This document shows, piece after piece, positions 1 to 64,000 of a DNA stretch of 64,000 nucleotides (position 1 is its first letter; each line of letters opens with the position of its first letter). The position numbers were made by a program, and so were the translations under genes. The notes under the pieces were generated by a model. It had not been told where the DNA came from. It saw only the letters and a program-made list of their open reading frames with translations, and did not search any database. Source of the DNA: Owenweeksia sp. (GTDB lineage Bacteria > Bacteroidota > Bacteroidia > Flavobacteriales > Schleiferiaceae); assembly GCA_002695025.1 (NCBI GenBank), contig NZNV01000017.1, positions 434,001-498,000 of the forward strand, read 5' to 3'.

Positions 1-1
1 G

Positions 2-226
2 GCCCGTTGTATGATCAGTGAGGTATTATATAAGGTAAACATCAACACCCTTCACCGCCTGGAGGATGATAAGGAAATTGGAATGAATGACATTGCCAGG
101 GTAAGGTTGAGAACCACTAAACCCTTGATGGTAGACGATTATTCTGATAACCGGTCAACCGGAAGTATCATTCTCATTGATGAAGGTACCAACGAAACCG
201 TGGCCGCAGGAATGATCAAACTATAG
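2..226 (+). CDS. cysN: Sulfate adenylyltransferase subunit 1 (CysN), C-terminal fragment
   Basis: The window opens inside this gene; the frame is open from base 2 and only about the last 74 residues are present. The end of the protein (NRSTGSIILIDEGTNETVAAGMI) has the layout of the last beta-barrel of CysN, the GTPase subunit of ATP sulfurylase, whose usual ending is a TG-x-hydrophobic-LID stretch followed by TVAAGMI. CysN with CysD makes APS from sulfate and ATP, the precursor of the sulfate donor PAPS. The domain with the GTPase motifs is off the window. The gene lies about 100 bases before a polysaccharide export gene, in a region with two sulfotransferases, so it may supply PAPS for glycan sulfation as well as for assimilation. 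The family call is good; the link to sulfation is inference. Confidence 0.8.
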   Translation, partial: ARCMISEVLYKVNINTLHRLEDDKEIGMNDIARVRLRTTKPLMVDDYSDNRSTGSIILIDEGTNETVAAGMIKL

Positions 227-274
227 CATAAAAACCATATTTGGTTCAGGGGTTATTTAATGAAACCATAATTA

Positions 275-302
275 TTGAACCTTAATTATTACGCTATATT
301 TG
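275..302 (+). promoter_or_regulatory. Candidate Bacteroidota promoter for the export genes
   Basis: TATATTTG at 295-302 fits the Bacteroidota -7 box TAnnTTTG. A TTG at 275-277 lies 17 bases upstream in the place of the -33 element. Transcription would begin near 309, giving a leader of about 20-25 bases before the ATG at 332. The position after cysN and before the wza-like gene fits. Confidence 0.5.
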
Positions 303-331
303 CGCCTGAATTTTTCAAACCTTCAGCCTTG

Positions 332-1114
332 ATGAAGAAGATTTTTATATTTTTCATAAGTATCCTGCTTCTGGGTTCTTGTATACCCAGAAAAAAGCTA
401 ACCTACCTGCAAAGCGAATCTGCCAATGTGGATTCTTTGCGATTAAATTACGCCAATTCCAGATACGAAGTACAGGTTAATGACATCCTTAACATAGCCA
501 TTCGCAGTTTTAACCCGGAGGTGAGTAATATGTTCAACATAACTTCCACCACCCAGGTAAACCAGAACGGAGGGGATCTTATGTTCTATTTGAATGGTTA
601 TACCGTAGATATAGATGGGAATATTGACCTGCCGGTTTTAGGAAAAATGTATGTTTTAGGAATGAATACGGAGAGTATAAAGAAGATGGTTCTTTCCAAG
701 CTCTCCAATTATTTTCAGAATGAAGTATTGAACGTTACCGTCCAGTTGGCAGGTGTGCGTTTTACCCTTATTGGAGAGGTTTCAGGCCCGGGTAAATATA
801 CTATTTACCAGAACCAGGTAAATATTTTTGAAGCCCTGGCGGTAGGTGGCGATATAAGCCTGGTGGGTGACAGAACTTCCGTTCAGATCATGCGTCAGGT
901 AGAAGGAAGTGTTAAATTTTACGAGGTTGATCTTACTGACAGGGGAGTGGTGGAAAGCCCATATTTCTACATCCTGCCTAATGATGTTATTAATGTTAAG
1001 CCTTTGCCAGCCAAATCATGGGGTATTGGTACCACGGGTTTTGCTACCATAGCGTCCGTACTTACCATTGTTTCCAGTACCTTATTGATTATCACTAACC
1101 TCCAGCGTTTTTAA
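332..1114 (+). CDS. wza: Polysaccharide export outer-membrane lipoprotein (Wza-like)
   Basis: A 260-residue secreted lipoprotein. The start chosen is the ATG at 332, which opens a clean lipoprotein signal peptide with the lipobox LLGSC and the lipidated Cys at about residue 17; an in-frame TTG at 275 would add 19 residues in front of the signal and overlap the likely promoter. A Poly_export domain (YEVQVNDILNIAI, about residue 45) is followed by an SLBB-type domain (FTLIGEVSGPGKYTI and later FYILPNDVINV). A C-terminal hydrophobic helix (about 230-255) resembles the membrane-crossing helix of Wza channels. It should form the outer-membrane pore that exports the polysaccharide made downstream. 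The next gene, a Wzc-like kinase, starts 3 bases after the stop and is its usual partner. Confidence 0.85.
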   Translation: MKKIFIFFISILLLGSCIPRKKLTYLQSESANVDSLRLNYANSRYEVQVNDILNIAIRSFNPEVSNMFNITSTTQVNQNGGDLMFYLNGYTVDIDGNIDLPVLGKMYVLGMNTESIKKMVLSKLSNYFQNEVLNVTVQLAGVRFTLIGEVSGPGKYTIYQNQVNIFEALAVGGDISLVGDRTSVQIMRQVEGSVKFYEVDLTDRGVVESPYFYILPNDVINVKPLPAKSWGIGTTGFATIASVLTIVSSTLLIITNLQRF

Positions 1115-1117
1115 CTC

Positions 1118-3574
1118 ATGCAGGAACAGCTAAGCAATTCAGAAGAAAATAACGAGGGAACCGATCTAAGGTACTATTTATTCAAGATTGTCAGTATTTG
1201 GCCTTATATTATTATATGCATAGCGCTGGCATTGAGTATAGCCTTTATATACAATCGTTATAGTAAGGAAATATACCGCGCTACCGTAATCCTGCTCATT
1301 GAGTCAGAGAACACAAGTAGCCTCTCTAACGTAATGGAAGCTATTGGTTATTACAATCCCCGTTTAACTTTTGAAAACGAGGTGGTCATCATCAAATCAC
1401 TGGCCATGGCGGAGAGGACGATCCAGCATACTGATTTTGGTGTGGAATACTGGACGGAAGGCCGGGTGCGGGTAACGGAATTATATGATAAGAGCCCCAT
1501 TGAACTGGTTATGGACTCTACCCACGTTCAGGCCATCAACTACGATATTGTGGTTGCTGACAATGGCAAGGGTGGGTATGAGGTAAGTATTATGAACCTT
1601 GACCAGAGTCCCAGTCTCTACAACTATGAGGAGTTTAAGTATGAGGAAATCAATATTGGTAAGGCTGCCGGAAATATTGATGCCACGGTAAATTTAAAGG
1701 ATGGGGAGTGGTATACCACACCTTATCACAGTTTCAAAATTGTACGGAAAAACGATGATCCTTTTAACGAGCTGACAATAAAGCTAAAGTCGGTACAAAG
1801 TATAGCCACCCAGTGGCAGAAGAGGCTTGAGGTTGAGCCTACTGCTAAAGGTAGCTCGGCTGTTGATATTACCTCCACGGCTGAAAACCCTGAAAAGGTA
1901 AGAGTATACCTGAATGAACTGGTACAGCAATACCTCGATTTCGGCCTGTTCGTTAAGAACGAAATAGCAAAAAACACGTTGGAATTTGTGAGCTCTGAGC
2001 TGAACAGGGTGGGTGATACCTTAAGAGCTATTGAGACCAATCTTGCCGATTTCCGTTCAGACAAGATGATCCTGGACGTTTCCATGAAAGCTCAGAAGTA
2101 CTATGAGCAGATCACCGAACTGGAAAGGCAGTTGACCTCCCTGGAGATTGAGAGAAACTACATTAATTATATTGAAGATTACCTGAGAGGTGATCAGTTC
2201 CAGGATGATCCGGTTATCCCTATGACCCTGGGTGACGGGACCTCTCAAAAGATCATTGATCAGCTGGCTGAACTGGAATCCCGCAAGGCAAGCTTGGGAA
2301 TCACAGCTTCTGAAGCTAACCCGGTGCTCAAGAATATGAATGAGCAGATAGGGTACCTCAAATCCCGTCTTCGTGAAGCCATGAAGGGTGTGGAGGAAAG
2401 AAATAGCGCCAGGATTGCCAAGCTGCAGAAGGAACTTCGCAACCTGGAGTCGAACTTATCGGAATTGCCGGAGCAGGAAATGGATCTGTTGAACATTGAG
2501 CGTCAGTTCAAACTCAATGAGAACCTCTTTGTGTTCCTGATGGAGAAGAAAGCCGAGGCAGGTATTGCCATTGCTTCTAACCGTGCCAGCAGTACCATCA
2601 TTGATTATGCCCGGACCGAAAGAAACCCCATTTTCCCCAATAAGCCAAGGGTTTATATTGTAGCATTGATCTTAGGTCTGTTTATTCCCATTGCGGTGAT
2701 GTTCATCCGCAACTTCCTTAACAATAAGATTCAGTCCATATCCATGTTGGAAGGACTTACCAAAATCCCGGTTCTGGGTGCCGTTGGTCATAACAATAAG
2801 AATACCAACCTTACGGTGGCCAAACACCCTAAATCAGCAGCTTCAGAAAATTTCAGGGCCCTGCGTTCCAATCTCAAGTTTATGGGGGCGGAATCATCAG
2901 GCAGCGAAAAAGGTGTGGCCATCCTGATAACCTCCTCTATTGGTGGTGAAGGAAAGACCTATAACTCCATTAACCTGGCCTCGGCAATTGCCCTTTCCAA
3001 TCAACGGACCGTCCTGGTTGGACTTGACCTTCGTAAACCTAAGATCTATAATGACTTTGATCTTAGTAACGAAAAAGGTGTATCTTCTTATCTGGCTGGT
3101 CGTGACAGTCTTGACGAGATAATTCAGACTACCTCCATTAAAAATCTGGATCTTATCAGTGCCGGCCCCGTACCTCCCAACCCTTCAGAATTGATCCTGG
3201 GAGAGCGATGTGTAAGCATGATGGAAACCTTGAAGGAGAAGTATGATTATATAATTTTTGATACTCCCCCGGTAGGCCTGGTAGCTGATGCGTTTGATAT
3301 TATGAAGTATTCTGATATTGTGCTGTTTGTGGTACGTCAGCAATACACTCCCAAGGGTTATATGAAACTTATTGATGATAAGTACCGGGAAGGTGCGGTT
3401 AAGAATATGGCCATTATCCTCAATGATGTAGTGGTGGAATCCGGCTACGGTTATTATAACTACGGTTATGGCTATGGTTATGGCTATGGTTATGGCTATG
3501 GTTACGGCTATGTGGAGGATGAGGTGCCTGCCCGTAGCCTCTTCGGACGAAGAAGAAAGAAGAAAAAGGATTAA
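1118..3574 (+). CDS. wzc: Polysaccharide co-polymerase / BY-type tyrosine kinase (Wzc-like)
   Basis: An 818-residue inner-membrane protein that controls chain length and export. It has a first membrane helix at about 28-46, a Wzz-type periplasmic domain with a long coiled-coil stretch (about 290-460), a second helix near 510-530 and a cytoplasmic BY-kinase domain. The kinase has Walker A (SSIGGEGKT, about 608-617), Walker A' (VGLDLRKPK, about 634) and Walker B (YIIFDTPPVG, about 711-720). The C-terminus is a tyrosine cluster (about 774-798) of repeated Gly-Tyr pairs, which would be the autophosphorylated tail. It follows the wza-like gene by 3 bases and is closed by a strong terminator, so these two form their own unit apart from the main glycan operon. 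Fusion of Wzz and kinase parts is the form typical of Gram-negative bacteria. Confidence 0.92.
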   Translation: MQEQLSNSEENNEGTDLRYYLFKIVSIWPYIIICIALALSIAFIYNRYSKEIYRATVILLIESENTSSLSNVMEAIGYYNPRLTFENEVVIIKSLAMAERTIQHTDFGVEYWTEGRVRVTELYDKSPIELVMDSTHVQAINYDIVVADNGKGGYEVSIMNLDQSPSLYNYEEFKYEEINIGKAAGNIDATVNLKDGEWYTTPYHSFKIVRKNDDPFNELTIKLKSVQSIATQWQKRLEVEPTAKGSSAVDITSTAENPEKVRVYLNELVQQYLDFGLFVKNEIAKNTLEFVSSELNRVGDTLRAIETNLADFRSDKMILDVSMKAQKYYEQITELERQLTSLEIERNYINYIEDYLRGDQFQDDPVIPMTLGDGTSQKIIDQLAELESRKASLGITASEANPVLKNMNEQIGYLKSRLREAMKGVEERNSARIAKLQKELRNLESNLSELPEQEMDLLNIERQFKLNENLFVFLMEKKAEAGIAIASNRASSTIIDYARTERNPIFPNKPRVYIVALILGLFIPIAVMFIRNFLNNKIQSISMLEGLTKIPVLGAVGHNNKNTNLTVAKHPKSAASENFRALRSNLKFMGAESSGSEKGVAILITSSIGGEGKTYNSINLASAIALSNQRTVLVGLDLRKPKIYNDFDLSNEKGVSSYLAGRDSLDEIIQTTSIKNLDLISAGPVPPNPSELILGERCVSMMETLKEKYDYIIFDTPPVGLVADAFDIMKYSDIVLFVVRQQYTPKGYMKLIDDKYREGAVKNMAIILNDVVVESGYGYYNYGYGYGYGYGYGYGYGYVEDEVPARSLFGRRRKKKKD
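3464..3511 (+). repeat. In-frame 12-base tandem repeat coding for the Gly-Tyr tail of Wzc
   Basis: Four head-to-tail copies of GGTTATGGCTAT, the last with one T-to-C change, encode eight Gly-Tyr pairs. The unit is a multiple of three, so a gain or loss of copies would change the number of tyrosines without breaking the frame. Confidence 0.9.
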
Positions 3575-3598
3575 GTAATTTTTATCTTGATCATCTGT

Positions 3599-3642
3599 AA
3601 AAGCCACTTTTAAGCTGAAAATTTAAAAGTGGCTTTTTTTGT
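3599..3642 (+). terminator. Rho-independent terminator after wzc
   Basis: A 15-base left arm (3599-3613, containing AGCCACTTTT) is repeated inverted at 3623-3637 and followed by a run of T to 3640. This separates the export genes from the main glycan operon. Confidence 0.85.
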
Positions 3643-3671
3643 ATTTAACCTGCTAGTTAAGAAGGTATTCA

Positions 3672-3679
3672 TATATTTG
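3672..3679 (+). promoter_or_regulatory. Candidate -7 promoter box of the main glycan operon
   Basis: TATATTTG matches TAnnTTTG exactly and is the same octamer as in front of the wza-like gene. I see no convincing -33 element at the right distance. A start near 3686 would place the adjacent palindrome at the first transcribed bases. Confidence 0.4.
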
Positions 3680-3691
3680 CCAGCCATACAT

Positions 3692-3710
3692 TGAGTAAAA
3701 TATTTACTCA
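3692..3710. promoter_or_regulatory. Perfect 8-base inverted repeat, candidate operator
   Basis: TGAGTAAA, a 3-base spacer (ATA) and TTTACTCA form a perfect palindrome just downstream of the candidate -7 box and about 60 bases before the gene for a winged-helix protein. The form fits a dimeric repressor site. It could also act as a small RNA hairpin, but it has no T run and is unlikely to be a terminator. Confidence 0.4.
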
Positions 3711-3768
3711 TTTTGTTGCTCTAAATGGGAGTGACCAGGCGAAGCCATGTTTGGCCAAATAAAGGCAA

Positions 3769-4299
3769 TTGATACTCGATACACTTATATCATCCAAAAC
3801 CAGGGTAAAGCTTCTTATCAAGTTCTTTTTGAATCCTGAATCAAGGGCATATCTCAGGTCTTTAGAATCAGAATTTGGAGAAAGTACCAACTCCATCCGC
3901 GTGGAATTGAACCGTTTTGAGGAGGCGGGCCTGCTGGAAGCAGAAAGTCAGGGCAACCGGAAAATTTTCAAGGCGCGCAGATCTCATCCCTTATTTAAGG
4001 AACTGCAGGGTATCATTCTTAAACATACCGGGCTGGATCAGATCATTGCAAACGTAGTGGAACGTTTGGGTGACCTGGACCGGGTGTATGTGACAGGGGA
4101 TCTGGCAAAAGGCTTGGATTCCAGCGTAATTGATCTCATATTTGTAGGGAATCCGGACAAGAACTACCTGTTGAGGCTTATCGATAAATCAGAGAAGCTT
4201 TCAGGGCGTAAGATCCGTTTTCTTATCTATTCCATAGAAGAAGCGAAAAAGCAGGAGTTTAAAGGAGAGGAATATTTACTCATCTGGAATGAACGCTAA
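3769..4299 (+). CDS. Winged-helix regulator with a nucleotidyltransferase-like C-terminal domain
   Basis: A 176-residue protein. Residues 1-75 look like an ArsR/MarR-type winged helix (LISSKTRVKLLIKFFLNPE at the start, then a recognition-helix stretch SIRVELNRFEEAGLLEAE). The remainder resembles an MNT-type nucleotidyltransferase fold (VTGDLAKGLDSSVIDLIFVG), but the usual first Asp of the S-D-I-D pair is Val here, so catalysis is doubtful. The start is TTG at 3769; an in-frame TAA at 3760 rules out anything longer. Proteins of this kind often sit before UpxY genes in Bacteroidota glycan loci. It overlaps the upxY gene by 11 bases. Role inferred: local regulator of the operon. Confidence 0.7.
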   Translation: MILDTLISSKTRVKLLIKFFLNPESRAYLRSLESEFGESTNSIRVELNRFEEAGLLEAESQGNRKIFKARRSHPLFKELQGIILKHTGLDQIIANVVERLGDLDRVYVTGDLAKGLDSSVIDLIFVGNPDKNYLLRLIDKSEKLSGRKIRFLIYSIEEAKKQEFKGEEYLLIWNER

Positions 4300-4798
4300 A
4301 GTTTACTGGACAGCTTTTTATACGAAACCACGCAACGAAAAGTCTGTTGCTGAGCGCCTCAAACGCAAAGGTTATACTATCTATGCCCCCTTGAGGACCA
4401 CCATCAAACAATGGTCGGACCGGAAAAAGAAGATACAGGAACCCCTTTTTACCTCGTACGTGTTTGCGTGTGTAGATGAAGCTCAACGGCTACAAATACT
4501 GGAAGATCCCTCTATTGTAAGCAATGTATTCTGGCTGGGGAAGCCTGTGGTTATCCGCAATGAAGAAATACACACTATTCAGCAATTCCTGGAGGAATAT
4601 CCTTCCGCCAAAGCCAACGTTTCTTCCTTTTCCAAAGGGCAGGATGTGAAAATAGAAGAGGGAGTATTTAAAGGAGAGGCAGGCATAGTAAAAGAAGTAC
4701 GCAATTCAAAAATAGTGGTACAGCTGGACTCCCTCGGGTTTGAGCTTAGTGCCGAGATCCACCCTTCCAAACTGAAGGTGCAATCAGTAACTAACTAA
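4289..4798 (+). CDS. upxY: UpxY-family transcription antiterminator (NusG paralogue)
   Basis: A 169-residue NusG-like protein. The N-terminal NGN domain begins [18 protein letters not shown] and continues to about residue 105; a KOW motif follows ([17 protein letters not shown], about 122-138). UpxY proteins of Bacteroides bind RNA polymerase early in capsule operons and let it read through long, poorly translated leaders and genes, a role like that of RfaH. Its place at the head of about 38 kb of same-strand glycan genes with no strong internal terminator fits exactly. It overlaps the regulator upstream and is followed by a 49-base gap with a short hairpin. Confidence 0.88.
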
Positions 4799-4813
4799 TC
4801 AAAATTACCTAAT

Positions 4814-4827
4814 ACCGGCAAACCGGT
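4814..4827 (+). promoter_or_regulatory. Short hairpin in the upxY-wbpO gap
   Basis: ACCGG, a 4-base loop CAAA and CCGGT can pair; the overlapping AACCGGTT at 4821-4828 is a perfect palindrome. There is no T run. It may be a pausing or recruitment element for the antiterminator encoded just upstream, but this is only a positional guess. Confidence 0.25.
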
Positions 4828-4847
4828 TCATCAATTTTACTCGCAGT

Positions 4848-6125
4848 ATGACAGACATGCAAAACATCAAAATTGCAGTTATAGGACTGGGCTACGTTGG
4901 CCTTCCGCTGGCTGTTGAATTCGGAAAGAAGTTTACTACCGTTGGCTTTGATATCAACCAGGCCAGGGTAAAGGAATTGTCCGATGGAGTGGACTCTACG
5001 CTTGAGGTAGAGAACTCCTACCTCAAGGATGTACTCCAGAATCACTCTTTCCGGGTAAGCGCCCAAAAGGACGATATTAATGACTGCAATGTTTTTGTGG
5101 TAACCGTTCCCACACCTACCGATAAATATAACCGACCGGTGCTTACACCTCTTGTAAAGGCCAGCGAAACGGTAGGTAGCGTTTTAAAAAAGGGAGATGT
5201 TGTGGTATATGAATCAACCGTATATCCCGGTGTAACGGAAGATGAATGTATCCCGGTGCTGGAGAGGGTTTCAGGCCTTAAGTTCAACGAAGACTTTTAT
5301 GCCGGTTATTCACCTGAACGAATCAACCCCGGTGACAAGGAACATACCGTTACTAAAATATTGAAGGTTACTTCCGGTTCTACGCCTGAAATAGCAGATT
5401 TTGTAGATAAGCTCTACAAAGAGGTTATTGTGGCCGGAACCCATAAAGCCAGTTCCATAAAAGTGGCTGAAGCCGCCAAGGTTATTGAAAATTCACAGCG
5501 TGATATAAATATTGCGTTTGTGAACGAGCTGGCCAAGATCTTTAACCTGATGGGGATTGATACGGCCGAGGTATTGGAAGCAGCCGGAACTAAATGGAAT
5601 TTCCTCCCCTTTAAACCAGGCTTGGTGGGTGGTCACTGTATTGGTGTAGACCCGTATTACCTGGCTCAGAAAGCGCAGGAAGTGGGGTATCACCCGGAGA
5701 TCATCCTGGCCGGTAGAAGACTCAATGATGGCATGGGTAAGTACGTGGCCACTGAAGTGGTTAAGATGATGGTTAAAGCTGAAATGCGGGTTAAAAATTC
5801 CAAAGTGCTGATGTTGGGTATCACCTTTAAGGAGAACTGCCCCGATATCCGGAATACACGTGCTATTGATATCTACAATGAGCTTCAAACCTACCAGATG
5901 GATGTGGATGTATATGATCCATGGGCTAACCCCGAAGAAGTAAAGCACGAGTTTGGTATGGATATCATCAAGACTGAAGAACTTTCAAAGTACGATACCA
6001 TTATCCTGGCGGTGGCCCACCGTGAATTCCTTGAAATGAATCTGGAAGATCTTAAAAAGGGTGAAGCCCTTATTTACGATGTAAAAGGCATTCTGCCCAA
6101 AACAGTTTCCGACAAGCGCCTGTAA
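4848..6125 (+). CDS. wbpO: UDP-HexNAc 6-dehydrogenase (WbpO/TviB type)
   Basis: A 425-residue NAD-dependent nucleotide-sugar dehydrogenase that oxidises C6 of UDP-GlcNAc or UDP-GalNAc to the uronic acid. The Rossmann motif is GLGYVG at about 13-18, and the catalytic Cys lies in [11 protein letters not shown] (Cys264). Long stretches, such as [18 protein letters not shown] and [15 protein letters not shown], follow what I recall of WbpO of Pseudomonas aeruginosa O6 and TviB of Salmonella rather than UDP-glucose dehydrogenase. The next gene is a WbpP/TviC-type epimerase, the known partner that makes UDP-GalNAcA. The product may also feed the WbpB/WbpD/WbpI-type genes further on. Substrate choice between GlcNAc and GalNAc is not settled by sequence. 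Confidence 0.88.
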
Positions 6126-6163
6126 AAGGGTGGTTTAGCAAAACCAGAATCCAGCCACTTTAA

Positions 6164-7132
6164 ATGAAAAAAACAAATTTACTGATCACAGGTGGAGCCG
6201 GTTTTATAGGCTCTAACCTGGTAGAGTATTTTCTGCAGGATGAGCGAGTGGGCTTGGTAAGGGTGCTCGATGATCTGAGTAATGGCTATTACGAGAATAT
6301 AAGAGAGTTTGAATCGCACCCCCGCTTTGAATATGTAAAAGGCGATATCTGTAATTACGATACCTGCCTCAAGGCAATGGAAGGTATTCACAGGATAAGT
6401 CACCAGGCGGCCCTCGGTTCGGTACCACGCTCCATAGAAAACCCTATGCGTTCTACCGAGGTGAACATCCTTGGAACGGTTAACATTCTGCATGCTGCCG
6501 TTGAGAAGAAGATCGAAAGGGTAATCCTGGCGTGTAGTTCCAGTACGTATGGTGATAGCCAGGAATTACCCAAGGTGGAAGACCGTATAGGCACACCTCT
6601 AAGTCCGTACGCAGTTACCAAATTCTCTATTGAGCAGTTTGCCGATGTATTCCATCGTACCTACGGACTCAATTACATTGGGCTCAGGTACTTTAACGTT
6701 TTCGGACCCCGGCAGAATCCTGACAATCCGTACGCTGCGGTAATCCCTATTTTCTGCAAGGCCTTCTTAAAGGGAGAGCGTCCTACTATTAACGGTGATG
6801 GCAATACCAGCCGTGATTTCACCTATGTGACCAATGCTATCCGGGCTAATGAACTGGCTTTGTTTACGGAAAATGAAAACGCCCTCAATACCATTTACAA
6901 TACCGCCTGCGGAGAGCAGGTAACCTTAAATGAAATGATAGGGTTTCTACAGGAAATATCCGGGAAGAATATTGAAGCAATATATGGCCCGGAGCGAGCC
7001 GGTGATGTTCGGCATTCCAAGGCCGATATCAGTAAGATATCCAGTAAACTGGGCTACAGGCCTCAGGTGAAAATGCGCGAGGGTCTTGCACAGGTGTATG
7101 AATGGTATAAAGAAAACAAGACTTTTGAGTAA
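6164..7132 (+). CDS. wbpP: UDP-GlcNAc/GlcNAcA 4-epimerase (WbpP/TviC type)
   Basis: A 322-residue extended short-chain dehydrogenase. It has the NAD-binding TGGAGFIGSN near residue 9, the catalytic SSS(T)YG stretch (about 122-127) and the YxxxK motif in SPYAVTK (Tyr149/Lys153). The sequence GLRYFNVFGPRQNP is usual for the UDP-HexNAc 4-epimerase group. Working with the preceding dehydrogenase it should interconvert the gluco and galacto forms of the UDP-HexNAc uronic acid in the cytoplasm. It starts 38 bases after wbpO and its end overlaps the TTG start of the NeuB-like gene. GalE-type activity on UDP-Glc is less likely given the pairing. Confidence 0.85.
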   Translation: MKKTNLLITGGAGFIGSNLVEYFLQDERVGLVRVLDDLSNGYYENIREFESHPRFEYVKGDICNYDTCLKAMEGIHRISHQAALGSVPRSIENPMRSTEVNILGTVNILHAAVEKKIERVILACSSSTYGDSQELPKVEDRIGTPLSPYAVTKFSIEQFADVFHRTYGLNYIGLRYFNVFGPRQNPDNPYAAVIPIFCKAFLKGERPTINGDGNTSRDFTYVTNAIRANELALFTENENALNTIYNTACGEQVTLNEMIGFLQEISGKNIEAIYGPERAGDVRHSKADISKISSKLGYRPQVKMREGLAQVYEWYKENKTFE

Positions 7133-8135
7133 AGCTGTATTTATTATTGCCGAGATCGGACAGGCACACGAAGGCAGCCTGGGAATAGCCCATTCCTATA
7201 TAGACGCCTTGGCCAGAACGGGAGTGGATGCCATTAAATGGCAAACCCATATAGCCGAAGCCGAGAGCAGCGCCAAAGAACCTTTCCGGGTAAAATTTTC
7301 CTATGAGGATGATACCCGTATTGACTATTGGAAAAGGATGGAGTTTACTCCTGAGCAATGGAAGGGTCTGAAAGAACATTGCGAGGAAAAGGGTATGGAG
7401 TTTATATCCTCGCCTTTCAGCAATGCTGCGGTGGACCTGTTGGAAGAGATTGGAGTGAAACGCTATAAGATAGGATCCGGGGAAGTGAGTAATTTCCTGA
7501 TGCTGGAAAAGATAGCCCGCACCGGAAAGCCGGTCATCCTTTCCTCGGGAATGAGTTCATTTGAGGAGCTGGACCAAACCATTGGCTTTCTGCAGGACTT
7601 TGGTAATGAACTGTCCATATTGCAATGTACCACAGCTTATCCTACCAAAGCTGAGGAGTGGGGACTCAACGTGATCACGGACCTTATAGAGCGCTATAAT
7701 TTACCGGTAGGCTTTTCGGACCATAGTGGTGATATATACGCCTGTTTGGCGGCCACTGCTTTAGGTGCTACCACCCTGGAGTTTCACGCAGTTTTTGATA
7801 AACGCATGTTCGGCCCCGATGCCCGAGCTTCGCTGGAAATTGACCAGATAAAGAAATTGGTGGAGGGTGTACGGAGTATCACGCTATCCCTCGAAAACAA
7901 GATTGATAAGAACGACAATAGTCGTTTTTCCGAATTGAAGAATATTTTTGAAAAGTCCCTTTCTGTAAACTGTGACCTTGATGCAGGTCAGGAGATCAGC
8001 ATGGAACATCTGGAAGCCAAAAAACCCAAAGGGCAAGGCATGAATGCCAGCCTTTTCAGGGAGGTGATTGGTAAAAAGCTAAAGCGCCCTCTTAAAAAAT
8101 GGGATTTCTTAAACAAGGAAGATATTGAGCTATGA
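7125..8135 (+). CDS. neuB: Nonulosonic acid synthase (NeuB/LegI family)
   Basis: About 336 residues, condensing phosphoenolpyruvate with an N-acetylmannosamine-type sugar to a nine-carbon acid. The TIM-barrel part begins AVFIIAEIGQAHEGSL and has KWQTH, FISSPFS, YKIGSGE and GFSDHSGD, all NeuB hallmarks. The C-terminal SAF (antifreeze-like) domain covers about 280-336 (VNCDLDAGQEIS, KPKGQGM). I chose the TTG at 7125, which overlaps the end of wbpP by 8 bases and puts the first strand at the usual distance; in-frame TTG 7086 and ATG 7098 would add 13 or 9 residues. The stop overlaps the NeuC-like start (ATGA). Whether the product is Neu5Ac or legionaminic acid depends on the NeuC-like substrate. 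Confidence 0.87.
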   Translation: MSKAVFIIAEIGQAHEGSLGIAHSYIDALARTGVDAIKWQTHIAEAESSAKEPFRVKFSYEDDTRIDYWKRMEFTPEQWKGLKEHCEEKGMEFISSPFSNAAVDLLEEIGVKRYKIGSGEVSNFLMLEKIARTGKPVILSSGMSSFEELDQTIGFLQDFGNELSILQCTTAYPTKAEEWGLNVITDLIERYNLPVGFSDHSGDIYACLAATALGATTLEFHAVFDKRMFGPDARASLEIDQIKKLVEGVRSITLSLENKIDKNDNSRFSELKNIFEKSLSVNCDLDAGQEISMEHLEAKKPKGQGMNASLFREVIGKKLKRPLKKWDFLNKEDIEL

Positions 8136-9307
8136 CAAATAACCCCGGCTCAGCCAAACGAAAAATATGTGTGGTAATAACGGCTCGTCCCAGCTACAGC
8201 CGTATTAAAACCGCCCTGAAAGCTATCCAGGATCATCCTGAGCTCGAGTTGCAACTGGTGGTTGCAGCCTCAGCCCTTTTGGATCGGTACGGCTCTGCCG
8301 TAAACTACATTGAGGCCGATGGTTTTGAAATTGCGGCCAAGGTGTTTAACATCCTGGAAGGTGAAAATCTTACCGCAGCCGCCAAAACCACCGGTATCGG
8401 TATTTTAGAGCTGTCTACGGTATTTGATAACCTCAGTCCGGATATCGTGGTTACCGTAGCCGATCGTTTTGAAACTATGGCTACCGCCATATCAGCCAGT
8501 TACATGAATATTCCCCTGGCGCATATACAAGGGGGAGAGGTAACCGGTAACATTGATGAGAAAGTAAGGCACGCTATTACCAAGCTGGCCGATTACCACC
8601 TGGTAGCCTCGGAAGGTGCTAAAGAAAGAGTATTGAAACTGGGAGAGAATCCTGATTTTGTTATAAATACAGGTTGCCCTTCTATTGATATAGCCGCTGA
8701 GGTGGCAGCAAGCCCTGAGTTCAACTTCAACCCTCTTACCAAATATGGCGGAGTAGGAGCTAATGTTGATTTCAATGGGAAGTATATTGTTGTAATGCAG
8801 CACCCTGTTACTAATGAGTATGCCCAATCCAGGTCACATATAGAGGAGACACTGGCTGCCGTGAATGAGTTGAAGGTGCCCACTTTTTGGTTTTGGCCCA
8901 ACGTGGATGCCGGTTCGGATGGTACCTCCAAGGGTATCCGGTCTTTTCGTGAGAAATACGGCCCCGAACATATTCACTTTTTCAAGAATATGGAACCCGC
9001 AGACTTTTTAAGGTTGCTGATCAATTCCAGTTGTCTTATCGGTAATTCGAGTGTAGGTATCCGTGAGTGTGCCTACCTGGGAGTTCCGGTTGTCAATATC
9101 GGCTCACGCCAAAACAGGCGCGACCGCGGAAATAATGTGTTGGATGTAAGCTACGGGCGGGAAGAAATAAAATCAGCCATTACGCAATGGTTGGATGCTC
9201 CAAGACCAGAACCTTCAATGGTATACGGTGGAGGTGATGCAGGAAAGAAGATAGCAAATCTCCTGAACCAGTTCCCCCTTACTTTCCACAAGACTATAGC
9301 ATATTGA
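8132..9307 (+). CDS. neuC: Hydrolysing UDP-sugar 2-epimerase (NeuC/LegG family)
   Basis: A 391-residue GT-B-fold enzyme that inverts C2 of a UDP-N-acetyl sugar and releases the free manno sugar for the NeuB-type synthase. Visible motifs: VVITARPSYSRIKTAL at the start, DRFETMATA, HIQGGEVTG and, in the C-terminal half, QHPVTNEY and IGNSSVGIRE. These separate the hydrolysing NeuC group from the non-hydrolysing WecB enzyme at 33097. It overlaps neuB by 4 bases and is followed by neuA after 10. Since the locus also carries genes for a bacillosamine-type UDP sugar, the substrate may be UDP-diNAcBac (LegG role) rather than UDP-GlcNAc (NeuC role). Confidence 0.87.
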   Translation: MTNNPGSAKRKICVVITARPSYSRIKTALKAIQDHPELELQLVVAASALLDRYGSAVNYIEADGFEIAAKVFNILEGENLTAAAKTTGIGILELSTVFDNLSPDIVVTVADRFETMATAISASYMNIPLAHIQGGEVTGNIDEKVRHAITKLADYHLVASEGAKERVLKLGENPDFVINTGCPSIDIAAEVAASPEFNFNPLTKYGGVGANVDFNGKYIVVMQHPVTNEYAQSRSHIEETLAAVNELKVPTFWFWPNVDAGSDGTSKGIRSFREKYGPEHIHFFKNMEPADFLRLLINSSCLIGNSSVGIRECAYLGVPVVNIGSRQNRRDRGNNVLDVSYGREEIKSAITQWLDAPRPEPSMVYGGGDAGKKIANLLNQFPLTFHKTIAY

Positions 9308-9317
9308 TCAATCGAAA

Positions 9318-10010
9318 ATGAGGATACTAGGCTTAATAACCGCCAGAGGAGGATCCAAGGGAATTCCCGGTAAAAACATCAAACCCTTACATGGCAAGCC
9401 GCTATTGGGATATGTAGCCGGTGATGGTTTGAATTCATCTACTCTAAGCAAGTTTATTATCAGTACCGATGATCAAAAAATAGCAGATGTAGCCAGGGAT
9501 TTTGGTGTGGAAGTACCCTTTTTAAGACCAAAGGAACTGGCAGCTGATGATACACCGTCTATAGATGTGTTAAGGCACGCTTTGAGGTATTTTGATGAAG
9601 AAGGTGATCATTACGATGCCGTTTGTCTTTTGCAACCAACCAGTCCGTATAAACCAGAAGGTTTTATCGATAAGTGCGTTCATAAATTCATGGAAAGTGA
9701 GGCCGATTGCCTGATAAGCGTGCTTCCGGTACCTCACCAGTTCAGTCCTTACTGGACTTTTAAACCGAATGATGAAGGGTTCCTGAATTTTGCAGCGGGT
9801 GATGTAAGGATAAACCGCAGACAGGATCTGCCGGAAACTTATTATCGTGATGGGTCGGTGTATGTGGTCAGGAGAGATATTATATTAAACCACAGCTCAT
9901 TGTTGTCGGGTAGGATATCTTATATGGTATCCAATATGGATTATTATTGTAATTTGGATACGATGGATGATTGGCGCCATGCAGAATCCAATTCCGTACC
10001 AAAAGGATAG
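9318..10010 (+). CDS. neuA: CMP-nonulosonate cytidylyltransferase (NeuA/LegF family)
   Basis: A 230-residue cytidylyltransferase that activates the NeuB product with CTP. The nucleotide-binding start is TARGGSKGIPGKNIKPL (a close match to the NeuA signature), with STDDQKIADVA, LLQPTSP and the late RDGSVYVVRR. It is the third gene of a neuB-neuC-neuA run. A second NeuA-like gene of different detail lies at 21796, so this organism may activate two different acids. The 3' end runs past the likely start region of the next gene in another frame, but the start I prefer for that gene (10033) gives no overlap. Confidence 0.86.
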   Translation: MRILGLITARGGSKGIPGKNIKPLHGKPLLGYVAGDGLNSSTLSKFIISTDDQKIADVARDFGVEVPFLRPKELAADDTPSIDVLRHALRYFDEEGDHYDAVCLLQPTSPYKPEGFIDKCVHKFMESEADCLISVLPVPHQFSPYWTFKPNDEGFLNFAAGDVRINRRQDLPETYYRDGSVYVVRRDIILNHSSLLSGRISYMVSNMDYYCNLDTMDDWRHAESNSVPKG

Positions 10011-10032
10011 ACCAATTATACGAATCCGACCT

Positions 10033-10905
10033 ATGAAGGGAACCTCCTGTAAAATATGCACCCACGAACTTAGCAGTGAGCCGGTTCTGGAAATTAATAA
10101 GCCAGATCGTTTTGAAGCTTTTATAGGAGTGGATGAAAAGAGCTTTAAAAGAACCTGGCATAGGTGTTCTTCATGCGCTGTGTTACAGGCCGTTCATTAC
10201 AACGGAATGGATGAAAAACTGGCACAAATCTCGGACAAATACTATAGTATTGATTTTGGAAGCCTGACTTCCGGAAGCCGGTTTGAAAGAATTCAGAAAA
10301 TACCGGACGAAAAATCGGATAATTACCATCGGGTAAGGAGGATTGGTGATTTTTACCGCAACTGGATACAGTCATTTGAAAAGAGTTCCACACCTTCTAT
10401 TTTGGATATAGGAGGTGGTATGGGAGTATTTTTGTGCAAATACCTGGAGGTAAACCCGGATTTTACCGGGGTTATGATAGAACCGGACCGGGAGAGTACC
10501 ACCCACATTGACAGTAGTTTTCCCTTTGAATTCCATAACCGTCTCTTTTCAGGTCAGGAAGAATATCAGAGGGATTTTGACATTGTTACCTTGAATAAGG
10601 TGGTAGAGCATATTGAAAAACCTCACCAACTATTGTCTGATATTCAGAAGGTTTTGAATAAAAAGCACGGCCTTTTGTATATCGAAATTCCGGATGAGAT
10701 GAACGTTTACTACAAACCTTCTTCGGATAATAGCCTGGGTAGTTTGCATCATCATTTGTACAATCCCCATAGCCTGAACTATCTTTTAGAGAGTACCGGA
10801 TATACCGTTCTCAGGATAGAAAGAATGTTTGAGGCAAGCGGTAAGATTTCCATTTACGCTTTTGCCATTAGCAGCAGTGCCGAAAAACAGTGGCTTACAC
10901 ATTGA
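10033..10905 (+). CDS. Class I SAM-dependent methyltransferase with N-terminal zinc-binding Cys pairs
   Basis: About 290 residues. The start at ATG 10033 leaves the N-terminal Cys cluster intact (CKIC near residue 6-9 and CSSC about residue 45), a probable zinc site common in sugar methyltransferases of glycan loci. SAM motif I is ILDIGGGMGVF; a later FDIVTLNKVVEHI matches the post-I acidic/hydrophobic motif and the following HIEKP. An in-frame ATG at 9967 would add 22 residues and overlap neuA, so I reject it. The target is unknown; a methyl group on a sugar or sugar nucleotide of this glycan is the natural guess. A C-methyltransferase role cannot be ruled out. Confidence 0.7.
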   Translation: MKGTSCKICTHELSSEPVLEINKPDRFEAFIGVDEKSFKRTWHRCSSCAVLQAVHYNGMDEKLAQISDKYYSIDFGSLTSGSRFERIQKIPDEKSDNYHRVRRIGDFYRNWIQSFEKSSTPSILDIGGGMGVFLCKYLEVNPDFTGVMIEPDRESTTHIDSSFPFEFHNRLFSGQEEYQRDFDIVTLNKVVEHIEKPHQLLSDIQKVLNKKHGLLYIEIPDEMNVYYKPSSDNSLGSLHHHLYNPHSLNYLLESTGYTVLRIERMFEASGKISIYAFAISSSAEKQWLTH

Positions 10906-10961
10906 TTCCTGTTTTCTATCCCTGCAGAAGTCTAATGAAAATAAATCCTGCATACTAATTT

Positions 10962-10980
10962 AACCCCTGGTGGGGTTTTG
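10962..10980 (+). other. Small hairpin in front of the flippase gene
   Basis: AACCCC (10962-10967), loop TGGT and GGGGTT (10972-10977) can pair, followed by only two more T before a G. It ends 3 bases before the TTG start of wzx. It could be a weak terminator/attenuator relieved by UpxY, or it could mask the start site. The 77-base gap it lies in is one of the longest inside the operon. Confidence 0.25.
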
Positions 10981-10982
10981 CT

Positions 10983-12467
10983 TTGAAAAACGAAAGTTCG
11001 GAGTATTATAAGTCAAAGGCCACCTATTCCATCAAATGGAATAGTATCCTGTCCTTTTCCAATTTCCTGGTTTCCTTTGTAGTAAGTATAGTACTGGCAA
11101 GGTTGCTGGATCCTAAGGATTTTGGTTTGATAGCCATGACCACGGTGTTTGTTTCCATTATTTCACTTTTTGTGGATGCCGGAACAGGGTCGGGGGTGAT
11201 CCAGAAAAAGGAAATTAACCAAACGGACCTTTCCACCGTATTTTTCTATAACCTGTTTATCGGGTTCCTGGCTGCGGTCATTTTGTTCGTGTCGGCTCCC
11301 GCTATTGCCCTGTTTTACGAGGATGACAGGCTGGTAAGTTTAGTGCGGACACTATCCCTGAGTCCTCTCCTTACCTCCCTGTCCGTGGTGCAGAAAAATG
11401 TTATGAACCGCACTTTAGAACTCAAAAAGCGGATCATAGCCCAGGTAATAGGTCAGGTTGCAGCAGCTATTGTGGGTATTAGTCTGGCACTACTGAATTA
11501 TGGTGTATGGGCACTTGTTTTTTCGAGTTTATGCTCTCTCGCTATTTCATCCATTCTGTATTGGGTCCAGGGAAAATGGATGCCCAGCTGGGTGTTTAAC
11601 CGTGACAGTTTCAATGAGATATGGAGTTTTAGCAAAAATATTCTGTATGGAAATATCATATCCCAGTTTGCCCAGAAGATGGATATCCTGCTGATCGGGA
11701 AATTTGTGAACCCTGCGGTTTTGGGTTTCTACCAGAAAGGGAGAAGTCTTGGCCAGATACCTGCCAACCAGATTGGGGTTATTTTAACGAGGTCGTATTT
11801 CCCTATCCTTTCCAGGTTGCAACATGATCTTGAGGATTTCAGGAAATATTACCTGTCCCAAAGTACCCGTATCTTTTTGATCACCTTCCCACTTTTTACT
11901 GCGATTAGCTTACTATCCGAAAACATCATCGTTTTTCTTTACGGAGCCAAGTGGTTGCCATCGGCACCCTTTTTGGCTTTAACGGGCATCGTGGGACTGC
12001 TGTACTGCAATAATGCCTTTAAAGTGTATGCCTGTAATGCCCTGGGGCGCTCCTATGTTACGCTGCGTATCAACGCGGTAATGAGCCCCATCCGCATCAG
12101 TCTCTATCTTTTGGTGGCATTTACCTTCCAGGAGCAAAGTCCTATATTGTTCCTTTCGGTGATTGTATTAACCCAACTGATCAGTACAGTATACATGACG
12201 GTTATGATACGAAAACACGTGGGTCTCGATACCATTGAGCAGTACAGCCTGTTTTACAAGATCATTGCAGCCGGATTGATTTCTCTGGTATTGGTATTTT
12301 ATTTAAAGCGATTCATAAACATCAACCCTTATGTAGATCTACCAATATTAATGGTGGTTTTTGTGTCAGTTAATGTGGGCGGTTTACTCTTGATGAAAGA
12401 GAGGCAAGCCATTGTTCTGGTAAGAAAAATTAAAAGCAAGTTCGGAAAAAGGTTCAGCCATGCATAA
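10983..12467 (+). CDS. wzx: Lipid-linked oligosaccharide flippase (Wzx, MOP superfamily)
   Basis: A 494-residue integral membrane protein with about 12-14 hydrophobic helices. The start (SIKWNSILSFSNFLVSFVVSIVLARLLDPKDFGLIAM) is typical of the WzxC/TuaB group, as are GYGVWALV-type and YQKGRSLGQIP segments. It should turn undecaprenyl-linked repeat units to the periplasmic face for polymerisation by the Wzy candidate at 25200. It is the only flippase in the window, although two initiating phosphotransferases are present. The start is TTG at 10983. The 3' end overlaps the next gene by 8 bases. Confidence 0.87.
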   Translation: MKNESSEYYKSKATYSIKWNSILSFSNFLVSFVVSIVLARLLDPKDFGLIAMTTVFVSIISLFVDAGTGSGVIQKKEINQTDLSTVFFYNLFIGFLAAVILFVSAPAIALFYEDDRLVSLVRTLSLSPLLTSLSVVQKNVMNRTLELKKRIIAQVIGQVAAAIVGISLALLNYGVWALVFSSLCSLAISSILYWVQGKWMPSWVFNRDSFNEIWSFSKNILYGNIISQFAQKMDILLIGKFVNPAVLGFYQKGRSLGQIPANQIGVILTRSYFPILSRLQHDLEDFRKYYLSQSTRIFLITFPLFTAISLLSENIIVFLYGAKWLPSAPFLALTGIVGLLYCNNAFKVYACNALGRSYVTLRINAVMSPIRISLYLLVAFTFQEQSPILFLSVIVLTQLISTVYMTVMIRKHVGLDTIEQYSLFYKIIAAGLISLVLVFYLKRFININPYVDLPILMVVFVSVNVGGLLLMKERQAIVLVRKIKSKFGKRFSHA

Positions 12468-12855
12468 TGTACAGATCATAGAATTACCTAAAATATTGGA
12501 TCCCAGGGGGAACCTTACCTTTTTGCAGACCAATGATCATATACCTTTTGATATAAAACGGGTATTCTGGACCTATGATGTACCCGGGGGTGAGATAAGG
12601 GGTGGCCATGCCTATAAAATGCAGCATGAAGTGATCATTGCCCTTTCCGGTTCTTTTGATGTAGTTATCACCAGGCCGGACGGAAGCGAAGAGAAGTACC
12701 ACCTGAACCGTTCCTATTACGGATTGTACATTCCTGCTGGCATCTGGCGGCACCTGGAAAACTTTGCCACCAATACCTGTGCCCTGACCCTGGCCAATAC
12801 TTTTTACGATGAAAGTGATTATATAAGGGATCACAGCCTTTTATCTAACTCCTAG
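12460..12855 (+). CDS. FdtA/QdtA-like cupin, divergent copy
   Basis: A 131-residue single-domain cupin of the WxcM/FdtA family, which isomerises dTDP-4-keto-6-deoxyglucose to the 3-keto form. Family marks are DPRGNLTFLQ near residue 14 and the PGGE-x-RGGHA-x-K motif. In this copy the motif reads H50-A-Y52, where characterised FdtA/QdtA enzymes, as I recall, have two catalytic histidines in HAH. The gene directly after it is a second copy with the full HAH. So this one may have lost or changed its activity, or may serve as a partner subunit. It overlaps wzx by 8 bases. The family is secure; the activity is not. Confidence 0.75.
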   Translation: MHNVQIIELPKILDPRGNLTFLQTNDHIPFDIKRVFWTYDVPGGEIRGGHAYKMQHEVIIALSGSFDVVITRPDGSEEKYHLNRSYYGLYIPAGIWRHLENFATNTCALTLANTFYDESDYIRDHSLLSNS

Positions 12856-12866
12856 AATATACTTCA

Positions 12867-13286
12867 ATGACAATTTCGGTTTTTGACTGTAGTATGATCC
12901 ACCTGCCCCGGATTGCCAACCGGGCAGGAAATATTACACCGGTTAATAACAGCCGCGAGATCCCGTTTGATGTGAAGAGGGTTTTTTACCTGTACGATAT
13001 CCCAGGGGGAGAGTCAAGGGGTGCCCACGCCCATAAAGAATGCCACCAGTTTTTAGTGGCGGCCAGCGGGGCTTTTGAAGTGTTACTGGATGATGGCCAC
13101 ACCAAGCGTTTGGTCCAGCTCAACAGGCCATACATTGGCCTGCATATACCTCCTGGCATCTGGGCCAGTGAAATTAATTTTTCCTCCGGTGCTATTTGCC
13201 TGGTCATGGCTTCACATGCCTATGACGAAAAAGATTACATCCGGGATTACGAATCCTATAAGCAATACGTAAACACGGACCACTAG
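12867..13286 (+). CDS. fdtA: dTDP-4-keto-6-deoxyhexose 3,4-ketoisomerase (FdtA/QdtA family)
   Basis: A 139-residue cupin with the complete RGAHAHK motif (His54 and His56) and NRAGNITPVN in the place of the usual D-x-RG-x-L stretch. The enzyme makes the 3-keto sugar that an FdtB-type aminotransferase turns into a dTDP-3-amino-3,6-dideoxyhexose; such an aminotransferase is encoded at 16049 and a hexapeptide acyltransferase follows at 17130. The dTDP-glucose synthase and 4,6-dehydratase (RmlA/RmlB) needed upstream are not in the window. It lies 11 bases after its paralogue at 12460. Confidence 0.8.
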   Translation: MTISVFDCSMIHLPRIANRAGNITPVNNSREIPFDVKRVFYLYDIPGGESRGAHAHKECHQFLVAASGAFEVLLDDGHTKRLVQLNRPYIGLHIPPGIWASEINFSSGAICLVMASHAYDEKDYIRDYESYKQYVNTDH

Positions 13287-13290
13287 ATCC

Positions 13291-14262
13291 ATGGAACTGA
13301 GGGTAAAGCGATTTGAATCAGGGATAGACAATGGCGTATGGGACGATTTTGTTGCATCGGCTATGAATGCCACTTTTTTATTCAAACGTAGTTTTATGGA
13401 TTATCATAAAGACCGTTTCCAGGATCATTCGGTGATGGTTTTTGATGAAAAGGATGCTTTGCTGGCCTGTTTGCCGGCTAACCAGAAAGGAACTGATGAG
13501 GTGGTCTCGCACCAGGGGCTTACCTACGGTGGATTCATGATGAAGAAGGAAGCCAAGCTTCCGGTACAGATGGAAGTCTTTAAAAGCGTACTGCGCTATT
13601 ACCATGAAGCTGGCGTAAAGCAACTTACCTATAAACACTTTCCCCGCTTTTACAACACTTTCCAAACCGATGAGATCGAGTATTGCCTCTTCTTGGCCGG
13701 AGCCAGCCTCTTTAGAAGGGATACCGCTATTGCCGTTGACTATCATTGCCGCATACCCTATGCAGGGAATATCAGGCGTGAGGCCCGCAAAGCCGAAAAA
13801 AATGGTGTGATGATCCGGGAGAGTGATGATTTTAAAGGCTTTTGGAAGCAGGTGCTGGAGCCTAATTTAGAAGCTCGCTTTGGGGTAAAACCCGTGCATT
13901 CGCTGGAAGAAATTAGTCGGCTAAAGGAAGCCTTTAATAAGGAAATACGTCTGTTTGTAGCGGTGGATACCAATGAACAGGTATTGGCCGGCACAGTGAT
14001 GTTTGAAACACCAACCGTGGCGCATAGCCAATACATTTCTGCTACTGATGAGGGACGTAGGGAAGGAGCCCTCAACTTGCTCTTTATAAAGTTACTGGAT
14101 GAGTATTTTGCAGAGCAGCGATTCTTTGACTTCGGGACGGCTAATGAAGATGGAGGGAAGAGCGTAAATCCAGGCTTGCTGGCCTGGAAAGAACGGATGG
14201 GTGGCAGAACCTATTCGCATGATTTTTATAGGATAGAGACCCAATCATATCAACTGCTATAG
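13291..14262 (+). CDS. FemAB/GNAT-fold acyltransferase-like protein
   Basis: A 323-residue protein of the FemAB/BioF2-like GNAT group often found in Bacteroidota glycan loci. Signs are an N-terminal half with a SHQGLTYGGFMM stretch, the basic IRREARKAEKNGV segment (about 155-170), and a C-terminal GNAT-like half with AGTVMF, LNLLFIKLLDEYF and FDFGTANEDGG. The place between fdtA and a DegT-like gene suggests acylation of an amino sugar, perhaps with an amino acid, since FemAB proteins use aminoacyl donors. The real donor and acceptor are unknown. It starts 4 bases after fdtA. Confidence 0.65.
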   Translation: MELRVKRFESGIDNGVWDDFVASAMNATFLFKRSFMDYHKDRFQDHSVMVFDEKDALLACLPANQKGTDEVVSHQGLTYGGFMMKKEAKLPVQMEVFKSVLRYYHEAGVKQLTYKHFPRFYNTFQTDEIEYCLFLAGASLFRRDTAIAVDYHCRIPYAGNIRREARKAEKNGVMIRESDDFKGFWKQVLEPNLEARFGVKPVHSLEEISRLKEAFNKEIRLFVAVDTNEQVLAGTVMFETPTVAHSQYISATDEGRREGALNLLFIKLLDEYFAEQRFFDFGTANEDGGKSVNPGLLAWKERMGGRTYSHDFYRIETQSYQLL

Positions 14263-14275
14263 AAAAGCTGAGGAT

Positions 14276-15220
14276 TTGAAAACGATTTCCGCTCATTCTT
14301 TTGTTACGAAGTATATTGACAATAATCACCCGGCCTTTTTGATCATTCCTTTCCGGGCTGATGATATTTTTCATAATGCGGAGATTCATAGAAAACACTC
14401 TTTCGATCTGCGGGGAATGATGGAAGAGCGTTACCCGGGTAAAAAAGTGGTGATCACCTCCGGGGCCAGAAGAGCTTTGCACCTGGCCCTTGAACAGTAC
14501 CGGCAAGAGCTTTCATCACCTTTGTCGGTGCGGATCCAAACCACTTCCGATAATTTTTACATCAGCAGTTGTGTCACCAAAACCATTGAAGCACAAAATA
14601 AGTGGCACCGTGATAGAACGGATTCTGGAGATGTATTGGTAGCCAACCATGAGTTCGGATATCCGGATAACCGCTTGCAGGATGCGCCTGCCAGTCCGGA
14701 ATACCTGATTGAAGATTGTGCCTTTTCCTTTAACTCTTATTTCTCAGACGGTACCAGGTGTGGCTCAATCGGGAAGTACGCATTGATAAGCTTTTCCAAA
14801 TTTTTCCCAATTCAGTTGGGAGGCTGCCTGGTAGCTGACCAGGAATTCCCCAATGATGAGGACCCGGAAATGATCCACTATGTTGAGAATGTAGTGGGCT
14901 ATTACTTCAACAGCATAGAGGAGTGGACCGAAATTCGTAAAGTCCGCCAGGAATATTTTAACCAGGTGTTTACACAACTGGGTTGTGTACCTTTTTTTGA
15001 GAGTTACAGCGGCAGTGTGCCGGGGGTTTACCTTTTCAGGTTACCGGAGGGTGTGGATAAACAAAAGCTGAAAGCGTTTTACTGGGAGAGAGGTGTTCAG
15101 TGTAGTGCTTTTTATGGCGAAGAGGCCTTCTTTTTGCCCTTGAATCAGTTTACCACCACCTCGCACATTGACCTTTTTGCCGATATTTTTCAATCCTATC
15201 GATCTCAGGCGAATGAATAA
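14276..15220 (+). CDS. Short, divergent DegT/DnrJ-type PLP enzyme
   Basis: A 314-residue protein, shorter than the usual 360-400 of this family. The fold is suggested by VVITSGARRALHLAL (the PLP phosphate-binding turn), YLIEDCAFSF (the usual Asp pairing with the pyridine nitrogen) and ISFSKFFPIQLGGCLVA, where the Lys of SFSK would be the PLP lysine. The usual second Gly-rich turn is reduced and the N-terminal subdomain is short. It may be a sugar aminotransferase of altered specificity, or a PLP-binding protein without transaminase action. The start is TTG at 14276; the end overlaps the sulfotransferase start by 8 bases. Confidence 0.55.
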   Translation: MKTISAHSFVTKYIDNNHPAFLIIPFRADDIFHNAEIHRKHSFDLRGMMEERYPGKKVVITSGARRALHLALEQYRQELSSPLSVRIQTTSDNFYISSCVTKTIEAQNKWHRDRTDSGDVLVANHEFGYPDNRLQDAPASPEYLIEDCAFSFNSYFSDGTRCGSIGKYALISFSKFFPIQLGGCLVADQEFPNDEDPEMIHYVENVVGYYFNSIEEWTEIRKVRQEYFNQVFTQLGCVPFFESYSGSVPGVYLFRLPEGVDKQKLKAFYWERGVQCSAFYGEEAFFLPLNQFTTTSHIDLFADIFQSYRSQANE

Positions 15221-16049
15221 TTTCATATTGATCGGATTTGACCGATCGGGAACCTCAGCTATTTCACGCACGCTGGCCGCACACCCGCAGGTTGAGCTTA
15301 TTTTTCGGCCCTTTAACAGCGGACCAATCCGTCACAAGATGTACCAGTTGCTGGACGATCGTAAAGTAACGGATGAGGATATTTCCTTTTTCAGGAATTT
15401 ACAGAACGAGGTTTTAGATAGCTCCTACTTTGTCTCACAATGGCATCAAAAGTTTTCTTCGGTGCAGAATAGCTTCAAAGCCGGGCAGTTGCACGTTATT
15501 ATTACCAATATCAACCATTTCTCAGTGAGGTGGGTGAAGAGTACTTTCCCTGAAATTGAACAATGGGCTATCTGGAGGCATCCCGAACAGATATTGAACA
15601 GCTGCATCAAGAATGAATTTTACGGGGAGTGGTATTCCGATGCTCTTTCACAGGTAGTTCAATCCGTACAGGAAGACAAGGAGTTATCAGCTCTTTTTGA
15701 GGGCTATATTGATGAGGTAATGGCCGGTAACTTTACCGTAAAAACCGCCTTCCTGATTGCGGTGAGGAATTATTTCCTGTTTAAACATATTGATGCAGGT
15801 AAAATAGTGGATTACGATATTTTTAAGACCGACCCCAATAGAGCCCTTAAGCCGGTGCTGGAGTATTTCAGGCTTTCGCAGGATTTTGACTTCAGCCGTT
15901 TCCTGGAGGTTGATCTGAACAGCATACCCTCCGTTGACGGATATGAAAAGAATAAAAAAGGGGCCAATGTGATTACTCCAGAAGAAATGGAGTTGGCCCG
16001 GCAAATGTTTGAGCCTTTACACCAACTTTATAACCAAAAGTCAAGATAA
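15213..16049 (+). CDS. Carbohydrate sulfotransferase (P-loop type)
   Basis: A 278-residue cytoplasmic protein. The 5'-phosphosulfate loop is [18 protein letters not shown] (about residues 7-24), and the 3'-phosphate site is [16 protein letters not shown], with Arg and Ser at the usual distance. It should move sulfate from PAPS to a sugar hydroxyl or amine. I chose the ATG at 15213, since the longer frame from 15168 adds a piece before the first strand. It overlaps the gene before by 8 bases and shares one base with the aminotransferase after it. It is not closely like the NDST-type sulfotransferase at 34945, so two positions of the glycan may be sulfated. Confidence 0.72.
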
Positions 16050-17155
16050 TGATAAAGTTTTTAGACCTGCAGGCCATCAATGAGCCTTACCGGGAAAGTT
16101 TCCACAAGTCATTGGATGAACTGGTGGACAGCGGCTGGGTACTTTTGGGGAAGAACCTGGAGAGTTTTGAGCGGGAATTTGCGGACTATTGCGGTGCCAG
16201 GCATTGTGTTGGGGTGGCCAATGGTCTGGATGCCATCACTATAATATTGCAGGGGTATAAGCAGTTGGGTAAGCTTAAGGAAGGGGATGAGGTTTTGGTA
16301 CCTTCCAACACCTATATTGCCACTATACTGGGTGTTTACCATGCAGGCCTCAAACCCGTACTGGTGGAACCGGATCCTGCCACCTTTAATATGGATCCTT
16401 CCAGGGCAGCGGAAGCTATAACCTCCAAAACCAAGGCTATTTTTACCGTTCACCTGTATGGACAGTTAAGTGATATGGAGGGTTTGCTGAAGCTATCCGG
16501 AGAGCATAACTTGCTGTTACTGGACGATGTGGCTCAGGCTCATGGTGCACACATGAAAGACGGGAAAAAAGCCGGGGCTATTGCGGATGCCAGTGCCTTT
16601 TCCTTTTATCCCGGGAAAAATCTGGGCTGCATCGGAGACGGTGGAGCCATTACAACGGATGATGATGAGCTGGCCTCTGTTATTTCAGCTTATCGTAATT
16701 ACGGTTCGCATAAAAAGTACTACAACCTGTACAAGGGTGTAAACAGCCGTTTGGATGAATTACAGGCGGCATTCCTGCGCCATAAACTGCTTAACCTTGA
16801 TGAAGACAATGCCAAAAGGCGGGAAATAGCGCGCCAGTACCTTAACGGAATAAAGAACGATTTGGTAGAACTTCCTTTTTACTCCGGTGGAGAGGATCAC
16901 GTATTCCATCTCTTTGTGATCAAAGTGAAAGACCGGGAAAGGTTTATAGAGTATATGAATGAAAAAGGTGTACAAACCCTGATCCATTATCCCGTACCTC
17001 CCCACAAACAAGAGGCATTTACAGAAATGAAGGATATGAGTTTTCCGGTATCCGAAAGGATTCACCGCGAAGTAGTGAGTTTACCCATTAGTCCGGTACA
17101 AACAACGCAGGATACTAATTACGTAATCGATGTCATTAACGCGTACACTGTATAG
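16049..17155 (+). CDS. fdtB: Sugar 3-aminotransferase (FdtB/QdtB-like, DegT family)
   Basis: A 368-residue PLP-dependent aminotransferase. The start [15 protein letters not shown] and the [22 protein letters not shown] region are typical of FdtB/QdtB, which aminate C3 of dTDP-3-keto-6-deoxysugars. VANGLDAI binds the PLP phosphate, DDVAQAHGA holds the pyridine-contact Asp, and the PLP lysine is in [10 protein letters not shown]. Together with the ketoisomerases at 12460-13286 and the acyltransferase at 17130 it would make a dTDP-3-acylamino-3,6-dideoxyhexose. A WbpE-like role on UDP-3-keto-GlcNAcA is an alternative, as the locus has WbpB and WbpD homologues but no clear WbpE. Confidence 0.82.
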
Positions 17156-17699
17156 ATACCTGTTCGGTTTTAAGAAGAAAGCCTATCGAGCTATGAGTGA
17201 TCATGGTTACGAAGGTTCTCCGCTTATTAACCAGCCTACTCTTATCAAGATCGGGAAGGGAGGGAAACTACGGTTTGCGGAGAACGTAAAACTGGGCTTC
17301 AGGGATTCTCCCTATTTCTATTCCGGCTACATCCAGATCAGGCTTGAATCTTCCGATAGCCAGATAAACTTTGGAAAAAATACGATACTGAATAATAATG
17401 CCAGCCTTTTTTGCGGTAATGCGGAGATCCGGATTGGTGCAAATTGCCTGATCGGGCCTAATTTCTATTGTTCCAATTCGGATGGACACATGCTGGATCC
17501 TGACCGAAGAAGGGAAAGGCCCCAGGCCTCAACCGTAATACTGGGCGATAATGTGTTTATAGGCGCCAATGTTATCATTCTTAAGGGAGTGGAAATAGGT
17601 GAGAATTCCGTTATCGCAGCCGGATCGGTGGTAACCAGATCCTTTCCTTCCAATTCTATAATCGGTGGTAATCCCGCCAAATTAATCCGGGATATTTAG
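17130..17699 (+). CDS. Hexapeptide-repeat acyltransferase (WbbJ/FdtC-like)
   Basis: A 189-residue left-handed beta-helix acyltransferase. The C-terminal half has hexapeptide turns ([31 protein letters not shown]) and ends with the usual [11 protein letters not shown]. The likely active His is in SDGHM (about residue 118). It follows an FdtB-like aminotransferase, overlapping it by 26 bases, so N-acylation of the 3-amino sugar is the first guess; O-acetylation of the glycan is the alternative. The start ATG at 17130 gives a basic N-terminus that could touch the membrane; a later start is possible. Confidence 0.72.
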
Positions 17700-17703
17700 G
17701 TTT

Positions 17704-18642
17704 ATGGAGTACCCTCTTGTTACGGTTCGTACAGCGGTTTACAATACCGGGAAATTTGTGATTCCGGCACTGGAAAGCGTAAAGGTCCAAAAATATCCCA
17801 ATGTTCAGCACATCATTATTGATGATGCATCTACTGACAATTCGGTGGAAGTGATCAATAAGTGGATTGAAGAAAACGAGTATTCCTGTACCTTCATCAA
17901 GCATGAGAAAAATAAAGGCCTGGTAGCCACTGTGCAAGAATTTAATGAGCTGGCAGAAGGTAAATACTTAACCGGTATAGCAGACGACCTCTGGGAGGAT
18001 AACCGCTTATTTGAGCAGGTCAGGATATTGGAGGAGGCCGGTGACAACTGTGCACTGGTCTACAGTGATATGTCCGAGATAGATGAAGATGACCGTCTTC
18101 TAAATGATAGTTTTTTGGGAAAGAAAGGCTTTAACCTGAAGGCTATGCCTTCCGGAAAAGTGGATTTGACCACCTTTTTGCGAAAGCAGTTCATTCCGGC
18201 TCCGTCCGTTATGATGCGTATGAGCTGTGTCCGCGAGGTAGGGGGATATGATCAGAATCTCTTTACGGAAGATGTGGATATGTGGATACGTCTGATTCTC
18301 AATTATGAGATACGTTTTTCCTCTCAGTCCTTTGTGAAATACCGGAGAAGATCAGGCTCTATTTCCCAGGCTAAAAATGCCTTTATCCACCGCTCACATC
18401 TGAAAATGTGGCCCAAATACTTTGATAAGGTTGACAAAACTACCAGGAAAGCCTTGGCCCATAAGATGTTGGGTAGTATTATAAGAGTATACAAGTTTGG
18501 TGTGGATAAAGCTGCGGCACTAAAGGGGGTAAGCTTTCTTCAAAAACAATATCCTCTTAATATGCGATACCGGCTTTTGGAGCTTTTTATACGGTTTAAC
18601 TTTCCAAAAAGGAGGATAGGCCTTTTAGGGAAGGGCGTTTAA
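17704..18642 (+). CDS. Family 2 glycosyltransferase
   Basis: A 312-residue GT-A enzyme. The N-terminus PLVTVRTAVYNTGKFV is the usual GT2 opening (with RTAVYN in place of the common I-x-x-YN), followed by IIIDDASTDNS and the DXD-like ADDLWEDNR (about residue 95). VGGYDQNLFTEDVDMWIRL matches the late acceptor-site ED motif. There are no membrane helices, so it should act on lipid-linked intermediates at the cytoplasmic face. The sugar it moves is not known. It begins 4 bases after the acyltransferase. Confidence 0.8.
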   Translation: MEYPLVTVRTAVYNTGKFVIPALESVKVQKYPNVQHIIIDDASTDNSVEVINKWIEENEYSCTFIKHEKNKGLVATVQEFNELAEGKYLTGIADDLWEDNRLFEQVRILEEAGDNCALVYSDMSEIDEDDRLLNDSFLGKKGFNLKAMPSGKVDLTTFLRKQFIPAPSVMMRMSCVREVGGYDQNLFTEDVDMWIRLILNYEIRFSSQSFVKYRRRSGSISQAKNAFIHRSHLKMWPKYFDKVDKTTRKALAHKMLGSIIRVYKFGVDKAAALKGVSFLQKQYPLNMRYRLLELFIRFNFPKRRIGLLGKGV

Positions 18643-18676
18643 TCTGGAGAAACTAAAACACACGAATCAGCGAGGA

Positions 18677-20083
18677 ATGCAAAAAATTGTTTACATAATT
18701 TCTCACGGTCATACTGCCCGGGGCGCATTGCAAACGGGCCTGCTGGGTGAGCTTAGCAAGACAGCAGATGTTCATGTGGTGGCCAAACCTGAAGCGGTTG
18801 AAGCACTCAGGACCACCGTTGAGAGTGAGGGTGCTTCCATTCATGTTTACGATTATAGTATGGACCGTTCCGATGAGCATCGCGGTATCCTCAGGTCCCA
18901 TGTGCATCAGAATATCCGTAAAAATCCCGCTCTATGGGAGAAACACCTCTGGCGTACCCGTTCTAACAAAAACTCGTTAAAAAGGCGTTTACCTAATCAT
19001 TTATACTATTACCTGGGAGCTTTTCTCCGTGTTTTGCCGGGTGCGCGAAAGGCGTTTACCAAAATGGAAGCCAAGGGTTACTTTAAACCTGATGCGGCCA
19101 GGATATTAAAGGAAATAAACCCGGATATTATCATCTCTACCCGGCCGGTTGATGAAATGGAGATATGCCTGCTGGAAGCTGCACGCAGGTTGGGCATTCA
19201 TCGCTCCATCTATATCCTGAGTTGGGACAATATAACCTCCAAAGGTATTTTCCCGGTATTGGGTGATTCCTATTTAACGTGGGGACCGGTGATGAACCAG
19301 GAATTAAAAGAATACTACAATGTCCAGGATTCCGAGATATTCAATACCGGGGTCACTCATTTTGATATTCACGCCCGGGTACGGGAAGGAGTATTGAAAA
19401 TACCGGACCTGTTGCAACAAATGGGGCTGGACAGTAGTAAGCCCTATCTCTTCTTTACCATGTCAGCCTCGTACTTTGCCCCCAATGAAATTGACATTGT
19501 AGAATGGTTGGCGAAGGAAGTGGAAAGCAACAGCTTTGGGGATGATATGCAATTGATCGTGCGGCCACACATGGCTAATCTAATGGCCAACCGTTCCGAT
19601 CAAAGCTGGCTGGGAAGGTTGCAAAAGCTACCTTCCAAAAGGGTAGTCCTGGATTTGCCGGATGCGGAGAACAGCTTGCTTACATGGTATATGAAGCATG
19701 ATGATATGATCAAGCTTTCCAATCTCATCAACGGGGCATCGGTATGTTTAAATTCCGGTTCAACCATTGCCATTGAAGCAGCCTACCTGAACAGGCCAGT
19801 GGTTTTAACCGCTTTTGATCTGGAGAAATTCCCCAAATGGAAATCCGCCAGACGCTTGCTGGAATACATCCACCTGGCAAAATTCGTATCCTTTGGTGGT
19901 TCTACAGTAACAACCAACCTGGAAAACCTGAAAGAAGCTATCGAAAATTACCTGAAAGATCCGAAGTTACACGAAATGGAGCGACAAAAGGTGGTGGAAA
20001 TGGAATGTTATAAAAATGACGGACGGGCCACTCAGCGCTTTGCAGAAAATATTGCCACTATACTGAAAAGAATCGCGAAATAG
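18677..20083 (+). CDS. Probable GT-B-fold glycosyltransferase of unknown specificity
   Basis: A 468-residue protein. The opening KIVYIISHGHTARGALQTGLL and the late ASVCLNSGSTIAIEAAYLNRPVVLTAF stretch look like a GT-B fold with the C-terminal donor site, related in style to CDP-glycerol/UDP-GlcNAc-epimerase-like transferases. WDNITSKGIFP and FNTGVTHFD in the middle recall proteins that read a 'time/space' of donor, but I cannot name a family. It is followed with no gap by a HAD phosphatase gene (GTG start next to the TAG). It may be a glycosyl- or glycerol-phosphate-type transferase for the product of the odd pathway encoded at 20084-24103. Confidence 0.55.
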   Translation: MQKIVYIISHGHTARGALQTGLLGELSKTADVHVVAKPEAVEALRTTVESEGASIHVYDYSMDRSDEHRGILRSHVHQNIRKNPALWEKHLWRTRSNKNSLKRRLPNHLYYYLGAFLRVLPGARKAFTKMEAKGYFKPDAARILKEINPDIIISTRPVDEMEICLLEAARRLGIHRSIYILSWDNITSKGIFPVLGDSYLTWGPVMNQELKEYYNVQDSEIFNTGVTHFDIHARVREGVLKIPDLLQQMGLDSSKPYLFFTMSASYFAPNEIDIVEWLAKEVESNSFGDDMQLIVRPHMANLMANRSDQSWLGRLQKLPSKRVVLDLPDAENSLLTWYMKHDDMIKLSNLINGASVCLNSGSTIAIEAAYLNRPVVLTAFDLEKFPKWKSARRLLEYIHLAKFVSFGGSTVTTNLENLKEAIENYLKDPKLHEMERQKVVEMECYKNDGRATQRFAENIATILKRIAK

Positions 20084-20707
20084 GTGAAAGGCTATAGCAG
20101 TGTTATTCTGGATGTGGATGGGGTATTGTTTGACTCCAATACGCTCAAGCATGATAATATCAGGAAGGCAGCCAGTGAGTATGCTGAAGGAGAAAAGCTG
20201 GAGGAATTTCTGTCCTATTTCATATTTCACAATGGTTTGCCTCGCGAGATCAAGATCGAGAAATACTTTGGTGAGGGAACCGAAATATCACAATCTCTTT
20301 TAAACCGCTATAATGAATTAAATCAGCAAACGCTGATGACCGTGGACATGACGCCCGGAGCAAGGAATTTCCTGATGGAAACCTCTGCACAAATGCCGGT
20401 TTGGGCTTTATCCGGGGGCGCTGAGCATGAGGTTAAGGCGCTGTTCGAAAAAAATAATATCACGTCCTTTTTTAAGGGAATTTACGGAGGCCCCGTCTCT
20501 AAAAAGGAACATATAAAAAAGATTCCCATACAACAGCCATGTCTGTACGTTGGCGATAGCAAGGTGGATTATGAAACCGCTCAATTGGTGGATGCCCATT
20601 TTACTTTTATGACGCGCTATACCCAGTTTGACGGATGGGCCGATTTTTTTGAAGATAAACCGGAAGTTACTATTATTCCGGATCTTACATATTTTTCCAG
20701 GATCTAA
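20084..20707 (+). CDS. HAD-superfamily phosphatase
   Basis: A 207-residue HAD hydrolase. Motif I is ILDVDGVLFDS (nucleophile Asp10, acid Asp12), motif II is WALSGGAE, and motif IV is VGDSKVDYETA. The cap sequence between residues 20 and 85 is the small helical type found in sugar-phosphate phosphatases. The GTG start abuts the stop of the gene before. It is followed by a GAPDH-like gene, so I suppose it removes a phosphate from an intermediate of that cassette; it could also be a nonulosonate-9-phosphatase-like enzyme. Confidence 0.72.
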   Translation: MKGYSSVILDVDGVLFDSNTLKHDNIRKAASEYAEGEKLEEFLSYFIFHNGLPREIKIEKYFGEGTEISQSLLNRYNELNQQTLMTVDMTPGARNFLMETSAQMPVWALSGGAEHEVKALFEKNNITSFFKGIYGGPVSKKEHIKKIPIQQPCLYVGDSKVDYETAQLVDAHFTFMTRYTQFDGWADFFEDKPEVTIIPDLTYFSRI

Positions 20708-20739
20708 ATTCTTATAATTCAAAATCAATTCAAATCAAC

Positions 20740-21795
20740 ATGATTAAAGTAGGTATCAATGGCTTTGGCCGAATCGGAAGAGCTATTTTCAGAAATAACC
20801 TGAACAAAGAATTTTTTCAGGTGGTAGCAATCAATGATATCAATCCCGATAATAACAACATCGCCTATACATTGAACTTTGACACCTTGTATGATCGTCT
20901 CGACAACGCCTTTAAAGTGGATGGAGATAACCTGGTGAGCGCTGACGGTTCTCATAAAATTGCGTTGAGCCATGAGAGGTCTGTGGCCGATGTGGACTGG
21001 AAATCACACGGTGTGGATTTCGTGATAGATGCTTCCGGAGTATACCAGAATGTATTGGATGCCCAGAAAGTGATCGAAAGTGGCCAGGCTAAAAAGGTAT
21101 TTGTTACACACTCTCCCAAAAACGTTGATTTCACCATGGTGTTGGGTGCCAATGAACATTTGCTGGATGTGGAGAAGCACCACGTGATCTCCACCAGTAT
21201 TTGTGATGCCACAGCTATTGCCCCGGTTACCAAAGCCATTAAGCAGACATTTGGCATTGAGCACGGCTATGCTACCACCTTGCACCCCTGGCTGAACTAC
21301 CAGAACCTGATGGATGGCCCGGCCAGCTCATGGTCGGTTCCCGGTGAGATATACCACCATTTTGCCCTGGGAAGATCATCTATCGGTAACATGATACCCA
21401 AGCCTACTTCAGCTATTACCGCTACCTGTACAGTATTGGAAGAAGAAGGTATTACCGAAGAGATTATCGGTTCTTTCTCTTACCGTACTCCTACCGCTAT
21501 TGTGGGTAGTGCTGACCTTACCTTCCACATCAGTGAAAAGGCACAGACTAAAGACGTATTGGATCTTTTTGAAAAAATGGAATCCAGCCAGCAGTGGCCT
21601 ATAGTACATAACAACTGGGAGCCACTAGTTTCCCTGGATTTCAAAAAAGCGGATTATGCAGCTGTGATCGACCACCGCTGGACCAACGTACTGCAGGGGC
21701 ACATGCTGAAGCTGGTACTTTGGTATGACAATGAGTGGGGTTATGCTGCTCGCGTACTCGATCAAATCAAGTTAGTGGAAGAAAAACTGGGATAA
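20740..21795 (+). CDS. Divergent glyceraldehyde-3-phosphate dehydrogenase homologue
   Basis: A 351-residue GAPDH-fold protein, somewhat longer than the usual 330-335. NAD motif INGFGRIGR is at residues 6-14, and WYDNEWGYAARV near the end is conserved. The catalytic pair is kept: Cys155 (in STSICDATAIAP) and His182 (in TTLHPW). But the canonical SCTTN around the Cys is changed to ICDAT, and the phosphate-site region after DGP lacks the usual WRGGR pattern, with an insertion of a few residues. It should oxidise an aldehyde, probably phosphorylated, other than glyceraldehyde 3-phosphate; erythrose 4-phosphate dehydrogenase (Epd) is one known such case. The neighbours (cytidylyltransferase, FAH, 2-hydroxyacid dehydrogenase) argue against a role in glycolysis. 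Confidence 0.75.
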   Translation: MIKVGINGFGRIGRAIFRNNLNKEFFQVVAINDINPDNNNIAYTLNFDTLYDRLDNAFKVDGDNLVSADGSHKIALSHERSVADVDWKSHGVDFVIDASGVYQNVLDAQKVIESGQAKKVFVTHSPKNVDFTMVLGANEHLLDVEKHHVISTSICDATAIAPVTKAIKQTFGIEHGYATTLHPWLNYQNLMDGPASSWSVPGEIYHHFALGRSSIGNMIPKPTSAITATCTVLEEEGITEEIIGSFSYRTPTAIVGSADLTFHISEKAQTKDVLDLFEKMESSQQWPIVHNNWEPLVSLDFKKADYAAVIDHRWTNVLQGHMLKLVLWYDNEWGYAARVLDQIKLVEEKLG

Positions 21796-22545
21796 ATGAG
21801 AACCGGAGATATTAAAGTAGTAGTCCCTGCCCGCCTGGGCAGTAAAAGGGTAATGGTGAAAAGTCTGAGGTTGCTCAATGGAAAGCCTCTGATCAGTTAT
21901 ATCCTGGACACGCTGAAGGAAACCAAATACCTGAAAAATATCTACATCAATTCAGACAGTGATTATTTTGGTGAAATAGCTAAAGAGAGCGGAGTTAATT
22001 TTTACAAGCGTAAACCCGAGCTGGCTACCAGCGAATCACTTATTGATGAGTATTTATATGATTTCATGGTGCATGAAAAGTGTGATTACGTGGCGGTTGT
22101 AAATCCTACTTCGCCCTTTATTACACCTGAAGAGCTGGATGCAGCCTGGGAACATTTTGCTTCTAATGATTTTGACACCATGCTGTGCTGTGAAAAAATT
22201 CAGACGCATTGTTTCTACAAAGGAGAGACCATTAATTTCTCCAGAGTCGGTAAGCATCCTCGTTCCCAGGACCTGGAGCCCGTATTGGCCTTAAACTTTG
22301 CCATCACCATTTTTGATTGCAAGAAATTCATAGCCAACTATGAAAACCTGGGCTGGGGAGTATACACCGGTAAGTTGGGTTTCTTTACTACCGAAGGTGA
22401 GTCTAATATTGATATAGATTACGAGGAAGACTTCCAGTTTGCCGAATATGTAGCCCGTTTTAAAGGCTCAGGCGAAAAAAGCGAGCCGCAGTATTCACCC
22501 ATCGTTCAGGATTTGCTGGACCAGAATATAGACCCACGAAATTAA
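21796..22545 (+). CDS. Second NeuA-like cytidylyltransferase
   Basis: A 249-residue protein of the NeuA/KdsB-type cytidylyltransferase fold: VVVPARLGSKRVMVKSLRLLNGKPLISYIL at the start, INSDSDYFGEIA, and VVNPTSPFITPEEL. Compared with the NeuA at 9318 the first loop is different (ARLGSKRV rather than ARGGSKGI) and the later RDGSVY motif is missing, so it likely activates another substrate. It starts directly after the GAPDH-like stop and shares the TAATG junction with the FAH gene, which suggests joint translation. I infer it makes a CMP ester of the product of this cassette. Confidence 0.7.
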   Translation: MRTGDIKVVVPARLGSKRVMVKSLRLLNGKPLISYILDTLKETKYLKNIYINSDSDYFGEIAKESGVNFYKRKPELATSESLIDEYLYDFMVHEKCDYVAVVNPTSPFITPEELDAAWEHFASNDFDTMLCCEKIQTHCFYKGETINFSRVGKHPRSQDLEPVLALNFAITIFDCKKFIANYENLGWGVYTGKLGFFTTEGESNIDIDYEEDFQFAEYVARFKGSGEKSEPQYSPIVQDLLDQNIDPRN

Positions 22546-23147
22546 TGATCAACCCACGTAATATTCATTGCCTTGCCCTGAACTATAAAGGCGTTGGCGC
22601 TAATGACCAGGTGCCTTTGTATTTTGTAAAATCACTATCAGCTTTATGCTTTACCGGGGCGGAGGTGCCTTATCCTTCCAACTCCGAAAGTATGTGGACG
22701 GAGGTGGAGCTGGGCATCGTAATTTCAAAGCCTTGCGAAAATGTAAGTGAGGAAGGTGCCAGGGATTATATAAAAGGGTTCACGGTGTGTGCGGATATTA
22801 CGTGTTCCAACCTGCACGGCAGGGATCATCACCTGGGCTTTTCCAAAAGCCGCTATAATTTTTGTCCTGTATTGGATGTATGCCTTGAAATGGACCTGGA
22901 AGCGCTTCCTGATCTTAAACTGGAAACCAGTATCAATGGCAAGCTTACCCAGTCCGGCTACCTGCGCGATATGATCTATGATACGGCAAAGAGTGTGTCT
23001 TTTGTATCACAGATCACACGCCTGGAGGAAGGGGACATTATCCTTACCGGAACACCCAGCGGGGTGGAGAATAATATCATTAAGGCGGGTGACCAAGTGG
23101 TGCAGACCATTGAGAACATCGGTTCACTGGAATATAGCATTGTATAA
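22545..23147 (+). CDS. Fumarylacetoacetate hydrolase (FAH)-family protein
   Basis: A 200-residue protein of the short FAH form: WTEVELGIVI and the metal-binding acids near residue 63, HGRDHHLGFSKSRYNFCPV in the middle, and GDIILTGTPSGV near residue 165. Members cleave acylpyruvates, decarboxylate oxaloacetate, isomerise or dehydrate 2-keto-3-deoxy acids. A place in an amino-acid catabolic operon is excluded by the neighbours; in this cassette it would act on a 2-keto acid made by the dehydrogenase that follows. No other FAH gene or aromatic pathway gene is in the window. Confidence 0.8.
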   Translation: MINPRNIHCLALNYKGVGANDQVPLYFVKSLSALCFTGAEVPYPSNSESMWTEVELGIVISKPCENVSEEGARDYIKGFTVCADITCSNLHGRDHHLGFSKSRYNFCPVLDVCLEMDLEALPDLKLETSINGKLTQSGYLRDMIYDTAKSVSFVSQITRLEEGDIILTGTPSGVENNIIKAGDQVVQTIENIGSLEYSIV

Positions 23148-23158
23148 ACAGCAGAGAA

Positions 23159-24103
23159 ATGGCCAAGATTGCAATTACAGATTACTTTGATACCCCATCC
23201 GCAGAAGAACGCGAGATACTGGGAGATCTGGTAAGCGTTGGTCCGGGACCTGATACGGAAGTACTTTTGGTTTGGCACGATAAGATTGATGCCAGTTACG
23301 TGAAAGACCTTCCGAAACTCAGAGGTGTACAGCGATATGGAGTAGGCTTTGATAACCTGGATGTGGATTATCTCAAATCCAAGGGAATTACCTGCTGCAA
23401 TAATCCCGATTATGGTGTGGATGAGGTCTCCGATACCGCAATGGCCTTTATTATGACAATAAGCCGTGGGGTTTTTCGCTATGATGCCATAGCCCGTAAA
23501 CTAACGGATACCTGGCAGGAGAATATCTTGCCACAGATCAAACGTGCCAATCAAACCAAAGTAGGGGTGATCGGTGCCGGACGTATCGGGACCAGTGTAC
23601 TGCTAAAATGCCAGGCCCTGGGCTTTCAGACGGTGTTCTTCGATCCGTATAAGGAGAGCGGACATGAAAAAGTAGTGAGGGCCAAACGGGTTCACTCGCT
23701 GGACGAACTCCTTGCTGAAGCGGATATAGTCAGTATCCATTGCCCGCTTAGCAAGGCAACATCGGGCATGGTAAACCAGGATTTCATTTCCGCAATGAAG
23801 GATGGTGCTGCATTGGTAAATACCGCGCGGGGCGGTCTCGTGGCAGACCTTGAAGTACTGCACGATAACCTGAAATCAGGAAAGCTATCCTTTGTATACC
23901 TGGATGTGATCCCACAGGAACCTCCGGCTGATAACATGCTTATTGAAGCCTGGAGAGCACAACCGGATTGGCTGCAGGGGCGATTGATCATAAACCCACA
24001 TACCTCGTATTTTTCCCAATCGTCCATTCTTGACCTCAGAAGGGGAGCGGCCAGCAATGCCTTGCGATTGTTTAATGGGGAAAAGCCCCTAAACGTCCTT
24101 TAA
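23159..24103 (+). CDS. D-2-hydroxyacid dehydrogenase (PGDH/PdxB-like)
   Basis: A 314-residue NAD-dependent dehydrogenase with the complete catalytic set: GAGRIG nucleotide motif (139-144), Arg224 (TARGG), Glu254 (PQEPP) and His281 (NPHTSYFS). It would interconvert a 2-hydroxy acid and a 2-keto acid. With a GAPDH-like enzyme in the same run, the pair recalls Epd and PdxB of pyridoxal synthesis (erythrose 4-phosphate to 4-phosphoerythronate to its 2-keto form), but no SerC-type or pdx gene follows, and a cytidylyltransferase is present instead. The starting residues and lack of an ACT domain exclude a full-length serine-pathway SerA. Confidence 0.8.
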   Translation: MAKIAITDYFDTPSAEEREILGDLVSVGPGPDTEVLLVWHDKIDASYVKDLPKLRGVQRYGVGFDNLDVDYLKSKGITCCNNPDYGVDEVSDTAMAFIMTISRGVFRYDAIARKLTDTWQENILPQIKRANQTKVGVIGAGRIGTSVLLKCQALGFQTVFFDPYKESGHEKVVRAKRVHSLDELLAEADIVSIHCPLSKATSGMVNQDFISAMKDGAALVNTARGGLVADLEVLHDNLKSGKLSFVYLDVIPQEPPADNMLIEAWRAQPDWLQGRLIINPHTSYFSQSSILDLRRGAASNALRLFNGEKPLNVL

Positions 24104-24104
24104 A

Positions 24105-25142
24105 ATGAGCAGGCGCCTTTTTGTGGTTGTTAATCCCTCCCATTACCTCAATGCTATTGAGTATGTGTATCAACAAGGTGGAAAAGATGACCATATTGCC
24201 ATTATGACCCGCCATACCAAAGGTATCCAGGAGATTGACAAACTGGGAGTAGAGGGTATGTGGTCCGAAATATACCGCATGGAGTGGGAGAACCCCGGTG
24301 ATTACAGATCAGACAAGGAGTTTTTTACCAGGAGCCAGGCTTTTCTCCATCAAACTTTTGAAAAATGTGCCCCGGATGAGATCATTGTGGGTAACCTGGT
24401 GGATGGTAATCTTTATCCCTTCATTTTAAAGATCAAGAACAATGTATCCGCCATAACCGTGCTGGATGATGGAACTCCAACCCTGAATGTGGCTGATAAA
24501 AGGAATGGCGGTAATTTTTACCAGGCGTATCATTTCCGTTCATTGCGCATACTGGCCAAGAATATACTTTACCAAAAAATATTTCCTCCCGCTTATCGGC
24601 CGCCTAGGAATATAACCTTCTTTTCGCTATTCAATTTTCCACTTCCTGAAGGGGATAAGTTGATCAACAATGATTACAGTTGGGTGAGATCCAAGGTGAA
24701 GGAAAACCCGCAAACCAATGAATTTCTGTTTATTGGATCCCATATTGTGGACCGTAAGCTAGTTACAGAAGAAAACTATCTTTGGTCGCTTAAAAAAGTG
24801 ATGGAGGATGTTTCAGGAACGGGCCTGGAGTTTAAATATGTACATCATCGGAGTGAATCGGATCACATGAAGAAAAAGATCAGCGAGATCTGCAATACTA
24901 CGGAATTCAATATGCCACTGGAGCTGATGTTCCTGGACAAGCCGAGGCCGGCTATGTTTGCCGGGCATTTTTCCTCCGCGCTTTTTACACTATCGCGAAT
25001 TTTTCCTGCCCTGGAGATCAGGGCTTATTTGTTTCCGGAAAAGATGATACTGGGAAGTGAGTATGAATCCAGGGAATATATCCTCAGGGTGCAGAAGGCA
25101 CTTGAAACCGATGCCACTACCAAGCATAAATACCTGGCATGA
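24105..25142 (+). CDS. Sialyltransferase-like GT-B glycosyltransferase
   Basis: A 345-residue protein that I place, with moderate certainty, with the bacterial CMP-sialic acid transferases (GT52/polysialyltransferase style). The evidence is the acidic ITVLDDGTPTLNV stretch near residue 120 (the D/E-D-G motif), the basic FKYVHHRSESDH in the place of the usual HP motif near residue 245, and PLELMFLDKPRP followed by AGHFSSALFTL, which resembles the late motif with the SSAL turn. A CMP-linked donor fits the two cytidylyltransferases in the locus. It starts 1 base after the dehydrogenase gene. Whether it uses the nonulosonate or the unknown product of the cassette cannot be told. Confidence 0.55.
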   Translation: MSRRLFVVVNPSHYLNAIEYVYQQGGKDDHIAIMTRHTKGIQEIDKLGVEGMWSEIYRMEWENPGDYRSDKEFFTRSQAFLHQTFEKCAPDEIIVGNLVDGNLYPFILKIKNNVSAITVLDDGTPTLNVADKRNGGNFYQAYHFRSLRILAKNILYQKIFPPAYRPPRNITFFSLFNFPLPEGDKLINNDYSWVRSKVKENPQTNEFLFIGSHIVDRKLVTEENYLWSLKKVMEDVSGTGLEFKYVHHRSESDHMKKKISEICNTTEFNMPLELMFLDKPRPAMFAGHFSSALFTLSRIFPALEIRAYLFPEKMILGSEYESREYILRVQKALETDATTKHKYLA

Positions 25143-25199
25143 TGAGGCATGATCGGACGGAAAATTGGAGTATTACACACATCAGAATTGTAGAGGTGC

Positions 25200-26543
25200 A
25201 TGTATAGTTTAGCGCTCTTTTTTATTGTACCATTTATCATGTATGCTCTTTATCGCATGACGATAAATCCTATATGGGGTGTAGTATTGATCTTTCTGGT
25301 ACAGCCTTTTGAATCATTTTTCCCGGAGCTGGGAGGTTGGACGGTAGGCCGGATTATCGGAGCACTGACCACTCTTTTGTGGTTAACTTACCTCGCCAGC
25401 CATGCCAAATCCTTCAACCAGCTTTTTAAGTCTGATCTTTTAAAGAGGATTTCCTTATTTCTTTTGTTTGCAACGGTTTCCGCCTTATCCTGGTCAACAG
25501 CTGAAAATGGGACCAATGCCATTGTTGGAGCGGTCACATTTATTCTTTTAGGAATGCTGGCACTTATGCTGGAAAACCTTATCCATGAAAGGAAAAGCCT
25601 GGTAATGATCACCACGGCTATGGCAGTGGCCAGTGCGCTGGCCTGTGTTCCTGCATTGCTGTATATATTGGGCGTAGACTTATATTCAATGGTTGGGACC
25701 CAGGCACCAACAGATCTGAATGAAGAAACCATGCGGGCTCCTACCCTTGGAGGAGGTAACCCTAACTCCCTGGGTATTATTGCCAGAAACGGGATTTTTG
25801 CGGCCGTACTCCTTTTATTGGTTACCCAATCCAAGCTAAGACAGGTCTTGGCCTGGTCATTTTTGTTCTTATGTCTTTCGGGGTTGGTTTTATCCGGATC
25901 CCGTACCAATTTTTATGGTACTATAATCATTATTGCGGTTATGATGGCTTTTGGAGCTTTCAGGATATTTAAGAACAGGTCCCAAATACTGATCACCATC
26001 GGAGGCTTTTTGATCATTGGGATTGGTGCATTCCAATTTGCTCCTGAGCCCGTTAAAGCCCGGCTTCTCCTGGGGGGAGAGGATGAGCGTATTGCTGAAC
26101 GGGCCACGGCACGTATTGGTATAACTGAAGAGCAACAATTGCATGCCCTGGAGTTTGTGAAGGAATACCCGCTATTTGGTGTTGGGCTTGACCGTACCTC
26201 TGTAGAAGCAGGCCCCCAGGGCGCACATGATACCGTAAGTGCCATACTTGGAGAAACCGGGATACTTGGCACCATTGCCTTTACCTGGCTTGTTTTATGG
26301 GCCATGTTCCGTTTGTGGAAGCTTCTTAAAATAACCAGGTCTTTTAAGTTCAAACTATGTGCCTCCCTGCTTTTGGGAATGTTGGTTGCGTTTGTCATTA
26401 TGGGAGTTCGCGGGGGGCTTATCATTCCGTATGACAGGACCTTTTGGTTGGTGTTGGGACTCATTTTACCGGTTAAGCGCATTTTCACCTCCACATCTGT
26501 GGTTAAAAATGCTTCCCAACCAGCTATTCCAAAATCGGCTTAG
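25200..26543 (+). CDS. wzy: Wzy-type polymerase / O-antigen ligase family protein
   Basis: A 447-residue integral membrane protein with about 11-12 helices. A periplasmic loop in the C-terminal half carries HALEFVKEYPLFGVGLDR and then GAHDTVSAILGETGILG, which matches the Wzy_C pattern (G-x-G followed by HN/HD-x and a GETG-like turn) found in both Wzy polymerases and WaaL ligases. Arg-rich segments (SGSRTNFYG) are usual. In this locus, with Wzx and Wzc, a polymerase role is the better choice. It is preceded by a 57-base gap with no clear signal. Confidence 0.78.
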   Translation: MYSLALFFIVPFIMYALYRMTINPIWGVVLIFLVQPFESFFPELGGWTVGRIIGALTTLLWLTYLASHAKSFNQLFKSDLLKRISLFLLFATVSALSWSTAENGTNAIVGAVTFILLGMLALMLENLIHERKSLVMITTAMAVASALACVPALLYILGVDLYSMVGTQAPTDLNEETMRAPTLGGGNPNSLGIIARNGIFAAVLLLLVTQSKLRQVLAWSFLFLCLSGLVLSGSRTNFYGTIIIIAVMMAFGAFRIFKNRSQILITIGGFLIIGIGAFQFAPEPVKARLLLGGEDERIAERATARIGITEEQQLHALEFVKEYPLFGVGLDRTSVEAGPQGAHDTVSAILGETGILGTIAFTWLVLWAMFRLWKLLKITRSFKFKLCASLLLGMLVAFVIMGVRGGLIIPYDRTFWLVLGLILPVKRIFTSTSVVKNASQPAIPKSA

Positions 26544-26599
26544 TATTATACAGTTAAGGGCAGACCCCTGGAACTGAATCAATAATTATCACTGCAGGC

Positions 26600-27898
26600 A
26601 TGAATTTAGCAGATAGAATAGCCCTGAGTATCATTAATATCAAGAATACCAGGGTTGTTAGTGAGCTTAAAAAACTCCTGAAATCCCAATCGTGGGACCG
26701 GGCTAAACTTGAAAGACACCAGGTAGGCAGGTTAAGGAAGTTATTGGATTATGCCGCTCAAAATGTGCCTTACTGGCGCGAAATGAACCTCGCCTCAAAA
26801 GTGAAGGAAGGAGGGGATGCCTATTCAATGCTCGCTGATATCCCGGTTCTCACCAAGCCAATAATTCGGGAGCAGGGTGAGAGAATATGGTCTGAAAAAG
26901 AAACCCATTACATTGTGGCAACAACCGGTGGGACTACCGGAAATCCACTTACCATAAGACGTAATTACGAATGTGATGCCATTTCAAAGGCTGCACTGTG
27001 GCGGGCGAGATATGTATGGGGTGTAAGCCCATCGGCACGCGCACTTTACCTTAAGGCTTTTGGAGGAGGTACCCGCAAAGGTAAACTGAAAATGAGGTTA
27101 GCCAACAAAATGGTGGGTGAGGCTTTTCCCAGCTCGGATGAGGACGTGAAAGTGATTACACAAATAATGCATGACTTTAAACCAGTGGCCATGGAGGGAT
27201 ATGCCACCGGCTTATTGGAGTCGGTTAACCGCTCCAGGGTAAAAGAGAATTTTAAGATAGATGTAGTGGTTTCCACCGGAGAAATGTTGTACCCTCATCA
27301 ACGGAAAGCTTTGGAGGAACGTTACTCGGCTAAAGTATATACCTACTATGGCAGCAATGAAATAGGATCCATTGCTTTTGAATGCGAGCACAACAAACTG
27401 CATATCTGTGAAGAACATGTATTGGTAGAAACCCTGAATGAAAAAGGACAGCCTGTAATTAATGAACCGGGAAAAATCGTAGTTACGGATCTTGATAATA
27501 CGGCTATGCCTTTTATCCGCTATGAGCTGGGTGATATTGCGGTAATCAGTGATAAACCTTGTAGTTGCGGAAAGAGTTCCCGGATCATTTCTGAACTGGT
27601 TGGCCGCAGCCAGGATTACCTTTCTGGAAGCACAGGGAGGCGTCTGCAGGCTACCCAGCTGGCGGCCTATCTGAAGGACCTTACTCAGGTAGGGCAACTG
27701 CAGTTTATCCAAACCGGTGAAGACCAGATCAGTTTACAATACGATGGGAAGTCAGCCAATGCAGAAAAAGAAATTGACATGATCCTGAGCCATATCCATA
27801 ATCGTTTGGGAGATCAGGTAGTCGTTACGGTAGACCAGGTGGCGGAAATACCCAAGACCAACCGGGGCAAGCAACCGCTTGTGCTGAGAAAAATTTAA
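26600..27898 (+). CDS. CapK-like AMP-forming ligase (phenylacetate-CoA ligase family)
   Basis: A 432-residue adenylate-forming enzyme. The AMP/ATP-binding loop is TTGGTTGNPL (about 107-116), with YGSNEIGS near residue 250, RYELGD near 310 and a C-terminal KTNRGKQP carrying the catalytic Lys. CapK homologues are frequent in capsule loci, where they are thought to activate a carboxylic acid for attachment to the glycan or to make an amide. The acid is unknown. The next genes encode GNAT-like proteins that may use the activated acid. Confidence 0.78.
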   Translation: MNLADRIALSIINIKNTRVVSELKKLLKSQSWDRAKLERHQVGRLRKLLDYAAQNVPYWREMNLASKVKEGGDAYSMLADIPVLTKPIIREQGERIWSEKETHYIVATTGGTTGNPLTIRRNYECDAISKAALWRARYVWGVSPSARALYLKAFGGGTRKGKLKMRLANKMVGEAFPSSDEDVKVITQIMHDFKPVAMEGYATGLLESVNRSRVKENFKIDVVVSTGEMLYPHQRKALEERYSAKVYTYYGSNEIGSIAFECEHNKLHICEEHVLVETLNEKGQPVINEPGKIVVTDLDNTAMPFIRYELGDIAVISDKPCSCGKSSRIISELVGRSQDYLSGSTGRRLQATQLAAYLKDLTQVGQLQFIQTGEDQISLQYDGKSANAEKEIDMILSHIHNRLGDQVVVTVDQVAEIPKTNRGKQPLVLRKI

Positions 27899-27991
27899 TG
27901 TTTACCTAAGGGCGGTTTCCATTTCTTTACCCTTATTGCAAACTTGAAATCATACGAATCAGATAACCCGTATAGAAAACAGCTTTAATCA

Positions 27992-28813
27992 ATGACCAAA
28001 GAAGAGTACATAGAAGGCAAAATGAAAAGTGGCTTTAAACTTCATAAAAGTCATGGCGTGTGGTGGGAAACAAGCAGGAAAGGCTATTGCAAGCCCGCTC
28101 TGATGTATGAACCTCTTTCGCCTAAGGAAGCCCGCCCCTCTTTTAGTCAATCCTACATAGGATACAACTACCGCGTTAAAGACAAATCCAAAGCCTCAGG
28201 CTTTTGGATGCCCTTTATTATGGGTGAGGAAGGAATTAAGAACTGGTCACTGGATGATTTGAAGAGTGGTAACCGCAGGAGGCGTATCCGTAAAGGATTG
28301 CGCGAAAATGAAGTTCAGAAGATCGATAATGTTGAGGACCATAAGGAATCCATACGCAGAATATTAAAATCTACCGCCATACGCAATGGCCATGGCTACC
28401 CCCCGGAATTTTATGATGATGACGAAAGCGGGGCCTGGTGGAAGGTGATCACGGACGTGGCTAATTACACCGAATTCTGGTGCTCCTTCAGCGAAGGTAC
28501 CATGTCTGCCTATATCTGCCTCCACGTTATTGGAGATCGTGTAATAGTGGATGGGGTAAAGAGCGACACCGATCTTCTGCAGACCAGCCCTATTGATGCC
28601 ATTGTATATTCCATTCTTACCAACTTGCAGAAAAGGGGAGGTATTAAGGAGATGTGGTACGGGGGGAAAAGTACCCGACCTACACTGGATAGTTTTAAGG
28701 AAAGCTTTGGCTTTGAAATAGTGGAAGTGCCCTTTAAGACAGAAATGCTGGGCGGTATAATGCCTTATCCTAAATTCCTGAATAACTGGATCAAGCGGGG
28801 CGTACCTAAATAG
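27992..28813 (+). CDS. GNAT-like protein of a glycan locus, function unknown
   Basis: A 273-residue protein with no named family that I can be sure of. RRRRIRKGLREN (about 94-105) followed by a GNAT-like region with VDGVKSDTDLL and FKESFGFEIVEVP suggests the FemAB/GNAT group seen at 13291 and 28870. It has no signal peptide and no membrane segments. The 93-base gap before it is the longest within the operon up to 42.5 kb, with no promoter that I recognise. Probably acylates a sugar or sugar amine of this glycan. Confidence 0.5.
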   Translation: MTKEEYIEGKMKSGFKLHKSHGVWWETSRKGYCKPALMYEPLSPKEARPSFSQSYIGYNYRVKDKSKASGFWMPFIMGEEGIKNWSLDDLKSGNRRRRIRKGLRENEVQKIDNVEDHKESIRRILKSTAIRNGHGYPPEFYDDDESGAWWKVITDVANYTEFWCSFSEGTMSAYICLHVIGDRVIVDGVKSDTDLLQTSPIDAIVYSILTNLQKRGGIKEMWYGGKSTRPTLDSFKESFGFEIVEVPFKTEMLGGIMPYPKFLNNWIKRGVPK

Positions 28814-28869
28814 GTGTGTTGCTCCTTAGTGAAAAACTCAAATTTACCGACCCCAAAAACTGATAATGA

Positions 28870-29832
28870 ATGGGACTTCGCATTGAAGTGCTCTCCGGAA
28901 AAGAAGCTGAAAATAACGAAGCATTAAATCTCTTTCTCAGGGAAAATGCTACGGTATTCCAGCAGCCTGGTTTCCTTATGGCTGTAGGTAGCGATCTGCA
29001 GGTAGCTGTGGCCTATGAAGATGACAAGATCATTGGAGCATTGCCGCAGGTTATTACCAGGAAATTTGGACTTAAAGCGTCCCATATCCCGAGCTACGGT
29101 TACACCTACGGTCCGGTACTTGCCAAGGAAGGGGTTAAGGATCATTACGATTTGGTTTCCGGTATGCTACAGAGTATTAAGAAATACTCGCTGGTAGAGT
29201 GGAAATTATTGATTCCGGATAACGATATTATTACCTATAACCAGTTGGGCGCAAACATTGTAGCCAGTCAGACTCATATTGTTAAACATAAACCTGGATT
29301 TGATCCGGGCTCCATTCATTCGTCCAAAAGAAGGTATCTCAAAAAGCTGCTTAAATCACTCGAGAGTGGTGAGATCATTCTGAAGGAAGGTAAGGAGTGT
29401 AAAGACGATTTGCTATGGCTACAGGCTGAAACGGGAAAAAAGAGCGGTTTTAATTCCAGCCAATCCGTGCTCAAGAAGATCATGGATTCCTTGAATGATG
29501 AACAGGCGTATGCGCTAGTGCTCTCTACCCCGGATGGAAAACCACTTTCCGGGGCATACTGTCCCTATGATACCTACAGTGCCTACCACCTGGTAAATGC
29601 CTCGGTGAATCATGAAGATAATTTATTGAATCGCTCTAATATATTGGCTACCTACCTGGCTATCAACAAGGCTATGGAACTCGGACTCAATTTTGATTTT
29701 GAGGGCAGTAATATACCCGGTGTGGCCAATTATTATCGCCTTATGGGAGGAGAGCCCACCTTGATGTACCGCATCCAGATACCTAACTCCATGCTGGGTA
29801 AAGCATTTTTTGCAGCCATGCATTTAAAGTAA
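28870..29832 (+). CDS. FemAB-type GNAT acyltransferase
   Basis: A 320-residue protein. The opening LNLFLRENATVFQQPGFL, the SKRRYLKKLLKSLESGE segment and the late LNFDFEGSNIPGVANYYRLMGG are characteristic of the FemAB/BioF2-like group; the FDFEGS turn is repeated at 56610 in a related gene. Such proteins usually add aminoacyl or acyl groups to amino sugars. It follows the GNAT-like gene by 56 bases and precedes a glycosyltransferase. Donor and acceptor cannot be told from the sequence. Confidence 0.68.
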   Translation: MGLRIEVLSGKEAENNEALNLFLRENATVFQQPGFLMAVGSDLQVAVAYEDDKIIGALPQVITRKFGLKASHIPSYGYTYGPVLAKEGVKDHYDLVSGMLQSIKKYSLVEWKLLIPDNDIITYNQLGANIVASQTHIVKHKPGFDPGSIHSSKRRYLKKLLKSLESGEIILKEGKECKDDLLWLQAETGKKSGFNSSQSVLKKIMDSLNDEQAYALVLSTPDGKPLSGAYCPYDTYSAYHLVNASVNHEDNLLNRSNILATYLAINKAMELGLNFDFEGSNIPGVANYYRLMGGEPTLMYRIQIPNSMLGKAFFAAMHLK

Positions 29833-29850
29833 ACACTTAACATCTCCATA

Positions 29851-31005
29851 GTGTCAAGGAAAAAATTAAAGATCTGCCATATCACCAGTATGCACGACTG
29901 GCAGGACGACCGCATTTTTCAAAGGGCTTGTGCCGGCCTGGCCAGGCTTGGTCATGAAGTACACCTGGTGGCTGTTTGCGAAGAAGATCAGAAGCCCGGT
30001 AAATTTGAGTCTTTGAAAGTTACGGTTCACCTTTTACCCCATCGCTCAGGTCGGAAAAGGCGTTGGAATGGTTCTAAGGACGTTATTAAAGCAGCGGTTC
30101 ACCTTCAGGCCGAGGTATACGAATTCCACGATCCGGACCTCCTGCCTCACATCGGTCTGCTCAAGAAAAAAGTCCCCGGCTCTGCGGTTATTTATGATAT
30201 CCATGAGAACTATGCCGGGCGTTTTGCCAATTGGGGCTTACCCGCATTTTTAGGCGATATTTTCCGCTCGTACGAGAAAAAGGTGATCAACGGGCTGGAC
30301 GGGATCACTGTAGTGTCCGAGTCTATGAGTAGCTTATTCAAGGGAGTAAGAACCCCGGTTGAAATTACCCGTAACAGCACAGATATAGAGCGGTTAAGAG
30401 GCATTGAACTTCCTGAACCCGATGCAGATTCGGCCCCGGTCATTGTAACCTCCGGCTCGCATTCCCACGCCCGGAACTGTCTTCAAACGGTTAAAGCCTT
30501 ACCTTACCTGGTGCAAGATCTCACAGTAAATCCGGTGATGCAGTTTGTGGGCCGCTACCTGGACAACATGGATCAGGAAATGGAAGAACAAGCTAAAGCA
30601 GATGGCACTTCAGATTATCTTAAGATTGATGGGATGATGCCTTGGGAAGAGAACTTCAAAAGGATTGCCAAGGCCTATTGTGGTTGTGTGTTTTACGAGG
30701 ATAACCCGAATAACCGGGTGGGTATTCCCAACCGCCTTTTTGAATACATGTACTGCGGGATACCGGTAGTGGTTTCTGATTTCCCGGAGCTTAAAAAAGT
30801 AGTTACGCAGGCCCAATGCGGTGTGGTGGTCAATTCAGAAGATCCCAGGGATATCGCCCGTGGCCTGGAGGAATTGTTAAGTGATCCCGAAAAGGCCAGA
30901 GAGATGGGCCGGAAGGGAAGGCAGGCTATGGAAGGTACCTATGGCTATCACGTGGACCTTGAAATACTGGAAAATTTCTATTACAAGCTTTTAAAGCGTT
31001 CATGA
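29851..31005 (+). CDS. Family 4-type glycosyltransferase
   Basis: A 384-residue GT-B enzyme. The N-terminus KICHITSMHDWQDDRIFQRAC and IYDIHENY (about residue 113) are typical of the GT4 subgroup in Bacteroidota glycan loci. The C-terminal donor site has PNRLFEYMYCGIPVVVSDFPELKKVV, the usual E-x7-E-type motif. The start is GTG at 29851. It overlaps the C5-epimerase gene by 4 bases (ATGA), so the two are probably coupled. A uronic acid transferase would be a sensible role beside a uronosyl epimerase, but nothing in the sequence shows this. Confidence 0.83.
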   Translation: MSRKKLKICHITSMHDWQDDRIFQRACAGLARLGHEVHLVAVCEEDQKPGKFESLKVTVHLLPHRSGRKRRWNGSKDVIKAAVHLQAEVYEFHDPDLLPHIGLLKKKVPGSAVIYDIHENYAGRFANWGLPAFLGDIFRSYEKKVINGLDGITVVSESMSSLFKGVRTPVEITRNSTDIERLRGIELPEPDADSAPVIVTSGSHSHARNCLQTVKALPYLVQDLTVNPVMQFVGRYLDNMDQEMEEQAKADGTSDYLKIDGMMPWEENFKRIAKAYCGCVFYEDNPNNRVGIPNRLFEYMYCGIPVVVSDFPELKKVVTQAQCGVVVNSEDPRDIARGLEELLSDPEKAREMGRKGRQAMEGTYGYHVDLEILENFYYKLLKRS

Positions 31006-31940
31006 GCCTGGCCCATAAACTGAAGAAAATATCCATCTACTTTGTGCCGGGAAAGCCCTATTGGCGGTCTGTAAAGCATGGAGACTGGAAAGTGCAATCC
31101 GCCATAGGCCCTTTTATGGGTATGCATATCAAGGATCGTCTGTATGACAATCACTATGATAAATTTGACGAAGAGGGCCTGCCCATCCGTATGGCCGAAG
31201 GAAAGCGGGTTTACAATTACACCACTATTTGCTCCTATGCGCTGGCCAATTACGAGCTTTACCTGGAAACAGGGGATAGGAAGTATACAGAACCTCTCTT
31301 CAAAACCCTTGATTTCCTGAAACGGAAGCATGAAACCACCCCTTATAACGGTATCGTATTTCCGGGTAAGCAAGATTCACTTTCAGCCATGAACCAGGGG
31401 GAAGCCCTGGCGGTGATTGCACGCTGCTACGAACTGGATCCGCGTGAAGAACTGGTGGAATTAGCACGGAAGATTACGCTTGCGTACCAATACAAAGTAG
31501 AAGAACAAGGGGTGCTCGGTCAATTTGAGGCTTTAAAAAATACCCGGTGGTACGAGGAAAAAGCGGTCATACCCGGTAAACACATCCTTAATGGAATGTG
31601 CTACGCTACGGTAGGTCTTAGAGACATCAGTATAGCCATGTCTCAGCTTAAGGAGGCCGAAGAGCTCTGGCGTGCAGGGCTACAGTATATAAAACAAGCC
31701 CTTCCTCTCTATGATACCGGCAGCTGGACTTATTATTGGGTGGCAGATAGGGATCCCCACTATATCGCCAGCATGATGTACCACAACCTCCATATTTGCC
31801 AGCTGAACTACCTGGCAAAGGTTACGGGTGATGAAGAGTTTGCCCAGTGGGCCGGGAAGTTTGAAAAATATTCTGGCTCATCTTTAAAGCGGATGTCAGC
31901 CGGTTTACAGATCATTAAGGGAAAGTGGCAGAAGCGATGA
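31002..31940 (+). CDS. Glucuronyl/uronosyl C5-epimerase homologue (GLCE C-terminal family)
   Basis: A 312-residue (alpha/alpha) barrel-type protein. The catalytic C-terminal part of animal D-glucuronyl C5-epimerase is recognisable: SAMNQGEALAVIARCY near residue 127, HILNGMCYATVGLRD near residue 197, LPLYDTGSWTYYW near 236 and MMYHNLHICQLNYLAKVTGD near 259-278. Human GLCE ends, as I recall, with a matching YDTGSGT..Y and WDYHTTHINQL block. These enzymes turn D-glucuronic into L-iduronic units within the polymer. No signal peptide is seen, so it would act in the cytoplasm on lipid-linked chains. It sits between two glycosyltransferase genes, both with ATGA overlaps, 2-4 kb before a deacetylase-like and a sulfotransferase gene. 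Confidence 0.78.
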   Translation: MSLAHKLKKISIYFVPGKPYWRSVKHGDWKVQSAIGPFMGMHIKDRLYDNHYDKFDEEGLPIRMAEGKRVYNYTTICSYALANYELYLETGDRKYTEPLFKTLDFLKRKHETTPYNGIVFPGKQDSLSAMNQGEALAVIARCYELDPREELVELARKITLAYQYKVEEQGVLGQFEALKNTRWYEEKAVIPGKHILNGMCYATVGLRDISIAMSQLKEAEELWRAGLQYIKQALPLYDTGSWTYYWVADRDPHYIASMMYHNLHICQLNYLAKVTGDEEFAQWAGKFEKYSGSSLKRMSAGLQIIKGKWQKR

Positions 31941-33100
31941 AAATCCTGATGATCACCGGGGGTTTCCCTTCCGAGGATAAACCCCAGAAGAGTATCTTCA
32001 ACCTGCGGGCAGCCAAATCCTTGTCACAGGTGGCGGATCTTAAGGTGGTACACTATCGCTTTTATAAACCGGGACGGCCACTTAAAGAAGAGTTGGATTA
32101 TGAAGGTGTAAAGGTTATCCGGCTGAACCTTCCTTATGTTCCGGAAAAGAACCGCGCCATTAAACTTATCCGTCTCCGGCTGTGGATATACCTGACCCGA
32201 AACATTCTTAGGAAACAGCTCCGGTCAACCAACATAATTCATTCCGTGGGTTTGGATGTTGGAGGAATGATAGCATCTCAGCTGTCCAAAAAAACCGGTA
32301 TACCTCATTTTGCACAGATCATTGGTAGCGATATCAATTTCCACATGGATGAACTGAAAGGCTCATTCCTGGAGCAACAATGGACCCGTGGTACCAAAGC
32401 TGCCATCTGCAACAGCAAAGCCATTGCTGGCGATATTCAACAAAAATACCCGGGATTGCCTACTTATACAGCTTATCGCGGAACGGATCTTGAAAAATTC
32501 AAGCCCCATGAGCGGCAGGACGATAAACATTTAAGAATACTTTTCCTGGGCGGTTTTGCCCATCGGTCCTCTACCGATTTTGGCAGTAATCTCAAAGGTG
32601 GAGAAACGCTCAAAAAGGCATGGGAGCTTCTCTTGGGTAAAATGAAGCTGGAAGCCATGCTACAATTGGGTGGCCCTGAAAGTAAATCGGAAAAGATCAT
32701 AGCGTGGAAACAGTCGCTTCCCTCACCACAGACTGTGGAAACATTGGGCGAGCTACGCCCGGACGAAGTACCTACATACATCAATACGGCAGACATAGTT
32801 GTAGTACCCAGCCTTTCAGAAGGTTTGCCCAACGTAGCTGTTGAAGCCTGCGCGGCAGGAAAACTTGTGATAGCTACCAGGGTGGGTGGAATACCCGAAG
32901 TGATAGAAGATGGGAAAACAGGAATACTCATCAATGCTGCAGATACCAATGCTCTGGCCGATGCCCTGGCCAAAGCCATTTCCTCTTATAGGGAGATAGA
33001 AGCTATGCGAAGGGCGGCCAGAAAACGTATGGAAGCTGACTTTGACAGTTCGCAGTACGCGCAACGATTAATGAACATCTATAAATCCGAAATAAAATGA
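31937..33100 (+). CDS. Family 4 glycosyltransferase
   Basis: A 388-residue GT-B enzyme with MKILMITGGFPSEDKPQ at the start, YRGTDLEKFKP in the linker, and the donor-site run VVVPSLSEGLPNVAVEACAAGKLVIATRVGGIPEVI, the classic GT4 (E-x7-E) pattern. The ATG at 31937 overlaps the epimerase stop by 4 bases (ATGA); an earlier in-frame start at 31925 is possible. It is followed, again with a 4-base overlap, by the WecB-like epimerase. Sugar specificity unknown. Confidence 0.88.
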   Translation: MKILMITGGFPSEDKPQKSIFNLRAAKSLSQVADLKVVHYRFYKPGRPLKEELDYEGVKVIRLNLPYVPEKNRAIKLIRLRLWIYLTRNILRKQLRSTNIIHSVGLDVGGMIASQLSKKTGIPHFAQIIGSDINFHMDELKGSFLEQQWTRGTKAAICNSKAIAGDIQQKYPGLPTYTAYRGTDLEKFKPHERQDDKHLRILFLGGFAHRSSTDFGSNLKGGETLKKAWELLLGKMKLEAMLQLGGPESKSEKIIAWKQSLPSPQTVETLGELRPDEVPTYINTADIVVVPSLSEGLPNVAVEACAAGKLVIATRVGGIPEVIEDGKTGILINAADTNALADALAKAISSYREIEAMRRAARKRMEADFDSSQYAQRLMNIYKSEIK

Positions 33101-34155
33101 AGATACTGACAATTGTTGGTGCCCGTCCGCAGTTCGTAAAAGCAGCGGTAGTTTCAAGGGTTATCAGGGAAAGGTCTGGTATTGAAGAACTTTTAGTACA
33201 CACCGGGCAGCACTTTGATGCGAATATGTCCGATGTGTTTTTCCAGGAAATGAACATCCCGCACCCGGCTATCAATCTGGACATCAATAGCATGTCCCAC
33301 GGAGCCATGACCGCGCGAATGATGGAAAAACTGGAGGAAGTAGCCATACGGGAAAAGCCTGATCTGTTCCTGATCTATGGAGACACCAATTCCACCCTGG
33401 CGGGGGCATTGGTCGCCTCTAAATTGCACATTCCCATTGGCCATGTGGAGGCCGGTTTACGCAGCTTCAATATGAAAATGCCAGAGGAGATCAACCGTAT
33501 ACTTTCGGACCGGGTAAGTAAATGGCTTTTTTGTCCTACGCAAACTGCGGTGGACAACCTGCACAGGGAAGGTTACGATAACTTCCAATCACAAATTTCC
33601 CTAAGTGGAGATGTGATGTATGATGCAGCCTTGTACTATTCATCAAGGTTGGATGAGGTACCTTCCAAAGTGGAAATGCCGGATAAATCCTATGCTCTGG
33701 TGACTTTACACCGGGAAGAAAACACCGATGACGAGGGAACCCTCAGGCGACTGATGGGCATACTGGAGAATATGGATGAAGAGGTAGTGTTGCCTTTGCA
33801 CCCGCGTACCCGCAAGAAATTGGAAGGTTTCGGTATAACCCCGCGCATCAAAACCATTGACCCGGTTGGCTATTACGATATGATCCGTCTGCTGAAGAAC
33901 TGTTCCTTTGTATTGACCGACAGTGGCGGCTTGCAGAAGGAGGCATTCTTCTTTGAAAAGTTCTGCATCACCCTGCGCGAACAAACCGAATGGGTGGAAC
34001 TGGTGGATAATGGGGTCAATTTTATATGCGGCAGCGATGCGGATAAAGTAAAGAAAGCCCTTGATCAGATCCGCCACACCCCCTTCCCGAAAGACCTTCA
34101 GTTGTACGGTGATGGAAAGGCCGGTGAAAAGATCATTGATGTGCTTGGGGCATGA
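33097..34155 (+). CDS. wbpI: Non-hydrolysing UDP-HexNAc 2-epimerase (WecB/WbpI family)
   Basis: A 352-residue enzyme with VGARPQFVKAA (8-18), HTGQHFDANMSDVFF, GDTNSTLAGAL, HVEAGLRSFN and TDSGGLQKEA, all marks of the non-hydrolysing 2-epimerases. WecB makes UDP-ManNAc; the WbpI branch inverts C2 of UDP-GlcNAc3NAcA to UDP-ManNAc3NAcA. The locus also has WbpB- and WbpD-like genes (41032, 41999) and a WbpO-like dehydrogenase, so the WbpI role is favoured but WecB is possible. Flanked on both sides by 4-base overlaps. Confidence 0.85.
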   Translation: MKILTIVGARPQFVKAAVVSRVIRERSGIEELLVHTGQHFDANMSDVFFQEMNIPHPAINLDINSMSHGAMTARMMEKLEEVAIREKPDLFLIYGDTNSTLAGALVASKLHIPIGHVEAGLRSFNMKMPEEINRILSDRVSKWLFCPTQTAVDNLHREGYDNFQSQISLSGDVMYDAALYYSSRLDEVPSKVEMPDKSYALVTLHREENTDDEGTLRRLMGILENMDEEVVLPLHPRTRKKLEGFGITPRIKTIDPVGYYDMIRLLKNCSFVLTDSGGLQKEAFFFEKFCITLREQTEWVELVDNGVNFICGSDADKVKKALDQIRHTPFPKDLQLYGDGKAGEKIIDVLGA

Positions 34156-34958
34156 AGGTAATCATCTCGCATGATATTGACCATCTGCACTGGACAGATC
34201 ATTGGCATGATCTGTTTATACCCAAGTATGTGGTAAAACATATCCTTTTCCTGTTGAGTGGAAAGATAGGGTTTGGCTTATTTTCCAAAAGGCTGGGCTT
34301 ATTGTTCAGGAACCGCCAACACCGTTTACCGGAACTGATAGTCTTTAACCGGGAAAACGGGGTGGAGTCCAACTTCTTTTTGGGTACCAATAACGGTTTG
34401 GGCTTATCGTATTCATTGAAGAAAGCCCATCAAACTATTCAATACTTGAAAGGCTTTGCGGATGAATTCCCGGTAGGGGTGCATGGTATTTCCTATACCA
34501 ATCAGGAAGGGATCAACCAGGAGAAAAGGCGCTTTGATGCCTCAGGTTTTAAAGCAGAAGGCTTGCGTATGCACTACCTGAGGAATAATGAAGATACTCT
34601 GAATTACCTGGCCCGGGCGGGCTATACGCATGATTCCACTACTTATGAGCTTAAGGACCCTTACCTCGTAGAAGGAAGTATGCTGGAGTTTCCCGTAAGT
34701 ATCATGGATGTTTACGCAGTTGACGACACGGATGCCACCTTTGAGAAAGGCAAACAAAAGACACTGGAGGTAATAGCGGAAGCGGAAGCCAGCAACCTGG
34801 AATATTTTACGGTGATCTTCCACGATAATTATTTTGACCCGGCTTATCCGGCCCATTATGAATGGTACAAATGGTTGATCCGGTATTTCAAAAAGCGAGG
34901 TTTTAATTTTACTACTTTTGACCGTGCCTGTAAAGAATTAGCCCTTGAAAAGCCCTGA
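34152..34958 (+). CDS. Polysaccharide deacetylase-like (NodB-fold) protein
   Basis: A 268-residue protein. IISHDIDHLHW at the N-terminus holds a His-Asp-x-Asp set in the place of the CE4 first motif; VGVHGISY near residue 113, RMHYLR near 139 and the late VIFHDNYFDP (about 225) resemble the metal-site and second His motifs. It has no signal peptide, so it would act in the cytoplasm. It is followed, with a 14-base overlap, by a sulfotransferase of NDST style. In animals one protein (NDST) removes acetyl from GlcNAc and then N-sulfates; here the two functions could be on two adjacent genes. Catalytic competence needs a structure-based check, as the motifs are loose. Confidence 0.65.
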   Translation: MKVIISHDIDHLHWTDHWHDLFIPKYVVKHILFLLSGKIGFGLFSKRLGLLFRNRQHRLPELIVFNRENGVESNFFLGTNNGLGLSYSLKKAHQTIQYLKGFADEFPVGVHGISYTNQEGINQEKRRFDASGFKAEGLRMHYLRNNEDTLNYLARAGYTHDSTTYELKDPYLVEGSMLEFPVSIMDVYAVDDTDATFEKGKQKTLEVIAEAEASNLEYFTVIFHDNYFDPAYPAHYEWYKWLIRYFKKRGFNFTTFDRACKELALEKP

Positions 34959-35751
34959 CTTTATCCACATCGGACCGGGACGTACCGGCACTACCTACAT
35001 CTTTAAAATGCTGGGGCAGCACCCCGGCATCAATCTTCCCAATGAAAAGGAGATCAACTTCTTTAACCGCAATTACAGCAAAGGGCTGGACTGGTATTTT
35101 AAGAAGTTCCCGGAAGGAGGCTTAACGGGTGAGTTTACCAACCTGTATTTCTACCATCCTGAGTATGTAGAGCTGATCAGAGATGAGCTGAAGGATATCA
35201 AGGTCATCACGGTAATGCGGAATCCCTTTGACCGGATGATGTCCAACTTCATGTACCAGAAGAGGAGTGGTTCCATTCCTCCCAACATGAGTTTTAATGA
35301 AGCCCTGGAAAAATACCCTGACCTTGGCGATCAGGATAAATTCGGGATCTACCTGAAGCAGTATCAAAAATGGTTCGGGGATCGCCTGTTTGCGGGCGTT
35401 TACGATGACCTTTCGCAAAACCCGGATGATTTTTATAAGCGCTTGTTCAATTTCCTGGGGCTGGATACTGTGCAATTGGAAGGTGTGGATGATAAGGTAA
35501 ACCAAAGTGTGGCCCTTAAATCATCGGTGCTGGCGGCTCCCATACGCCTTGGAGCTAATGCCATGCGGAAACTGGGAATGGTAGGTATGCTGGACAACAT
35601 TAAGAACAGTTCTTTCACCAGGTCCATACTCTATAAAAAAGCGCAAAAGGATGCGGTGGAATATCCTGAATGGCTGCGTATGAACATCAATGCGGATATT
35701 GACCGGCTGTCGGAAGTGCTGGAACGTGATTTGAGCCATTGGAAGAAATGA
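34945..35751 (+). CDS. Heparan-type sulfotransferase (NDST/3-OST-like)
   Basis: A 268-residue sulfotransferase. The PAPS loop is IGPGRTGTTYIFKMLGQHP (residues 9-27) and is followed by EKEINFFNRNYSKGLDWYFKKFP in the place where animal NDST has an E-x-I-x-FFN..NY.KG.DWY..FFP block and 3-OSTs a similar one. The 3'-phosphate motif is VMRNPFDRMMSNFMYQ. The middle part YQKWFGDRLFAGVYDDLSQNP and FLGLD are also of the Sulfotransfer_1 type. The TTG start at 34945 overlaps the deacetylase-like gene by 14 bases. It should N- or O-sulfate a sugar in the glycan. It is distinct from the sulfotransferase at 15213. Confidence 0.8.
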   Translation: MKSPDFIHIGPGRTGTTYIFKMLGQHPGINLPNEKEINFFNRNYSKGLDWYFKKFPEGGLTGEFTNLYFYHPEYVELIRDELKDIKVITVMRNPFDRMMSNFMYQKRSGSIPPNMSFNEALEKYPDLGDQDKFGIYLKQYQKWFGDRLFAGVYDDLSQNPDDFYKRLFNFLGLDTVQLEGVDDKVNQSVALKSSVLAAPIRLGANAMRKLGMVGMLDNIKNSSFTRSILYKKAQKDAVEYPEWLRMNINADIDRLSEVLERDLSHWKK

Positions 35752-36761
35752 TGACAGAAGGACACGTGGCCAAGGATAAAGTTTCCATTGTTTTGGCTGT
35801 CTACAATGAGGAGGCTATCGTGCGTGATGCGGTCAATTCGCTACTGAAGCAGGAAGCCTGGGACTTTGAGGTGGAAATATTGGTGGTGGATGGTAATTCT
35901 ACCGACCGTACCTCGAAGATCCTGAAGGAAATGGCCGAACAGAATGCAGGACGCATTAAATACGTATTCAATGAAAAGCGCATTGCACCGGCAGCCTTTA
36001 ACCTGGGTATCAAAGAAGCCAGTGGAAATTACATTGCTATTTTTGGTTCGCATGCAAAGTATGCTGACAATTACCTGAGTGTGTGCCTGGAGGAAATCCA
36101 TAAAACAGGCGCTGTGGGTTGTAGTGGTACGGTAATACCCAGGATGGAGGAAGATAACCAGGAGTCCGAACTTTGCCTTAGCATTCTTACTTCACGTATA
36201 GGAGTTTCCGGAGGGTCTTTCAGGACCCGCTCATCCGGCTTTGCCGAAAGTATTCCTTACGGAGTATTCAAAAAAGAGGTTTTTGATAAAGTAGGGTGGT
36301 ATGACGAACGACTGGTGCGGAACCAGGATAACGATATGAATGCCCGCATCAATAAAGCAGGGTATAAACTGTATATCACGGATCGTACACATGCCTATTA
36401 TTACCCAAAAAGCAACCTTAAAGCGCTGAAGAAGTATGCTTTTAATACGGGTTTATGGAACGCTAAATCCTTAAAATTCGGCTCTTACACCTTGCGCTTA
36501 TTACACTTTGTTCCTTTTTTCTTTTTGCTGTTTAACATTCTGCTGATAGCCACTTTGGTGCTATCCGTAATTTATGATACTTATTACTTGGTTCTCCCAC
36601 TACTTTTGGTGTACCTGTTATATTGGGTGTTGATAGTATTTGAGACCAGTAAGCTCCGTTTCGAATTTAAGGAGAACCGCCTGGCTTTTCCGGTTGCGGT
36701 TTATTCCTTTCACCTGAACTATGGCTTCGGGACATTAAAAGGCTTTCTTTCCAACCGCTGA
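35748..36761 (+). CDS. Family 2 glycosyltransferase with C-terminal membrane segments (ExoA-like)
   Basis: About 337 residues. The GT-A domain begins VSIVLAVYNEEAIV with VVDGNSTDRTS; the acceptor-site block is VGWYDERLVRNQDNDMNARI, typical of the succinoglycan ExoA group. Two to three hydrophobic helices near residues 250-310 would anchor it at the membrane. I take the ATG at 35748, which overlaps the sulfotransferase stop (ATGA); the longer frame begins with a TTG nine bases earlier. Sugar unknown. Confidence 0.85.
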   Translation: MMTEGHVAKDKVSIVLAVYNEEAIVRDAVNSLLKQEAWDFEVEILVVDGNSTDRTSKILKEMAEQNAGRIKYVFNEKRIAPAAFNLGIKEASGNYIAIFGSHAKYADNYLSVCLEEIHKTGAVGCSGTVIPRMEEDNQESELCLSILTSRIGVSGGSFRTRSSGFAESIPYGVFKKEVFDKVGWYDERLVRNQDNDMNARINKAGYKLYITDRTHAYYYPKSNLKALKKYAFNTGLWNAKSLKFGSYTLRLLHFVPFFFLLFNILLIATLVLSVIYDTYYLVLPLLLVYLLYWVLIVFETSKLRFEFKENRLAFPVAVYSFHLNYGFGTLKGFLSNR

Positions 36762-36772
36762 AAATATTCTAT

Positions 36773-38005
36773 ATGAGCAACCCAAAAAAAATTCCCTTCT
36801 CACCCCCTTACATTGATGAGGAGGTAGAACGCCAGGTACTGGAATCCTTACGTTCAGGCTGGATCACTACCGGTCCAAAGGTAAGGGCCCTGGAAGGTGA
36901 AATAGCCTCTCTGGCCGGACTTGAACATGCATTGTGTGTGAATTCGGCCACTTCAGGGATGATGCTGGCCTTACACTGGTATGGGGTAGGGCCGGGAGAT
37001 GAGGTGATCATCCCGGTATATACCTATGTGGCTACGGCATTGGTCGTGCAACACTTGGGTGCCACTCCCGTTATGGTGGATATTCGTGACGATTTTAATA
37101 TTAACCCGCAAAAGATCCGTGAAGCCATTACTCCTAAAACCAAGGCTATTGTGCCGGTGGATTTTGGCGGTTGGCCTTGCGACTACGATGCCATCCGTGA
37201 GATTGTGGAGGAGGAGAAAGGTAAATTTCAGCCCGCCAACGATACCCAGGAAAAGCTGGGTAGAATATTACTAATGGCCGATGCTGCACATTCCATCGGA
37301 GCTGCCTATAAAGGCAAACCCAGCGGTAGCCAGGCTGATCTTACCGTGTTTTCATTACATGCCGTTAAGAATGTAACCAGTGCCGAAGGAGGAGCTATTT
37401 GCATGAATATGCCTGAACCCTTTGATAATGCAGAGATCTATGCCACCATGCGCCTATGGTCTTTGAACGGGCAAACCAAGGATGCCTTTACCAAATCACA
37501 GGGAGGTAGCTGGCGATACGATATTGTATACCCCGGTTTTAAGATCAATATGCCGGATGTGTGTGCGGCCATTGCGTTGGCACAAATTGGTAAATACAAA
37601 GATGAGCTATGGCCGGAGCGCAGGAAGATATTTGACCTGTATACCAGTCTCTTTGAAAATGAGGAATGGGCAGACCTCCCTCCTGGTAAGGAGGGCAATA
37701 CGGAGTCTTCCTATCACCTCTTTGCTTTGCGGATAAAGCCCCGCAATAGTGAATTAAGGGATAGGGTTATCCATCTGGCAGCCGAAGACGGCATTGCTCT
37801 GAACGTTCATTTTATACCCTTGGCCGAACTCAGTATTTTTAAGGAAAAAGGATTTAAGCTATCGGACTTTCCCATGGCTAAAGACCAGTTTGAGGGAGTA
37901 ATTACCCTACCCATATATCCTCAATTGGAAGAGGAAGATTGCCGGAGAATATTTACTACGATCAAACAAGTAGTTACCGAATACCAGGATGTGGCGATTA
38001 ATTGA
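36773..38005 (+). CDS. DegT/DnrJ/EryC1 sugar aminotransferase
   Basis: A 410-residue PLP enzyme, opening with IPFSPPYIDEEVERQVLESLRSGWITTGPKV, the style of 4-amino-sugar aminotransferases (ArnB, WcfR). PLP phosphate-binding turn VNSATSGM, Asp in ADAAHSIGA, PLP lysine in FSLHAVKNVTSAEGG. There is an insertion around residues 140-165 (VEEEKGKFQPANDTQEKL) longer than in PglE. It overlaps the following initiating transferase by 17 bases; in Bacteroides fragilis PSA a comparable pair (WcfR with WcfS) makes and transfers a 4-amino-4,6-dideoxy sugar. This is inference by position. It could also be the missing WbpE. Confidence 0.82.
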   Translation: MSNPKKIPFSPPYIDEEVERQVLESLRSGWITTGPKVRALEGEIASLAGLEHALCVNSATSGMMLALHWYGVGPGDEVIIPVYTYVATALVVQHLGATPVMVDIRDDFNINPQKIREAITPKTKAIVPVDFGGWPCDYDAIREIVEEEKGKFQPANDTQEKLGRILLMADAAHSIGAAYKGKPSGSQADLTVFSLHAVKNVTSAEGGAICMNMPEPFDNAEIYATMRLWSLNGQTKDAFTKSQGGSWRYDIVYPGFKINMPDVCAAIALAQIGKYKDELWPERRKIFDLYTSLFENEEWADLPPGKEGNTESSYHLFALRIKPRNSELRDRVIHLAAEDGIALNVHFIPLAELSIFKEKGFKLSDFPMAKDQFEGVITLPIYPQLEEEDCRRIFTTIKQVVTEYQDVAIN

Positions 38006-38588
38006 TCTGGTGGCCGCAACAGTGGGCGTGATCGTACTTTCCCCACTGTACGTGGTGGGGTTTTTAATGGTAGTGCTTGATGATGGATTCCCCGTCTTCT
38101 TTCAGCAGGAACGCCTTGGAAAGGGAGGGAATGTATTTAGGCTATTGAAGTTCAGGACTATGTATCGCGATGCACATAAAAGAGGGCTCATTACTGTTGG
38201 GGGAAGGGATCCCCGGGTAACCTGCTCAGGCTATTTTCTCCGTAAATCCAAAATGGATGAATTACCCCAGCTTTTTAACGTCATCAAAGGTGATATGAGC
38301 CTGGTGGGTCCCCGCCCGGAAGTTCAGAAGTATGTAGACCTGTACCCGGAGGATTTCAACTATCTCCTTAAAGTTCGCCCGGGTATGACCAGTCCTGCTT
38401 CTATTGCTTTTAGTAATGAAAACGAAATACTTTCTGCCCAGGATAAGCCGGAGCAATACTACCGTGAAGTGGTACTTCCAGAAAAAATAGCCCTGGACAA
38501 GAGCTGTGTGAGCAACCGTAGCCTGGGTCACTATTTTTCAGTGATCTTTCAGACACTTGGGAAGGTAGCATCCGGAAATAAGCATTAA
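37989..38588 (+). CDS. Undecaprenyl-phosphate sugar phosphotransferase (PglC/WcfS-like)
   Basis: A 199-residue monotopic phosphoglycosyl transferase. An N-terminal hydrophobic re-entrant helix (VAATVGVIVLSPLYVVGFLMVVL) is followed by FRLLKFRTM, RKSKMDELPQLFNVIKGDMSLVGPRPEV and VRPGMTSPASI, the core motifs of the Bac_transf family with the catalytic Asp-Glu in SKMDE. It starts repeat-unit assembly by moving a sugar-1-phosphate to undecaprenyl phosphate. It overlaps the aminotransferase by 17 bases and is followed without a gap by a second member of the same family. Confidence 0.87.
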   Translation: MWRLIDLVAATVGVIVLSPLYVVGFLMVVLDDGFPVFFQQERLGKGGNVFRLLKFRTMYRDAHKRGLITVGGRDPRVTCSGYFLRKSKMDELPQLFNVIKGDMSLVGPRPEVQKYVDLYPEDFNYLLKVRPGMTSPASIAFSNENEILSAQDKPEQYYREVVLPEKIALDKSCVSNRSLGHYFSVIFQTLGKVASGNKH

Positions 38589-39146
38589 ATGCAGAGGCTG
38601 ATGGCCATACTGCTGATTATACTTGTGATGCCTGTATGGTTGGTACTCATAATAATACAATTGCTGGTATTTGGAAATATCTGGTTTAAGCAGGTCCGGG
38701 CAGGTAAAAATGGCCGCCTCTTTACCATATTGAAATTCCAAAGTCTTAAAGCCAGGAAAGATGAGCAACAATTGGAAAAAGACCGGCTGAACGGCTGGGG
38801 GCGCTTTTTGAGAGCTTCGTCCCTGGATGAAACTCCCCAGTTGATCAATATTATAAAGGGCGAAATGGCCTTTGTAGGTCCACGTCCACTATTACCGGAA
38901 TATTGGGAACTTTATACCCCTTGGCAAAAAAGAAGACACGAGGTAAAACCGGGTATAACCGGCTGGGCTCAGGTAAACGGCCGTAATGCCCTCAGCTGGC
39001 AGGATCAGTTCAAACAGGATGTTTGGTACGTAGATCATCGTAATCTCTGGCTGGACGCGCGCATTTTATTTTTAACCCTGAAAAAGGTCATTAGCCGGCC
39101 ATCCCGTGAAAATTATTTAAGAGAAGCCTTTAATGGTAAAAACTAA
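38589..39146 (+). CDS. pglC: Second undecaprenyl-phosphate sugar phosphotransferase (PglC-like)
   Basis: A 185-residue member of the same family as the gene before it, with its own N-terminal hydrophobic helix, ILKFQSLK in the place of KFRTM, ASSLDETPQLINIIKGEMAFVGPRPLL (catalytic Asp-Glu kept) and VKPGITGWAQVNGRNALSWQDQF, which is closer to PglC of Campylobacter. PglD- and PglE-like genes follow in the PglC-D-E order, so the substrate is likely UDP-diNAcBac. Starting just one base after the stop of the first transferase, the two must be made together. Why one locus needs two is unclear. Confidence 0.85.
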   Translation: MQRLMAILLIILVMPVWLVLIIIQLLVFGNIWFKQVRAGKNGRLFTILKFQSLKARKDEQQLEKDRLNGWGRFLRASSLDETPQLINIIKGEMAFVGPRPLLPEYWELYTPWQKRRHEVKPGITGWAQVNGRNALSWQDQFKQDVWYVDHRNLWLDARILFLTLKKVISRPSRENYLREAFNGKN

Positions 39147-39792
39147 CCTGATCATAGTAGGAGCCGGAGGATTTGGCAGGGAGGTGGCAGCCATGCTGAA
39201 ACACCCTGTCTTTCAGGATGAATATGCCATAGAGGGCTTTGTGGACGATGGAAAGGATGGTGGAGAAAAGATCAATGATCTGCTGGTTTTGGGTGATGTG
39301 GATTGGCTGTTGACTAGAAAAAAGACTGCGGCTGTGGTCTTGGCCATTGGTGATCCGTCCGTAAAAAAGAGTATTTATACGAAGCTTACGGTTAATCCCG
39401 TATTGCATTTCCCCAATATTGTCCATCCCGGAGCCAGTTTGCATGACAGGGATAATATCCGTTTTGGAAAGGGTAATATAATAGGGGAGGGTAACATCTT
39501 TACCACCAATATTGCAGCCGGTGATTTTAACCTGGTAAACCTCAGTTGTACGGTAGGCCATGATGTACAAATGGGCAGTTTTTGTTCTATTATGCCGGGG
39601 GTAAATATCAGTGGAGGTACCATACTTAAAGATGAAGTGTACATTGGAACCGGTGCCAGGCTGATCAATGCCATTACTTTGCATTCAAAATGTGTGATTG
39701 GTGCCGGAGCCCTGGTGCGGACGGATGTGCCCACAGGAAAAACATTTGTTGGAGTGCCTGCCAGGCAGGTTGAAAATGAGGATAAAGCATGA
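39133..39792 (+). CDS. pglD: Sugar N-acetyltransferase (PglD/NeuD-like)
   Basis: A 219-residue two-part acetyltransferase: an N-terminal Rossmann-like part (LIIVGAGGFGREVAAML, FVDDGKDGG) and a C-terminal left-handed beta-helix (VNLSCTVGHDVQMGSFCSIMPGVNISGG) ending GVPARQVEN. The catalytic His is expected in VGHDV (about residue 137). PglD acetylates the 4-amino group of the UDP sugar made by PglE, the next gene but one in the pathway; NeuD-type O-acetylation is the alternative. Overlaps pglC by 14 bases. Confidence 0.82.
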   Translation: MVKTNLIIVGAGGFGREVAAMLKHPVFQDEYAIEGFVDDGKDGGEKINDLLVLGDVDWLLTRKKTAAVVLAIGDPSVKKSIYTKLTVNPVLHFPNIVHPGASLHDRDNIRFGKGNIIGEGNIFTTNIAAGDFNLVNLSCTVGHDVQMGSFCSIMPGVNISGGTILKDEVYIGTGARLINAITLHSKCVIGAGALVRTDVPTGKTFVGVPARQVENEDKA

Positions 39793-39844
39793 TACATAAG
39801 CTTCACAAAGGGTATAGCGTTTTAAATATGGTTAGCATTAACGG

Positions 39845-41017
39845 ATGAAACAGGAGCGGATATACCTTTCACCACCGCACCTTTCGGGCGATGAGAATGC
39901 CTATTTGGAAGAAACGCTTGCTTCCAACTGGGTGTCCCCGGTGGGGCCTCATCTTGATGCCTGGGAGCGTGAGCTGGCGGAACGTATGGGGAGTAAAGAT
40001 TGTTGTTTGCTCAATTCCGCCACAGCGGCCATTCATTTGTCATTGATACTGCTGGGTGTGGGGCCGGGTGATGTGGTCTTTATACAAACCCATACCTATG
40101 CCGGAAGTGTGTATCCCATTATTTACCAGGGTGCAACTCCGGTGTTTATTGACTCGGAACCAGATACCTGGAATATGGACCCCCGGGCCCTTGAGGAGGC
40201 CATTCAATCGCTATTGGAAAAAGAGGAAGGTAGTGCTTTTAAGAAACAACAACTCAAGGCGATAATACCGGTTCACCTGTATGGTATGCCTGCAAAACTG
40301 GATGAGATCCTGGCTATAGGCAAAAAGTACGGTATACCCGTTGTAGAAGATGCAGCAGAGAGTCTGGGTAGCACTTATCAGGGAAAATACACGGGTACCT
40401 TTGGCAAAACCGGGGTTTATTCCTTTAATGGTAATAAGATCATAACTACCGGAGGTGGAGGTGCCTTGGTATCAGAAAACGGGGAGTTGATCAACAGAGC
40501 CCGCTTTTTGAGTACACAAGCCAGAGATATTGCCCCGCATTACCAACATTCCGAGATCGGTTATAATTATCGTTTGAGCAATGTGCTGGCCGGCTTGGGC
40601 CGTGCTCAGATGAAGGTGCTTGACGATCGCATTAAAGCCAGGCGAGCTAATTTTGAGCGCTACCGCCATTATTTTGAAGCCAGGAATAAAGAAGGCTTCC
40701 ATATTGAATTCCAGTCAGAACCTGAAAATTGCCATTCCAATCGATGGTTGAGCTGTATTTTGGTGGATCCTGAAAAGAATGAAGGCATTGATCGCGAAAA
40801 AATTCGCCAGGTGCTTGAAAAGGAAAATATTGAAAGCAGACCTTTGTGGAAGCCAATGCACCTGCAACCGGTGTTCAGGGAATATCCTTTTGCAGGCGGT
40901 AATGTTGCAGAGTCTCTTTTTAATACAGGGCTTTGCCTGCCGAGTGGCAGTAAGCTAACGGAATCTGACTTTCAGAGAATAGTAAAAGCTTTAGATACTT
41001 GTTTCAGTAACCCATAG
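39845..41017 (+). CDS. pglE: UDP-4-keto-6-deoxy-GlcNAc aminotransferase (PglE-like)
   Basis: A 390-residue PLP aminotransferase. The opening RIYLSPPHLSGDENAYLEETLASNWVSPVG is the usual start of PglE-type enzymes. PLP-phosphate turn LLNSATAAI, Asp in VVEDAAESLGS, PLP lysine in FNGNKIITTGGGG. It aminates C4 of the 4-keto sugar made by the PglF-type dehydratase encoded at 42911. Following pglC and pglD it completes a bacillosamine cassette. The 52-base gap before it shows no signal. Confidence 0.85.
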   Translation: MKQERIYLSPPHLSGDENAYLEETLASNWVSPVGPHLDAWERELAERMGSKDCCLLNSATAAIHLSLILLGVGPGDVVFIQTHTYAGSVYPIIYQGATPVFIDSEPDTWNMDPRALEEAIQSLLEKEEGSAFKKQQLKAIIPVHLYGMPAKLDEILAIGKKYGIPVVEDAAESLGSTYQGKYTGTFGKTGVYSFNGNKIITTGGGGALVSENGELINRARFLSTQARDIAPHYQHSEIGYNYRLSNVLAGLGRAQMKVLDDRIKARRANFERYRHYFEARNKEGFHIEFQSEPENCHSNRWLSCILVDPEKNEGIDREKIRQVLEKENIESRPLWKPMHLQPVFREYPFAGGNVAESLFNTGLCLPSGSKLTESDFQRIVKALDTCFSNP

Positions 41018-41031
41018 AACGTAAAGAAATT

Positions 41032-42009
41032 ATGAAAAAGTTTGCTCTTATCGGAGCAGCGGGCTACATAGCCCCTCGCCATCTTAAAGCCATAAAGGAA
41101 ACCGGGAATAACCTGGTTGCCGCTTTAGATCCGTTTGATAGTGTGGGAATTATGGATAGTTATTTTCCCAATGCCGATTTCTTTGTTGAATTTGAACGCT
41201 TTGATCGTCATATAGAAAGGCTGAAGCGTGACAATCAACCCATCGACTATGTTTCAGTATGTTCTCCCAATTATCTCCATGATAGTCATATACGTTTTGG
41301 GCTCCGTAACTCATCGGATGTAATTTGCGAAAAGCCTATCGTACTGAATCCCTGGAATATTGAAGCGCTTGAAGAGATCGAAAAGGAAACCGGAAAGAAT
41401 ATATATTCCATACTTCAGCTTCGCTTACACCCGTCTATAGCTGCTTTAAGGGAAAAGGTACAAAATGGTCCTGCAGATAAGATCTACGATGTAGACCTTA
41501 CCTACCTCACTTCGCGCGGGCATTGGTATTATACATCCTGGAAAGGAGATATTCATAAGTCAGGCGGCATTGCAACCAATATAGGAGTGCATTTTTATGA
41601 CATGCTTACCTGGGTTTTTGGCGATGTAAAGAGCAATACGGTACATGTGCATACCCATGATCGTGCCTCCGGGTACCTGGAGTTAGAACGTGCCAGGGTG
41701 AGGTGGTTCCTTAGTATTAACGAAGAAACTATCCCCGAAGAGGTTCGGAAAACCGGGAAAACCACTTATCGTTCTATCCTTATTGAAGGTGAGGAGCTGG
41801 AGTTTAGTGATGGTTTTACGGATCTTCACACCAGGAGCTATGAAGACATCCTGGCCGGAAAAGGCTTCAGGATTTCCGAAACGCTGTCTTCCATACGTAT
41901 TGTACACGAAATTCGTCATCAGGAACCGGCCGGGCTTAAAGGAGAATACCACCCATTGGCCAATCTAAAACTGAGTAAGCACCCCTTTAATAAGAACCAT
42001 GGAAAATAA
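41032..42009 (+). CDS. wbpB: UDP-GlcNAcA 3-dehydrogenase (WbpB/WlbA-like, Gfo/Idh/MocA family)
   Basis: A 325-residue oxidoreductase. It opens [25 protein letters not shown]; the motifs [29 protein letters not shown] and later [16 protein letters not shown] follow WbpB of P. aeruginosa and WlbA of Bordetella closely. The enzyme oxidises C3 of UDP-GlcNAcA, the first step towards diacetamido-uronic acids. The partner acetyltransferase WbpD-like gene overlaps its 3' end by 11 bases. An aminotransferase of WbpE type is not obvious in the window; those at 16049 and 36773 are candidates. Confidence 0.9.
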
Positions 42010-42574
42010 ATACTTTAAACACGAAACCGCGGTGGTAGACGAACCCTGCACCATCGGTGAAGGAACCAAGATCTGGCATTTTTCGCATATCATGCCCGAT
42101 TGTGAGATAGGGGAGAATTGCAATATTGGACAAAACGTGGTCATATCTCCTAAGGTGGTGCTGGGGCAAAATGTGAAGATTCAGAATAATGTATCCGTAT
42201 ACAGCGGGGTTATTTGTGAAGATGACGTTTTCCTGGGGCCCTCCTGTGTGTTTACCAATGTAACCAACCCTCGTAGCGGAGTAAACCGCAGAGGACAATA
42301 TGAAAAGACCACAGTAAAAAAAGGAGCATCTATCGGGGCCAATGCCACTATAGTTTGCGGTCATGATATTGGACGCTATGCATTTATTGGTGCAGGCGCG
42401 GTAGTAACCAAAACCATTCCTGATTATGCTCTTGTAGTGGGTAACCCGGCCCGCCAAATAGGGTGGATGAGCGAATACGGGCACCGTCTTAACTTCAATG
42501 AAAATGGTGAAGCCCAATGTCCGGAGAGCGGTCAAAGCTATAAACTGGAGAATGGGGAGGTTACCAGGATTTAA
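41999..42574 (+). CDS. wbpD: UDP-sugar 3-N-acetyltransferase (WbpD/WlbB-like)
   Basis: A 191-residue left-handed beta-helix acetyltransferase: [33 protein letters not shown] and later [51 protein letters not shown], which is the WbpD/WlbB pattern; the last part carries a small Cys-containing tail. It adds acetyl to the 3-amino group of UDP-GlcNAc3NA. It overlaps wbpB by 11 bases and is the last gene of the long operon; the terminator lies about 40 bases on. Activities of this kind produce UDP-GlcNAc3NAcA for the WbpI-type epimerase at 33097. Confidence 0.9.
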
Positions 42575-42612
42575 AAACTGAAGCTCCGGAAAGGAGGTTT
42601 GAATAGTTTTGC

Positions 42613-42641
42613 AAAAAGATGCCGTGCTGGCATCTTTTTTT
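42613..42641 (+). terminator. Rho-independent terminator of the main glycan operon
   Basis: AAAAAGATGCC (42613-42623), loop GTGCT and GGCATCTTTTT (42629-42639) with more T to 42641. It is the only strong terminator on this strand after the one at 3599, which delimits about 38 kb of genes. Confidence 0.88.
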
Positions 42642-42910
42642 GTTTACGGGCTTTGAACTACCAGGGGCTTTTAATGTTTATTGCCTCAATTGTAAGATTT
42701 GGGTTAACAGCCCTCAATCATGCAATAAACCTCATCTAATTTGACTTGAAATACAATTTATGTTCATATTTGTTAATGAGCAACTTAACAATTCACTTGC
42801 TTTTTTTTGCAATACACCAGGCTTTAAGGTCAGTTCACTTAATTTTAAAGCCATTTTAGCTCAAGTGTGGTTTAAAGCAGTAATTTTGATCTCGATATAA
42901 CGCTGACACT
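42642..42910 (+). promoter_or_regulatory. AT-rich intergenic region with candidate promoter for the pglF operon
   Basis: The gap between wbpD and pglF (42575-42910) is the only one over 300 bases in the window. After the terminator it is AT-rich and holds no reading frame that I trust. The best promoter candidate is TTTG at 42740-42743, 21 bases, CATATTTG at 42765-42772 (one mismatch to TAnnTTTG), which would give a leader of about 130 bases. No further motif is convincing. Confidence 0.3.
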
Positions 42911-44851
42911 TTGCTACGAGAGTTCATAAATAAAAATTCTGATCGCTACCTGGCCCGCTGGATAGTTTTGATGTTTGACTCTGCGGTTGTGGCCATATCA
43001 TATGTTATTGCCGCACTTTTGCGGTTCAACTTTGATGCAGGGCAGGTTGCTTCTAACTGGAGCCTCAACCAATTAGCTTTTGTTGTAGCCATTTATTTTA
43101 TAGGGTTTATTATCTCGCGCTCTTATGCGGGTATCATCAGGCATACCGGCTTAAGGGATGCCTTTAATATTCTCAGGGCTTCCATGATGGCCCTGGTGTT
43201 CCTGATGTCCGCATCGTTGCTGATAGGAAGTTTTTCTTCTCCTTTGGCCCAGGATTTAAACCCTCCGCGTTCTGTATTACTTATACATTTCCTGCTTAAC
43301 CTTTTCTTCCTGATAGGTTCTCGTATGGCGGTGAAGGTTATTTACCAGGCTACGGTCAATTCCCAGGCCCAGAAAAAGCACACCAAAGTATTGATCTACG
43401 GAGCCGGTGCTTCCGGAATGATCACTAAAAATACCCTGAAACAGGAAAACAAGCGTGACTATGACATATATGGCTTTATAGATGACAACCCATATAAAGT
43501 AGGTAAAGCTATCGAGGGCATTATGGTATATAGCCCGAAGAAAATATTTGAAACCAATTTTGTAGAGAAGAATAAGATAGACCAGATCATCATCTCCATA
43601 CAGTCCGACCTTTCTCCCAAAAGAAAAAAGGAGATCACGGAAGCTGCCTTGGAGAAGAACCTGGAAGTGAAAATTGTTCCGGCCATTGAGAACTGGATAC
43701 ATGGAGAGCTCAGTGCCAAACAGATCAAGAACGTAAAGATCGAAGACCTGCTGGAACGCGATCCGATCATTCTTGATAATGTCAATATTTCACGCGAGAT
43801 TAAAGGAAGGGTGATATTGGTAACTGGTGCGGCCGGTTCCATAGGTAGTGAAATATCACGCCAGTTGATCTATTATTCTCCTCGTAAAGTTATCCTTCTC
43901 GATCAGGCTGAGTCCGCCCTTTATGATCTCGAAAATGAAATAAAGTCCAATCATCCTGCTAATTTCGGGTTGACCGAATACGTTATGGGGGATGTTACGG
44001 ACAAGGCCCGTATGACCAAGGTTTTCAGAGTGTTTCAACCGGATATTGTATTTCATGCTGCTGCCTATAAGCATGTACCTTTAATGGAAGACAATCCGTA
44101 TGAGGGTATAAAGACCAATGTTTGCGGAACCAAGATCATCGCTGACCTGGCGGCAGATTTCAATATTCAGAAGTTTGTAATGGTCTCTACAGATAAGGCT
44201 GTGAATCCCACTAATGTGATGGGTGCTACCAAACGTACCGCAGAAATATATACCCAGGCTCTTGGAAGGAGACGAAATGTAAGGACCCAGTTTATTATTA
44301 CCCGTTTTGGTAATGTGTTGGGTAGTAATGGTTCTGTCATACCTCTTTTCAGGAAACAGATCGAAAAGGGAGGCCCGGTAACCATTACCCATAGAGATAT
44401 CACCCGCTATTTCATGACCATTCCTGAAGCCTGCAACCTGGTGTTGGAGGCTGGAGCCATGGGCAACGGAGGGGAGATATTTGTATTTGATATGGGAGAA
44501 TCCGTGAAGATCATGGACCTTGCCCGTAAAATGATCAAACTCTCCGGCCTGCAAGTTGGTAAGGATATTGAAATTGTTGAAGTAGGTTTGCGGCCGGGTG
44601 AAAAATTGTACGAAGAGTTATTGGCCATTAAGGAAAACACCAAGCCCACGCATCACCCCAAGATCCTTATAGCAAGTGTGGAAAGTGAATCGTACACCAA
44701 AATAAAAGCACTGCTCCATAAACTTGAGGAAAACCTTGACTCCAAGGATAACCTTCAGATGGTAGCTGAACTTAAGGCTATAGTGCCGGAGTTTATCAGT
44801 AATAATTCGATCTTTGCGTCATTAGACCTCAAGAAGATCGTGAATGACTAA
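42911..44851 (+). CDS. pglF: Membrane-bound UDP-GlcNAc 4,6-dehydratase (PglF/CapD type)
   Basis: A 646-residue protein: about four N-terminal helices (residues 14-150), a first Rossmann-like part (VLIYGAGASGMI, about 160) and the catalytic SDR domain with GAAGSIGSEISRQL (about 305) and VSTDKAVNPTNVMGATKR (about 430), which holds the Thr-Asp-Lys set used by PglF. It makes UDP-4-keto-6-deoxy-GlcNAc, the substrate of the PglE-like enzyme at 39845. The start is TTG at 42911. It is separated from the main operon by a terminator but shares a unit with wzi, xrtF and the XrtF partner (8-base overlap with wzi). Confidence 0.88.
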   Translation: MLREFINKNSDRYLARWIVLMFDSAVVAISYVIAALLRFNFDAGQVASNWSLNQLAFVVAIYFIGFIISRSYAGIIRHTGLRDAFNILRASMMALVFLMSASLLIGSFSSPLAQDLNPPRSVLLIHFLLNLFFLIGSRMAVKVIYQATVNSQAQKKHTKVLIYGAGASGMITKNTLKQENKRDYDIYGFIDDNPYKVGKAIEGIMVYSPKKIFETNFVEKNKIDQIIISIQSDLSPKRKKEITEAALEKNLEVKIVPAIENWIHGELSAKQIKNVKIEDLLERDPIILDNVNISREIKGRVILVTGAAGSIGSEISRQLIYYSPRKVILLDQAESALYDLENEIKSNHPANFGLTEYVMGDVTDKARMTKVFRVFQPDIVFHAAAYKHVPLMEDNPYEGIKTNVCGTKIIADLAADFNIQKFVMVSTDKAVNPTNVMGATKRTAEIYTQALGRRRNVRTQFIITRFGNVLGSNGSVIPLFRKQIEKGGPVTITHRDITRYFMTIPEACNLVLEAGAMGNGGEIFVFDMGESVKIMDLARKMIKLSGLQVGKDIEIVEVGLRPGEKLYEELLAIKENTKPTHHPKILIASVESESYTKIKALLHKLEENLDSKDNLQMVAELKAIVPEFISNNSIFASLDLKKIVND

Positions 44852-46445
44852 ATTTATATGGCCGCTGCTGCTTTGTCCTTTCTTCCTTTCAGCGCAGTAC
44901 CAGTTCCAAAGACTTAATCACCTTGACCAAATCCGGCAAAATGCCGACCTCTACAATACCGATGTAGACTTTCATACGTCTATCGCACCTTTTAACCGCA
45001 CTGAAATACACCAAACTCTGGGATATGATAATACCCCAGACCTGAAGTTTGGCTATCAGCAATGGTTCTGGAGAAAGCTCTTTGATGAAAGCCTGGTTAA
45101 GCTCCAGGGAGATAATTATGAGTTGAGGATAGATCCCGTAATAAACCTCAGGTATGGTTATGACCTCACAGATAAAAGCATTCCGTACACCAGTACCCGG
45201 GGGGTTACTCTGGAGGGTAAGCTGGGAAAGAATTTTTCATTTACATCCACATTTCTGGAGAACCAGGCCAGGTTTCCGGTGTACGTTGCTGATTTCGCGA
45301 AAACCTATAACGTAGTGCCGGGCCAGGGTTTCGCCCGCGACTTTGGAGGTGATGCCCTGGATTTTTCTATGGCCAGCGGGGAGATAAGCTATAGCCCCAA
45401 CGATATTTTTTCGTTCAGTTTAGGGCAGGGTCGTAATTTCTTCGGGGAAGGATATCGATCTCTCATCTTGTCTGACGTAGGTTTCAACTATCCTTATTTT
45501 AAAATACAGACATCGTTCTGGAAGATAAAATACACCAACCTCTGGGCCCAGTTGTATGATGTAAGGGACGAGGTTACGGACAATGGTATATTTTCAAAAA
45601 AATATCTTTCCTCCCATTATTTAAGTCTTAACATCAACTCCCGTTGGAATGTAAGCCTTTTTGAATCCATAGTGCTGGGAGATACCAACCAGCAACGCGG
45701 TATTGATCCGGCATTCTTCAACCCAGTGATATTATACAGGCCGGTGGAGTTTGCAGTAGGTTCCGGTTCCGGAAATGCGCTTTTAGGAATGGGAACTTCC
45801 TATAAGCTTACCAATGGTTTAATGGTATATGGGCAGGCCCTGCTGGACGAGTTTACGTTTGCCGAATTTTTCGGGAACCGGGGCTATTGGGGTAATAAAT
45901 TCAGCTACCAGGCCGGGATAAAATATTACCACGCCTTTGGTGTAAAGGGCTTATTTGCACGCCTGGAGTATAACAGTGCCCGACCCTATACCTACTCTCA
46001 CCAGGTGCCCCTTATCAATTACGGACATTACGGGCAACCGCTGGGTCATCCCTGGGGTGCCAATTTTGGTGAAACTCTCACAAGATGGTATTATTACAAG
46101 GGTCGCTGGGAGTTTGAAGCAGCTTTACACTATGGACAAATAGGGTTGGATACTGCGGGTTCGAACTGGGGTTCTGACATATATAAATCATACGATTCCC
46201 GCGAACAGGATTATGATAATGCAACCGGGCAGGGAGTTAAGGCTAACTTGGTATATGTTCTCCTTAGAGCAGCCTGGCTGGTTAATCCTGAATCCGGATT
46301 GAAGCTGGAGACGGGCGTTCAGTTGCGAAGCCTTTCTGCCAAAGGTGTTACGGATATCTCCACACAATCCTTGCCGCTGGGTGACTCAAAATTCATATTT
46401 TTCGGTTTGCGAACCGAATTATTCAATCGCTACTTTGACTTTTAA
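44844..46445 (+). CDS. wzi: Wzi-family capsule assembly outer-membrane protein
   Basis: A 533-residue protein with a signal peptide (KFIWPLLLCPFFLSAQ, cleaved after Ala-Gln-type end) and a long run of alternating beta-strand segments rich in Trp, Tyr and Phe, as in a beta-barrel; it ends in Phe (NRYFDF), a usual barrel end. The repeated FGEGYRSLILSDVG and YNSARPYTYSHQVPLINYGHYGQPLGHPWGAN fit the Wzi/CapsuleAssembly family of Bacteroidota. It would help anchor the polysaccharide on the cell surface. It overlaps pglF by 8 bases. Confidence 0.82.
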   Translation: MTKFIWPLLLCPFFLSAQYQFQRLNHLDQIRQNADLYNTDVDFHTSIAPFNRTEIHQTLGYDNTPDLKFGYQQWFWRKLFDESLVKLQGDNYELRIDPVINLRYGYDLTDKSIPYTSTRGVTLEGKLGKNFSFTSTFLENQARFPVYVADFAKTYNVVPGQGFARDFGGDALDFSMASGEISYSPNDIFSFSLGQGRNFFGEGYRSLILSDVGFNYPYFKIQTSFWKIKYTNLWAQLYDVRDEVTDNGIFSKKYLSSHYLSLNINSRWNVSLFESIVLGDTNQQRGIDPAFFNPVILYRPVEFAVGSGSGNALLGMGTSYKLTNGLMVYGQALLDEFTFAEFFGNRGYWGNKFSYQAGIKYYHAFGVKGLFARLEYNSARPYTYSHQVPLINYGHYGQPLGHPWGANFGETLTRWYYYKGRWEFEAALHYGQIGLDTAGSNWGSDIYKSYDSREQDYDNATGQGVKANLVYVLLRAAWLVNPESGLKLETGVQLRSLSAKGVTDISTQSLPLGDSKFIFFGLRTELFNRYFDF

Positions 46446-46448
46446 AGT

Positions 46449-47039
46449 ATGCTGAAGCAATTTAGGCCCACCATTCTTTTCCTGGTCAGGTTTTTTGGAG
46501 TTTACGGTGTGCTTTCCGTTCTGTACGGTTGGTATATCGGTAGCTATGATCGTGCCGAACCACCGGTTACCGACCCTGTTACCCAGATGGTTACTGTAAA
46601 CTGCACCCGTGCGGCCGGGCTCTTTGGCTACGAGTGGAATATTATTGAGAATGATCACCTGAACTGGGATAGGGAAGAGGAGCAGACCTTTGATAGTGTT
46701 TACCTGGATGACCACTATGCTATTTCTGTAGAGGAAGGTTGCAACGGGGTCAATATTATGATCCTGTTCCTGGCGTTTGTAGTGGCTTTTGGCGGACGCT
46801 TGGTCAATATGCTGATCTTCATCCCTGCCGGCATACTTTTTATTCACCTTTCCAACATCGCAAGACTGCTTCTTCTGAGCCTGCTTAATGTAGAGTGGGG
46901 TGGCCGGGCTTTTCACTTTTTCCACAAATATGGCTTTACCGCGGTTATCTATCTTTCGGTTTTTATCCTATGGTTTTTGTGGGTAACCCGCTTTTCCGGG
47001 CGTCAGTCTAAGCCTAACACTTCTAATAATGAGCAGTAA
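46449..47039 (+). CDS. xrtF: Exosortase XrtF
   Basis: A 196-residue integral membrane protein with about 5 helices. The exosortase triad is present: Cys98 in EEGCNGVNIM, Arg139 in NIARLLLL, and His156 or His159 in HFFHKYGFT. The small size and the partner gene after it point to the XrtF group of Flavobacteriia. Exosortases are thought to cleave and transfer proteins with a C-terminal sorting signal to surface structures, and in other phyla they go together with exopolysaccharide loci. It lies 3 bases after wzi and overlaps the next gene by 11 bases. No substrate with a C-terminal sorting signal was recognised in the window. Confidence 0.85.
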   Translation: MLKQFRPTILFLVRFFGVYGVLSVLYGWYIGSYDRAEPPVTDPVTQMVTVNCTRAAGLFGYEWNIIENDHLNWDREEEQTFDSVYLDDHYAISVEEGCNGVNIMILFLAFVVAFGGRLVNMLIFIPAGILFIHLSNIARLLLLSLLNVEWGGRAFHFFHKYGFTAVIYLSVFILWFLWVTRFSGRQSKPNTSNNEQ

Positions 47040-47481
47040 GAGGTGGGCTTACCTGCTACTGGGGGGTGTCGGCCTGATTTTGGTCTATGTTTTCCAGGCT
47101 TATTTGGATGCCTATTCAATTTTTTTTCAGTTCAAGCCACCGGAGGTGCTGAACTACAGTAGTGATTATAAGGATGTAGACCCCTTTTCCTATAGTGTGA
47201 ACAAGCTTGTCCGGTACCTGCTTAACGACCTTTTCGCTATCGCCATCATCTATGGGTTGTTTGGTGAACGGATTTACGTAAGGTTTGCGTTTTACGTGAT
47301 GCTTTTCGGTTTGGTGGTGCTTTTGCCATTATACCTGTGGTTATTTTTTCAGCATCCTGATGGCTACAGCTCTATGCTCAGCCACCTGCACAGGGTGGTT
47401 CTCAATCCGGTGTTGATGATGTTACTTATTCCCGCTTTTTACTATCAAAAAACGCAGGGCGGAAAAACCGACATTAATTAG
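47029..47481 (+). CDS. Exosortase F system-associated membrane protein
   Basis: A 150-residue protein with about four hydrophobic helices (near residues 7-22, 67-83, 88-108, 125-140). It is of the type always found beside XrtF in Flavobacteriia, as I recall; its role is unknown. The VNKLVRYLLNDLFAIAIIYGLFGE segment and FQHPDGYSSMLSHLHRVVLNPVLMMLL are characteristic. It overlaps xrtF by 11 bases and ends the pglF-wzi-xrtF unit. Confidence 0.78.
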   Translation: MSSKRWAYLLLGGVGLILVYVFQAYLDAYSIFFQFKPPEVLNYSSDYKDVDPFSYSVNKLVRYLLNDLFAIAIIYGLFGERIYVRFAFYVMLFGLVVLLPLYLWLFFQHPDGYSSMLSHLHRVVLNPVLMMLLIPAFYYQKTQGGKTDIN

Positions 47482-47530
47482 TAATTTTAGCTGAATTCTG
47501 CTACCCTTGAAATAGTTTCTCTATATCCGT

Positions 47531-48211
47531 ATGATTGAATTACAAGGGATTAAAAAATCCTACACTACAGGGGCTAAACCTCTCCAGGTTTTAAAGGGCA
47601 TTGATCTCAATGTGAAAGATGGTGAATTTGTTTCCATAATGGGATCTTCGGGTTCCGGAAAATCCACTCTGCTGAATATCCTGGGTATACTGGATAGTTA
47701 TGATGAGGGCAACTACACTTTGGCAGGAACGCTCATAAAAGATCTTTCCGAAAAGAAGGCCGCACAATATCGTAACCGTTTCCTGGGTTTTGTTTTCCAG
47801 TCCTTTAACCTGATATCCTTCAAAAATGCCATGGAAAACGTAGCCTTGCCTTTATACTATCAAGGCGTTAGCCGGTCCACCCGCAATAAAATGGCTATGG
47901 AATACCTGGAGCAGGTGGGCTTGAAGGATTGGGCGGAGCATTTGCCCAGTGAGCTTTCCGGTGGCCAGAAGCAGCGTGTGGCCATTGCCCGTTCGTTAAT
48001 TGCCAGGCCAAAGGTATTGTTGGCGGATGAACCTACCGGGGCTTTGGATACGCATACTTCTTACGAGGTAATGAAGATTTTCAAGGATATCAATCAACAG
48101 GGAATGACTGTGGTGGTGGTAACACATGAGCAGGATATAGCTGATATGACGGATCGTATAATACGAATCAAGGACGGGCTTATTGAAAGACCGGAAACGG
48201 TAATAAATTAA
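47531..48211 (+). CDS. ABC transporter ATP-binding protein (MacB/LolD type)
   Basis: A 226-residue ATPase. Walker [10 protein letters not shown] (38-46), Q-loop VFQSFNLI, signature LSGGQKQR (about 142), Walker [14 protein letters not shown] (about 160), H-loop VVVVTHEQ. The GSSGSGKST and [15 protein letters not shown] combination is that of the MacB/LolD group of lipoprotein- and macrolide-type mechanotransmission exporters. It is followed by two FtsX-type permeases and a MacA-like adaptor. Confidence 0.9.
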
Positions 48212-48221
48212 TCGTTACCCT

Positions 48222-49457
48222 ATGTTCGACTGGGACAAATGGCAGGAAATCTTTGCTACGATCCGTAAGAATCGGTTACGCACCTTTCTTACGGGCTTTA
48301 GTGTGGCGTGGGGTATCATGATGTTGGTAGTGCTGCTGGCGGCTGGCCAGGGACTCCAGAATGGCGCAATGTCTGAGTTTTTGAGTGATGCGGTTAACAC
48401 TCTTTGGATAAACGGTGGGCGTACCTCTGTGCCCTATGGGGGATATAATTCCAACCGCCCGGTAGTGATTGACAATGGTGATTACGATCACGTAACCTCT
48501 ACCTATTCCCCTTCCATTTTTAAGTCATCGGCCAGTAAAAATTTATGGGGAGCGGAGATCGTATACGGTAAAGAAGCTTCCAATTATGAAGTACGGGCTG
48601 TTCACCCGGACAACCAGTACATGGAAAATAATTACATAGGGGAGGGGAGGTACATCAATCAACGGGATATTGATGAATTCAGGAAGGTAGCGGTTATCGG
48701 CAGGAAGGTTTCCCGTGATCTTTTTAAGGAAGAAAGCCCGTTAGGCAAATACATCCGGGTGAACGGGGTTTTGTTTGAAGTGGTAGGTATGTATACCGAT
48801 GAGGGCGGTGACGATGAGGAGGACAATGTATACCTTCCTGTTAATGTGGGTCAGAAAACCCTGAGCCGTGAACCCGAGGAAATGACCCGGATGATAGTGG
48901 CTTACAATGAAGATTTTACCAATGAGGAAGCCAAGGAGTTGGAAAAAGCCATTACGGAAGACCTGGCCGAGAGACACGGGTTTGATCCCAATGATAAACG
49001 CGCCTTAAGGATATGGAACCGAAAGGAGAATATGCAGGAAGTAATTGGTGTGATCAGAGGTATCAAGATCTTTGTCTGGGTGATCGGTATCTTTACCATT
49101 ATTGCCGGTATTATCGGGGTGGCCAATATTATGATGGTGGTGGTAAAGGAACGCACTCGTGAAATAGGCATCCGCAAGGCTTTGGGTGCTACCCCCGCCT
49201 CTATTATCAGTTTGATCATACAGGAGTCGATATTTATTACGGCCTTTTCAGGTTATATAGGGCTGGTGTTGGGTGTAGGCCTGGTAAGCCTGGTAGGTGG
49301 AAATATAAACCACGATTTTTTCAAGAACCCTGAGATCAATTTTCAAATAGCACTCATTACCTTAGGGATACTGGTTTTGGCCGGGGCGCTGGCCGGTTTT
49401 CTTCCGGCTCGCAAAGCGGCTACCATCCAACCCATTGAAGCCTTAAAAGACGAGTAA
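48222..49457 (+). CDS. MacB-type ABC permease, first copy
   Basis: A 411-residue permease with one N-terminal helix (about 20-42), a large periplasmic MacB_PCD domain (about 45-260) and three C-terminal helices with the FtsX signature (KERTREIGIRKALGATPASII). The N-terminus NRLRTFLTGFSVAWGIMMLVVLLAAGQG is typical. It abuts the next permease gene (stop-start TAATG). The substrate is unknown. Confidence 0.88.
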   Translation: MFDWDKWQEIFATIRKNRLRTFLTGFSVAWGIMMLVVLLAAGQGLQNGAMSEFLSDAVNTLWINGGRTSVPYGGYNSNRPVVIDNGDYDHVTSTYSPSIFKSSASKNLWGAEIVYGKEASNYEVRAVHPDNQYMENNYIGEGRYINQRDIDEFRKVAVIGRKVSRDLFKEESPLGKYIRVNGVLFEVVGMYTDEGGDDEEDNVYLPVNVGQKTLSREPEEMTRMIVAYNEDFTNEEAKELEKAITEDLAERHGFDPNDKRALRIWNRKENMQEVIGVIRGIKIFVWVIGIFTIIAGIIGVANIMMVVVKERTREIGIRKALGATPASIISLIIQESIFITAFSGYIGLVLGVGLVSLVGGNINHDFFKNPEINFQIALITLGILVLAGALAGFLPARKAATIQPIEALKDE

Positions 49458-50722
49458 TGATAGACCGGGATCAGTGGCAGGAAATAGGGGTGGTTTTAGG
49501 GCGCAATAAGTTGCGGACTTTCCTCACCGCCTTTGGGGTATTTTGGGGAATACTTATGCTCGTGATCATGATGGGTAGCGGCAAAGGACTGCAACACGGT
49601 GCAGCAGCGGGCTTTGGAGGATCAGTAACCAATAGTATGTACATCTGGACCCAACAAACCAGTATGCCTTATAAAGGCTTCAGGAGGGGGCGTAACATTA
49701 ATTTCCATAATGCTGATGTGGAAGCCATCCGGTCATCAGTGCCGGAGCTGGATATTCTTTCTCCGCGTTGTCAGGCGGGCGGTTACCGGGGTACGGATAA
49801 TATCACCCGGGGAATAAAAACCGGAGCCTTTAATATTTACGGGGATTATCCACAGTATCTGCAGGTAGAGCCCATGGATATCATAGAGGGGCGCTTTATC
49901 AATTACCGAGATATAGAGGAAAAGCGGAAAGTGTGTTTCATCGGACGTGAAGTATACAACACCCTGTATGAGCCCGGAGAAGAAGCCATCGGTACCTACA
50001 TCCGCGCCCAGGGTATAAACTACAAGGTGATAGGGGTATACAAAAGCAAAACCGATGATCCTAACCGTGCCGAGGACCAGGAGAAATCCATTATCATACC
50101 TCTCACCACTTTTCAGCAGGCCTACAACTGGGGTGATGTGGTGGGTTGGTTGGCGGTAACGGCAAAACCGGATGTACCGGTTTCCAGGGTAGGTGATAAG
50201 ATCAAAGCGCTGGTAAGGCAACGCCAATCCATCCATCCGGATGATGAAATGGCTTTTGGTAGTTGGAATAAAGAAGAACAGTTCAACCGTATGATGGGAT
50301 TACTTACCGGCATAAATATACTGTCTCTTATTGTAGGGACCCTTACACTTTTGGCCGGGGCTATCGGAGTAAGTAATATTATGCTGGTTATTGTAAAGGA
50401 AAGAACCAAGGAATTTGGGGTTAGAAGGGCCATTGGTGCCCCTCCTTCTTCCATAATCAAACAAGTAGTACTGGAGTCGGTGGTGCTTACCGTAGGGGCG
50501 GGAATTTTAGGTATTATTGCAGGGGTTTGGCTCCTGGAGCTGGTTTCGGCCGGCATGAATGCAGCCGCTGAACAGGGCGGTTTTTTCCGGAACCCAGGTG
50601 TGGAACTGCCCATAGTGCTGGCCGCCTTTTTTATACTGGTAGTCTCCGGGGTACTGGCTGGCATTATACCGGCCCGTAAAGCCGTGGAGGTAAAGCCGGT
50701 GGAAGCCCTGCGCTACGAATAG
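49457..50722 (+). CDS. MacB-type ABC permease, second copy
   Basis: A 421-residue paralogue of the gene before, with the same plan (one N-terminal helix, periplasmic domain, three C-terminal helices; KERTKEFGVRRAIGAPPSSII). The first helix region GRNKLRTFLTAFGVFWGILMLVIMMG is homologous. Two different permeases with one ATPase suggest a heterodimeric transporter. It shares one base with the first. Confidence 0.88.
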   Translation: MIDRDQWQEIGVVLGRNKLRTFLTAFGVFWGILMLVIMMGSGKGLQHGAAAGFGGSVTNSMYIWTQQTSMPYKGFRRGRNINFHNADVEAIRSSVPELDILSPRCQAGGYRGTDNITRGIKTGAFNIYGDYPQYLQVEPMDIIEGRFINYRDIEEKRKVCFIGREVYNTLYEPGEEAIGTYIRAQGINYKVIGVYKSKTDDPNRAEDQEKSIIIPLTTFQQAYNWGDVVGWLAVTAKPDVPVSRVGDKIKALVRQRQSIHPDDEMAFGSWNKEEQFNRMMGLLTGINILSLIVGTLTLLAGAIGVSNIMLVIVKERTKEFGVRRAIGAPPSSIIKQVVLESVVLTVGAGILGIIAGVWLLELVSAGMNAAAEQGGFFRNPGVELPIVLAAFFILVVSGVLAGIIPARKAVEVKPVEALRYE

Positions 50723-50755
50723 AATAGATAATTACAAACGAACTGAACAACATAC

Positions 50756-51844
50756 ATGAAACGCTTCCTGAGGATTTTCGTATTGATACTGATTGGAGGT
50801 ATTTTTATTTATACCCTCTATTACCTTTACAATAAATCGAAAAAAGTTCCGGAGATCTACACCACTGAAAAGCCTTTTTACGGGGATATTATCAATAAAT
50901 CTGTGGCCACTGGTAGTATTATTCCAAGGGAAGAGATTGACATCAAACCCCAGGTGAGCGGCATCATTAAGGAGATTTTTGTAGAGGCAGGGGATAAGGT
51001 GATCACTAACCAGGAGATTGCCCGTATCCAGATCATTCCCGATATGGTTTCGCTCAACAACTCAGAAAATCGCCTGGAGGTAGCGCAGCTGGCGCTGAAC
51101 AATGCCAAAATCGATTACGAACGGAACCAAACCCTTTACCAGCAAAACGTAATTTCCCGTAGCGAGTTCCAGCAGTTTGAGTTGAGCTACAACAACGCCC
51201 GCCAGGAACTGGAGGCCGCTCGTGATAATCTTCAGATCGTAAGGGAAGGAGCCAGCCGAAAAGCCGGCCGGGCTTCCCTGAATATTGTAAAGGCCACTAT
51301 ACCCGGAATGGTACTGGATGTTCCGGTTAAGGTAGGGAACCAGGTGATTGAGAGTAATAATTTTAACGAAGGTACTACCATTGCTTCTGTGGCGGATATG
51401 AGTGATCTCATATTTGAAGGTAAAATTGATGAATCCGAAGTAGGAAAGATCAAGGAAGGGATGCCCATTTTGCTTACCGTAGGGGCTATTGAGAACAAGA
51501 GGTTTAATGCAGAGCTGGAATACATTGCACCCAAGGGTGTGGAAGAGAACGGTGCCATACAGTTCATGATCCGGGCGCGTGTAAAGCTGGACTCAGCAGA
51601 TTTTATAAGAGCCGGTTATAGCGCCAATGCCGATATAGTTCTTTCCCGCAGGGACTCGGTACTCACCATTAAGGAGAGCCTGGTACAATACGAAGACGGA
51701 AAGCCTTTTGTGGAGGTAGCCACCGGTGATCAGAAGTTTGAGAAAAGGCCTGTGGAACTGGGGCTTTCAGACGGTATCAACGTAGAACTCCTGGGCGGTG
51801 TGCCGGAAGATGCCGAGATCAAGGTATGGAACCGGTCCAGTTAG
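50756..51844 (+). CDS. macA: RND/MacA-type periplasmic adaptor
   Basis: A 362-residue adaptor with an N-terminal membrane anchor (about residues 6-22), biotin-lipoyl-like halves (VSGIIKEIFVEAGDKVITNQEIARI and later IPGMVLDVPVKVGNQVIE), a coiled-coil hairpin (about 95-155) and C-terminal membrane-proximal domain. With the ATPase and two permeases it would span the periplasm; the outer-membrane TolC-type partner is not in the window. The next gene on the other strand ends 2 bases away. Confidence 0.85.
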   Translation: MKRFLRIFVLILIGGIFIYTLYYLYNKSKKVPEIYTTEKPFYGDIINKSVATGSIIPREEIDIKPQVSGIIKEIFVEAGDKVITNQEIARIQIIPDMVSLNNSENRLEVAQLALNNAKIDYERNQTLYQQNVISRSEFQQFELSYNNARQELEAARDNLQIVREGASRKAGRASLNIVKATIPGMVLDVPVKVGNQVIESNNFNEGTTIASVADMSDLIFEGKIDESEVGKIKEGMPILLTVGAIENKRFNAELEYIAPKGVEENGAIQFMIRARVKLDSADFIRAGYSANADIVLSRRDSVLTIKESLVQYEDGKPFVEVATGDQKFEKRPVELGLSDGINVELLGGVPEDAEIKVWNRSS

Positions 51845-51845
51845 G

Positions 51846-51998
51846 TTACTCTTTGAGGCGACCATGTTCTTTCAGAGCACGGTGGATGATCCATTCCAGT
51901 TGACCATTGGTACTTCTAAATTCGTCAGCGGCCCATTTCTCAACCGCTTCCAATAATTTGGTATCTACCCGCAAGGCAAAGGCTTTTTTATCTGCCAT
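51846..51998 (-). CDS. Small Arc-type ribbon-helix-helix protein
   Basis: A 50-residue frame (start ATG at 51998 on the minus strand, TAA at 51846), too short for many gene finders. The translation MADKKAFALRVDTKLLEAVEKW followed by AADEFRSTNGQLEWIIHRAL and KEHGRLKE has the strand-helix-helix layout of Arc/MetJ repressors, with the F-x-L-R-V-D strand and an N-G-Q-x-E-W turn before the second helix. It lies 37 bases after the SPFH gene on the same strand, so the two are probably an operon. Its 3' end is 1 base from the end of macA. It may regulate the SPFH gene or be an Arc-domain accessory of it. Confidence 0.7.
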   Translation of the reverse strand: MADKKAFALRVDTKLLEAVEKWAADEFRSTNGQLEWIIHRALKEHGRLKE

Positions 51999-52035
51999 AA
52001 TCAATCATTCATTTTATCTCTCTGCCTGTTCGCGT

Positions 52036-52887
52036 TTACGTATATAAAGTTCCGGTGTTCACTACAGGTTGGGCATTCTTATCCCCGCAAAGTACTACCA
52101 TAAGATTGCTCACCATGGCGGCCCGTTTTTCTTCATCCAGTTCCAGGATTTCCTTTTTGCTCAATTGTTCCAAAGCCATTTCCACCATACCTACGGCCCC
52201 TTCAACAATCTTAAGACGGGCGGCTACAATAGCAGTGGCCTGTTGGCGTTGCAGCATAGCCCCGGCAATTTCAGAAGCATAGGCCAGGTGGTTGATGCGT
52301 CCTTCAATTACCTCGATGCCGGCAATATTAAGCCTTTCCTGCATTTCCGTGTCCAGCTCATGGTTTATGTCCTCCAGGCCTGAACGAAGGCTAATATCCG
52401 CTTCATCGTCATCAAAAGTGTCGTAGGGATAGGCGCTGGCCAGCTTCCTCACGGCCGTTTCACTCTGGATCAGCACAAATTCTTCAAAATCGTTCACGTC
52501 AAAAGCAGCTCTGTAAGTGTCTTTAACCCTCCATACCAACACTACGCTGATCATAATAGGGTTGCCCAGTTTATCATTCACCTTAATAGGTTTGCTCTCC
52601 ATATTACGGGCCCTGAGGCTGATCTTTTTCTTAACGTAAAAAGGGTTTACCCAGAAAAAACCGTTTTTCACTATAGTTCCCCGGTAGTCACCGAATAAGG
52701 TAAGTACAGCGGATTGATTCGGGTTGATCACCATAAACCCGATGAGGTGAAGCACAAAAAGAATGATAGCCGCAATACCCAGTAGGTTGGGAATAGTAAA
52801 AAGGTAGATACCCAGTCCCAGGAAGACCAGGCTCAGGAACACATGCAGGTAACCGGATTGTGCAGAGATTAATTTTTCAGTTTTCAT
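52036..52887 (-). CDS. SPFH/Band 7 membrane protein
   Basis: A 283-residue protein: two hydrophobic helices in residues 15-55, then a band 7 domain (about 60-230; [29 protein letters not shown] is the usual start, and [19 protein letters not shown] and [34 protein letters not shown] the later part). Such proteins form membrane scaffolds and bind proteases or organise membrane domains; the exact role is unknown. Same strand as the RHH gene after it. It is divergent from the YceI gene. Confidence 0.82.
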
Positions 52888-52949
52888 TAGTTTGATATTA
52901 AATTGATATCACAATGATAAGAAAAAAATTCTGAAGAACAATATTAATG

Positions 52950-52979
52950 TTGCAACGTTGGAAGCTTGTGTTATATTTG
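52950..52979 (+). promoter_or_regulatory. Promoter of the YceI gene
   Basis: TTG at 52950-52952, 19 bases, then TATATTTG at 52972-52979, the best match in the window to the -33/-7 pattern of Bacteroidota. The gene starts at 53016, which gives a leader of about 30 bases. Confidence 0.6.
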
Positions 52980-53015
52980 CATAATCATTGTTTAAACATT
53001 AAAACAAACACCTGA

Positions 53016-53693
53016 ATGAAAACCCTAAGTAAATTTTTCGCTTTTGCATTGATAAGCTGGACCGTTGCTTCTTGTGGCAATGCCCCTGAAGAAACAGTTG
53101 AAACCAAAGAGGCCGAAGAGGTAGCCGCACCCCAGGAAACCGCTGCCACGTATGCTATGGTAACCGATGGTGATGAGATCATGTGGGAAGGATATAAAAC
53201 CATCAGTGGTGACTCACACACCGGAACCATGCAGGTTACAGAAGGAAGCTTTACCGTTGAAAATGGTGAGGTAACCGGAGGTTCTTTCACTATTGATATG
53301 AATTCCATCTACAACGAAGATCTTCCCGAAGAAGGTGATTACAACAAAGCTAAACTCGTTGGACACTTGAAAAGTGAAGACTTCTTCTACGTAGAAAAAT
53401 ACCCTACCGCTACTTTCACTATTACTAGTGTAAGTCCGGTTGAAGGAAAAGAAGGAGCTACTCACATGGTAAGCGGAAACCTGAATATGCGTGGTAACGA
53501 AAAGAACATCACCTTTCCTGCTAAAATTGACGTAAGTGGTGATAAAGTGAGCCTTACTACTCCTGAATTCGTTATTGACCGTACCAATTGGGAAGTAATG
53601 TATCTCTCCGCTAACCTGGCCAGCGTGGCTAAAGACAAAGCGGTTGATAATAATATTAAACTTCAGTTGAACGTTGAAGCTCAGAAAGCATAA
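53016..53693 (+). CDS. YceI-family lipoprotein
   Basis: A 225-residue protein with a lipoprotein signal (KTLSKFFAFALISWTVASC, lipidated Cys20), an acidic Glu-rich linker (about 27-45) and a YceI lipocalin-like domain (ISGDSHTGTMQVTEGSF near 63, VGHLKSEDFFYVEKYPTATF near 112, NLMRGNEKNITFPAK-type near 150). YceI proteins bind isoprenoid-like lipids; the function is not known. Own promoter and terminator. Confidence 0.85.
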   Translation: MKTLSKFFAFALISWTVASCGNAPEETVETKEAEEVAAPQETAATYAMVTDGDEIMWEGYKTISGDSHTGTMQVTEGSFTVENGEVTGGSFTIDMNSIYNEDLPEEGDYNKAKLVGHLKSEDFFYVEKYPTATFTITSVSPVEGKEGATHMVSGNLNMRGNEKNITFPAKIDVSGDKVSLTTPEFVIDRTNWEVMYLSANLASVAKDKAVDNNIKLQLNVEAQKA

Positions 53694-53719
53694 GATTTTG
53701 CTTTGAGATTTGGTTGATT

Positions 53720-53751
53720 AAAAGACCCCGCAATTTGCGGGGTCTTTTTTT
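53720..53751 (+). terminator. Rho-independent terminator after the YceI gene
   Basis: GACCCCGC (53724-53731), loop AATTT and GCGGGGTC (53737-53744) with A-run before and T-run after (to 53751). Confidence 0.88.
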
Positions 53752-53784
53752 ATTTCAGATATTCAGGAGGTCAAAAACATTGGA

Positions 53785-54477
53785 GTGGAAACGGATAAGA
53801 TAAAGATCAAGCACTGGGCGGAGGATGATCGGCCCCGCGAGAAGCTAAGAGGTAAAGGCCCTTCGGCTTTGTCCGATGCTGAACTCATTGCCATCCTGCT
53901 GGGAAGCGGAAGCCGGAACGAAACAGCTGTAGACCTCGCCAAACGTATACTCCAATCCGTTAAGAACAATTTGAATGAGCTGGGTCGCCTGAGTGTGGAA
54001 GACCTTTTACCTTTTAAAGGTATAGGGGAAGCGAAGGCCATCAGTATTATTACGGCCCTGGAGCTGGGTAAGCGCAGACGGTTATCCGAAGCCCTGGAAC
54101 GAAAAAAGGTAACTTCCAGTACGGAGGCCTTTGAAGTATTGCAACCCCTTATCGGAGATCTCCCTCACGAAGAATTCTGGGTGCTTTTTCTGAACTCTTC
54201 CAATCATGTCCGCTCCTCCAAGTCTATCAGTCGTGGAGGTTTAACCGGTACTATGGCTGATCTCAGGATGATCTTTAAAGAGGCCCTTATGCTGAATTCT
54301 CCGGCCGTGGTTTTGGCCCACAATCATCCCTCCGGTTCCGTACGCCCAAGCCCGCAGGATAAATCCCTTACGCGTAAGATTGCTGCGGCCGGCAACATCA
54401 TGGATATTAAAATTATTGATCATCTGATTATTACCGAGCATCAATATTTTAGTTTTGCCGATGAAGGACTTTTATAG
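53785..54477 (+). CDS. radC: RadC-family JAMM protein
   Basis: A 230-residue protein with an N-terminal helix-hairpin-helix part (SALSDAELIAILLGSG, PFKGIGEAKAI) and the JAMM/MPN metal motif HNHPSGSVRPSPQD (His179, His181, Asp192). The start is GTG at 53785, with AGGAGG at 53765-53770 further upstream; other starts are possible. The biological role of RadC is still unclear despite the name. Confidence 0.9.
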   Translation: METDKIKIKHWAEDDRPREKLRGKGPSALSDAELIAILLGSGSRNETAVDLAKRILQSVKNNLNELGRLSVEDLLPFKGIGEAKAISIITALELGKRRRLSEALERKKVTSSTEAFEVLQPLIGDLPHEEFWVLFLNSSNHVRSSKSISRGGLTGTMADLRMIFKEALMLNSPAVVLAHNHPSGSVRPSPQDKSLTRKIAAAGNIMDIKIIDHLIITEHQYFSFADEGLL

Positions 54478-54503
54478 TTTTGGTCCGCTAGCCCTTTGTG
54501 CCC

Positions 54504-55808
54504 ATGGTATTGATCTATGTTGAAAAGCTAACGCCCCGCTTTCGTTACATCGCAAAGCTTTTGCTCAATGGCCTCATGGGCCTTGATATTCGCATCACTA
54601 CGGACAAGGAGGAGTATCTGCAAACTACCATTGCCAAGATCAATTATTCCCGTAACCCATTACAGAGCGGACTTTATATACAAGCGGAGAATATTCTTTT
54701 TGAGTCTGATATTTTCGACCAGGAATTCCAGGTATCTGAGTATAAGGATGTACCGGTGTTCTTTCTAAGTGGTAATCGCTCTCAATTACCGTATGACCCC
54801 TTTGCAGCTTCTTTTTTCCTGGTGAGCCGCTACGAAGAATATATGCCCTTTATTGCCGATGAACACAATCGCTTCCCGGCTCGTGAAAGCTTCATGTTCA
54901 AGCAGAAAGTGCTTCATAAACCACTGGTGAATATTTACGCCCGGCACCTGGAAGAAATATTGCTGGAATTTTACCCTACCCTGGAAATTACCCGGCCCCA
55001 GTACCGGTTTATCAATTCTATTGACATTGACAATGCTTACGCTTATCTCGGTAAGGGTATCTTCAGGACCCTGGGTGGGTTTGTAAAAAACCTGGCGGAA
55101 CTTAATATGGAAGAGGTACGGGAGCGTTTCCGGACTTTGTTTGGCCTGCAGAAAGATCCTTTTGAGACCTTTGAATGGCAACTGGAGTTGCAGGAAAAGT
55201 ACGACTACAATACCATTTATTTTGTGCTATTTGCCCGGCTGGCCCAGTTTGACCGTAGTCTGAGCATGCACAGTCCACGGCTGCACCGTTATATTAAATC
55301 CATAAACGATTTTTGTCAGGTAGGCCTGCACCCTTCGTATCGCTCCAATGAAGATGTTAAGATCATGGAAGAGGAACTGCTGGGGCTGGAGCGGGTGCTT
55401 AATATTGATATAACCCGCAGCCGGCAGCACTTCCTGAAGTTAAAGTTTCCCGAAACCTACCGCAACCTGCTTAAACTGGAAATAACCGATGATTATTCTA
55501 TGGGGTTTGCGGCTGAAACCGGCTTTCGGGCAGGAATATGTACCCCTTTCCGTTTCTACGACCTGGAAATGGAGGTGGAAACCCCGCTTACGGTCCATCC
55601 TTTTCCCTTTATGGACGGAACTTTCATCTATTACAAGCAAACCTTACCGGATATAGCGCTTAAAGAAATTACCGATTACATAAAAACCTACCGCGAATAC
55701 GGAGGCGAGTTTATTCCCATTTGGCATAACCGTATTTTCAGTGAAAAACTGGAAGAATGGGAAGGCTGGAATAATGTGTTTGAGGAAATGGTAAAAGCGG
55801 CCGTATGA
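54504..55808 (+). CDS. Polysaccharide deacetylase-like protein (DUF7033-type)
   Basis: A protein of about 434 residues. An N-terminal part of unknown function (MVLIYVEKLTPRFRYIAKLLLN, about 1-130) is followed by a NodB-fold deacetylase-like part with FINSIDIDNAYAY (His missing in the first motif), VGLHPSYRSN and ITDDYSMGFAAETGFRAG near residue 330. These proteins are common in Bacteroidota, and a link to cell-envelope glycans is likely. I take ATG 54504 rather than GTG 54498. It overlaps the following GNAT gene (ATGA). It is not a close relative of the deacetylase-like protein at 34152. Confidence 0.75.
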   Translation: MVLIYVEKLTPRFRYIAKLLLNGLMGLDIRITTDKEEYLQTTIAKINYSRNPLQSGLYIQAENILFESDIFDQEFQVSEYKDVPVFFLSGNRSQLPYDPFAASFFLVSRYEEYMPFIADEHNRFPARESFMFKQKVLHKPLVNIYARHLEEILLEFYPTLEITRPQYRFINSIDIDNAYAYLGKGIFRTLGGFVKNLAELNMEEVRERFRTLFGLQKDPFETFEWQLELQEKYDYNTIYFVLFARLAQFDRSLSMHSPRLHRYIKSINDFCQVGLHPSYRSNEDVKIMEEELLGLERVLNIDITRSRQHFLKLKFPETYRNLLKLEITDDYSMGFAAETGFRAGICTPFRFYDLEMEVETPLTVHPFPFMDGTFIYYKQTLPDIALKEITDYIKTYREYGGEFIPIWHNRIFSEKLEEWEGWNNVFEEMVKAAV

Positions 55809-56719
55809 TACGCTATGTAAAGCATGCCTTTATTAATCGCGATAAATACGATCAATGCATCAAGCTGGACAGGTCTGAATTGATGTACGGCATGTCCTGG
55901 TACCTGGATACGGTTTGTGAGAATTGGGACGCACTGGTATTGAATGACTATGATGCCGTATGGCCTTTACCGGTACGCTCTAAAATGGGGGTCACCTACT
56001 TTTACCGGCCTTTTGGCGTTCAACAACTGGGCGTTTTTTCTCGCAGAGAGGTTACCCAAAGTCTTTTGGACGATTTTGTAAAGGCCCTGGTTAAGAACTG
56101 CCGGTATGCCGATGTGTTCCTGAATGACACCCAGCCCTGGACAAGTCAGATCCCAAAATGTGAATGGACCTCTAACTCAAATTACGTATTGGATATCAAT
56201 ACCTCGTATGAAGAGCTGTACGAGGGCTACTCCACCAACCTGAAGCGTAATATCCGGAAAGCTCAGAAAAATAACTGGCAGCTTTTTGAACATGATGATC
56301 CCACTTGCCTTACCTCACTTTTTAAGGACGATCGCCAGGATGAGCTTAAACTTCCCCAACCGTTTTACAAAACGGTGGAAAGGTTGATGTTCACGTGCCT
56401 CCATCGTTCCTGCGGACATATTTGGACCTTATATGGTCAAGGCAATCAACTTGAGGCCGGTATATTTGTAACCGAATTTGGCAATCGGCTCACCTTACTT
56501 TTTACCGGTAACAGTGAGGCCGGGAGGCAGCACCAGGCCATGGCATGGCTGATCAACGAATTTATCATACTGCATAGCAGCAAGGGAAAACGTCTGGATT
56601 TTGAAGGAAGTAACAATGCGGGCCTGGCTCGTTTTTACAAAAGTTTCGGATCGGAATTGTACCCTTACCAGAATTTAAAGTATAACGGATTACCCGTCTT
56701 TCTAAAATGGCTGAAGTAA
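55805..56719 (+). CDS. FemAB/GNAT acyltransferase-like protein
   Basis: A 304-residue protein with the two-domain FemAB layout; STNLKRNIRKAQKNNWQLF (about 142-160) and RLDFEGSNNAGLARFYKSFGSELYPY near the end match the glycan-locus genes at 28870 and 13291. It overlaps the deacetylase-like gene by 4 bases and the yjjG gene by 13, so it belongs to a three-gene unit. Substrate unknown; could be an amino-acid or fatty-acyl transferase for an envelope glycan. Confidence 0.65.
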   Translation: MIRYVKHAFINRDKYDQCIKLDRSELMYGMSWYLDTVCENWDALVLNDYDAVWPLPVRSKMGVTYFYRPFGVQQLGVFSRREVTQSLLDDFVKALVKNCRYADVFLNDTQPWTSQIPKCEWTSNSNYVLDINTSYEELYEGYSTNLKRNIRKAQKNNWQLFEHDDPTCLTSLFKDDRQDELKLPQPFYKTVERLMFTCLHRSCGHIWTLYGQGNQLEAGIFVTEFGNRLTLLFTGNSEAGRQHQAMAWLINEFIILHSSKGKRLDFEGSNNAGLARFYKSFGSELYPYQNLKYNGLPVFLKWLK

Positions 56720-57411
56720 CAAAGTACCAACACATTTTTTTTGATCTGGACCATACCTTATGGGACTTTCATACCAATTCCAATCTGGCCTTAGCGGAAC
56801 TGTTCGTAAAATATGAACTGGCCGAACGCCTGGGTACTACCATAGAGGTTTTCAGAGAAACCTACATCCGCATCAACGATGAGATGTGGGATAAGTACCG
56901 CAACGGAAAAGTGGATAAGAAAACGCTGCGTAGCGAACGTTTTAAACAGGCCTTGCTGGCCTTTAACCATGATGATTCAAGCCTTGGGGTAACCTTGGAT
57001 ACCGAGTATCTGGAGATAAGTCCCCGACAAACAGCACTTATACCGGATACCATTGAAGTGCTGGAATACCTGGTGCCCAAATACGAGTTGCATATCCTTA
57101 CCAATGGTTTTTCGCAAGTACAGGATATCAAACTAACCCAAAGCGGTTTAAAACCCTATTTCCGGCAGGTGATCACTTCAGAGTCCATTGGTGTGAATAA
57201 GCCACACGCGCCTATCTTCCAGGAGTCTTTCAGGCGTACCGGGGCCTCCTGTGATAATTCAGTTATGATCGGTGATAATCTGGAAGCCGATATTATAGGT
57301 GCCCGCAATTGCGGAATGGATCAGGTGTACTTTAACCCGGAAGGAACTTTACACGAGGAGGATGTTACTTTTGAGATCCGTCAGTTGAAGGAGCTTCTGA
57401 CTTTTCTATAG
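56707..57411 (+). CDS. yjjG: YjjG-type HAD nucleotidase
   Basis: A 234-residue HAD hydrolase with FFDLDHTLWDF (nucleophile Asp13, Asp15), HILTNGF, the Lys of VNKPHAPIF and MIGDNLEADIIGA. The FDLDHTLWD motif and size match the YjjG group, which dephosphorylates pyrimidine nucleotides, including noncanonical ones. It overlaps the GNAT gene before and a minus-strand gene (57365) at its 3' end. Confidence 0.85.
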   Translation: MAEVTKYQHIFFDLDHTLWDFHTNSNLALAELFVKYELAERLGTTIEVFRETYIRINDEMWDKYRNGKVDKKTLRSERFKQALLAFNHDDSSLGVTLDTEYLEISPRQTALIPDTIEVLEYLVPKYELHILTNGFSQVQDIKLTQSGLKPYFRQVITSESIGVNKPHAPIFQESFRRTGASCDNSVMIGDNLEADIIGARNCGMDQVYFNPEGTLHEEDVTFEIRQLKELLTFL

Positions 57412-57787
57412 GTGACGTTAATACCGAATAACGCATAATGGTATAATCTACCTGTACCGTATTCCTGTTCATTTTTGCCAGCATTTCACCGCGTATAAGA
57501 TCACCGCTGGCGGCTGTCTTTGAGTCTTTGGGTTTCAGCATAAAAGTTACCAGTACCTCATCACCACTCTTCAGGTTCCAGGGGTTATCCGGAGCTTTAG
57601 TAACCTGTATAACGGCAAGGTCATCGTGGCCCTGTAAAAAACTGATCACCTTGGCTTGTACCATAAATGGTTTTACAACTGTAAGGTTAGAAAGGCCTTG
57701 TGCAGCAGGTAAACTGTCAGAGGGCGTTTGGGCATGGATGAAATTACCACCCAAACCGATGAGAAGGATAAACAGCAATTTTTTCAT
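57365..57787 (-). CDS. Small secreted protein, function unknown
   Basis: About 140 residues. A signal peptide (KKLLFILLIGLGGNFIHAQ) is followed by PSDSLPAAQGLSNLTVVKPFMVQAKV and a beta-rich part with GDEVLVTFMLKPKDS. I prefer the start at 57787, three residues after the longest frame. The end overlaps yjjG by 47 bases tail to tail. I do not recognise a family; the VQAKVISFLQGHDDLAVIQV region looks like an OB or immunoglobulin-like fold at best. Confidence 0.6.
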   Translation of the reverse strand: MKKLLFILLIGLGGNFIHAQTPSDSLPAAQGLSNLTVVKPFMVQAKVISFLQGHDDLAVIQVTKAPDNPWNLKSGDEVLVTFMLKPKDSKTAASGDLIRGEMLAKMNRNTVQVDYTIMRYSVLTSPIEKSEAPSTDGSQK

Positions 57788-57916
57788 GGAGTACATAATT
57801 CACAAATAACTAAAATCCTACTGAAAACATCTAAACCCATTGAGTAGGATTACTGATTTATAGTTCCGGAATGGGGATTAAGTTAGGTTTCGCTGGGGAG
57901 AGTATGGCACGGTGGC

Positions 57917-57948
57917 TTGCTCCACGAGCTATACATTGCTTAACTTTG
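57917..57948 (+). promoter_or_regulatory. Promoter of icmF
   Basis: TTG at 57917-57919, 21 bases, TAACTTTG at 57941-57948 (TAnnTTTG). The leader to the ATG at 57969 would be about 14 bases, which supports that start over the in-frame GTG at 57912. Confidence 0.5.
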
Positions 57949-57968
57949 TGGCCCTCAAATTTCAGACT

Positions 57969-60900
57969 ATGCAGCAAGTTGCTCCTTATACTCCTAAAAA
58001 CAAAGTTCGTATTGTTACAGCAGCCTCTCTTTTTGATGGCCATGATGCCGCCATTAACATTATGAGGCGTATTATCCAGGCCACCGGATGTGAAGTGATA
58101 CACCTCGGCCATGACCGCTCAGTGGAAGAGGTGGTAAATACCGCCATTCAGGAAGATGCCCAGGCTATTGCCATGACCTCTTACCAGGGAGGACACATCG
58201 AATACTTCAAATACATGCGGGATCTCCTGAATGAGAAAGGTGCTGCACACATTAAGATCTTTGGAGGTGGCGGAGGCGTGATCCTTCCCGAGGAGATCGA
58301 GGAGTTGCATGAATACGGTATTGACCGGATCTACTCACCTGACGATGGCCGGGAAATGGGGCTGCAGGGTATGATCAACGATATGGTCCGGAAATCCGAT
58401 TTCCCCACCGGGAAGGATATTAACGGGGAGATCAATCAACTGGATGAAAAATTCAAGCCGGCTATTGCCCGGCTCATTTCAGCCGCTGAAAATTACATGG
58501 AAGAATCGGGCGATGTGCTGGATACCATACATCGTAAGGCTGCAACGGTAAGCACACCGGTTTTGGGGATAACCGGTACCGGGGGTGCCGGAAAATCGTC
58601 TTTGGTAGATGAGCTGGTCCGCAGGTTCCTGATGGATTTTGAAGACAAGACCATTGCCATTGTCTCGGTGGATCCCTCTAAACGAAAGACTGGTGGGGCT
58701 TTGCTGGGCGACCGTATCCGTATGAATGCCATCCGCAATGAACGTGTATATATGCGCTCACTGGCTACCCGTCAAAGTAACCTCGCCCTGAGCAAACACG
58801 TAAAGGAAGCGGTGAATATCCTTAAAGCGGCCGCTTATGACCTGATCATCCTGGAAACCTCGGGTATCGGCCAAAGTGATACAGAGATCATTGAACACAG
58901 TGATATTTCCCTCTACGTGATGACCCCTGAATATGGGGCAGCTACCCAGCTGGAGAAGATCGATATGCTGGATTTTGCCGATATCATTGCGCTCAATAAA
59001 TTTGATAAACGGGGAGCTTTGGATGCACTCCGGGATGTGAAAAAACAGTACCAGCGAAATCACCAGCTTTTTGACCTAAACCCGGACGATATGCCGGTGT
59101 ACGGCACCATAGCCAGCCAGTTTAATGATCCCGGTACCAATGCACTATACCGGGCTATAATGGATAAGCTGGTGGAAAAAACCGGTGCAGATCAGCTCAA
59201 AAGCACCTTTGCGAGCAGCGAGGAGATGAGTGAAAAGATCTACATCATCCCGCCTAAACGAACCCGATACCTCTCAGAAATAGCGGAGAATAACCGTGCC
59301 TATGATAAGAAAGCAGGAGAGCAGGCCGAGGTGGCCCAAAAGCTTTATGGCCTTTACCAGGCGATCCTCACTTTTGGCGGTCCTGATGTTTTAAAAGAGG
59401 AAAACCCGGAACCTACCGGGGAAAATGAAGTGATCAGTTCATTGCTCGCCAAATTCAACGAACTCAAAAAAGATCTGGACCCCCATAACTGGGACATTAT
59501 CCGCGAATGGGAAGGTAAGCTTAAAAGGTACCGTGATGAGGTATATACCTTTACCGTAAGAGATAAGAAGATCGAGATCAAAACACATACGGAATCCTTG
59601 AGTCATACCATGATACCTAAGGTTTCGCTACCCAGGTACCAGGCTTGGGGTGACCTGCTCAAGTGGAACCTCCAGGAAAACGTTCCCGGGGAATTCCCCT
59701 ATACAGCCGGTATTTATCCTTTTAAACGGACCGGTGAAGACCCCACGCGTATGTTTGCCGGAGAAGGCGGACCGGAGCGTACCAACAGGCGTTTTCATTA
59801 CGTAAGCCTGGATATGCCTGCAGCTCGTCTGAGTACGGCTTTCGATTCCGTAACCCTGTATGGCAATGACCCGGATTATCGCCCCGATATTTATGGTAAG
59901 ATCGGTAATTCAGGAGTGAGTATATGTTGCCTGGATGATGCCAAGAAACTGTATTCCGGGTTTGACCTTTGCGCACCTACCACCTCGGTAAGTATGACCA
60001 TTAACGGACCAGCTCCTATGCTTTTGGCGTTCTTTATGAATGCCGCTATTGATCAGCAATGCGAAAAGTACATCCGGGAGAATGGATTGGAAGATAAGGT
60101 AGAAGCCAAGCTAAAGGAATTATACGATGACCGTGATCTTAAGCGTCCTCAATACCAGGGAAAGATCGCTGAACGTAGTGAGGAGCAATTGCATGCTCAA
60201 GATGAACCTGCCCCTGAAAAACACCAGGAGAATGTATTAAGCGGGGTAGCGGTAAATGGGGAGCTGCCGGAAGGTAATAATGGTCTTGGATTGATGCTAC
60301 TGGGTATTACCGGTGATCAGGTACTTGATAAGAGGGTTTACGAAGAAATAAAGGCCAAAACCCTGGCAACAGTGCGTGGTACGGTTCAGGCAGATATTCT
60401 TAAGGAGGATCAGGCCCAAAACACCTGTATTTTTTCCACGGAATTTGCTTTGCGCCTTATGGGTGATGTGCAGGAAAGCTTTATTGCCAACAAAGTGCGT
60501 AATTTTTACTCTGTCTCCATTTCAGGCTACCATATTGCAGAGGCCGGAGCCAATCCTATTAGCCAGCTGGCGTTTACACTGGCCAACGGATTTACGTATG
60601 TAGAGTACTACCTGAGCAGGGGGATGGATATCAATGATTTTGGCCCTAACCTGAGCTTTTTCTTCAGCAACGGTATTGACCCTGAATATGCGGTAATTGG
60701 CCGTGCCGCCCGCAGAATATGGAGTAAGGCCCTGAAGAATAAATACGGTGCAGATCCACGCGCACAGATGTTGAAGTATCACATTCAAACCTCGGGACGC
60801 TCGCTGCATGCCCAGGAGATACAATTCAATGACATCCGGACTACACTACAGGCTTTATACGCTATTTACGATAACTGTAATTCGTTGCATACCAATGCCT

Positions 60901-61475
60901 ATGACGAGGCTATAACCACTCCAACCGAGGAAAGTGTACGCAGGGCTATGGCCATTCAGCTGATCATCAATAAAGAATTAGGACTGGCCAAAAATGAGAA
61001 CCCGATACAAGGGAGCTTTATTATTGAAGAATTGACCGATCTGGTAGAAGAAGCTGTGCTGGCCGAGTTTGACCGGATCACCGAACGCGGTGGAGTGTTG
61101 GGAGCTATGGAAACCATGTACCAGCGCGGTAAGATACAGGAAGAGAGCCTGTATTATGAAACTCTCAAGCATACCGGGGAGTTTCCGATCATCGGGGTTA
61201 ATACGTTCCTGAGTTCCACCGGTTCCCCTACGGTACGCCCTGGGGAAGTAATCCGCGCTACTAAGGAAGAAAAAGAATACCAGATCGAAATGCTTGGCCA
61301 TCTGCATAAGAAGAGTGAAAGCGAAAGCAGTAAATGGCTAAAGAAGTTGCAGGAATCAGCTGTCCGTAATGAGAATATGTTTGACGTAATGATGGAAGCG
61401 GTGAAATACTGCTCCCTGGGTCAGATCACAACGGCATTATTTGAAGTGGGTGGCCAATACCGGAGAAATATGTAA
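57969..61475 (+). CDS. icmF: Fused isobutyryl-CoA mutase (IcmF)
   Basis: A protein of about 1168 residues with three joined parts. An N-terminal B12-binding domain ([22 protein letters not shown], with the Co-binding His25), a MeaB-type GTPase chaperone in the middle (Walker A GTGGAGKS at about 203-210, then [22 protein letters not shown]) and the mutase barrel (about 560-1150; [24 protein letters not shown], the CoA-site run, and [16 protein letters not shown]). It exchanges isobutyryl-CoA and n-butyryl-CoA (and related acyl-CoAs) with adenosylcobalamin. The fusion is the known IcmF form. ATG 57969 is chosen over GTG 57912 because the promoter box lies between them. A terminator closes it. 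Confidence 0.92.
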
Positions 61476-61486
61476 TGCTTAAAAAT

Positions 61487-61513
61487 AAAAAGAGGGCTCA
61501 GCCCTCTTTTTTT
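61487..61513. terminator. Terminator shared by icmF and the convergent minus-strand genes
   Basis: AGAGGGC (61491-61497), loop TCA and GCCCTCT (61501-61507), with A run on the left and T run on the right, so it works in both directions between the convergent genes ending at 61475 and 61533. Confidence 0.85.
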
Positions 61514-61532
61514 ATAATAGTTCTTGCCACGA

Positions 61533-62213
61533 TCACAAGGTGGAATAATCCTCAAAGATTATTTTTTCAGGTACCCAACGTATCCTCAGATCCTTTAAGG
61601 ATTGAGTATGGATTTCCTGGTCCTTATTGCAAAAGGAATTAAAGTGGGTACGGAAAGAGAATAAGGTTTTTTTACCAGTGGGTAAAGGTGTGTCATAGAG
61701 AAAGTCATACGAACGTATAAGGCTATCCGTAGGGTCACGGAATACTATCTTTCCTTTAAAAGCTCGTATAGGCTTATTGTTATAGTTGGTTAAGGCCATT
61801 TTAAAAACCATGTATTCCCGCCAACTTTCAGCCTTGTATGCCTTGTCAACCACCTTCACCTCAATACTGTGGTTGAGTTCGTTTATTTTAAGGGCCTCCC
61901 GCTGCCGTTCTTTTTCCTCTCTGATCACCGTTTCAGCCGCTAAACGTTGCTTTTGAGTATGGAAATAAGTGGCTTCCTTCAATAGCTGGCTGTAAGTTTT
62001 ACCATCCAGTATTTCATTAGTAGGCAAACACGCTTCCAGGTAAGAGATCATCAGGTTAATATCAGAGGTATCTCCCTGCCCGCAGGCCAGGATATCGTTA
62101 AGGTCTTCCCGCAGGCTGCTTTTATTGAATTTGCGTTTAATAGGAGATCCACAGCCTATTACCCCCACAAGAACAAGACAACAACATATTTTACCAAAGT
62201 GGGCCATTATCAT
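61533..62213 (-). CDS. Putative lipoprotein, function unknown
   Basis: A 226-residue protein with a lipoprotein-like signal (GKICCCLVLVGVIGCG) and then a helical Lys/Glu-rich stretch (about 85-125, coiled coil likely) and a beta-rich C-terminal part (FRDPTDSLIRSYDFLYDTPLPTGKKTLFSF) that resembles small FxLYD-like envelope domains. The gene before it on the same strand (62220) ends 6 bases away. I do not recognise the family. Confidence 0.55.
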   Translation of the reverse strand: MIMAHFGKICCCLVLVGVIGCGSPIKRKFNKSSLREDLNDILACGQGDTSDINLMISYLEACLPTNEILDGKTYSQLLKEATYFHTQKQRLAAETVIREEKERQREALKINELNHSIEVKVVDKAYKAESWREYMVFKMALTNYNNKPIRAFKGKIVFRDPTDSLIRSYDFLYDTPLPTGKKTLFSFRTHFNSFCNKDQEIHTQSLKDLRIRWVPEKIIFEDYSTL

Positions 62214-62219
62214 TGGAGC

Positions 62220-63080
62220 CTAGCTCCCCTTGTGATGGTGGTTGGTAAGGTTCATATCCTCCTGTACGGAGAATTCCGCTGCGATGCGTGTATTTCCCAT
62301 AAATATGGCTCCCACATTATTGGCATGAATATGCGTGGTACCCCCGTGACGGGAGAAATAGGTTTTTTTTTCAGCCAACCCATGCATGTACATTTTGGCC
62401 ATGGCAAAAAATAAATGACAATCCTGGGGCTCTAACAGTGGTTTTTCACTCCATCCAGGAGGAAGGGAGATATGAGGTCCGGGGTGGGGAGTATAAATAA
62501 AAATAGGGGAGGAAATATTCTGTGCCCACTGTGAAGTTAGTTTCAGAGTGTCATCAGCGAAGGGTGACTGACCTAAAACCATTATGGCAAAAAGTACCTC
62601 ATCAGGAAGATTCAGGATTTCCTCCCCATTAACTTTAATTGATCTTTGGATACACTCCATTTTGTTTAGTTCCGCTATTTTCTGGAGGTCCAGTGCAGAA
62701 GCCTCATCTTCGGGAGTAAACAATATGGCCACACGGTCGGAGTCGGATCTCAGGCCTTGCAGTTCTTTTTCCCACTTATTAAAATGGTCATGGAAAGTGT
62801 TAAAACTCTTATATCCTGCAAATTGGCAAAGGGTGTCAATATAGTCGCGATTAAAACCCAGTTCATACTTACCTTCCTTCAGAGCTTCCGTTACCTTATC
62901 ATAAATGGACTCCCGCAAATAGCGATAAGAGAGGAACACCCCATGAGCTGTACGGGGTATTTCCCTTTGAATTTCTTTAGATAATATCTCGAACCCTTTT
63001 TTGTCAAGATTCCCTACACCGGCCTTGGAGGCCGCAGTAAGTAAAAGAGCATGGATTTCGTCTACCGCAAAAAGTGCCAT
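62220..63080 (-). CDS. Unrecognised 286-residue protein
   Basis: No signal peptide and no membrane helix. Residues 1-110 are helical with ALLLTAASKAGVGNLDKKGFEILSKEI, RYLRESIYDKV and YIDTLCQFAGYKSFNTFHDHFNKWE; the latter recalls small DNA- or signal-binding helical domains before a C-terminal part (about 115-286) with VAILFTPEDE and HHHKGS at the end. GGTTHIHANN and a PHPGPH stretch are His-rich and may bind metal. Same strand as the lipoprotein gene after it and the response regulator before it. I cannot assign a function. Confidence 0.5.
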   Translation of the reverse strand: MALFAVDEIHALLLTAASKAGVGNLDKKGFEILSKEIQREIPRTAHGVFLSYRYLRESIYDKVTEALKEGKYELGFNRDYIDTLCQFAGYKSFNTFHDHFNKWEKELQGLRSDSDRVAILFTPEDEASALDLQKIAELNKMECIQRSIKVNGEEILNLPDEVLFAIMVLGQSPFADDTLKLTSQWAQNISSPIFIYTPHPGPHISLPPGWSEKPLLEPQDCHLFFAMAKMYMHGLAEKKTYFSRHGGTTHIHANNVGAIFMGNTRIAAEFSVQEDMNLTNHHHKGS

Positions 63081-63165
63081 TGGGTAATTGGTGATTTGGC
63101 ACCCAAGTAAGCCGGATTTACGGTAGAGGTAGGGGCTAACTTTCCGAAACCCTGAAAAATCCTTC

Positions 63166-63891
63166 CTAAACCTGCCGTATTCTTTTCAAAAACTCGGTTT
63201 TGAAATTTTCTCCGAGCGGTATGGAGACTTCCCCCTGCATATACAGGTCATTGGCGTCAAATTCCTTTACATGATGCAGGTTTACAGCGTACGACCGGTG
63301 TACCTGTAAAAAACGGTCTTGTGGTAAAGAGCGAAGGGTTTGCGCCATATTACTGCTCAAGTGCAGCATTCGCAGTTCTTCCGCTTCATCTTTTAAAGTA
63401 TACAGCTTGCAATAGGCACGGTCTGCCCGTAAGTAGCTAATGGATTTACAAAAAACCCTTTGTTTCCTGCCGTCACCGGTTTTTACTTTAACAAAAATAA
63501 AATCCTCGGGAGTGGCTCTGGCAGGTTGTCCTTCTGGCTGCAGTATCAGGTCTATGGTGTGGGCAAGAAGAGCCGCCCGGAAAGGCTTATTCATGAAATA
63601 AGCCCTGTGTTGTTTCTGGATTTTCTGTAGTAACCGGTCATCCTGGTCATCCGTCAGGTATAGCACCGGAATGGAATAGGACTGGTTTATGTGGGCGGCC
63701 AGCTCCACACCGTCCATCTTTCCGTTCAGGTGGATATCCATCAGGATAAGGTCCGGTTTTTCGTTTTCCATAACCATGATAGCCTCCTCTGGGCTATGCG
63801 TCACTATAGTGTCATACCCTCTGAAACCAAGGTCTTCAGAGATGTTTTCAGCGGTAAAAAGATCATCCTCCACAACCAGTATCCGGCTCAT
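63166..63891 (-). CDS. LytR/AlgR-type response regulator (REC + LytTR)
   Basis: A 241-residue regulator: receiver domain 1-120 (ILVVEDD start, phospho-acceptor Asp52 in LILMDIH, Lys about 102 in MNKPF) and a LytTR DNA-binding domain from about 130 (RKQRVFCKSISYLRADRAYCKLYT, LPQDRFLQVHRSYAVNLHHV). The partner histidine kinase is not in the window; it may lie just beyond the right edge. The targets are unknown. Confidence 0.88.
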   Translation of the reverse strand: MSRILVVEDDLFTAENISEDLGFRGYDTIVTHSPEEAIMVMENEKPDLILMDIHLNGKMDGVELAAHINQSYSIPVLYLTDDQDDRLLQKIQKQHRAYFMNKPFRAALLAHTIDLILQPEGQPARATPEDFIFVKVKTGDGRKQRVFCKSISYLRADRAYCKLYTLKDEAEELRMLHLSSNMAQTLRSLPQDRFLQVHRSYAVNLHHVKEFDANDLYMQGEVSIPLGENFKTEFLKRIRQV

Positions 63892-63912
63892 ACCTTTTAA
63901 CGTTTATCCTTC

Positions 63913-63920
63913 CAAAGATA
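63913..63920 (-). promoter_or_regulatory. Candidate -7 box for the response regulator
   Basis: On the minus strand TATCTTTG (plus-strand bases 63913-63920) fits TAnnTTTG about 22 bases before the start at 63891. No clear -33 element is seen. From here to the right edge (64000) nothing else was recognised. Confidence 0.3.
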
Positions 63921-64000
63921 GCCTGAATGAAGTATACATTCTCTACCTTGGACCCAGCATTTTAAGCCATTTTGTATTGAGTAGTAGCTTCAAAACACTT

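Follow-up and report, generated by a model that had tools for sequence, protein, structure and literature searches.

Gene content of the cassette and its surroundings

Five tightly spaced open reading frames on the plus strand were identified at positions 20084-24103 of the window (the whole 64,000-nucleotide stretch analyzed), inside a surface-sugar operon. The cassette and its relevant neighbors were as follows.

7086-10010, plus strand: NeuB, NeuC, and a first cytidylyltransferase, a separate nonulosonate set outside the cassette (Pfam/NCBIfam)
18677-20083, plus strand: candidate transferase of GT-B fold (PF04464 and a weak BFO_1060-family match), stop codon abutting the cassette
20084-20707, plus strand: HAD phosphatase of the HAD2 family, 207 aa, GTG start (Pfam HAD_2)
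20740-21795, plus strand: GAPDH-like dehydrogenase of a separate clade (GAPL), 351 aa (Pfam Gp_dh_N and Gp_dh_C)
21796-22545, plus strand: cytidylyltransferase of PF02348 (NeuA/KdsB superfamily), CYT6 group, 249 aa (Pfam CTP_transf_3)
22545-23147, plus strand: FAH-family 2-keto-acid enzyme, 200 aa (Pfam FAA_hydrolase)
23159-24103, plus strand: D-2-hydroxyacid dehydrogenase of the PDYG-motif group (DHDH), 314 aa (Pfam 2-Hacid_dh)
24105-25142, plus strand: ST43, polysialyltransferase-like GT-B protein (motifs DDG, HHR, SSA)

The spacings were, in order, 0 (to the upstream gene), 32, 0, -1, 11, and 1 (to the downstream gene), where -1 is a one-base overlap (TAATG) at 22545. These coordinates and spacings agreed with the preliminary description of the region as five closely packed genes with two stop-start junctions (adjacent at 21795/21796 and overlapping at 22545), and the enzyme identities proposed there were borne out by Pfam and NCBIfam, every protein scoring above its Pfam cut-off. 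The catalytic motifs of all five proteins were intact.

The upstream transferase candidate displayed a generic GT-B fold, epimerase-like and not donor-specific, and its type was conserved beside the cassette only in loci L033-L036 of the collection described below. The ST43 model (pLDDT 86.5) was closest to the bacterial polysialyltransferase with CDP (Z 22.4 and 22.0 vs. 16.4 for the next fold), and this predicted structure suggests that ST43 is likely a CMP-sugar transferase. Sequence profile searches of the PDB with both flanking transferases returned nothing useful.

Active sites and family tests of the cassette enzymes

GAPL had the fold, NAD domain, substrate-site Arg, and catalytic Cys and His in common with type I GAPDH, Cys155 and His182 being retained in 49/49 clade members. 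It differed in the active-site triplet, which was I-C-D in 49/49 GAPL compared to the canonical S-C-T in 19/19 normal GAPDH, such that I154 and D156 replace Ser and Thr, while S/T224 replaces Gly. Residues L185, Y187, and (where present) K221 were invariant in the clade in place of T, D/S, and T, and K221 and W314 were additions relative to type I GAPDH. The phosphate site of GAPDH uses the Ser and Thr of the triplet plus the Gly after the loop Thr (PMC2662861). Residue comparison showed that GAPL lacks the Ser/Thr/Gly set required for inorganic phosphate binding in phosphorolysis; as these residues are replaced, phosphorolysis is unlikely and GAPL appears to be a GAPDH relative without the phosphate pocket.

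In a quick tree that took in two of the three other GAPDH copies of the host genome, GAPL formed its own clade (SH-aLRT 100) apart from the host GAPDHs. It scored 231.5 bits against type I GAPDH (TIGR01534, cut-off 367) and 183.9 bits against Epd (TIGR01532, cut-off 530). A role as glycolytic GAPDH was ruled out by clade, motif, cut-offs, the rarity reported below, and the three other GAPDH copies, so that the protein is neither the sole nor the glycolytic copy, which would have told against the preliminary reading. DHDH contained the Arg-Glu-His triad (R224/E254/H281) and matched the NAD domain PF02826 at 142 bits, compared to 92 bits for PdxB (NF001309, cut-off 434).

The HAD protein contained D10-x-D12, S110, K140/K141, and G157-D158...D162, and a sequence search of the PDB with it gave no match. 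The cytidylyltransferase scored 73.6 bits against PF02348 (cut-off 22.6) with the metal-binding DxD at D206/D208, and fell under the equivalog cut-offs of PseF (71 vs. 206) and KdsB (TIGR00466; 21 vs. 155). It shares its Pfam family with the first cytidylyltransferase, and the operon also contains NeuB, NeuC, and NeuA-like genes, as would be expected if it activated the sugar of the first enzyme and the other four genes modified that sugar. This is very unlikely, as the two cytidylyltransferases were only 22% identical, most cassettes elsewhere had no NeuB within 10 kb (e.g., L033, L037, L039-L046, and L049-L053), and the chemistry of GAPL and DHDH is unnecessary for a nonulosonate.

The FAH protein scored 142.9 bits against PF01557 and retained the Glu-Glu-Asp metal ligands (E53, E55, and D84). 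FAHD1-type acylpyruvase has a His-Glu dyad in its lid (PMC8398924). The dyad Glu was retained in some longer FAH members. The dyad His was missing by inspection in 16 FAH members, which had L or V at the NYxxH position as placed by residue numbering on what we take to be the FAHD1 lid sequence, and the cassette protein is not an acylpyruvase of this type by the dyad. Both FAH and the HpcH/HpaI aldolases found in its stead at other loci are metal-dependent 2-keto-acid enolisers, so their presence fits a 2-keto acid supplied by DHDH.

Distribution of the gene set

A search of 395 genomes of the host phylum (GAPL at E<=1e-62, DHDH at E<=1e-75) identified close relatives of both dehydrogenases in the same four genomes. 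Forty loci with enough flank were collected by GAPL alone from more than 10 phyla, as named in the sequence records. Using neighbor HMMs built from the same 40-locus material that they score, and counting some near relatives (L087/L090, L051/L052, and L059/L063), the cytidylyltransferase and DHDH were found within 6.5 kb of GAPL in 33/40 loci, HAD (HAD2 or HAD9) in 25/40, FAH or HpcH/HpaI in 26/40, and all four partner classes in 21/40. Control GAPDH loci had the partner set in 0/13 and 0/6 cases. The set thus recurs in approximately 30 other genomes, and a chance neighborhood was ruled out by the genome co-occurrence of GAPL and DHDH together with the locus linkage relative to the GAPDH controls. 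The association suggested in the preliminary description was strongly upheld, except that FAH is not a fixed member: FAH and HpcH occupy one operon slot (together in only 3/40 loci), HpcH/HpaI replaces FAH in many loci, and L034, L036, L042, L046, and L073 have neither. As these minimal sets exist, GAPL, DHDH, and the cytidylyltransferase are considered the core.

The same data bear on whether GAPL and DHDH serve vitamin B6 synthesis as Epd and PdxB, or whether GAPL is a spare glycolytic GAPDH, placed in a glycan operon by chance. The two pathways would be alike in a GAPDH-family oxidation of an aldose phosphate followed by a PGDH-family oxidation at C2, both proteins are distantly related to Epd and PdxB, and PdxJ is present in the host genome. 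However, the scores lie far below the NCBIfam cut-offs, the active-site motif differs, GAPL occurred in only 4/395 genomes, three other GAPDH copies are present, and the genes are linked to a cytidylyltransferase and glycan genes rather than PdxA/PdxJ. The Epd and PdxB roles are largely refuted by clade, motif, cut-offs, and rarity, leaving a housekeeping function extremely unlikely.

Several loci displayed variants. A KdsB-like PF02348 branch filled the cytidylyltransferase slot in L051/L059, GAPL and DHDH adjoined a class V aminotransferase in L071, the kind that aminates 2-keto acids, and a HAD domain was fused to the protein encoded between DHDH and GAPL in L046. In a related GAPL branch (L065-L067), DHDH was absent and the neighbors were IspD- and TagF-like (IspD only in L094), and another branch (L045 and L048) had MobA/IspD-like nucleotidyltransferases (NTP_transf_3) and glycerate kinases. 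Both branches, judged by gene content, point to CDP-activated phospho-acids, which counts against the CMP-2-ulosonate model presented below. The window cassette could likewise make a CDP-linked phospho-acid such as a CDP-aldonate (cf. CDP-glycerol and CDP-ribitol), with a phosphate ester as substrate of the cytidylyltransferase and the acid phosphate transferred by a TagF-like enzyme, and the upstream gene at 18677-20083 does match PF04464. The CDP-glycerol and CDP-ribitol systems (TagD, TarI-TarJ, and TagF) similarly activate a small non-cyclic sugar derivative with CTP for a surface polymer, and the L065-L067 variant resembles them. This is distinctly unlikely for the window type, which unlike those systems has a PF02348 enzyme, a linked HAD phosphatase, and a DHDH that the IspD/TagF-type loci do not have. 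In addition, the 2-ulosonic acids that known PF02348 members activate carry no phosphate, and ST43 resembles a polysialyltransferase.

A plasmid search with GAPL retrieved only ordinary GAPDH (<35% identity), the neighbors of DHDH relatives on Azospirillum plasmids were uninformative, an E. coli genome collection contained no GAPL-like DNA, and full-length matches in an IMG/VR scan with GAPL were only approximately 30% identical.

A candidate route to a CMP-activated acid

The gene set, present in many bacterial phyla, probably builds a previously undescribed activated acidic sugar. The analysis shows that the genes form a linked set, that GAPL has a clade of its own and an altered active site, and that the predicted fold of ST43 is like that of a CMP-sugar transferase; we infer the substrates, the direction and order of the steps, and the product. 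It is quite possible, if short of probable, that what the cassette supplies to the surface glycan is a CMP-activated 2-ulosonic (2-keto aldonic) acid distinct from the NeuB/NeuC nonulosonate. Starting from an aldose phosphate, most likely one of C5 or above, GAPL would oxidize the C1 aldehyde to give a free aldonate phosphate, the Cys155 thioester being hydrolysed and not phosphorolysed, and DHDH, like PdxB or PGDH, would oxidize C2 to yield a 2-keto-aldonate phosphate. The HAD enzyme would then remove the phosphate, the PF02348 enzyme would join CMP to the C2 hemiketal, and the polysialyltransferase-like enzyme would transfer the unit. FAH (HpcH aldolase elsewhere) would play an accessory part by enolising the 2-keto acid, in a role such as setting the C3 configuration or exchanging carbon units. 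The PF02348 enzyme, FAH/HpcH, the L071 aminotransferase, the L046 HAD fusion, and the ST43 fold support this model. The earlier suggestion of a CMP-activated acid placed on the glycan is accordingly supported as a class, and is strengthened by the neighboring ST43.

The carbon source is less certain. The tetrose or triose phosphate given earlier as an example is doubtful as the only source because, to our knowledge, a C3/C4 2-keto acid cannot form a hemiketal activated by known PF02348 enzymes and because several loci are without a chain-lengthening FAH/HpcH. In a rather unlikely variant, GAPL, HAD, and DHDH would convert erythrose 4-phosphate or glyceraldehyde 3-phosphate to a C3/C4 2-keto acid, to which FAH/HpcH would join a second aldehyde, and the longer 2-ulosonic acid would be CMP-activated. 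GAPDH-type enzymes use open-chain aldehydes, preferring C3/C4, and these are scarce for sugars of C5 and longer, which speaks against a C5+ substrate. HpcH retains the catalytic His, Arg, Glu, and Asp, the full complement of a genuine aldolase, which fits C-C bond making better than an accessory enolisation, the FAH/HpcH slot is shared, and L047 contains an HMGL-like aldolase. Against this, we know of no FAH as an aldol-forming enzyme, C3 2-keto acids are already central metabolites, and no close FAH/HpcH was found elsewhere in the genomes (completeness not known) of L034, L036, L042, L046, and L093.

The proposed 2-ulosonate route resembles the CMP-Kdo and CMP-nonulosonate pathways (KdsA-KdsC-KdsB, NeuB-NeuA, and PseI-PseF) in that a HAD phosphatase and a PF02348 enzyme activate a 2-keto acid sugar before a GT-B CMP-sugar transferase acts. 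In contrast, it has no PEP-dependent synthase and the keto acid would come from the GAPDH-like enzyme and DHDH, with FAH or HpcH. Short 2-ulosonic acids occur in bacterial capsules, an example being the 4-deoxy-2-hexulosonic acid of the E. coli K3 capsule (Dengler 1988, cited in PMC10433991). A literature search on such a gene set or on short ulosonic/aldonic acids found no description of the cassette.

We tentatively propose a widespread CMP-2-ulosonate route that replaces the PEP-condensing synthase by two dehydrogenases, one a GAPDH-family member whose active site has been rebuilt and the other of the 2-hydroxyacid type, which oxidize C1 and C2 of an aldose phosphate. If true, bacteria, among them the marine cassette hosts SAR86 and Prochlorococcus, would have a second general way of making acidic CMP-sugars for their surfaces, and cassette-bearing glycan loci would become readable for a specific residue. 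The GAPDH family would also gain a new enzyme class, whose approximately 50 members in this collection span more than 10 phyla and are likely annotated as glycolytic GAPDH, and the cassette is a small defined enzyme set accessible to in vitro work.

Layout and genomic linkage of the cassette

The window carried the five cassette genes as + strand open reading frames spaced in gene order by 32, 0, -1, and 11 bases, with the upstream gene abutting without a gap and the downstream gene 1 base away.

18677-20083, GT-B protein gene before the cassette
20084-24103, + strand, five-gene cassette
20740-21795, + strand, GAPDH-like protein (GAPL)
23159-24103, + strand, D-2-hydroxyacid dehydrogenase (DHDH)
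24105-25142, gene after DHDH

Family searches bore out the domains named in the preliminary description, i.e., a HAD hydrolase, a type I GAPDH-like protein with N and C domains, a PF02348 cytidylyltransferase (CYT), a FAH C-terminal domain, and DHDH, and alignment inspection revealed intact catalytic motifs in all five proteins except for the FAH His. GAPL and DHDH were searched separately against the same 395 genomes of the phylum, and close relatives of each (E<=1e-62 and E<=1e-75, respectively) occurred in the same four (the window's genome, G016, G077, and G137); the coincidence of three among 394 genomes has a chance of ~1 in 10 million, assuming independence.

A GTDB scan with GAPL, using one genome per species, yielded 80 loci (L handles) that by record titles included Bacteroidota, Calditrichota, Myxococcota, Bacillota, cyanobacteria, Pseudomonadota, Elusimicrobia, Omnitrophota, KSB1, Chloroflexi, Oligoflexia, Desulfobacterales, and others. 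Loci were chosen by GAPL alone and neighbor families clustered without prior choice. Among 40 loci with at least 3.5 kb per side, CYT and DHDH were both found within 6.5 kb of GAPL in 33, HAD (either of two families) in 25, FAH or HpcH in 26, and all four partner types in 21, as counted with HMMs derived from these same neighbors. The homologs were therefore linked elsewhere, a check that the preliminary description had proposed, usually as HAD-GAPL-CYT-FAH-DHDH or GAPL-HAD-CYT-FAH/HpcH-DHDH, and partner genes were near 0/13 Campylobacterota GAPDH-like and 0/6 canonical GAPDH control loci.

Neighboring sets were also identified. L029:4596-9078, next to the cassette, encodes a Gfo/Idh oxidoreductase, SIS isomerase, cytidylyltransferase, cyclase-family hydrolase, inositol-phosphatase-like protein, and another 2-hydroxyacid dehydrogenase, as judged from sequence, possibly a second CMP-sugar set. 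Just upstream of the Balneolales cassette, L059:5665-6972 encodes a phosphoenolpyruvate mutase with a cytidylyltransferase-like N-terminal part (similar clusters in L053 and L063), and such loci may encode acid-sugar and phosphonate decorations side by side. At L031:8725-10336, a relative of the window CYT directly adjoins a D-2-hydroxyacid dehydrogenase other than DHDH, and that genome gave no GAPL match, so the pairing may be more widespread.

The GAPDH-like clade

The preliminary description would have counted a glycolytic GAPL that is its genome's only GAPDH against its reading; three further genes with a GAPDH NAD domain were present. GAPL shared 62-68% identity with single copies in three further sampled genomes of the phylum, compared to at most 35% with plasmid-borne ordinary GAPDHs in a plasmid search. 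A quick ML tree (85 rows, including two of the host's three other copies) separated GAPL and its relatives from canonical GAPDH (SH-aLRT 100). The active-site motif was I-C-D in 49 clade members versus S-C-T in 19/19 canonical GAPDHs; L185 and Y187 were invariant in the 49 (canonical T and mostly D/S), K221 was present wherever the alignment column was filled (canonical T), position 224 was S/T (canonical G), and Cys155, His182, and Arg249 were retained. Ser, Thr, and Gly at those positions are "new Pi" phosphate-site ligands in a GAPDH ternary complex (PMC2662861). Since these are lost, GAPL is unlikely to form an acyl phosphate. Epd releases a free acid by hydrolysis and, by analogy, the natural GAPL product would likewise be a free acid.

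A nested Campylobacterota subclade (L072, L076-L081, L083-L086, L089, L091, L092, L095-L097) was marked by the motifs S-S-C-N-A and HPLLNHQ. Its genes lie in housekeeping neighborhoods, and certain genomes place them next to canonical GAPDH plus phosphoglycerate kinase, or next to triosephosphate isomerase; one idea is an Epd-like role.

Core and replaceable members

The CYT slot was occupied by three PF02348 groups, one KdsB-like (L051, L059), while an HpcH/HpaI aldolase took the FAH slot in other loci (both together in 3/40) and a different FAH-family gene did so in L068. L034, with GAPL 83% identical to that of the window, was HAD-GAPL-CYT-DHDH without FAH, and neither the window FAH nor the L087 HpcH, used as queries, had a close match in the genomes of L034, L036, L042, L046, and L093. 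As FAH and HpcH stand in for each other across loci and are missing from some, the core is GAPL, DHDH, and CYT, with HAD common and FAH/HpcH accessory or replaceable. By inspection, the FAHD1 catalytic His, part of a described dyad (PMC8398924), was Leu or Val in 16 FAH members with metal ligands kept, which argues against acylpyruvate hydrolysis. Alignment of HpcH members displayed retained aldolase residues, with roles known from HpaI. In L093:14467-15543 a ketol-acid reductoisomerase sits between DHDH and CYT, and L046:7960-14945 encodes a cytidylyltransferase fused to a radical SAM domain and, between DHDH and GAPL, a 673-aa protein with a C-terminal HAD domain.

Candidate product and its transfer

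GAPL would oxidize C1 of an aldose phosphate and DHDH (PGDH family) C2, giving a 2-keto-aldonate phosphate that the phosphatase and KdsB/NeuA-type enzyme would convert directly to a sugar of the CMP-2-ulosonate class. Epd and PdxB share this C1-then-C2 logic. Such direct oxidation, favored tentatively, explains loci without FAH/HpcH, and a class V aminotransferase adjoining GAPL and DHDH in L071 would fit a 2-keto acid intermediate. The HAD domain carried by the L046 protein encoded between DHDH and GAPL also speaks for this model. An aldolase route accommodates HpcH better and is considered rather unlikely overall. The hydroxyl activated by known PF02348 enzymes is that of a hemiketal, which implies an ulosonate of five carbons or more. 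A tetrose or triose alone as the carbon source, the origin first suggested, is accordingly less probable, except where an aldolase supplies extra carbons. That the cassette CYT and the window's first cytidylyltransferase share one nonulosonate is very improbable.

Counting against the direct-oxidation model, GAPL lies next to IspD/TagF genes in one branch (L065-L067) and next to NTP_transf_3 enzymes plus glycerate kinases in another (L045, L048), which suggests a further fate for its product, use in still-phosphorylated form as a CDP-linked acid. Such an acid as the cassette product is improbable. GAPL adjoins an IspD-like cytidylyltransferase in L065, L066, L067, and L094, with TagF-like glycerophosphotransferase in 3/4, where a CDP-linked phospho-acid polymer is possible. 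NTP_transf_3/IspD-like nucleotidyltransferases share the locus in L045, L048, L070, and L074; the L045 and L048 glycerate kinases belong to two unrelated families, and L070 also holds a class II ketose-bisphosphate aldolase, Fe-ADH, and FGGY kinase.

Both flanking transferase genes also accompany the cassette in its nearest relatives. The GT-B donor was uncertain from structure comparison. The gene after DHDH matched no Pfam family; its structure model (pLDDT 86.5) best matched a bacterial polysialyltransferase with CDP (Foldseek E 7.5e-10; Z 22.4 with an rmsd of 5.1 across 320 residues, against Z 16.4 for the next fold), which makes a CMP-sugar the likely donor.

A literature search found no description of this gene set, and no GAPL-like DNA was found in the E. 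coli genomes searched. Capsules can contain short 2-ulosonic acids, as in the E. coli K3 antigen with its 4-deoxy-2-hexulosonic acid, according to a reference in PMC10433991. CMP-activated acid sugar synthesis is itself a known kind of system, of which the enzyme set here is a new form.

Follow-up and report, generated by a model that had tools for sequence, protein, structure and literature searches.

Whether a bacterial glycan operon that encodes homologues of three heparan-modifying enzyme classes is a prokaryotic counterpart of heparan processing is the question raised by this locus of Owenweeksia sp., a marine-type member of the Bacteroidota (assembly GCA_002695025.1, contig NZNV01000017.1). 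The window, i.e. the whole stretch of DNA analysed, comprises 64,000 nt (positions 434,001–498,000, forward strand). The three genes of interest are hereafter referred to as EPI (GLCE-type C5-epimerase, 31002–31940), DAC (NodB-like deacetylase, 34152–34958), and ST (PAPS-dependent sulfotransferase, 34945–35751). These genes and all others given coordinates below are encoded on the forward strand.

Organization of the locus

EPI (312 aa) follows a GT4-type glycosyltransferase gene (GT4_29; 29851–31005), which overlaps the EPI start by 4 bases, and precedes a second GT4-type glycosyltransferase gene (31925–33100), a gene for a non-hydrolysing UDP-GlcNAc 2-epimerase of the WecB/WbpI type (33097–34155; TIGR00236, 310 bits), DAC (268 aa), ST (268 aa), and a GT2-type glycosyltransferase gene whose product has membrane segments at the C-terminus (35739–36761). 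An earlier note had described the three genes as adjacent; this applies to DAC and ST, which overlap by 14 bases as reported, but EPI is separated from DAC by the second GT4 gene and the 2-epimerase gene. Every joint in the run from EPI to ST is an overlap of 4–16 bases. In a sister species, the entire locus is syntenic with the same gene order, and EPI, DAC, and ST show pN values of 0.09–0.12 and pS values of 0.72–0.81 between the two species, indicating purifying selection. Overlapping joints, synteny, and purifying selection together exclude the possibility that these are chance ORFs. Upstream of the GT4_29 gene are genes for a CapK/PaaK-like adenylate-forming enzyme (26600–27898), a GNAT-like protein (27992–28813; the second of the DAC module described below, with a homologue in the same position in locus L083), and a FemAB-like acyltransferase (28870–29832), the last identified by motif reading and by a weak FemAB match of a relative.

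The surrounding genes include those for a Wza-type polysaccharide export protein (275–1114), a Wzz/tyrosine-kinase-type chain-length protein (1118–3574), a Wzx-type flippase (10983–12467), a Wzy/O-antigen-ligase-type polymerase (25200–26543), and an initiating phosphoglycosyl transferase of the PglC/WbaP type (37989–38588). CysC, CysD, and CysN genes and a DASS-type anion transporter gene are located directly upstream in the same orientation, likewise in the sister species; the 3′ end of cysN occupies positions 1–226, and the other three genes lie just 5′ of the window start. Flippase, polymerase, export, PAPS, and sulfotransferase genes, i.e. the components of a Wzx/Wzy-type sulfated polysaccharide locus, are thus all present. 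The cluster also holds a sulfotransferase gene besides ST (15168–16049; PF13469, 1.5e-7).

Genes for a TviB-like UDP-GlcNAc 6-dehydrogenase (4848–6125; 587 bits to TviB vs 104 to TuaD), a WbpB/WlbA-type UDP-GlcNAcA 3-dehydrogenase (41032–42009; 3oa2, 8e-111), and a WlbB-type acetyltransferase (41999–42574; 3mqg, 5e-68) suggest, as judged from sequence, that the polymer may contain (di)acetamido-uronic acids. The uronate of the repeat unit would then be of the GlcNAcA, GlcNAc3NAcA, or ManNAc3NAcA type. This assignment is weak because, of 13 outside EPI loci, only 2 have WbpB-type genes close by (with WlbB- and WecB-type genes in L042 and with a WecB-type gene in L045). A UDP-glucose dehydrogenase encoded elsewhere in the genome, outside the cluster, could serve as the source of GlcA. 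A literature search for L-gulo-configured diacetamido uronate epimerases returned nothing useful.

Properties of EPI, DAC, and ST

EPI matched PF06662 (C5-epim_C) at 7.5e-35 in the Pfam search, scoring 120.6 bits against a curated cut-off of 23.3, and human GLCE (6hzz) at 2.8e-20 in the PDB sequence search. It contains both the YDTGSW and YHNLHICQL blocks. The EPI model, which was built from two sequences and is of low confidence (pLDDT only 59), matched GLCE entries at Z 19.2–19.5, with the next fold at 12.0; the fold assignment therefore relies on the sequence match and on this gap in Z. Both the homology to the C-terminal domain of GLCE proposed previously and the placement in the GLCE fold are supported by these results. 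Approximately 237 of the 312 residues align to GLCE 158–613, and EPI does not have the full GLCE architecture (N-terminal beta-hairpin and beta-sandwich). The catalytic set of GLCE is given as E499, Y500, N510, Y560, and Y578 (PMC13308652), and four of the five are retained in EPI as E186, N197, Y245, and Y260 (human E499, N510, Y560, and Y578). Regarding the catalytic tyrosines, whose presence the note had made a test of its reading, the equivalents of Y560 and Y578 are thus present, whereas Y500 is replaced by Lys187. A scan of viral contigs with EPI yielded no match.

DAC showed no Pfam match and no real PDB sequence match; PF01522 did not recognize it, and a 42% relative scored 0.0015, below the curated cut-off. 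Its AlphaFold model (pLDDT 88.1) nevertheless has the barrel fold of polysaccharide deacetylases (3rxz, E 2.8e-7, Z 19.0), in agreement with its earlier description as a NodB-like deacetylase. Other matches of the model were ArnD (8t0j, Z 17.2), the WbmS-type structure 3hft (Z 13.4), and the deacetylase domain of NDST1 (Z 13.3). Residues H7, D8, D10, H111, R139, H141, D161, and H224 are invariant in an alignment of 24 sequences; the metal-site region combines the invariant D8 and D10 with H111-x3-Y115, where H-x3-H is usual.

ST matched PF00685 at 6.3e-15 in the Pfam search and NDST1 (1nst) at 8.5e-13, and in the latter match the EINFFN-RNYSKGLDWY block of NDST1 was aligned to EIQFFNGHNYHKGIDWY, which confirms the block similarity recognized previously. 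The bit scores were 51.8 for NDST1, 51.4 for the bacterial sulfotransferase 3rnl, and 47 for 3-OST3. ST was expected to group with heparan sulfotransferases; NDST1 is indeed among its closest solved relatives, but 3rnl is equally close, and these near-equal scores imply that the NDST-like block does not identify ST as an N-sulfotransferase. The catalytic Glu of NDST1, E642, corresponds to E36 of ST. R13 of ST occupies the position of NDST1 K614, which contacts PAPS (PMC10864358).

Distribution of the gene set in other genomes

The gene neighbourhoods of the 14 closest outside relatives of DAC, from several phyla, and of 13 outside EPI loci were compared. None of the 14 DAC loci contained an adjacent sulfotransferase gene or an epimerase gene. 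A FemAB-like acyltransferase gene was found in 11 of the 14 but in none of the 13 EPI loci (Fisher p 3e-5), and a GT4_29-type companion of DAC was present in 13 of the 14. A DAC module comprising GT4_29, FemAB-like, DAC, and GT2_35 genes recurs across phyla. Linkage of these particular EPI, DAC, and ST subfamilies was seen in one genus only. The claim that no bacterial locus combines the three classes was nonetheless too strong: in two other sampled Bacteroidota genomes (G203 and G290), epimerase, sulfotransferase, and deacetylase genes lie within ~18 kb, the latter two belonging to other subfamilies. A literature search for this gene combination returned nothing useful.

The apparent absence of ST near EPI loci in a single-protein phmmer search (no match) was a sensitivity artefact; a whole-genome Pfam search found a sulfotransferase near EPI in three genomes. 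One of them, G141, was not counted as a glycan locus: its EPI is of the lipoprotein type, the sulfotransferase gene is ~8 kb away, and the surroundings are not those of a glycan cluster.

It is conceivable that the three classes share the operon merely through their commonness in Bacteroidota polysaccharide clusters, acting on different residues with no joint logic. The membership of DAC in an older module lacking EPI and ST, the rarity of ST or DAC near EPI homologues, most of which have neither nearby, and the presence of several more sulfotransferases in the genome are all in line with this explanation. However, CysCDN and two sulfotransferases are fixed at the locus in both species, and the three classes occur together again in G203 and G290; we regard it as rather unlikely.

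The predicted glycan and its relation to known systems

We favour, with some reserve, the explanation that this region makes up the tailoring part of an O-antigen-like, Wzx/Wzy-dependent capsule or exopolysaccharide locus, which would produce a sulfated, C5-epimerised repeat-unit polysaccharide, probably as a sulfated acidic sugar coat. The kinds of enzyme are known, and their combination is new. EPI, DAC, ST, and the second sulfotransferase all lack signal peptides and TM segments, which in a Wzx/Wzy locus points to tailoring on lipid-linked repeat units rather than on a lumenal polymer. The repeat unit would be started on undecaprenyl phosphate by the PglC/WbaP-like enzyme and extended by the GT4 and GT2 enzymes. 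On this cytosolic lipid-linked unit, EPI would epimerise a hexuronic acid at C5 by means of a GLCE-like proton relay (Glu186/Tyr260), and DAC would remove an N-acetyl group, after which the FemAB-like protein would probably re-acylate the freed amine with another acyl group. ST and the second sulfotransferase would transfer sulfate, with PAPS supplied as donor by the neighbouring CysC-CysD-CysN, more likely to oxygen than to nitrogen, with N-sulfation a possibility in view of the direct DAC-ST overlap. The completed unit would then be flipped by Wzx and polymerised by Wzy. There is an archaeal precedent in which a short lipid-linked glycan is epimerised, by the different enzyme Agl32, and then sulfated (PMC13308652).

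In a heparan-like scheme, DAC would free GlcNAc amines, ST would N-sulfate them, and EPI would convert neighbouring GlcA to IdoA, giving an N-sulfated iduronate glycan. The enzyme classes, their presence in one operon, sulfation, and the GLCE-type epimerase proposed in the earlier note all stand, and further points in favour are the 14-base overlap of DAC and ST, which overlap in the sister species as well, the position of NDST1 as the top match of ST by a hair with the E642 equivalent kept, the true GLCE fold of EPI with its proton-relay Glu and Tyr, the UDP-glucose dehydrogenase in the genome, and the N-sulfated exopolysaccharide reported in the bacterium Pontiella (PMC7356697). The proposal of a dedicated heparan-type set is not supported: in the 14 loci compared, DAC relatives keep company with FemAB-like genes (11 of 14) and not with sulfotransferases or epimerases, DAC is closer to generic deacetylases than to NDST1, ST is just as near 3rnl, Tyr500 is replaced, the uronate genes of the cluster are of aminouronate type with UDP-glucose dehydrogenase encoded outside it, and the tailoring enzymes have no signal peptide or TM segment. 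No exostosin-type domain (GlcA-GlcNAc copolymerase) was seen among the proteins scanned, although glycosyltransferase specificity is not readable from sequence. An N-sulfated iduronate glycan is thus improbable, and we give similarly little credence to a heparan-like glycan (N-deacetylated, N-sulfated, and C5-epimerised) made cytosolically on lipid-linked units before polymerisation, with the NDST activities on separate genes. Lys187, which may reflect altered specificity or lost activity, is shared by both congeners, the position being Tyr in most EPI relatives and Ala in L045, but that EPI is an inactive GLCE-fold protein with a binding or other isomerase role is very improbable, considering its four retained catalytic residues, both proton-transfer residues among them, and the purifying selection on its gene.

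Prokaryotic GAG-type C5-epimerases have hardly been characterised, one bacterial case being cited in PMC12834895 and PMC4432689, where a GLCE relative is reported for Bermanella marisrubri after Raedts 2013. Sulfated GAG-like polymers of bacteria, for their part, have been reported without identified tailoring enzymes. One conserved operon that joins a GLCE-type epimerase, PAPS synthesis, and sulfotransferases provides a testable gene set for sulfated, epimerised uronate glycans, and its cytosolic, soluble relatives of GLCE and GAG sulfotransferases could serve in making heparin-like material.

Among known systems, the N-sulfated GAG-like exopolymers of Pontiella (PMC7356697) resemble the predicted product in sulfate, probable hexosamines, and a sulfotransferase-glycosyltransferase cluster, but belong to another phylum, and the word "epimerase" is absent from that text. 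The Halobacterium Agl32 N-glycan pathway (PMC13308652) likewise epimerises a uronate at C5 within a short glycan that is then sulfated, whereas Agl32 is a different protein without the GLCE catalytic residues and its glycan is attached to protein. DAC has its fold and an O-antigen-type gene context in common with NodB-like deacylases of the WbmS and ArnD types (3hft, 8t0j) from the O-antigen and lipid A pathways, and HD(I/V)D...G(V/I)H...R.HYL is common to DAC and its distant relatives; a literature search on WbmS returned nothing useful. DAC nevertheless belongs to a separate subfamily, recognizable by its RMHYL and GVHGI motifs, of which we know of no characterised member. NDST1 (1nst, 8ccy, 9f6z) has the sulfotransferase family and E642 equivalent of ST and the NodB-like barrel of DAC, but it is a single polypeptide, whereas two overlapping genes are present here, K614 is Arg in ST, and generic bacterial enzymes are at least as close to each of the two proteins. 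Finally, EPI shares with GLCE (6hzz, 4pw2) the C5-epim_C domain, the fold, and the equivalents of Glu499, Asn510, Tyr560, and Tyr578, but GLCE exceeds 500 aa, whereas EPI is a shorter protein with Lys in place of Tyr500 and without the N-terminal dimerisation part, is predicted to be cytosolic, and is encoded in a bacterial polysaccharide operon.

Gene organization of the polysaccharide locus

The three ORFs singled out in the earlier note were confirmed and lie in a run of seven overlapping genes (29851-36761), all on the + strand, which encode a GT4 (29851-31005), the GLCE-type C5-epimerase EPI (31002-31940), a second GT4 (31925-33100), a UDP-GlcNAc 2-epimerase (33097-34155), the NodB-like deacetylase DAC (34152-34958), the sulfotransferase ST (34945-35751), and a GT2 (35739-36761). 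All three had been described as adjacent, but EPI is separated from DAC by the second GT4 and 2-epimerase genes. Because Wza- and Wzz-type proteins, Wzx, and Wzy are also encoded in the window, this is regarded as a Wzx/Wzy polysaccharide locus. A second sulfotransferase gene is located at 15168-16049, and genes for a DASS-type transporter, CysC, CysD, and CysN (3' end at base 226) lie immediately upstream of the polysaccharide genes in the same orientation. Synteny with a sister species (deposited as uncultured Cryomorphaceae bacterium) is maintained gene for gene from the transporter to ~61.5 kb. Between the two, pN (EPI, 0.086; DAC, 0.118; ST, 0.087) is well below pS (0.72-0.81, synonymous sites being near saturation), showing that each of these genes is subject to purifying selection. 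Overall, the operon is genuine and conserved, includes a GLCE-type epimerase gene, and is assigned to a sulfated polysaccharide.

Within the cluster, TviC-, NeuB-, NeuC-, and PseF-like genes (6164-10010) represent a nonulosonic-acid (sialic-acid-type) pathway. The region 12460-17699 probably encodes a 3-acetamido-3,6-dideoxyhexose pathway, with an FdtA-like gene (12460), its small neighbour (12867), a QdtB/FdtB-like aminotransferase gene (16049; 5u1z, 2.7e-124; QdtB, 6e-110), and a hexapeptide transferase gene (17130). A five-gene cassette in the locus (20084-24103; 83-95% identity to the sister species), encoding a HAD phosphatase, a GAPDH-like dehydrogenase, a cytidylyltransferase, an FAA-hydrolase-like protein, and a D-2-hydroxyacid dehydrogenase-like protein, suggests an unusual CMP/CDP-activated building block. 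The polysaccharide genes are followed directly by the gene for an XrtF-type exosortase (TIGR04128, 136 bits) with its small neighbour (46449-47481), which possibly connect the glycan with sorted surface proteins; a MacB-type ABC transporter set with an HlyD-type adaptor (47531-51844) lies downstream.

Epimerase, deacetylase, and sulfotransferase

The enzyme classes had been assigned correctly, as indicated by Pfam C5-epim_C (EPI, 7.5e-35), the deacetylase-like model of DAC, and PF00685 (ST, 6.3e-15). EPI matches human GLCE in sequence (2.8e-20), and its low-confidence model (pLDDT 59) ranks five GLCE entries top (Z 19.2-19.5; next fold, 12.0), in agreement with the proposed fold. The catalytic residues of GLCE are E499, Y500, N510, Y560, and Y578 (PMC13308652); a review assigns proton transfer to Tyr578 and Glu499 (PMC12834895). 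Counting along the EPI-human GLCE alignment places E186, K187, N197, Y245, and Y260 at these positions; four of the five residues are thus retained, but Tyr500 is replaced by Lys in both the window and the sister species, whereas most Bacteroidota relatives have Tyr. No signal peptide was predicted in EPI, unlike the relatives in loci L040, L043, and L044, which have lipoprotein-like N-termini and form a second, probably exported class of C5-epimerase-like proteins; those in L043 and L044 sit outside any glycosyltransferase cluster.

DAC had no match in Pfam and none by sequence in PDB. Its confident model (pLDDT 88, from a 24-sequence alignment) best matches polysaccharide deacetylases (3rxz, Z 19.0; ArnD, 17.2; WbmS, 13.4; NDST1 deacetylase domain, 13.3). 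H7, D8, D10, H111, R139, H141, D161, and H224 are invariant in the alignment; in the metal motif, the usual position for the second His is not occupied by His.

A block in ST had been noted as matching one in NDST. It is common to the wider family, since ST scores 51.8 bits with NDST1, 51.4 with a bacterial sulfotransferase, and 47 with 3-OST3; ST E36 aligns to NDST1 E642 and R13 to K614. At L135 (13893-14546), ST's nearest outside relative (35% identity) is encoded close to a PIG-L-type N-deacetylase (PF02585, 1.4e-22), possibly another deacetylase/sulfotransferase pairing.

Distribution and gene company

A strong EPI match was present in 13 of the 394 Bacteroidota genomes sampled, not counting the genome that holds the window; when the window's family was searched further, the sister species was the only other strong carrier. 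The statement that no bacterial locus is known to combine all three on adjacent genes goes too far, as two of the 13 genomes carry them within ~18 kb: G203 (EPI, a THDVD-type DUF7033 protein, and two sulfotransferases, on mixed strands; L037) and G290 (EPI, a PF01522 deacetylase, and a PF13469 sulfotransferase; L042). Their members belong to other subfamilies than those of the window, and the combination may therefore have arisen more than once.

DAC relatives (35-47% identity) were compared at 14 outside loci from Bacteroidota, Campylobacterales, Nitrospirae, Planctomycetota, Spirochaetes, and an archaeal bin. None of the 14 contains EPI or an adjacent sulfotransferase; whole-genome searches, with inferred matching of contig records, placed a PF13469 protein on the DAC contig in only two, ~12 and 27 kb off. 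Relatives of the FemAB-like acyltransferase (28870-29832) occur in 11 of these loci, mostly adjoining DAC, versus 0 of 13 EPI loci (Fisher p 3e-5), and relatives of the GT4 at 29851 in 13 of the 14 DAC loci. One locus (L083) retains the order Wzy, CapK-like, GNAT, GT4, GT4, FemAB-like, DAC, GT2. This gene company indicates that DAC belongs to an older module that, in the window locus, seems to have acquired EPI, the 2-epimerase, and ST. It also makes de-N-acetylation followed by re-acylation more likely than N-sulfation.

Candidate substrate and comparison with heparan processing

The NDP-sugar dehydrogenase in the cluster is TviB-like (587 bits, versus 104 for UDP-glucose dehydrogenase-like), and the 41032 and 41999 products are WbpB-like (8e-111) and WlbB-like (5e-68), both enzyme types of the diacetamido-uronate pathway. 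WbpB/WlbB/WecB-type genes also lie beside EPI in L042, as do WbpB- and WecB-type genes in L045, which makes an aminouronate a plausible substrate. Nearby products are WlaL-like (42911) or resemble PglE (39845) and PglC/WbaP (37989). GlcA is also possible, since a TuaD-like UDP-glucose dehydrogenase is encoded elsewhere in the genome, outside the cluster. As a prokaryotic counterpart of heparan processing, the locus offers a weak parallel in N-deacetylation/N-sulfation and backbone, but a suggestive one in its epimerase and sulfation.
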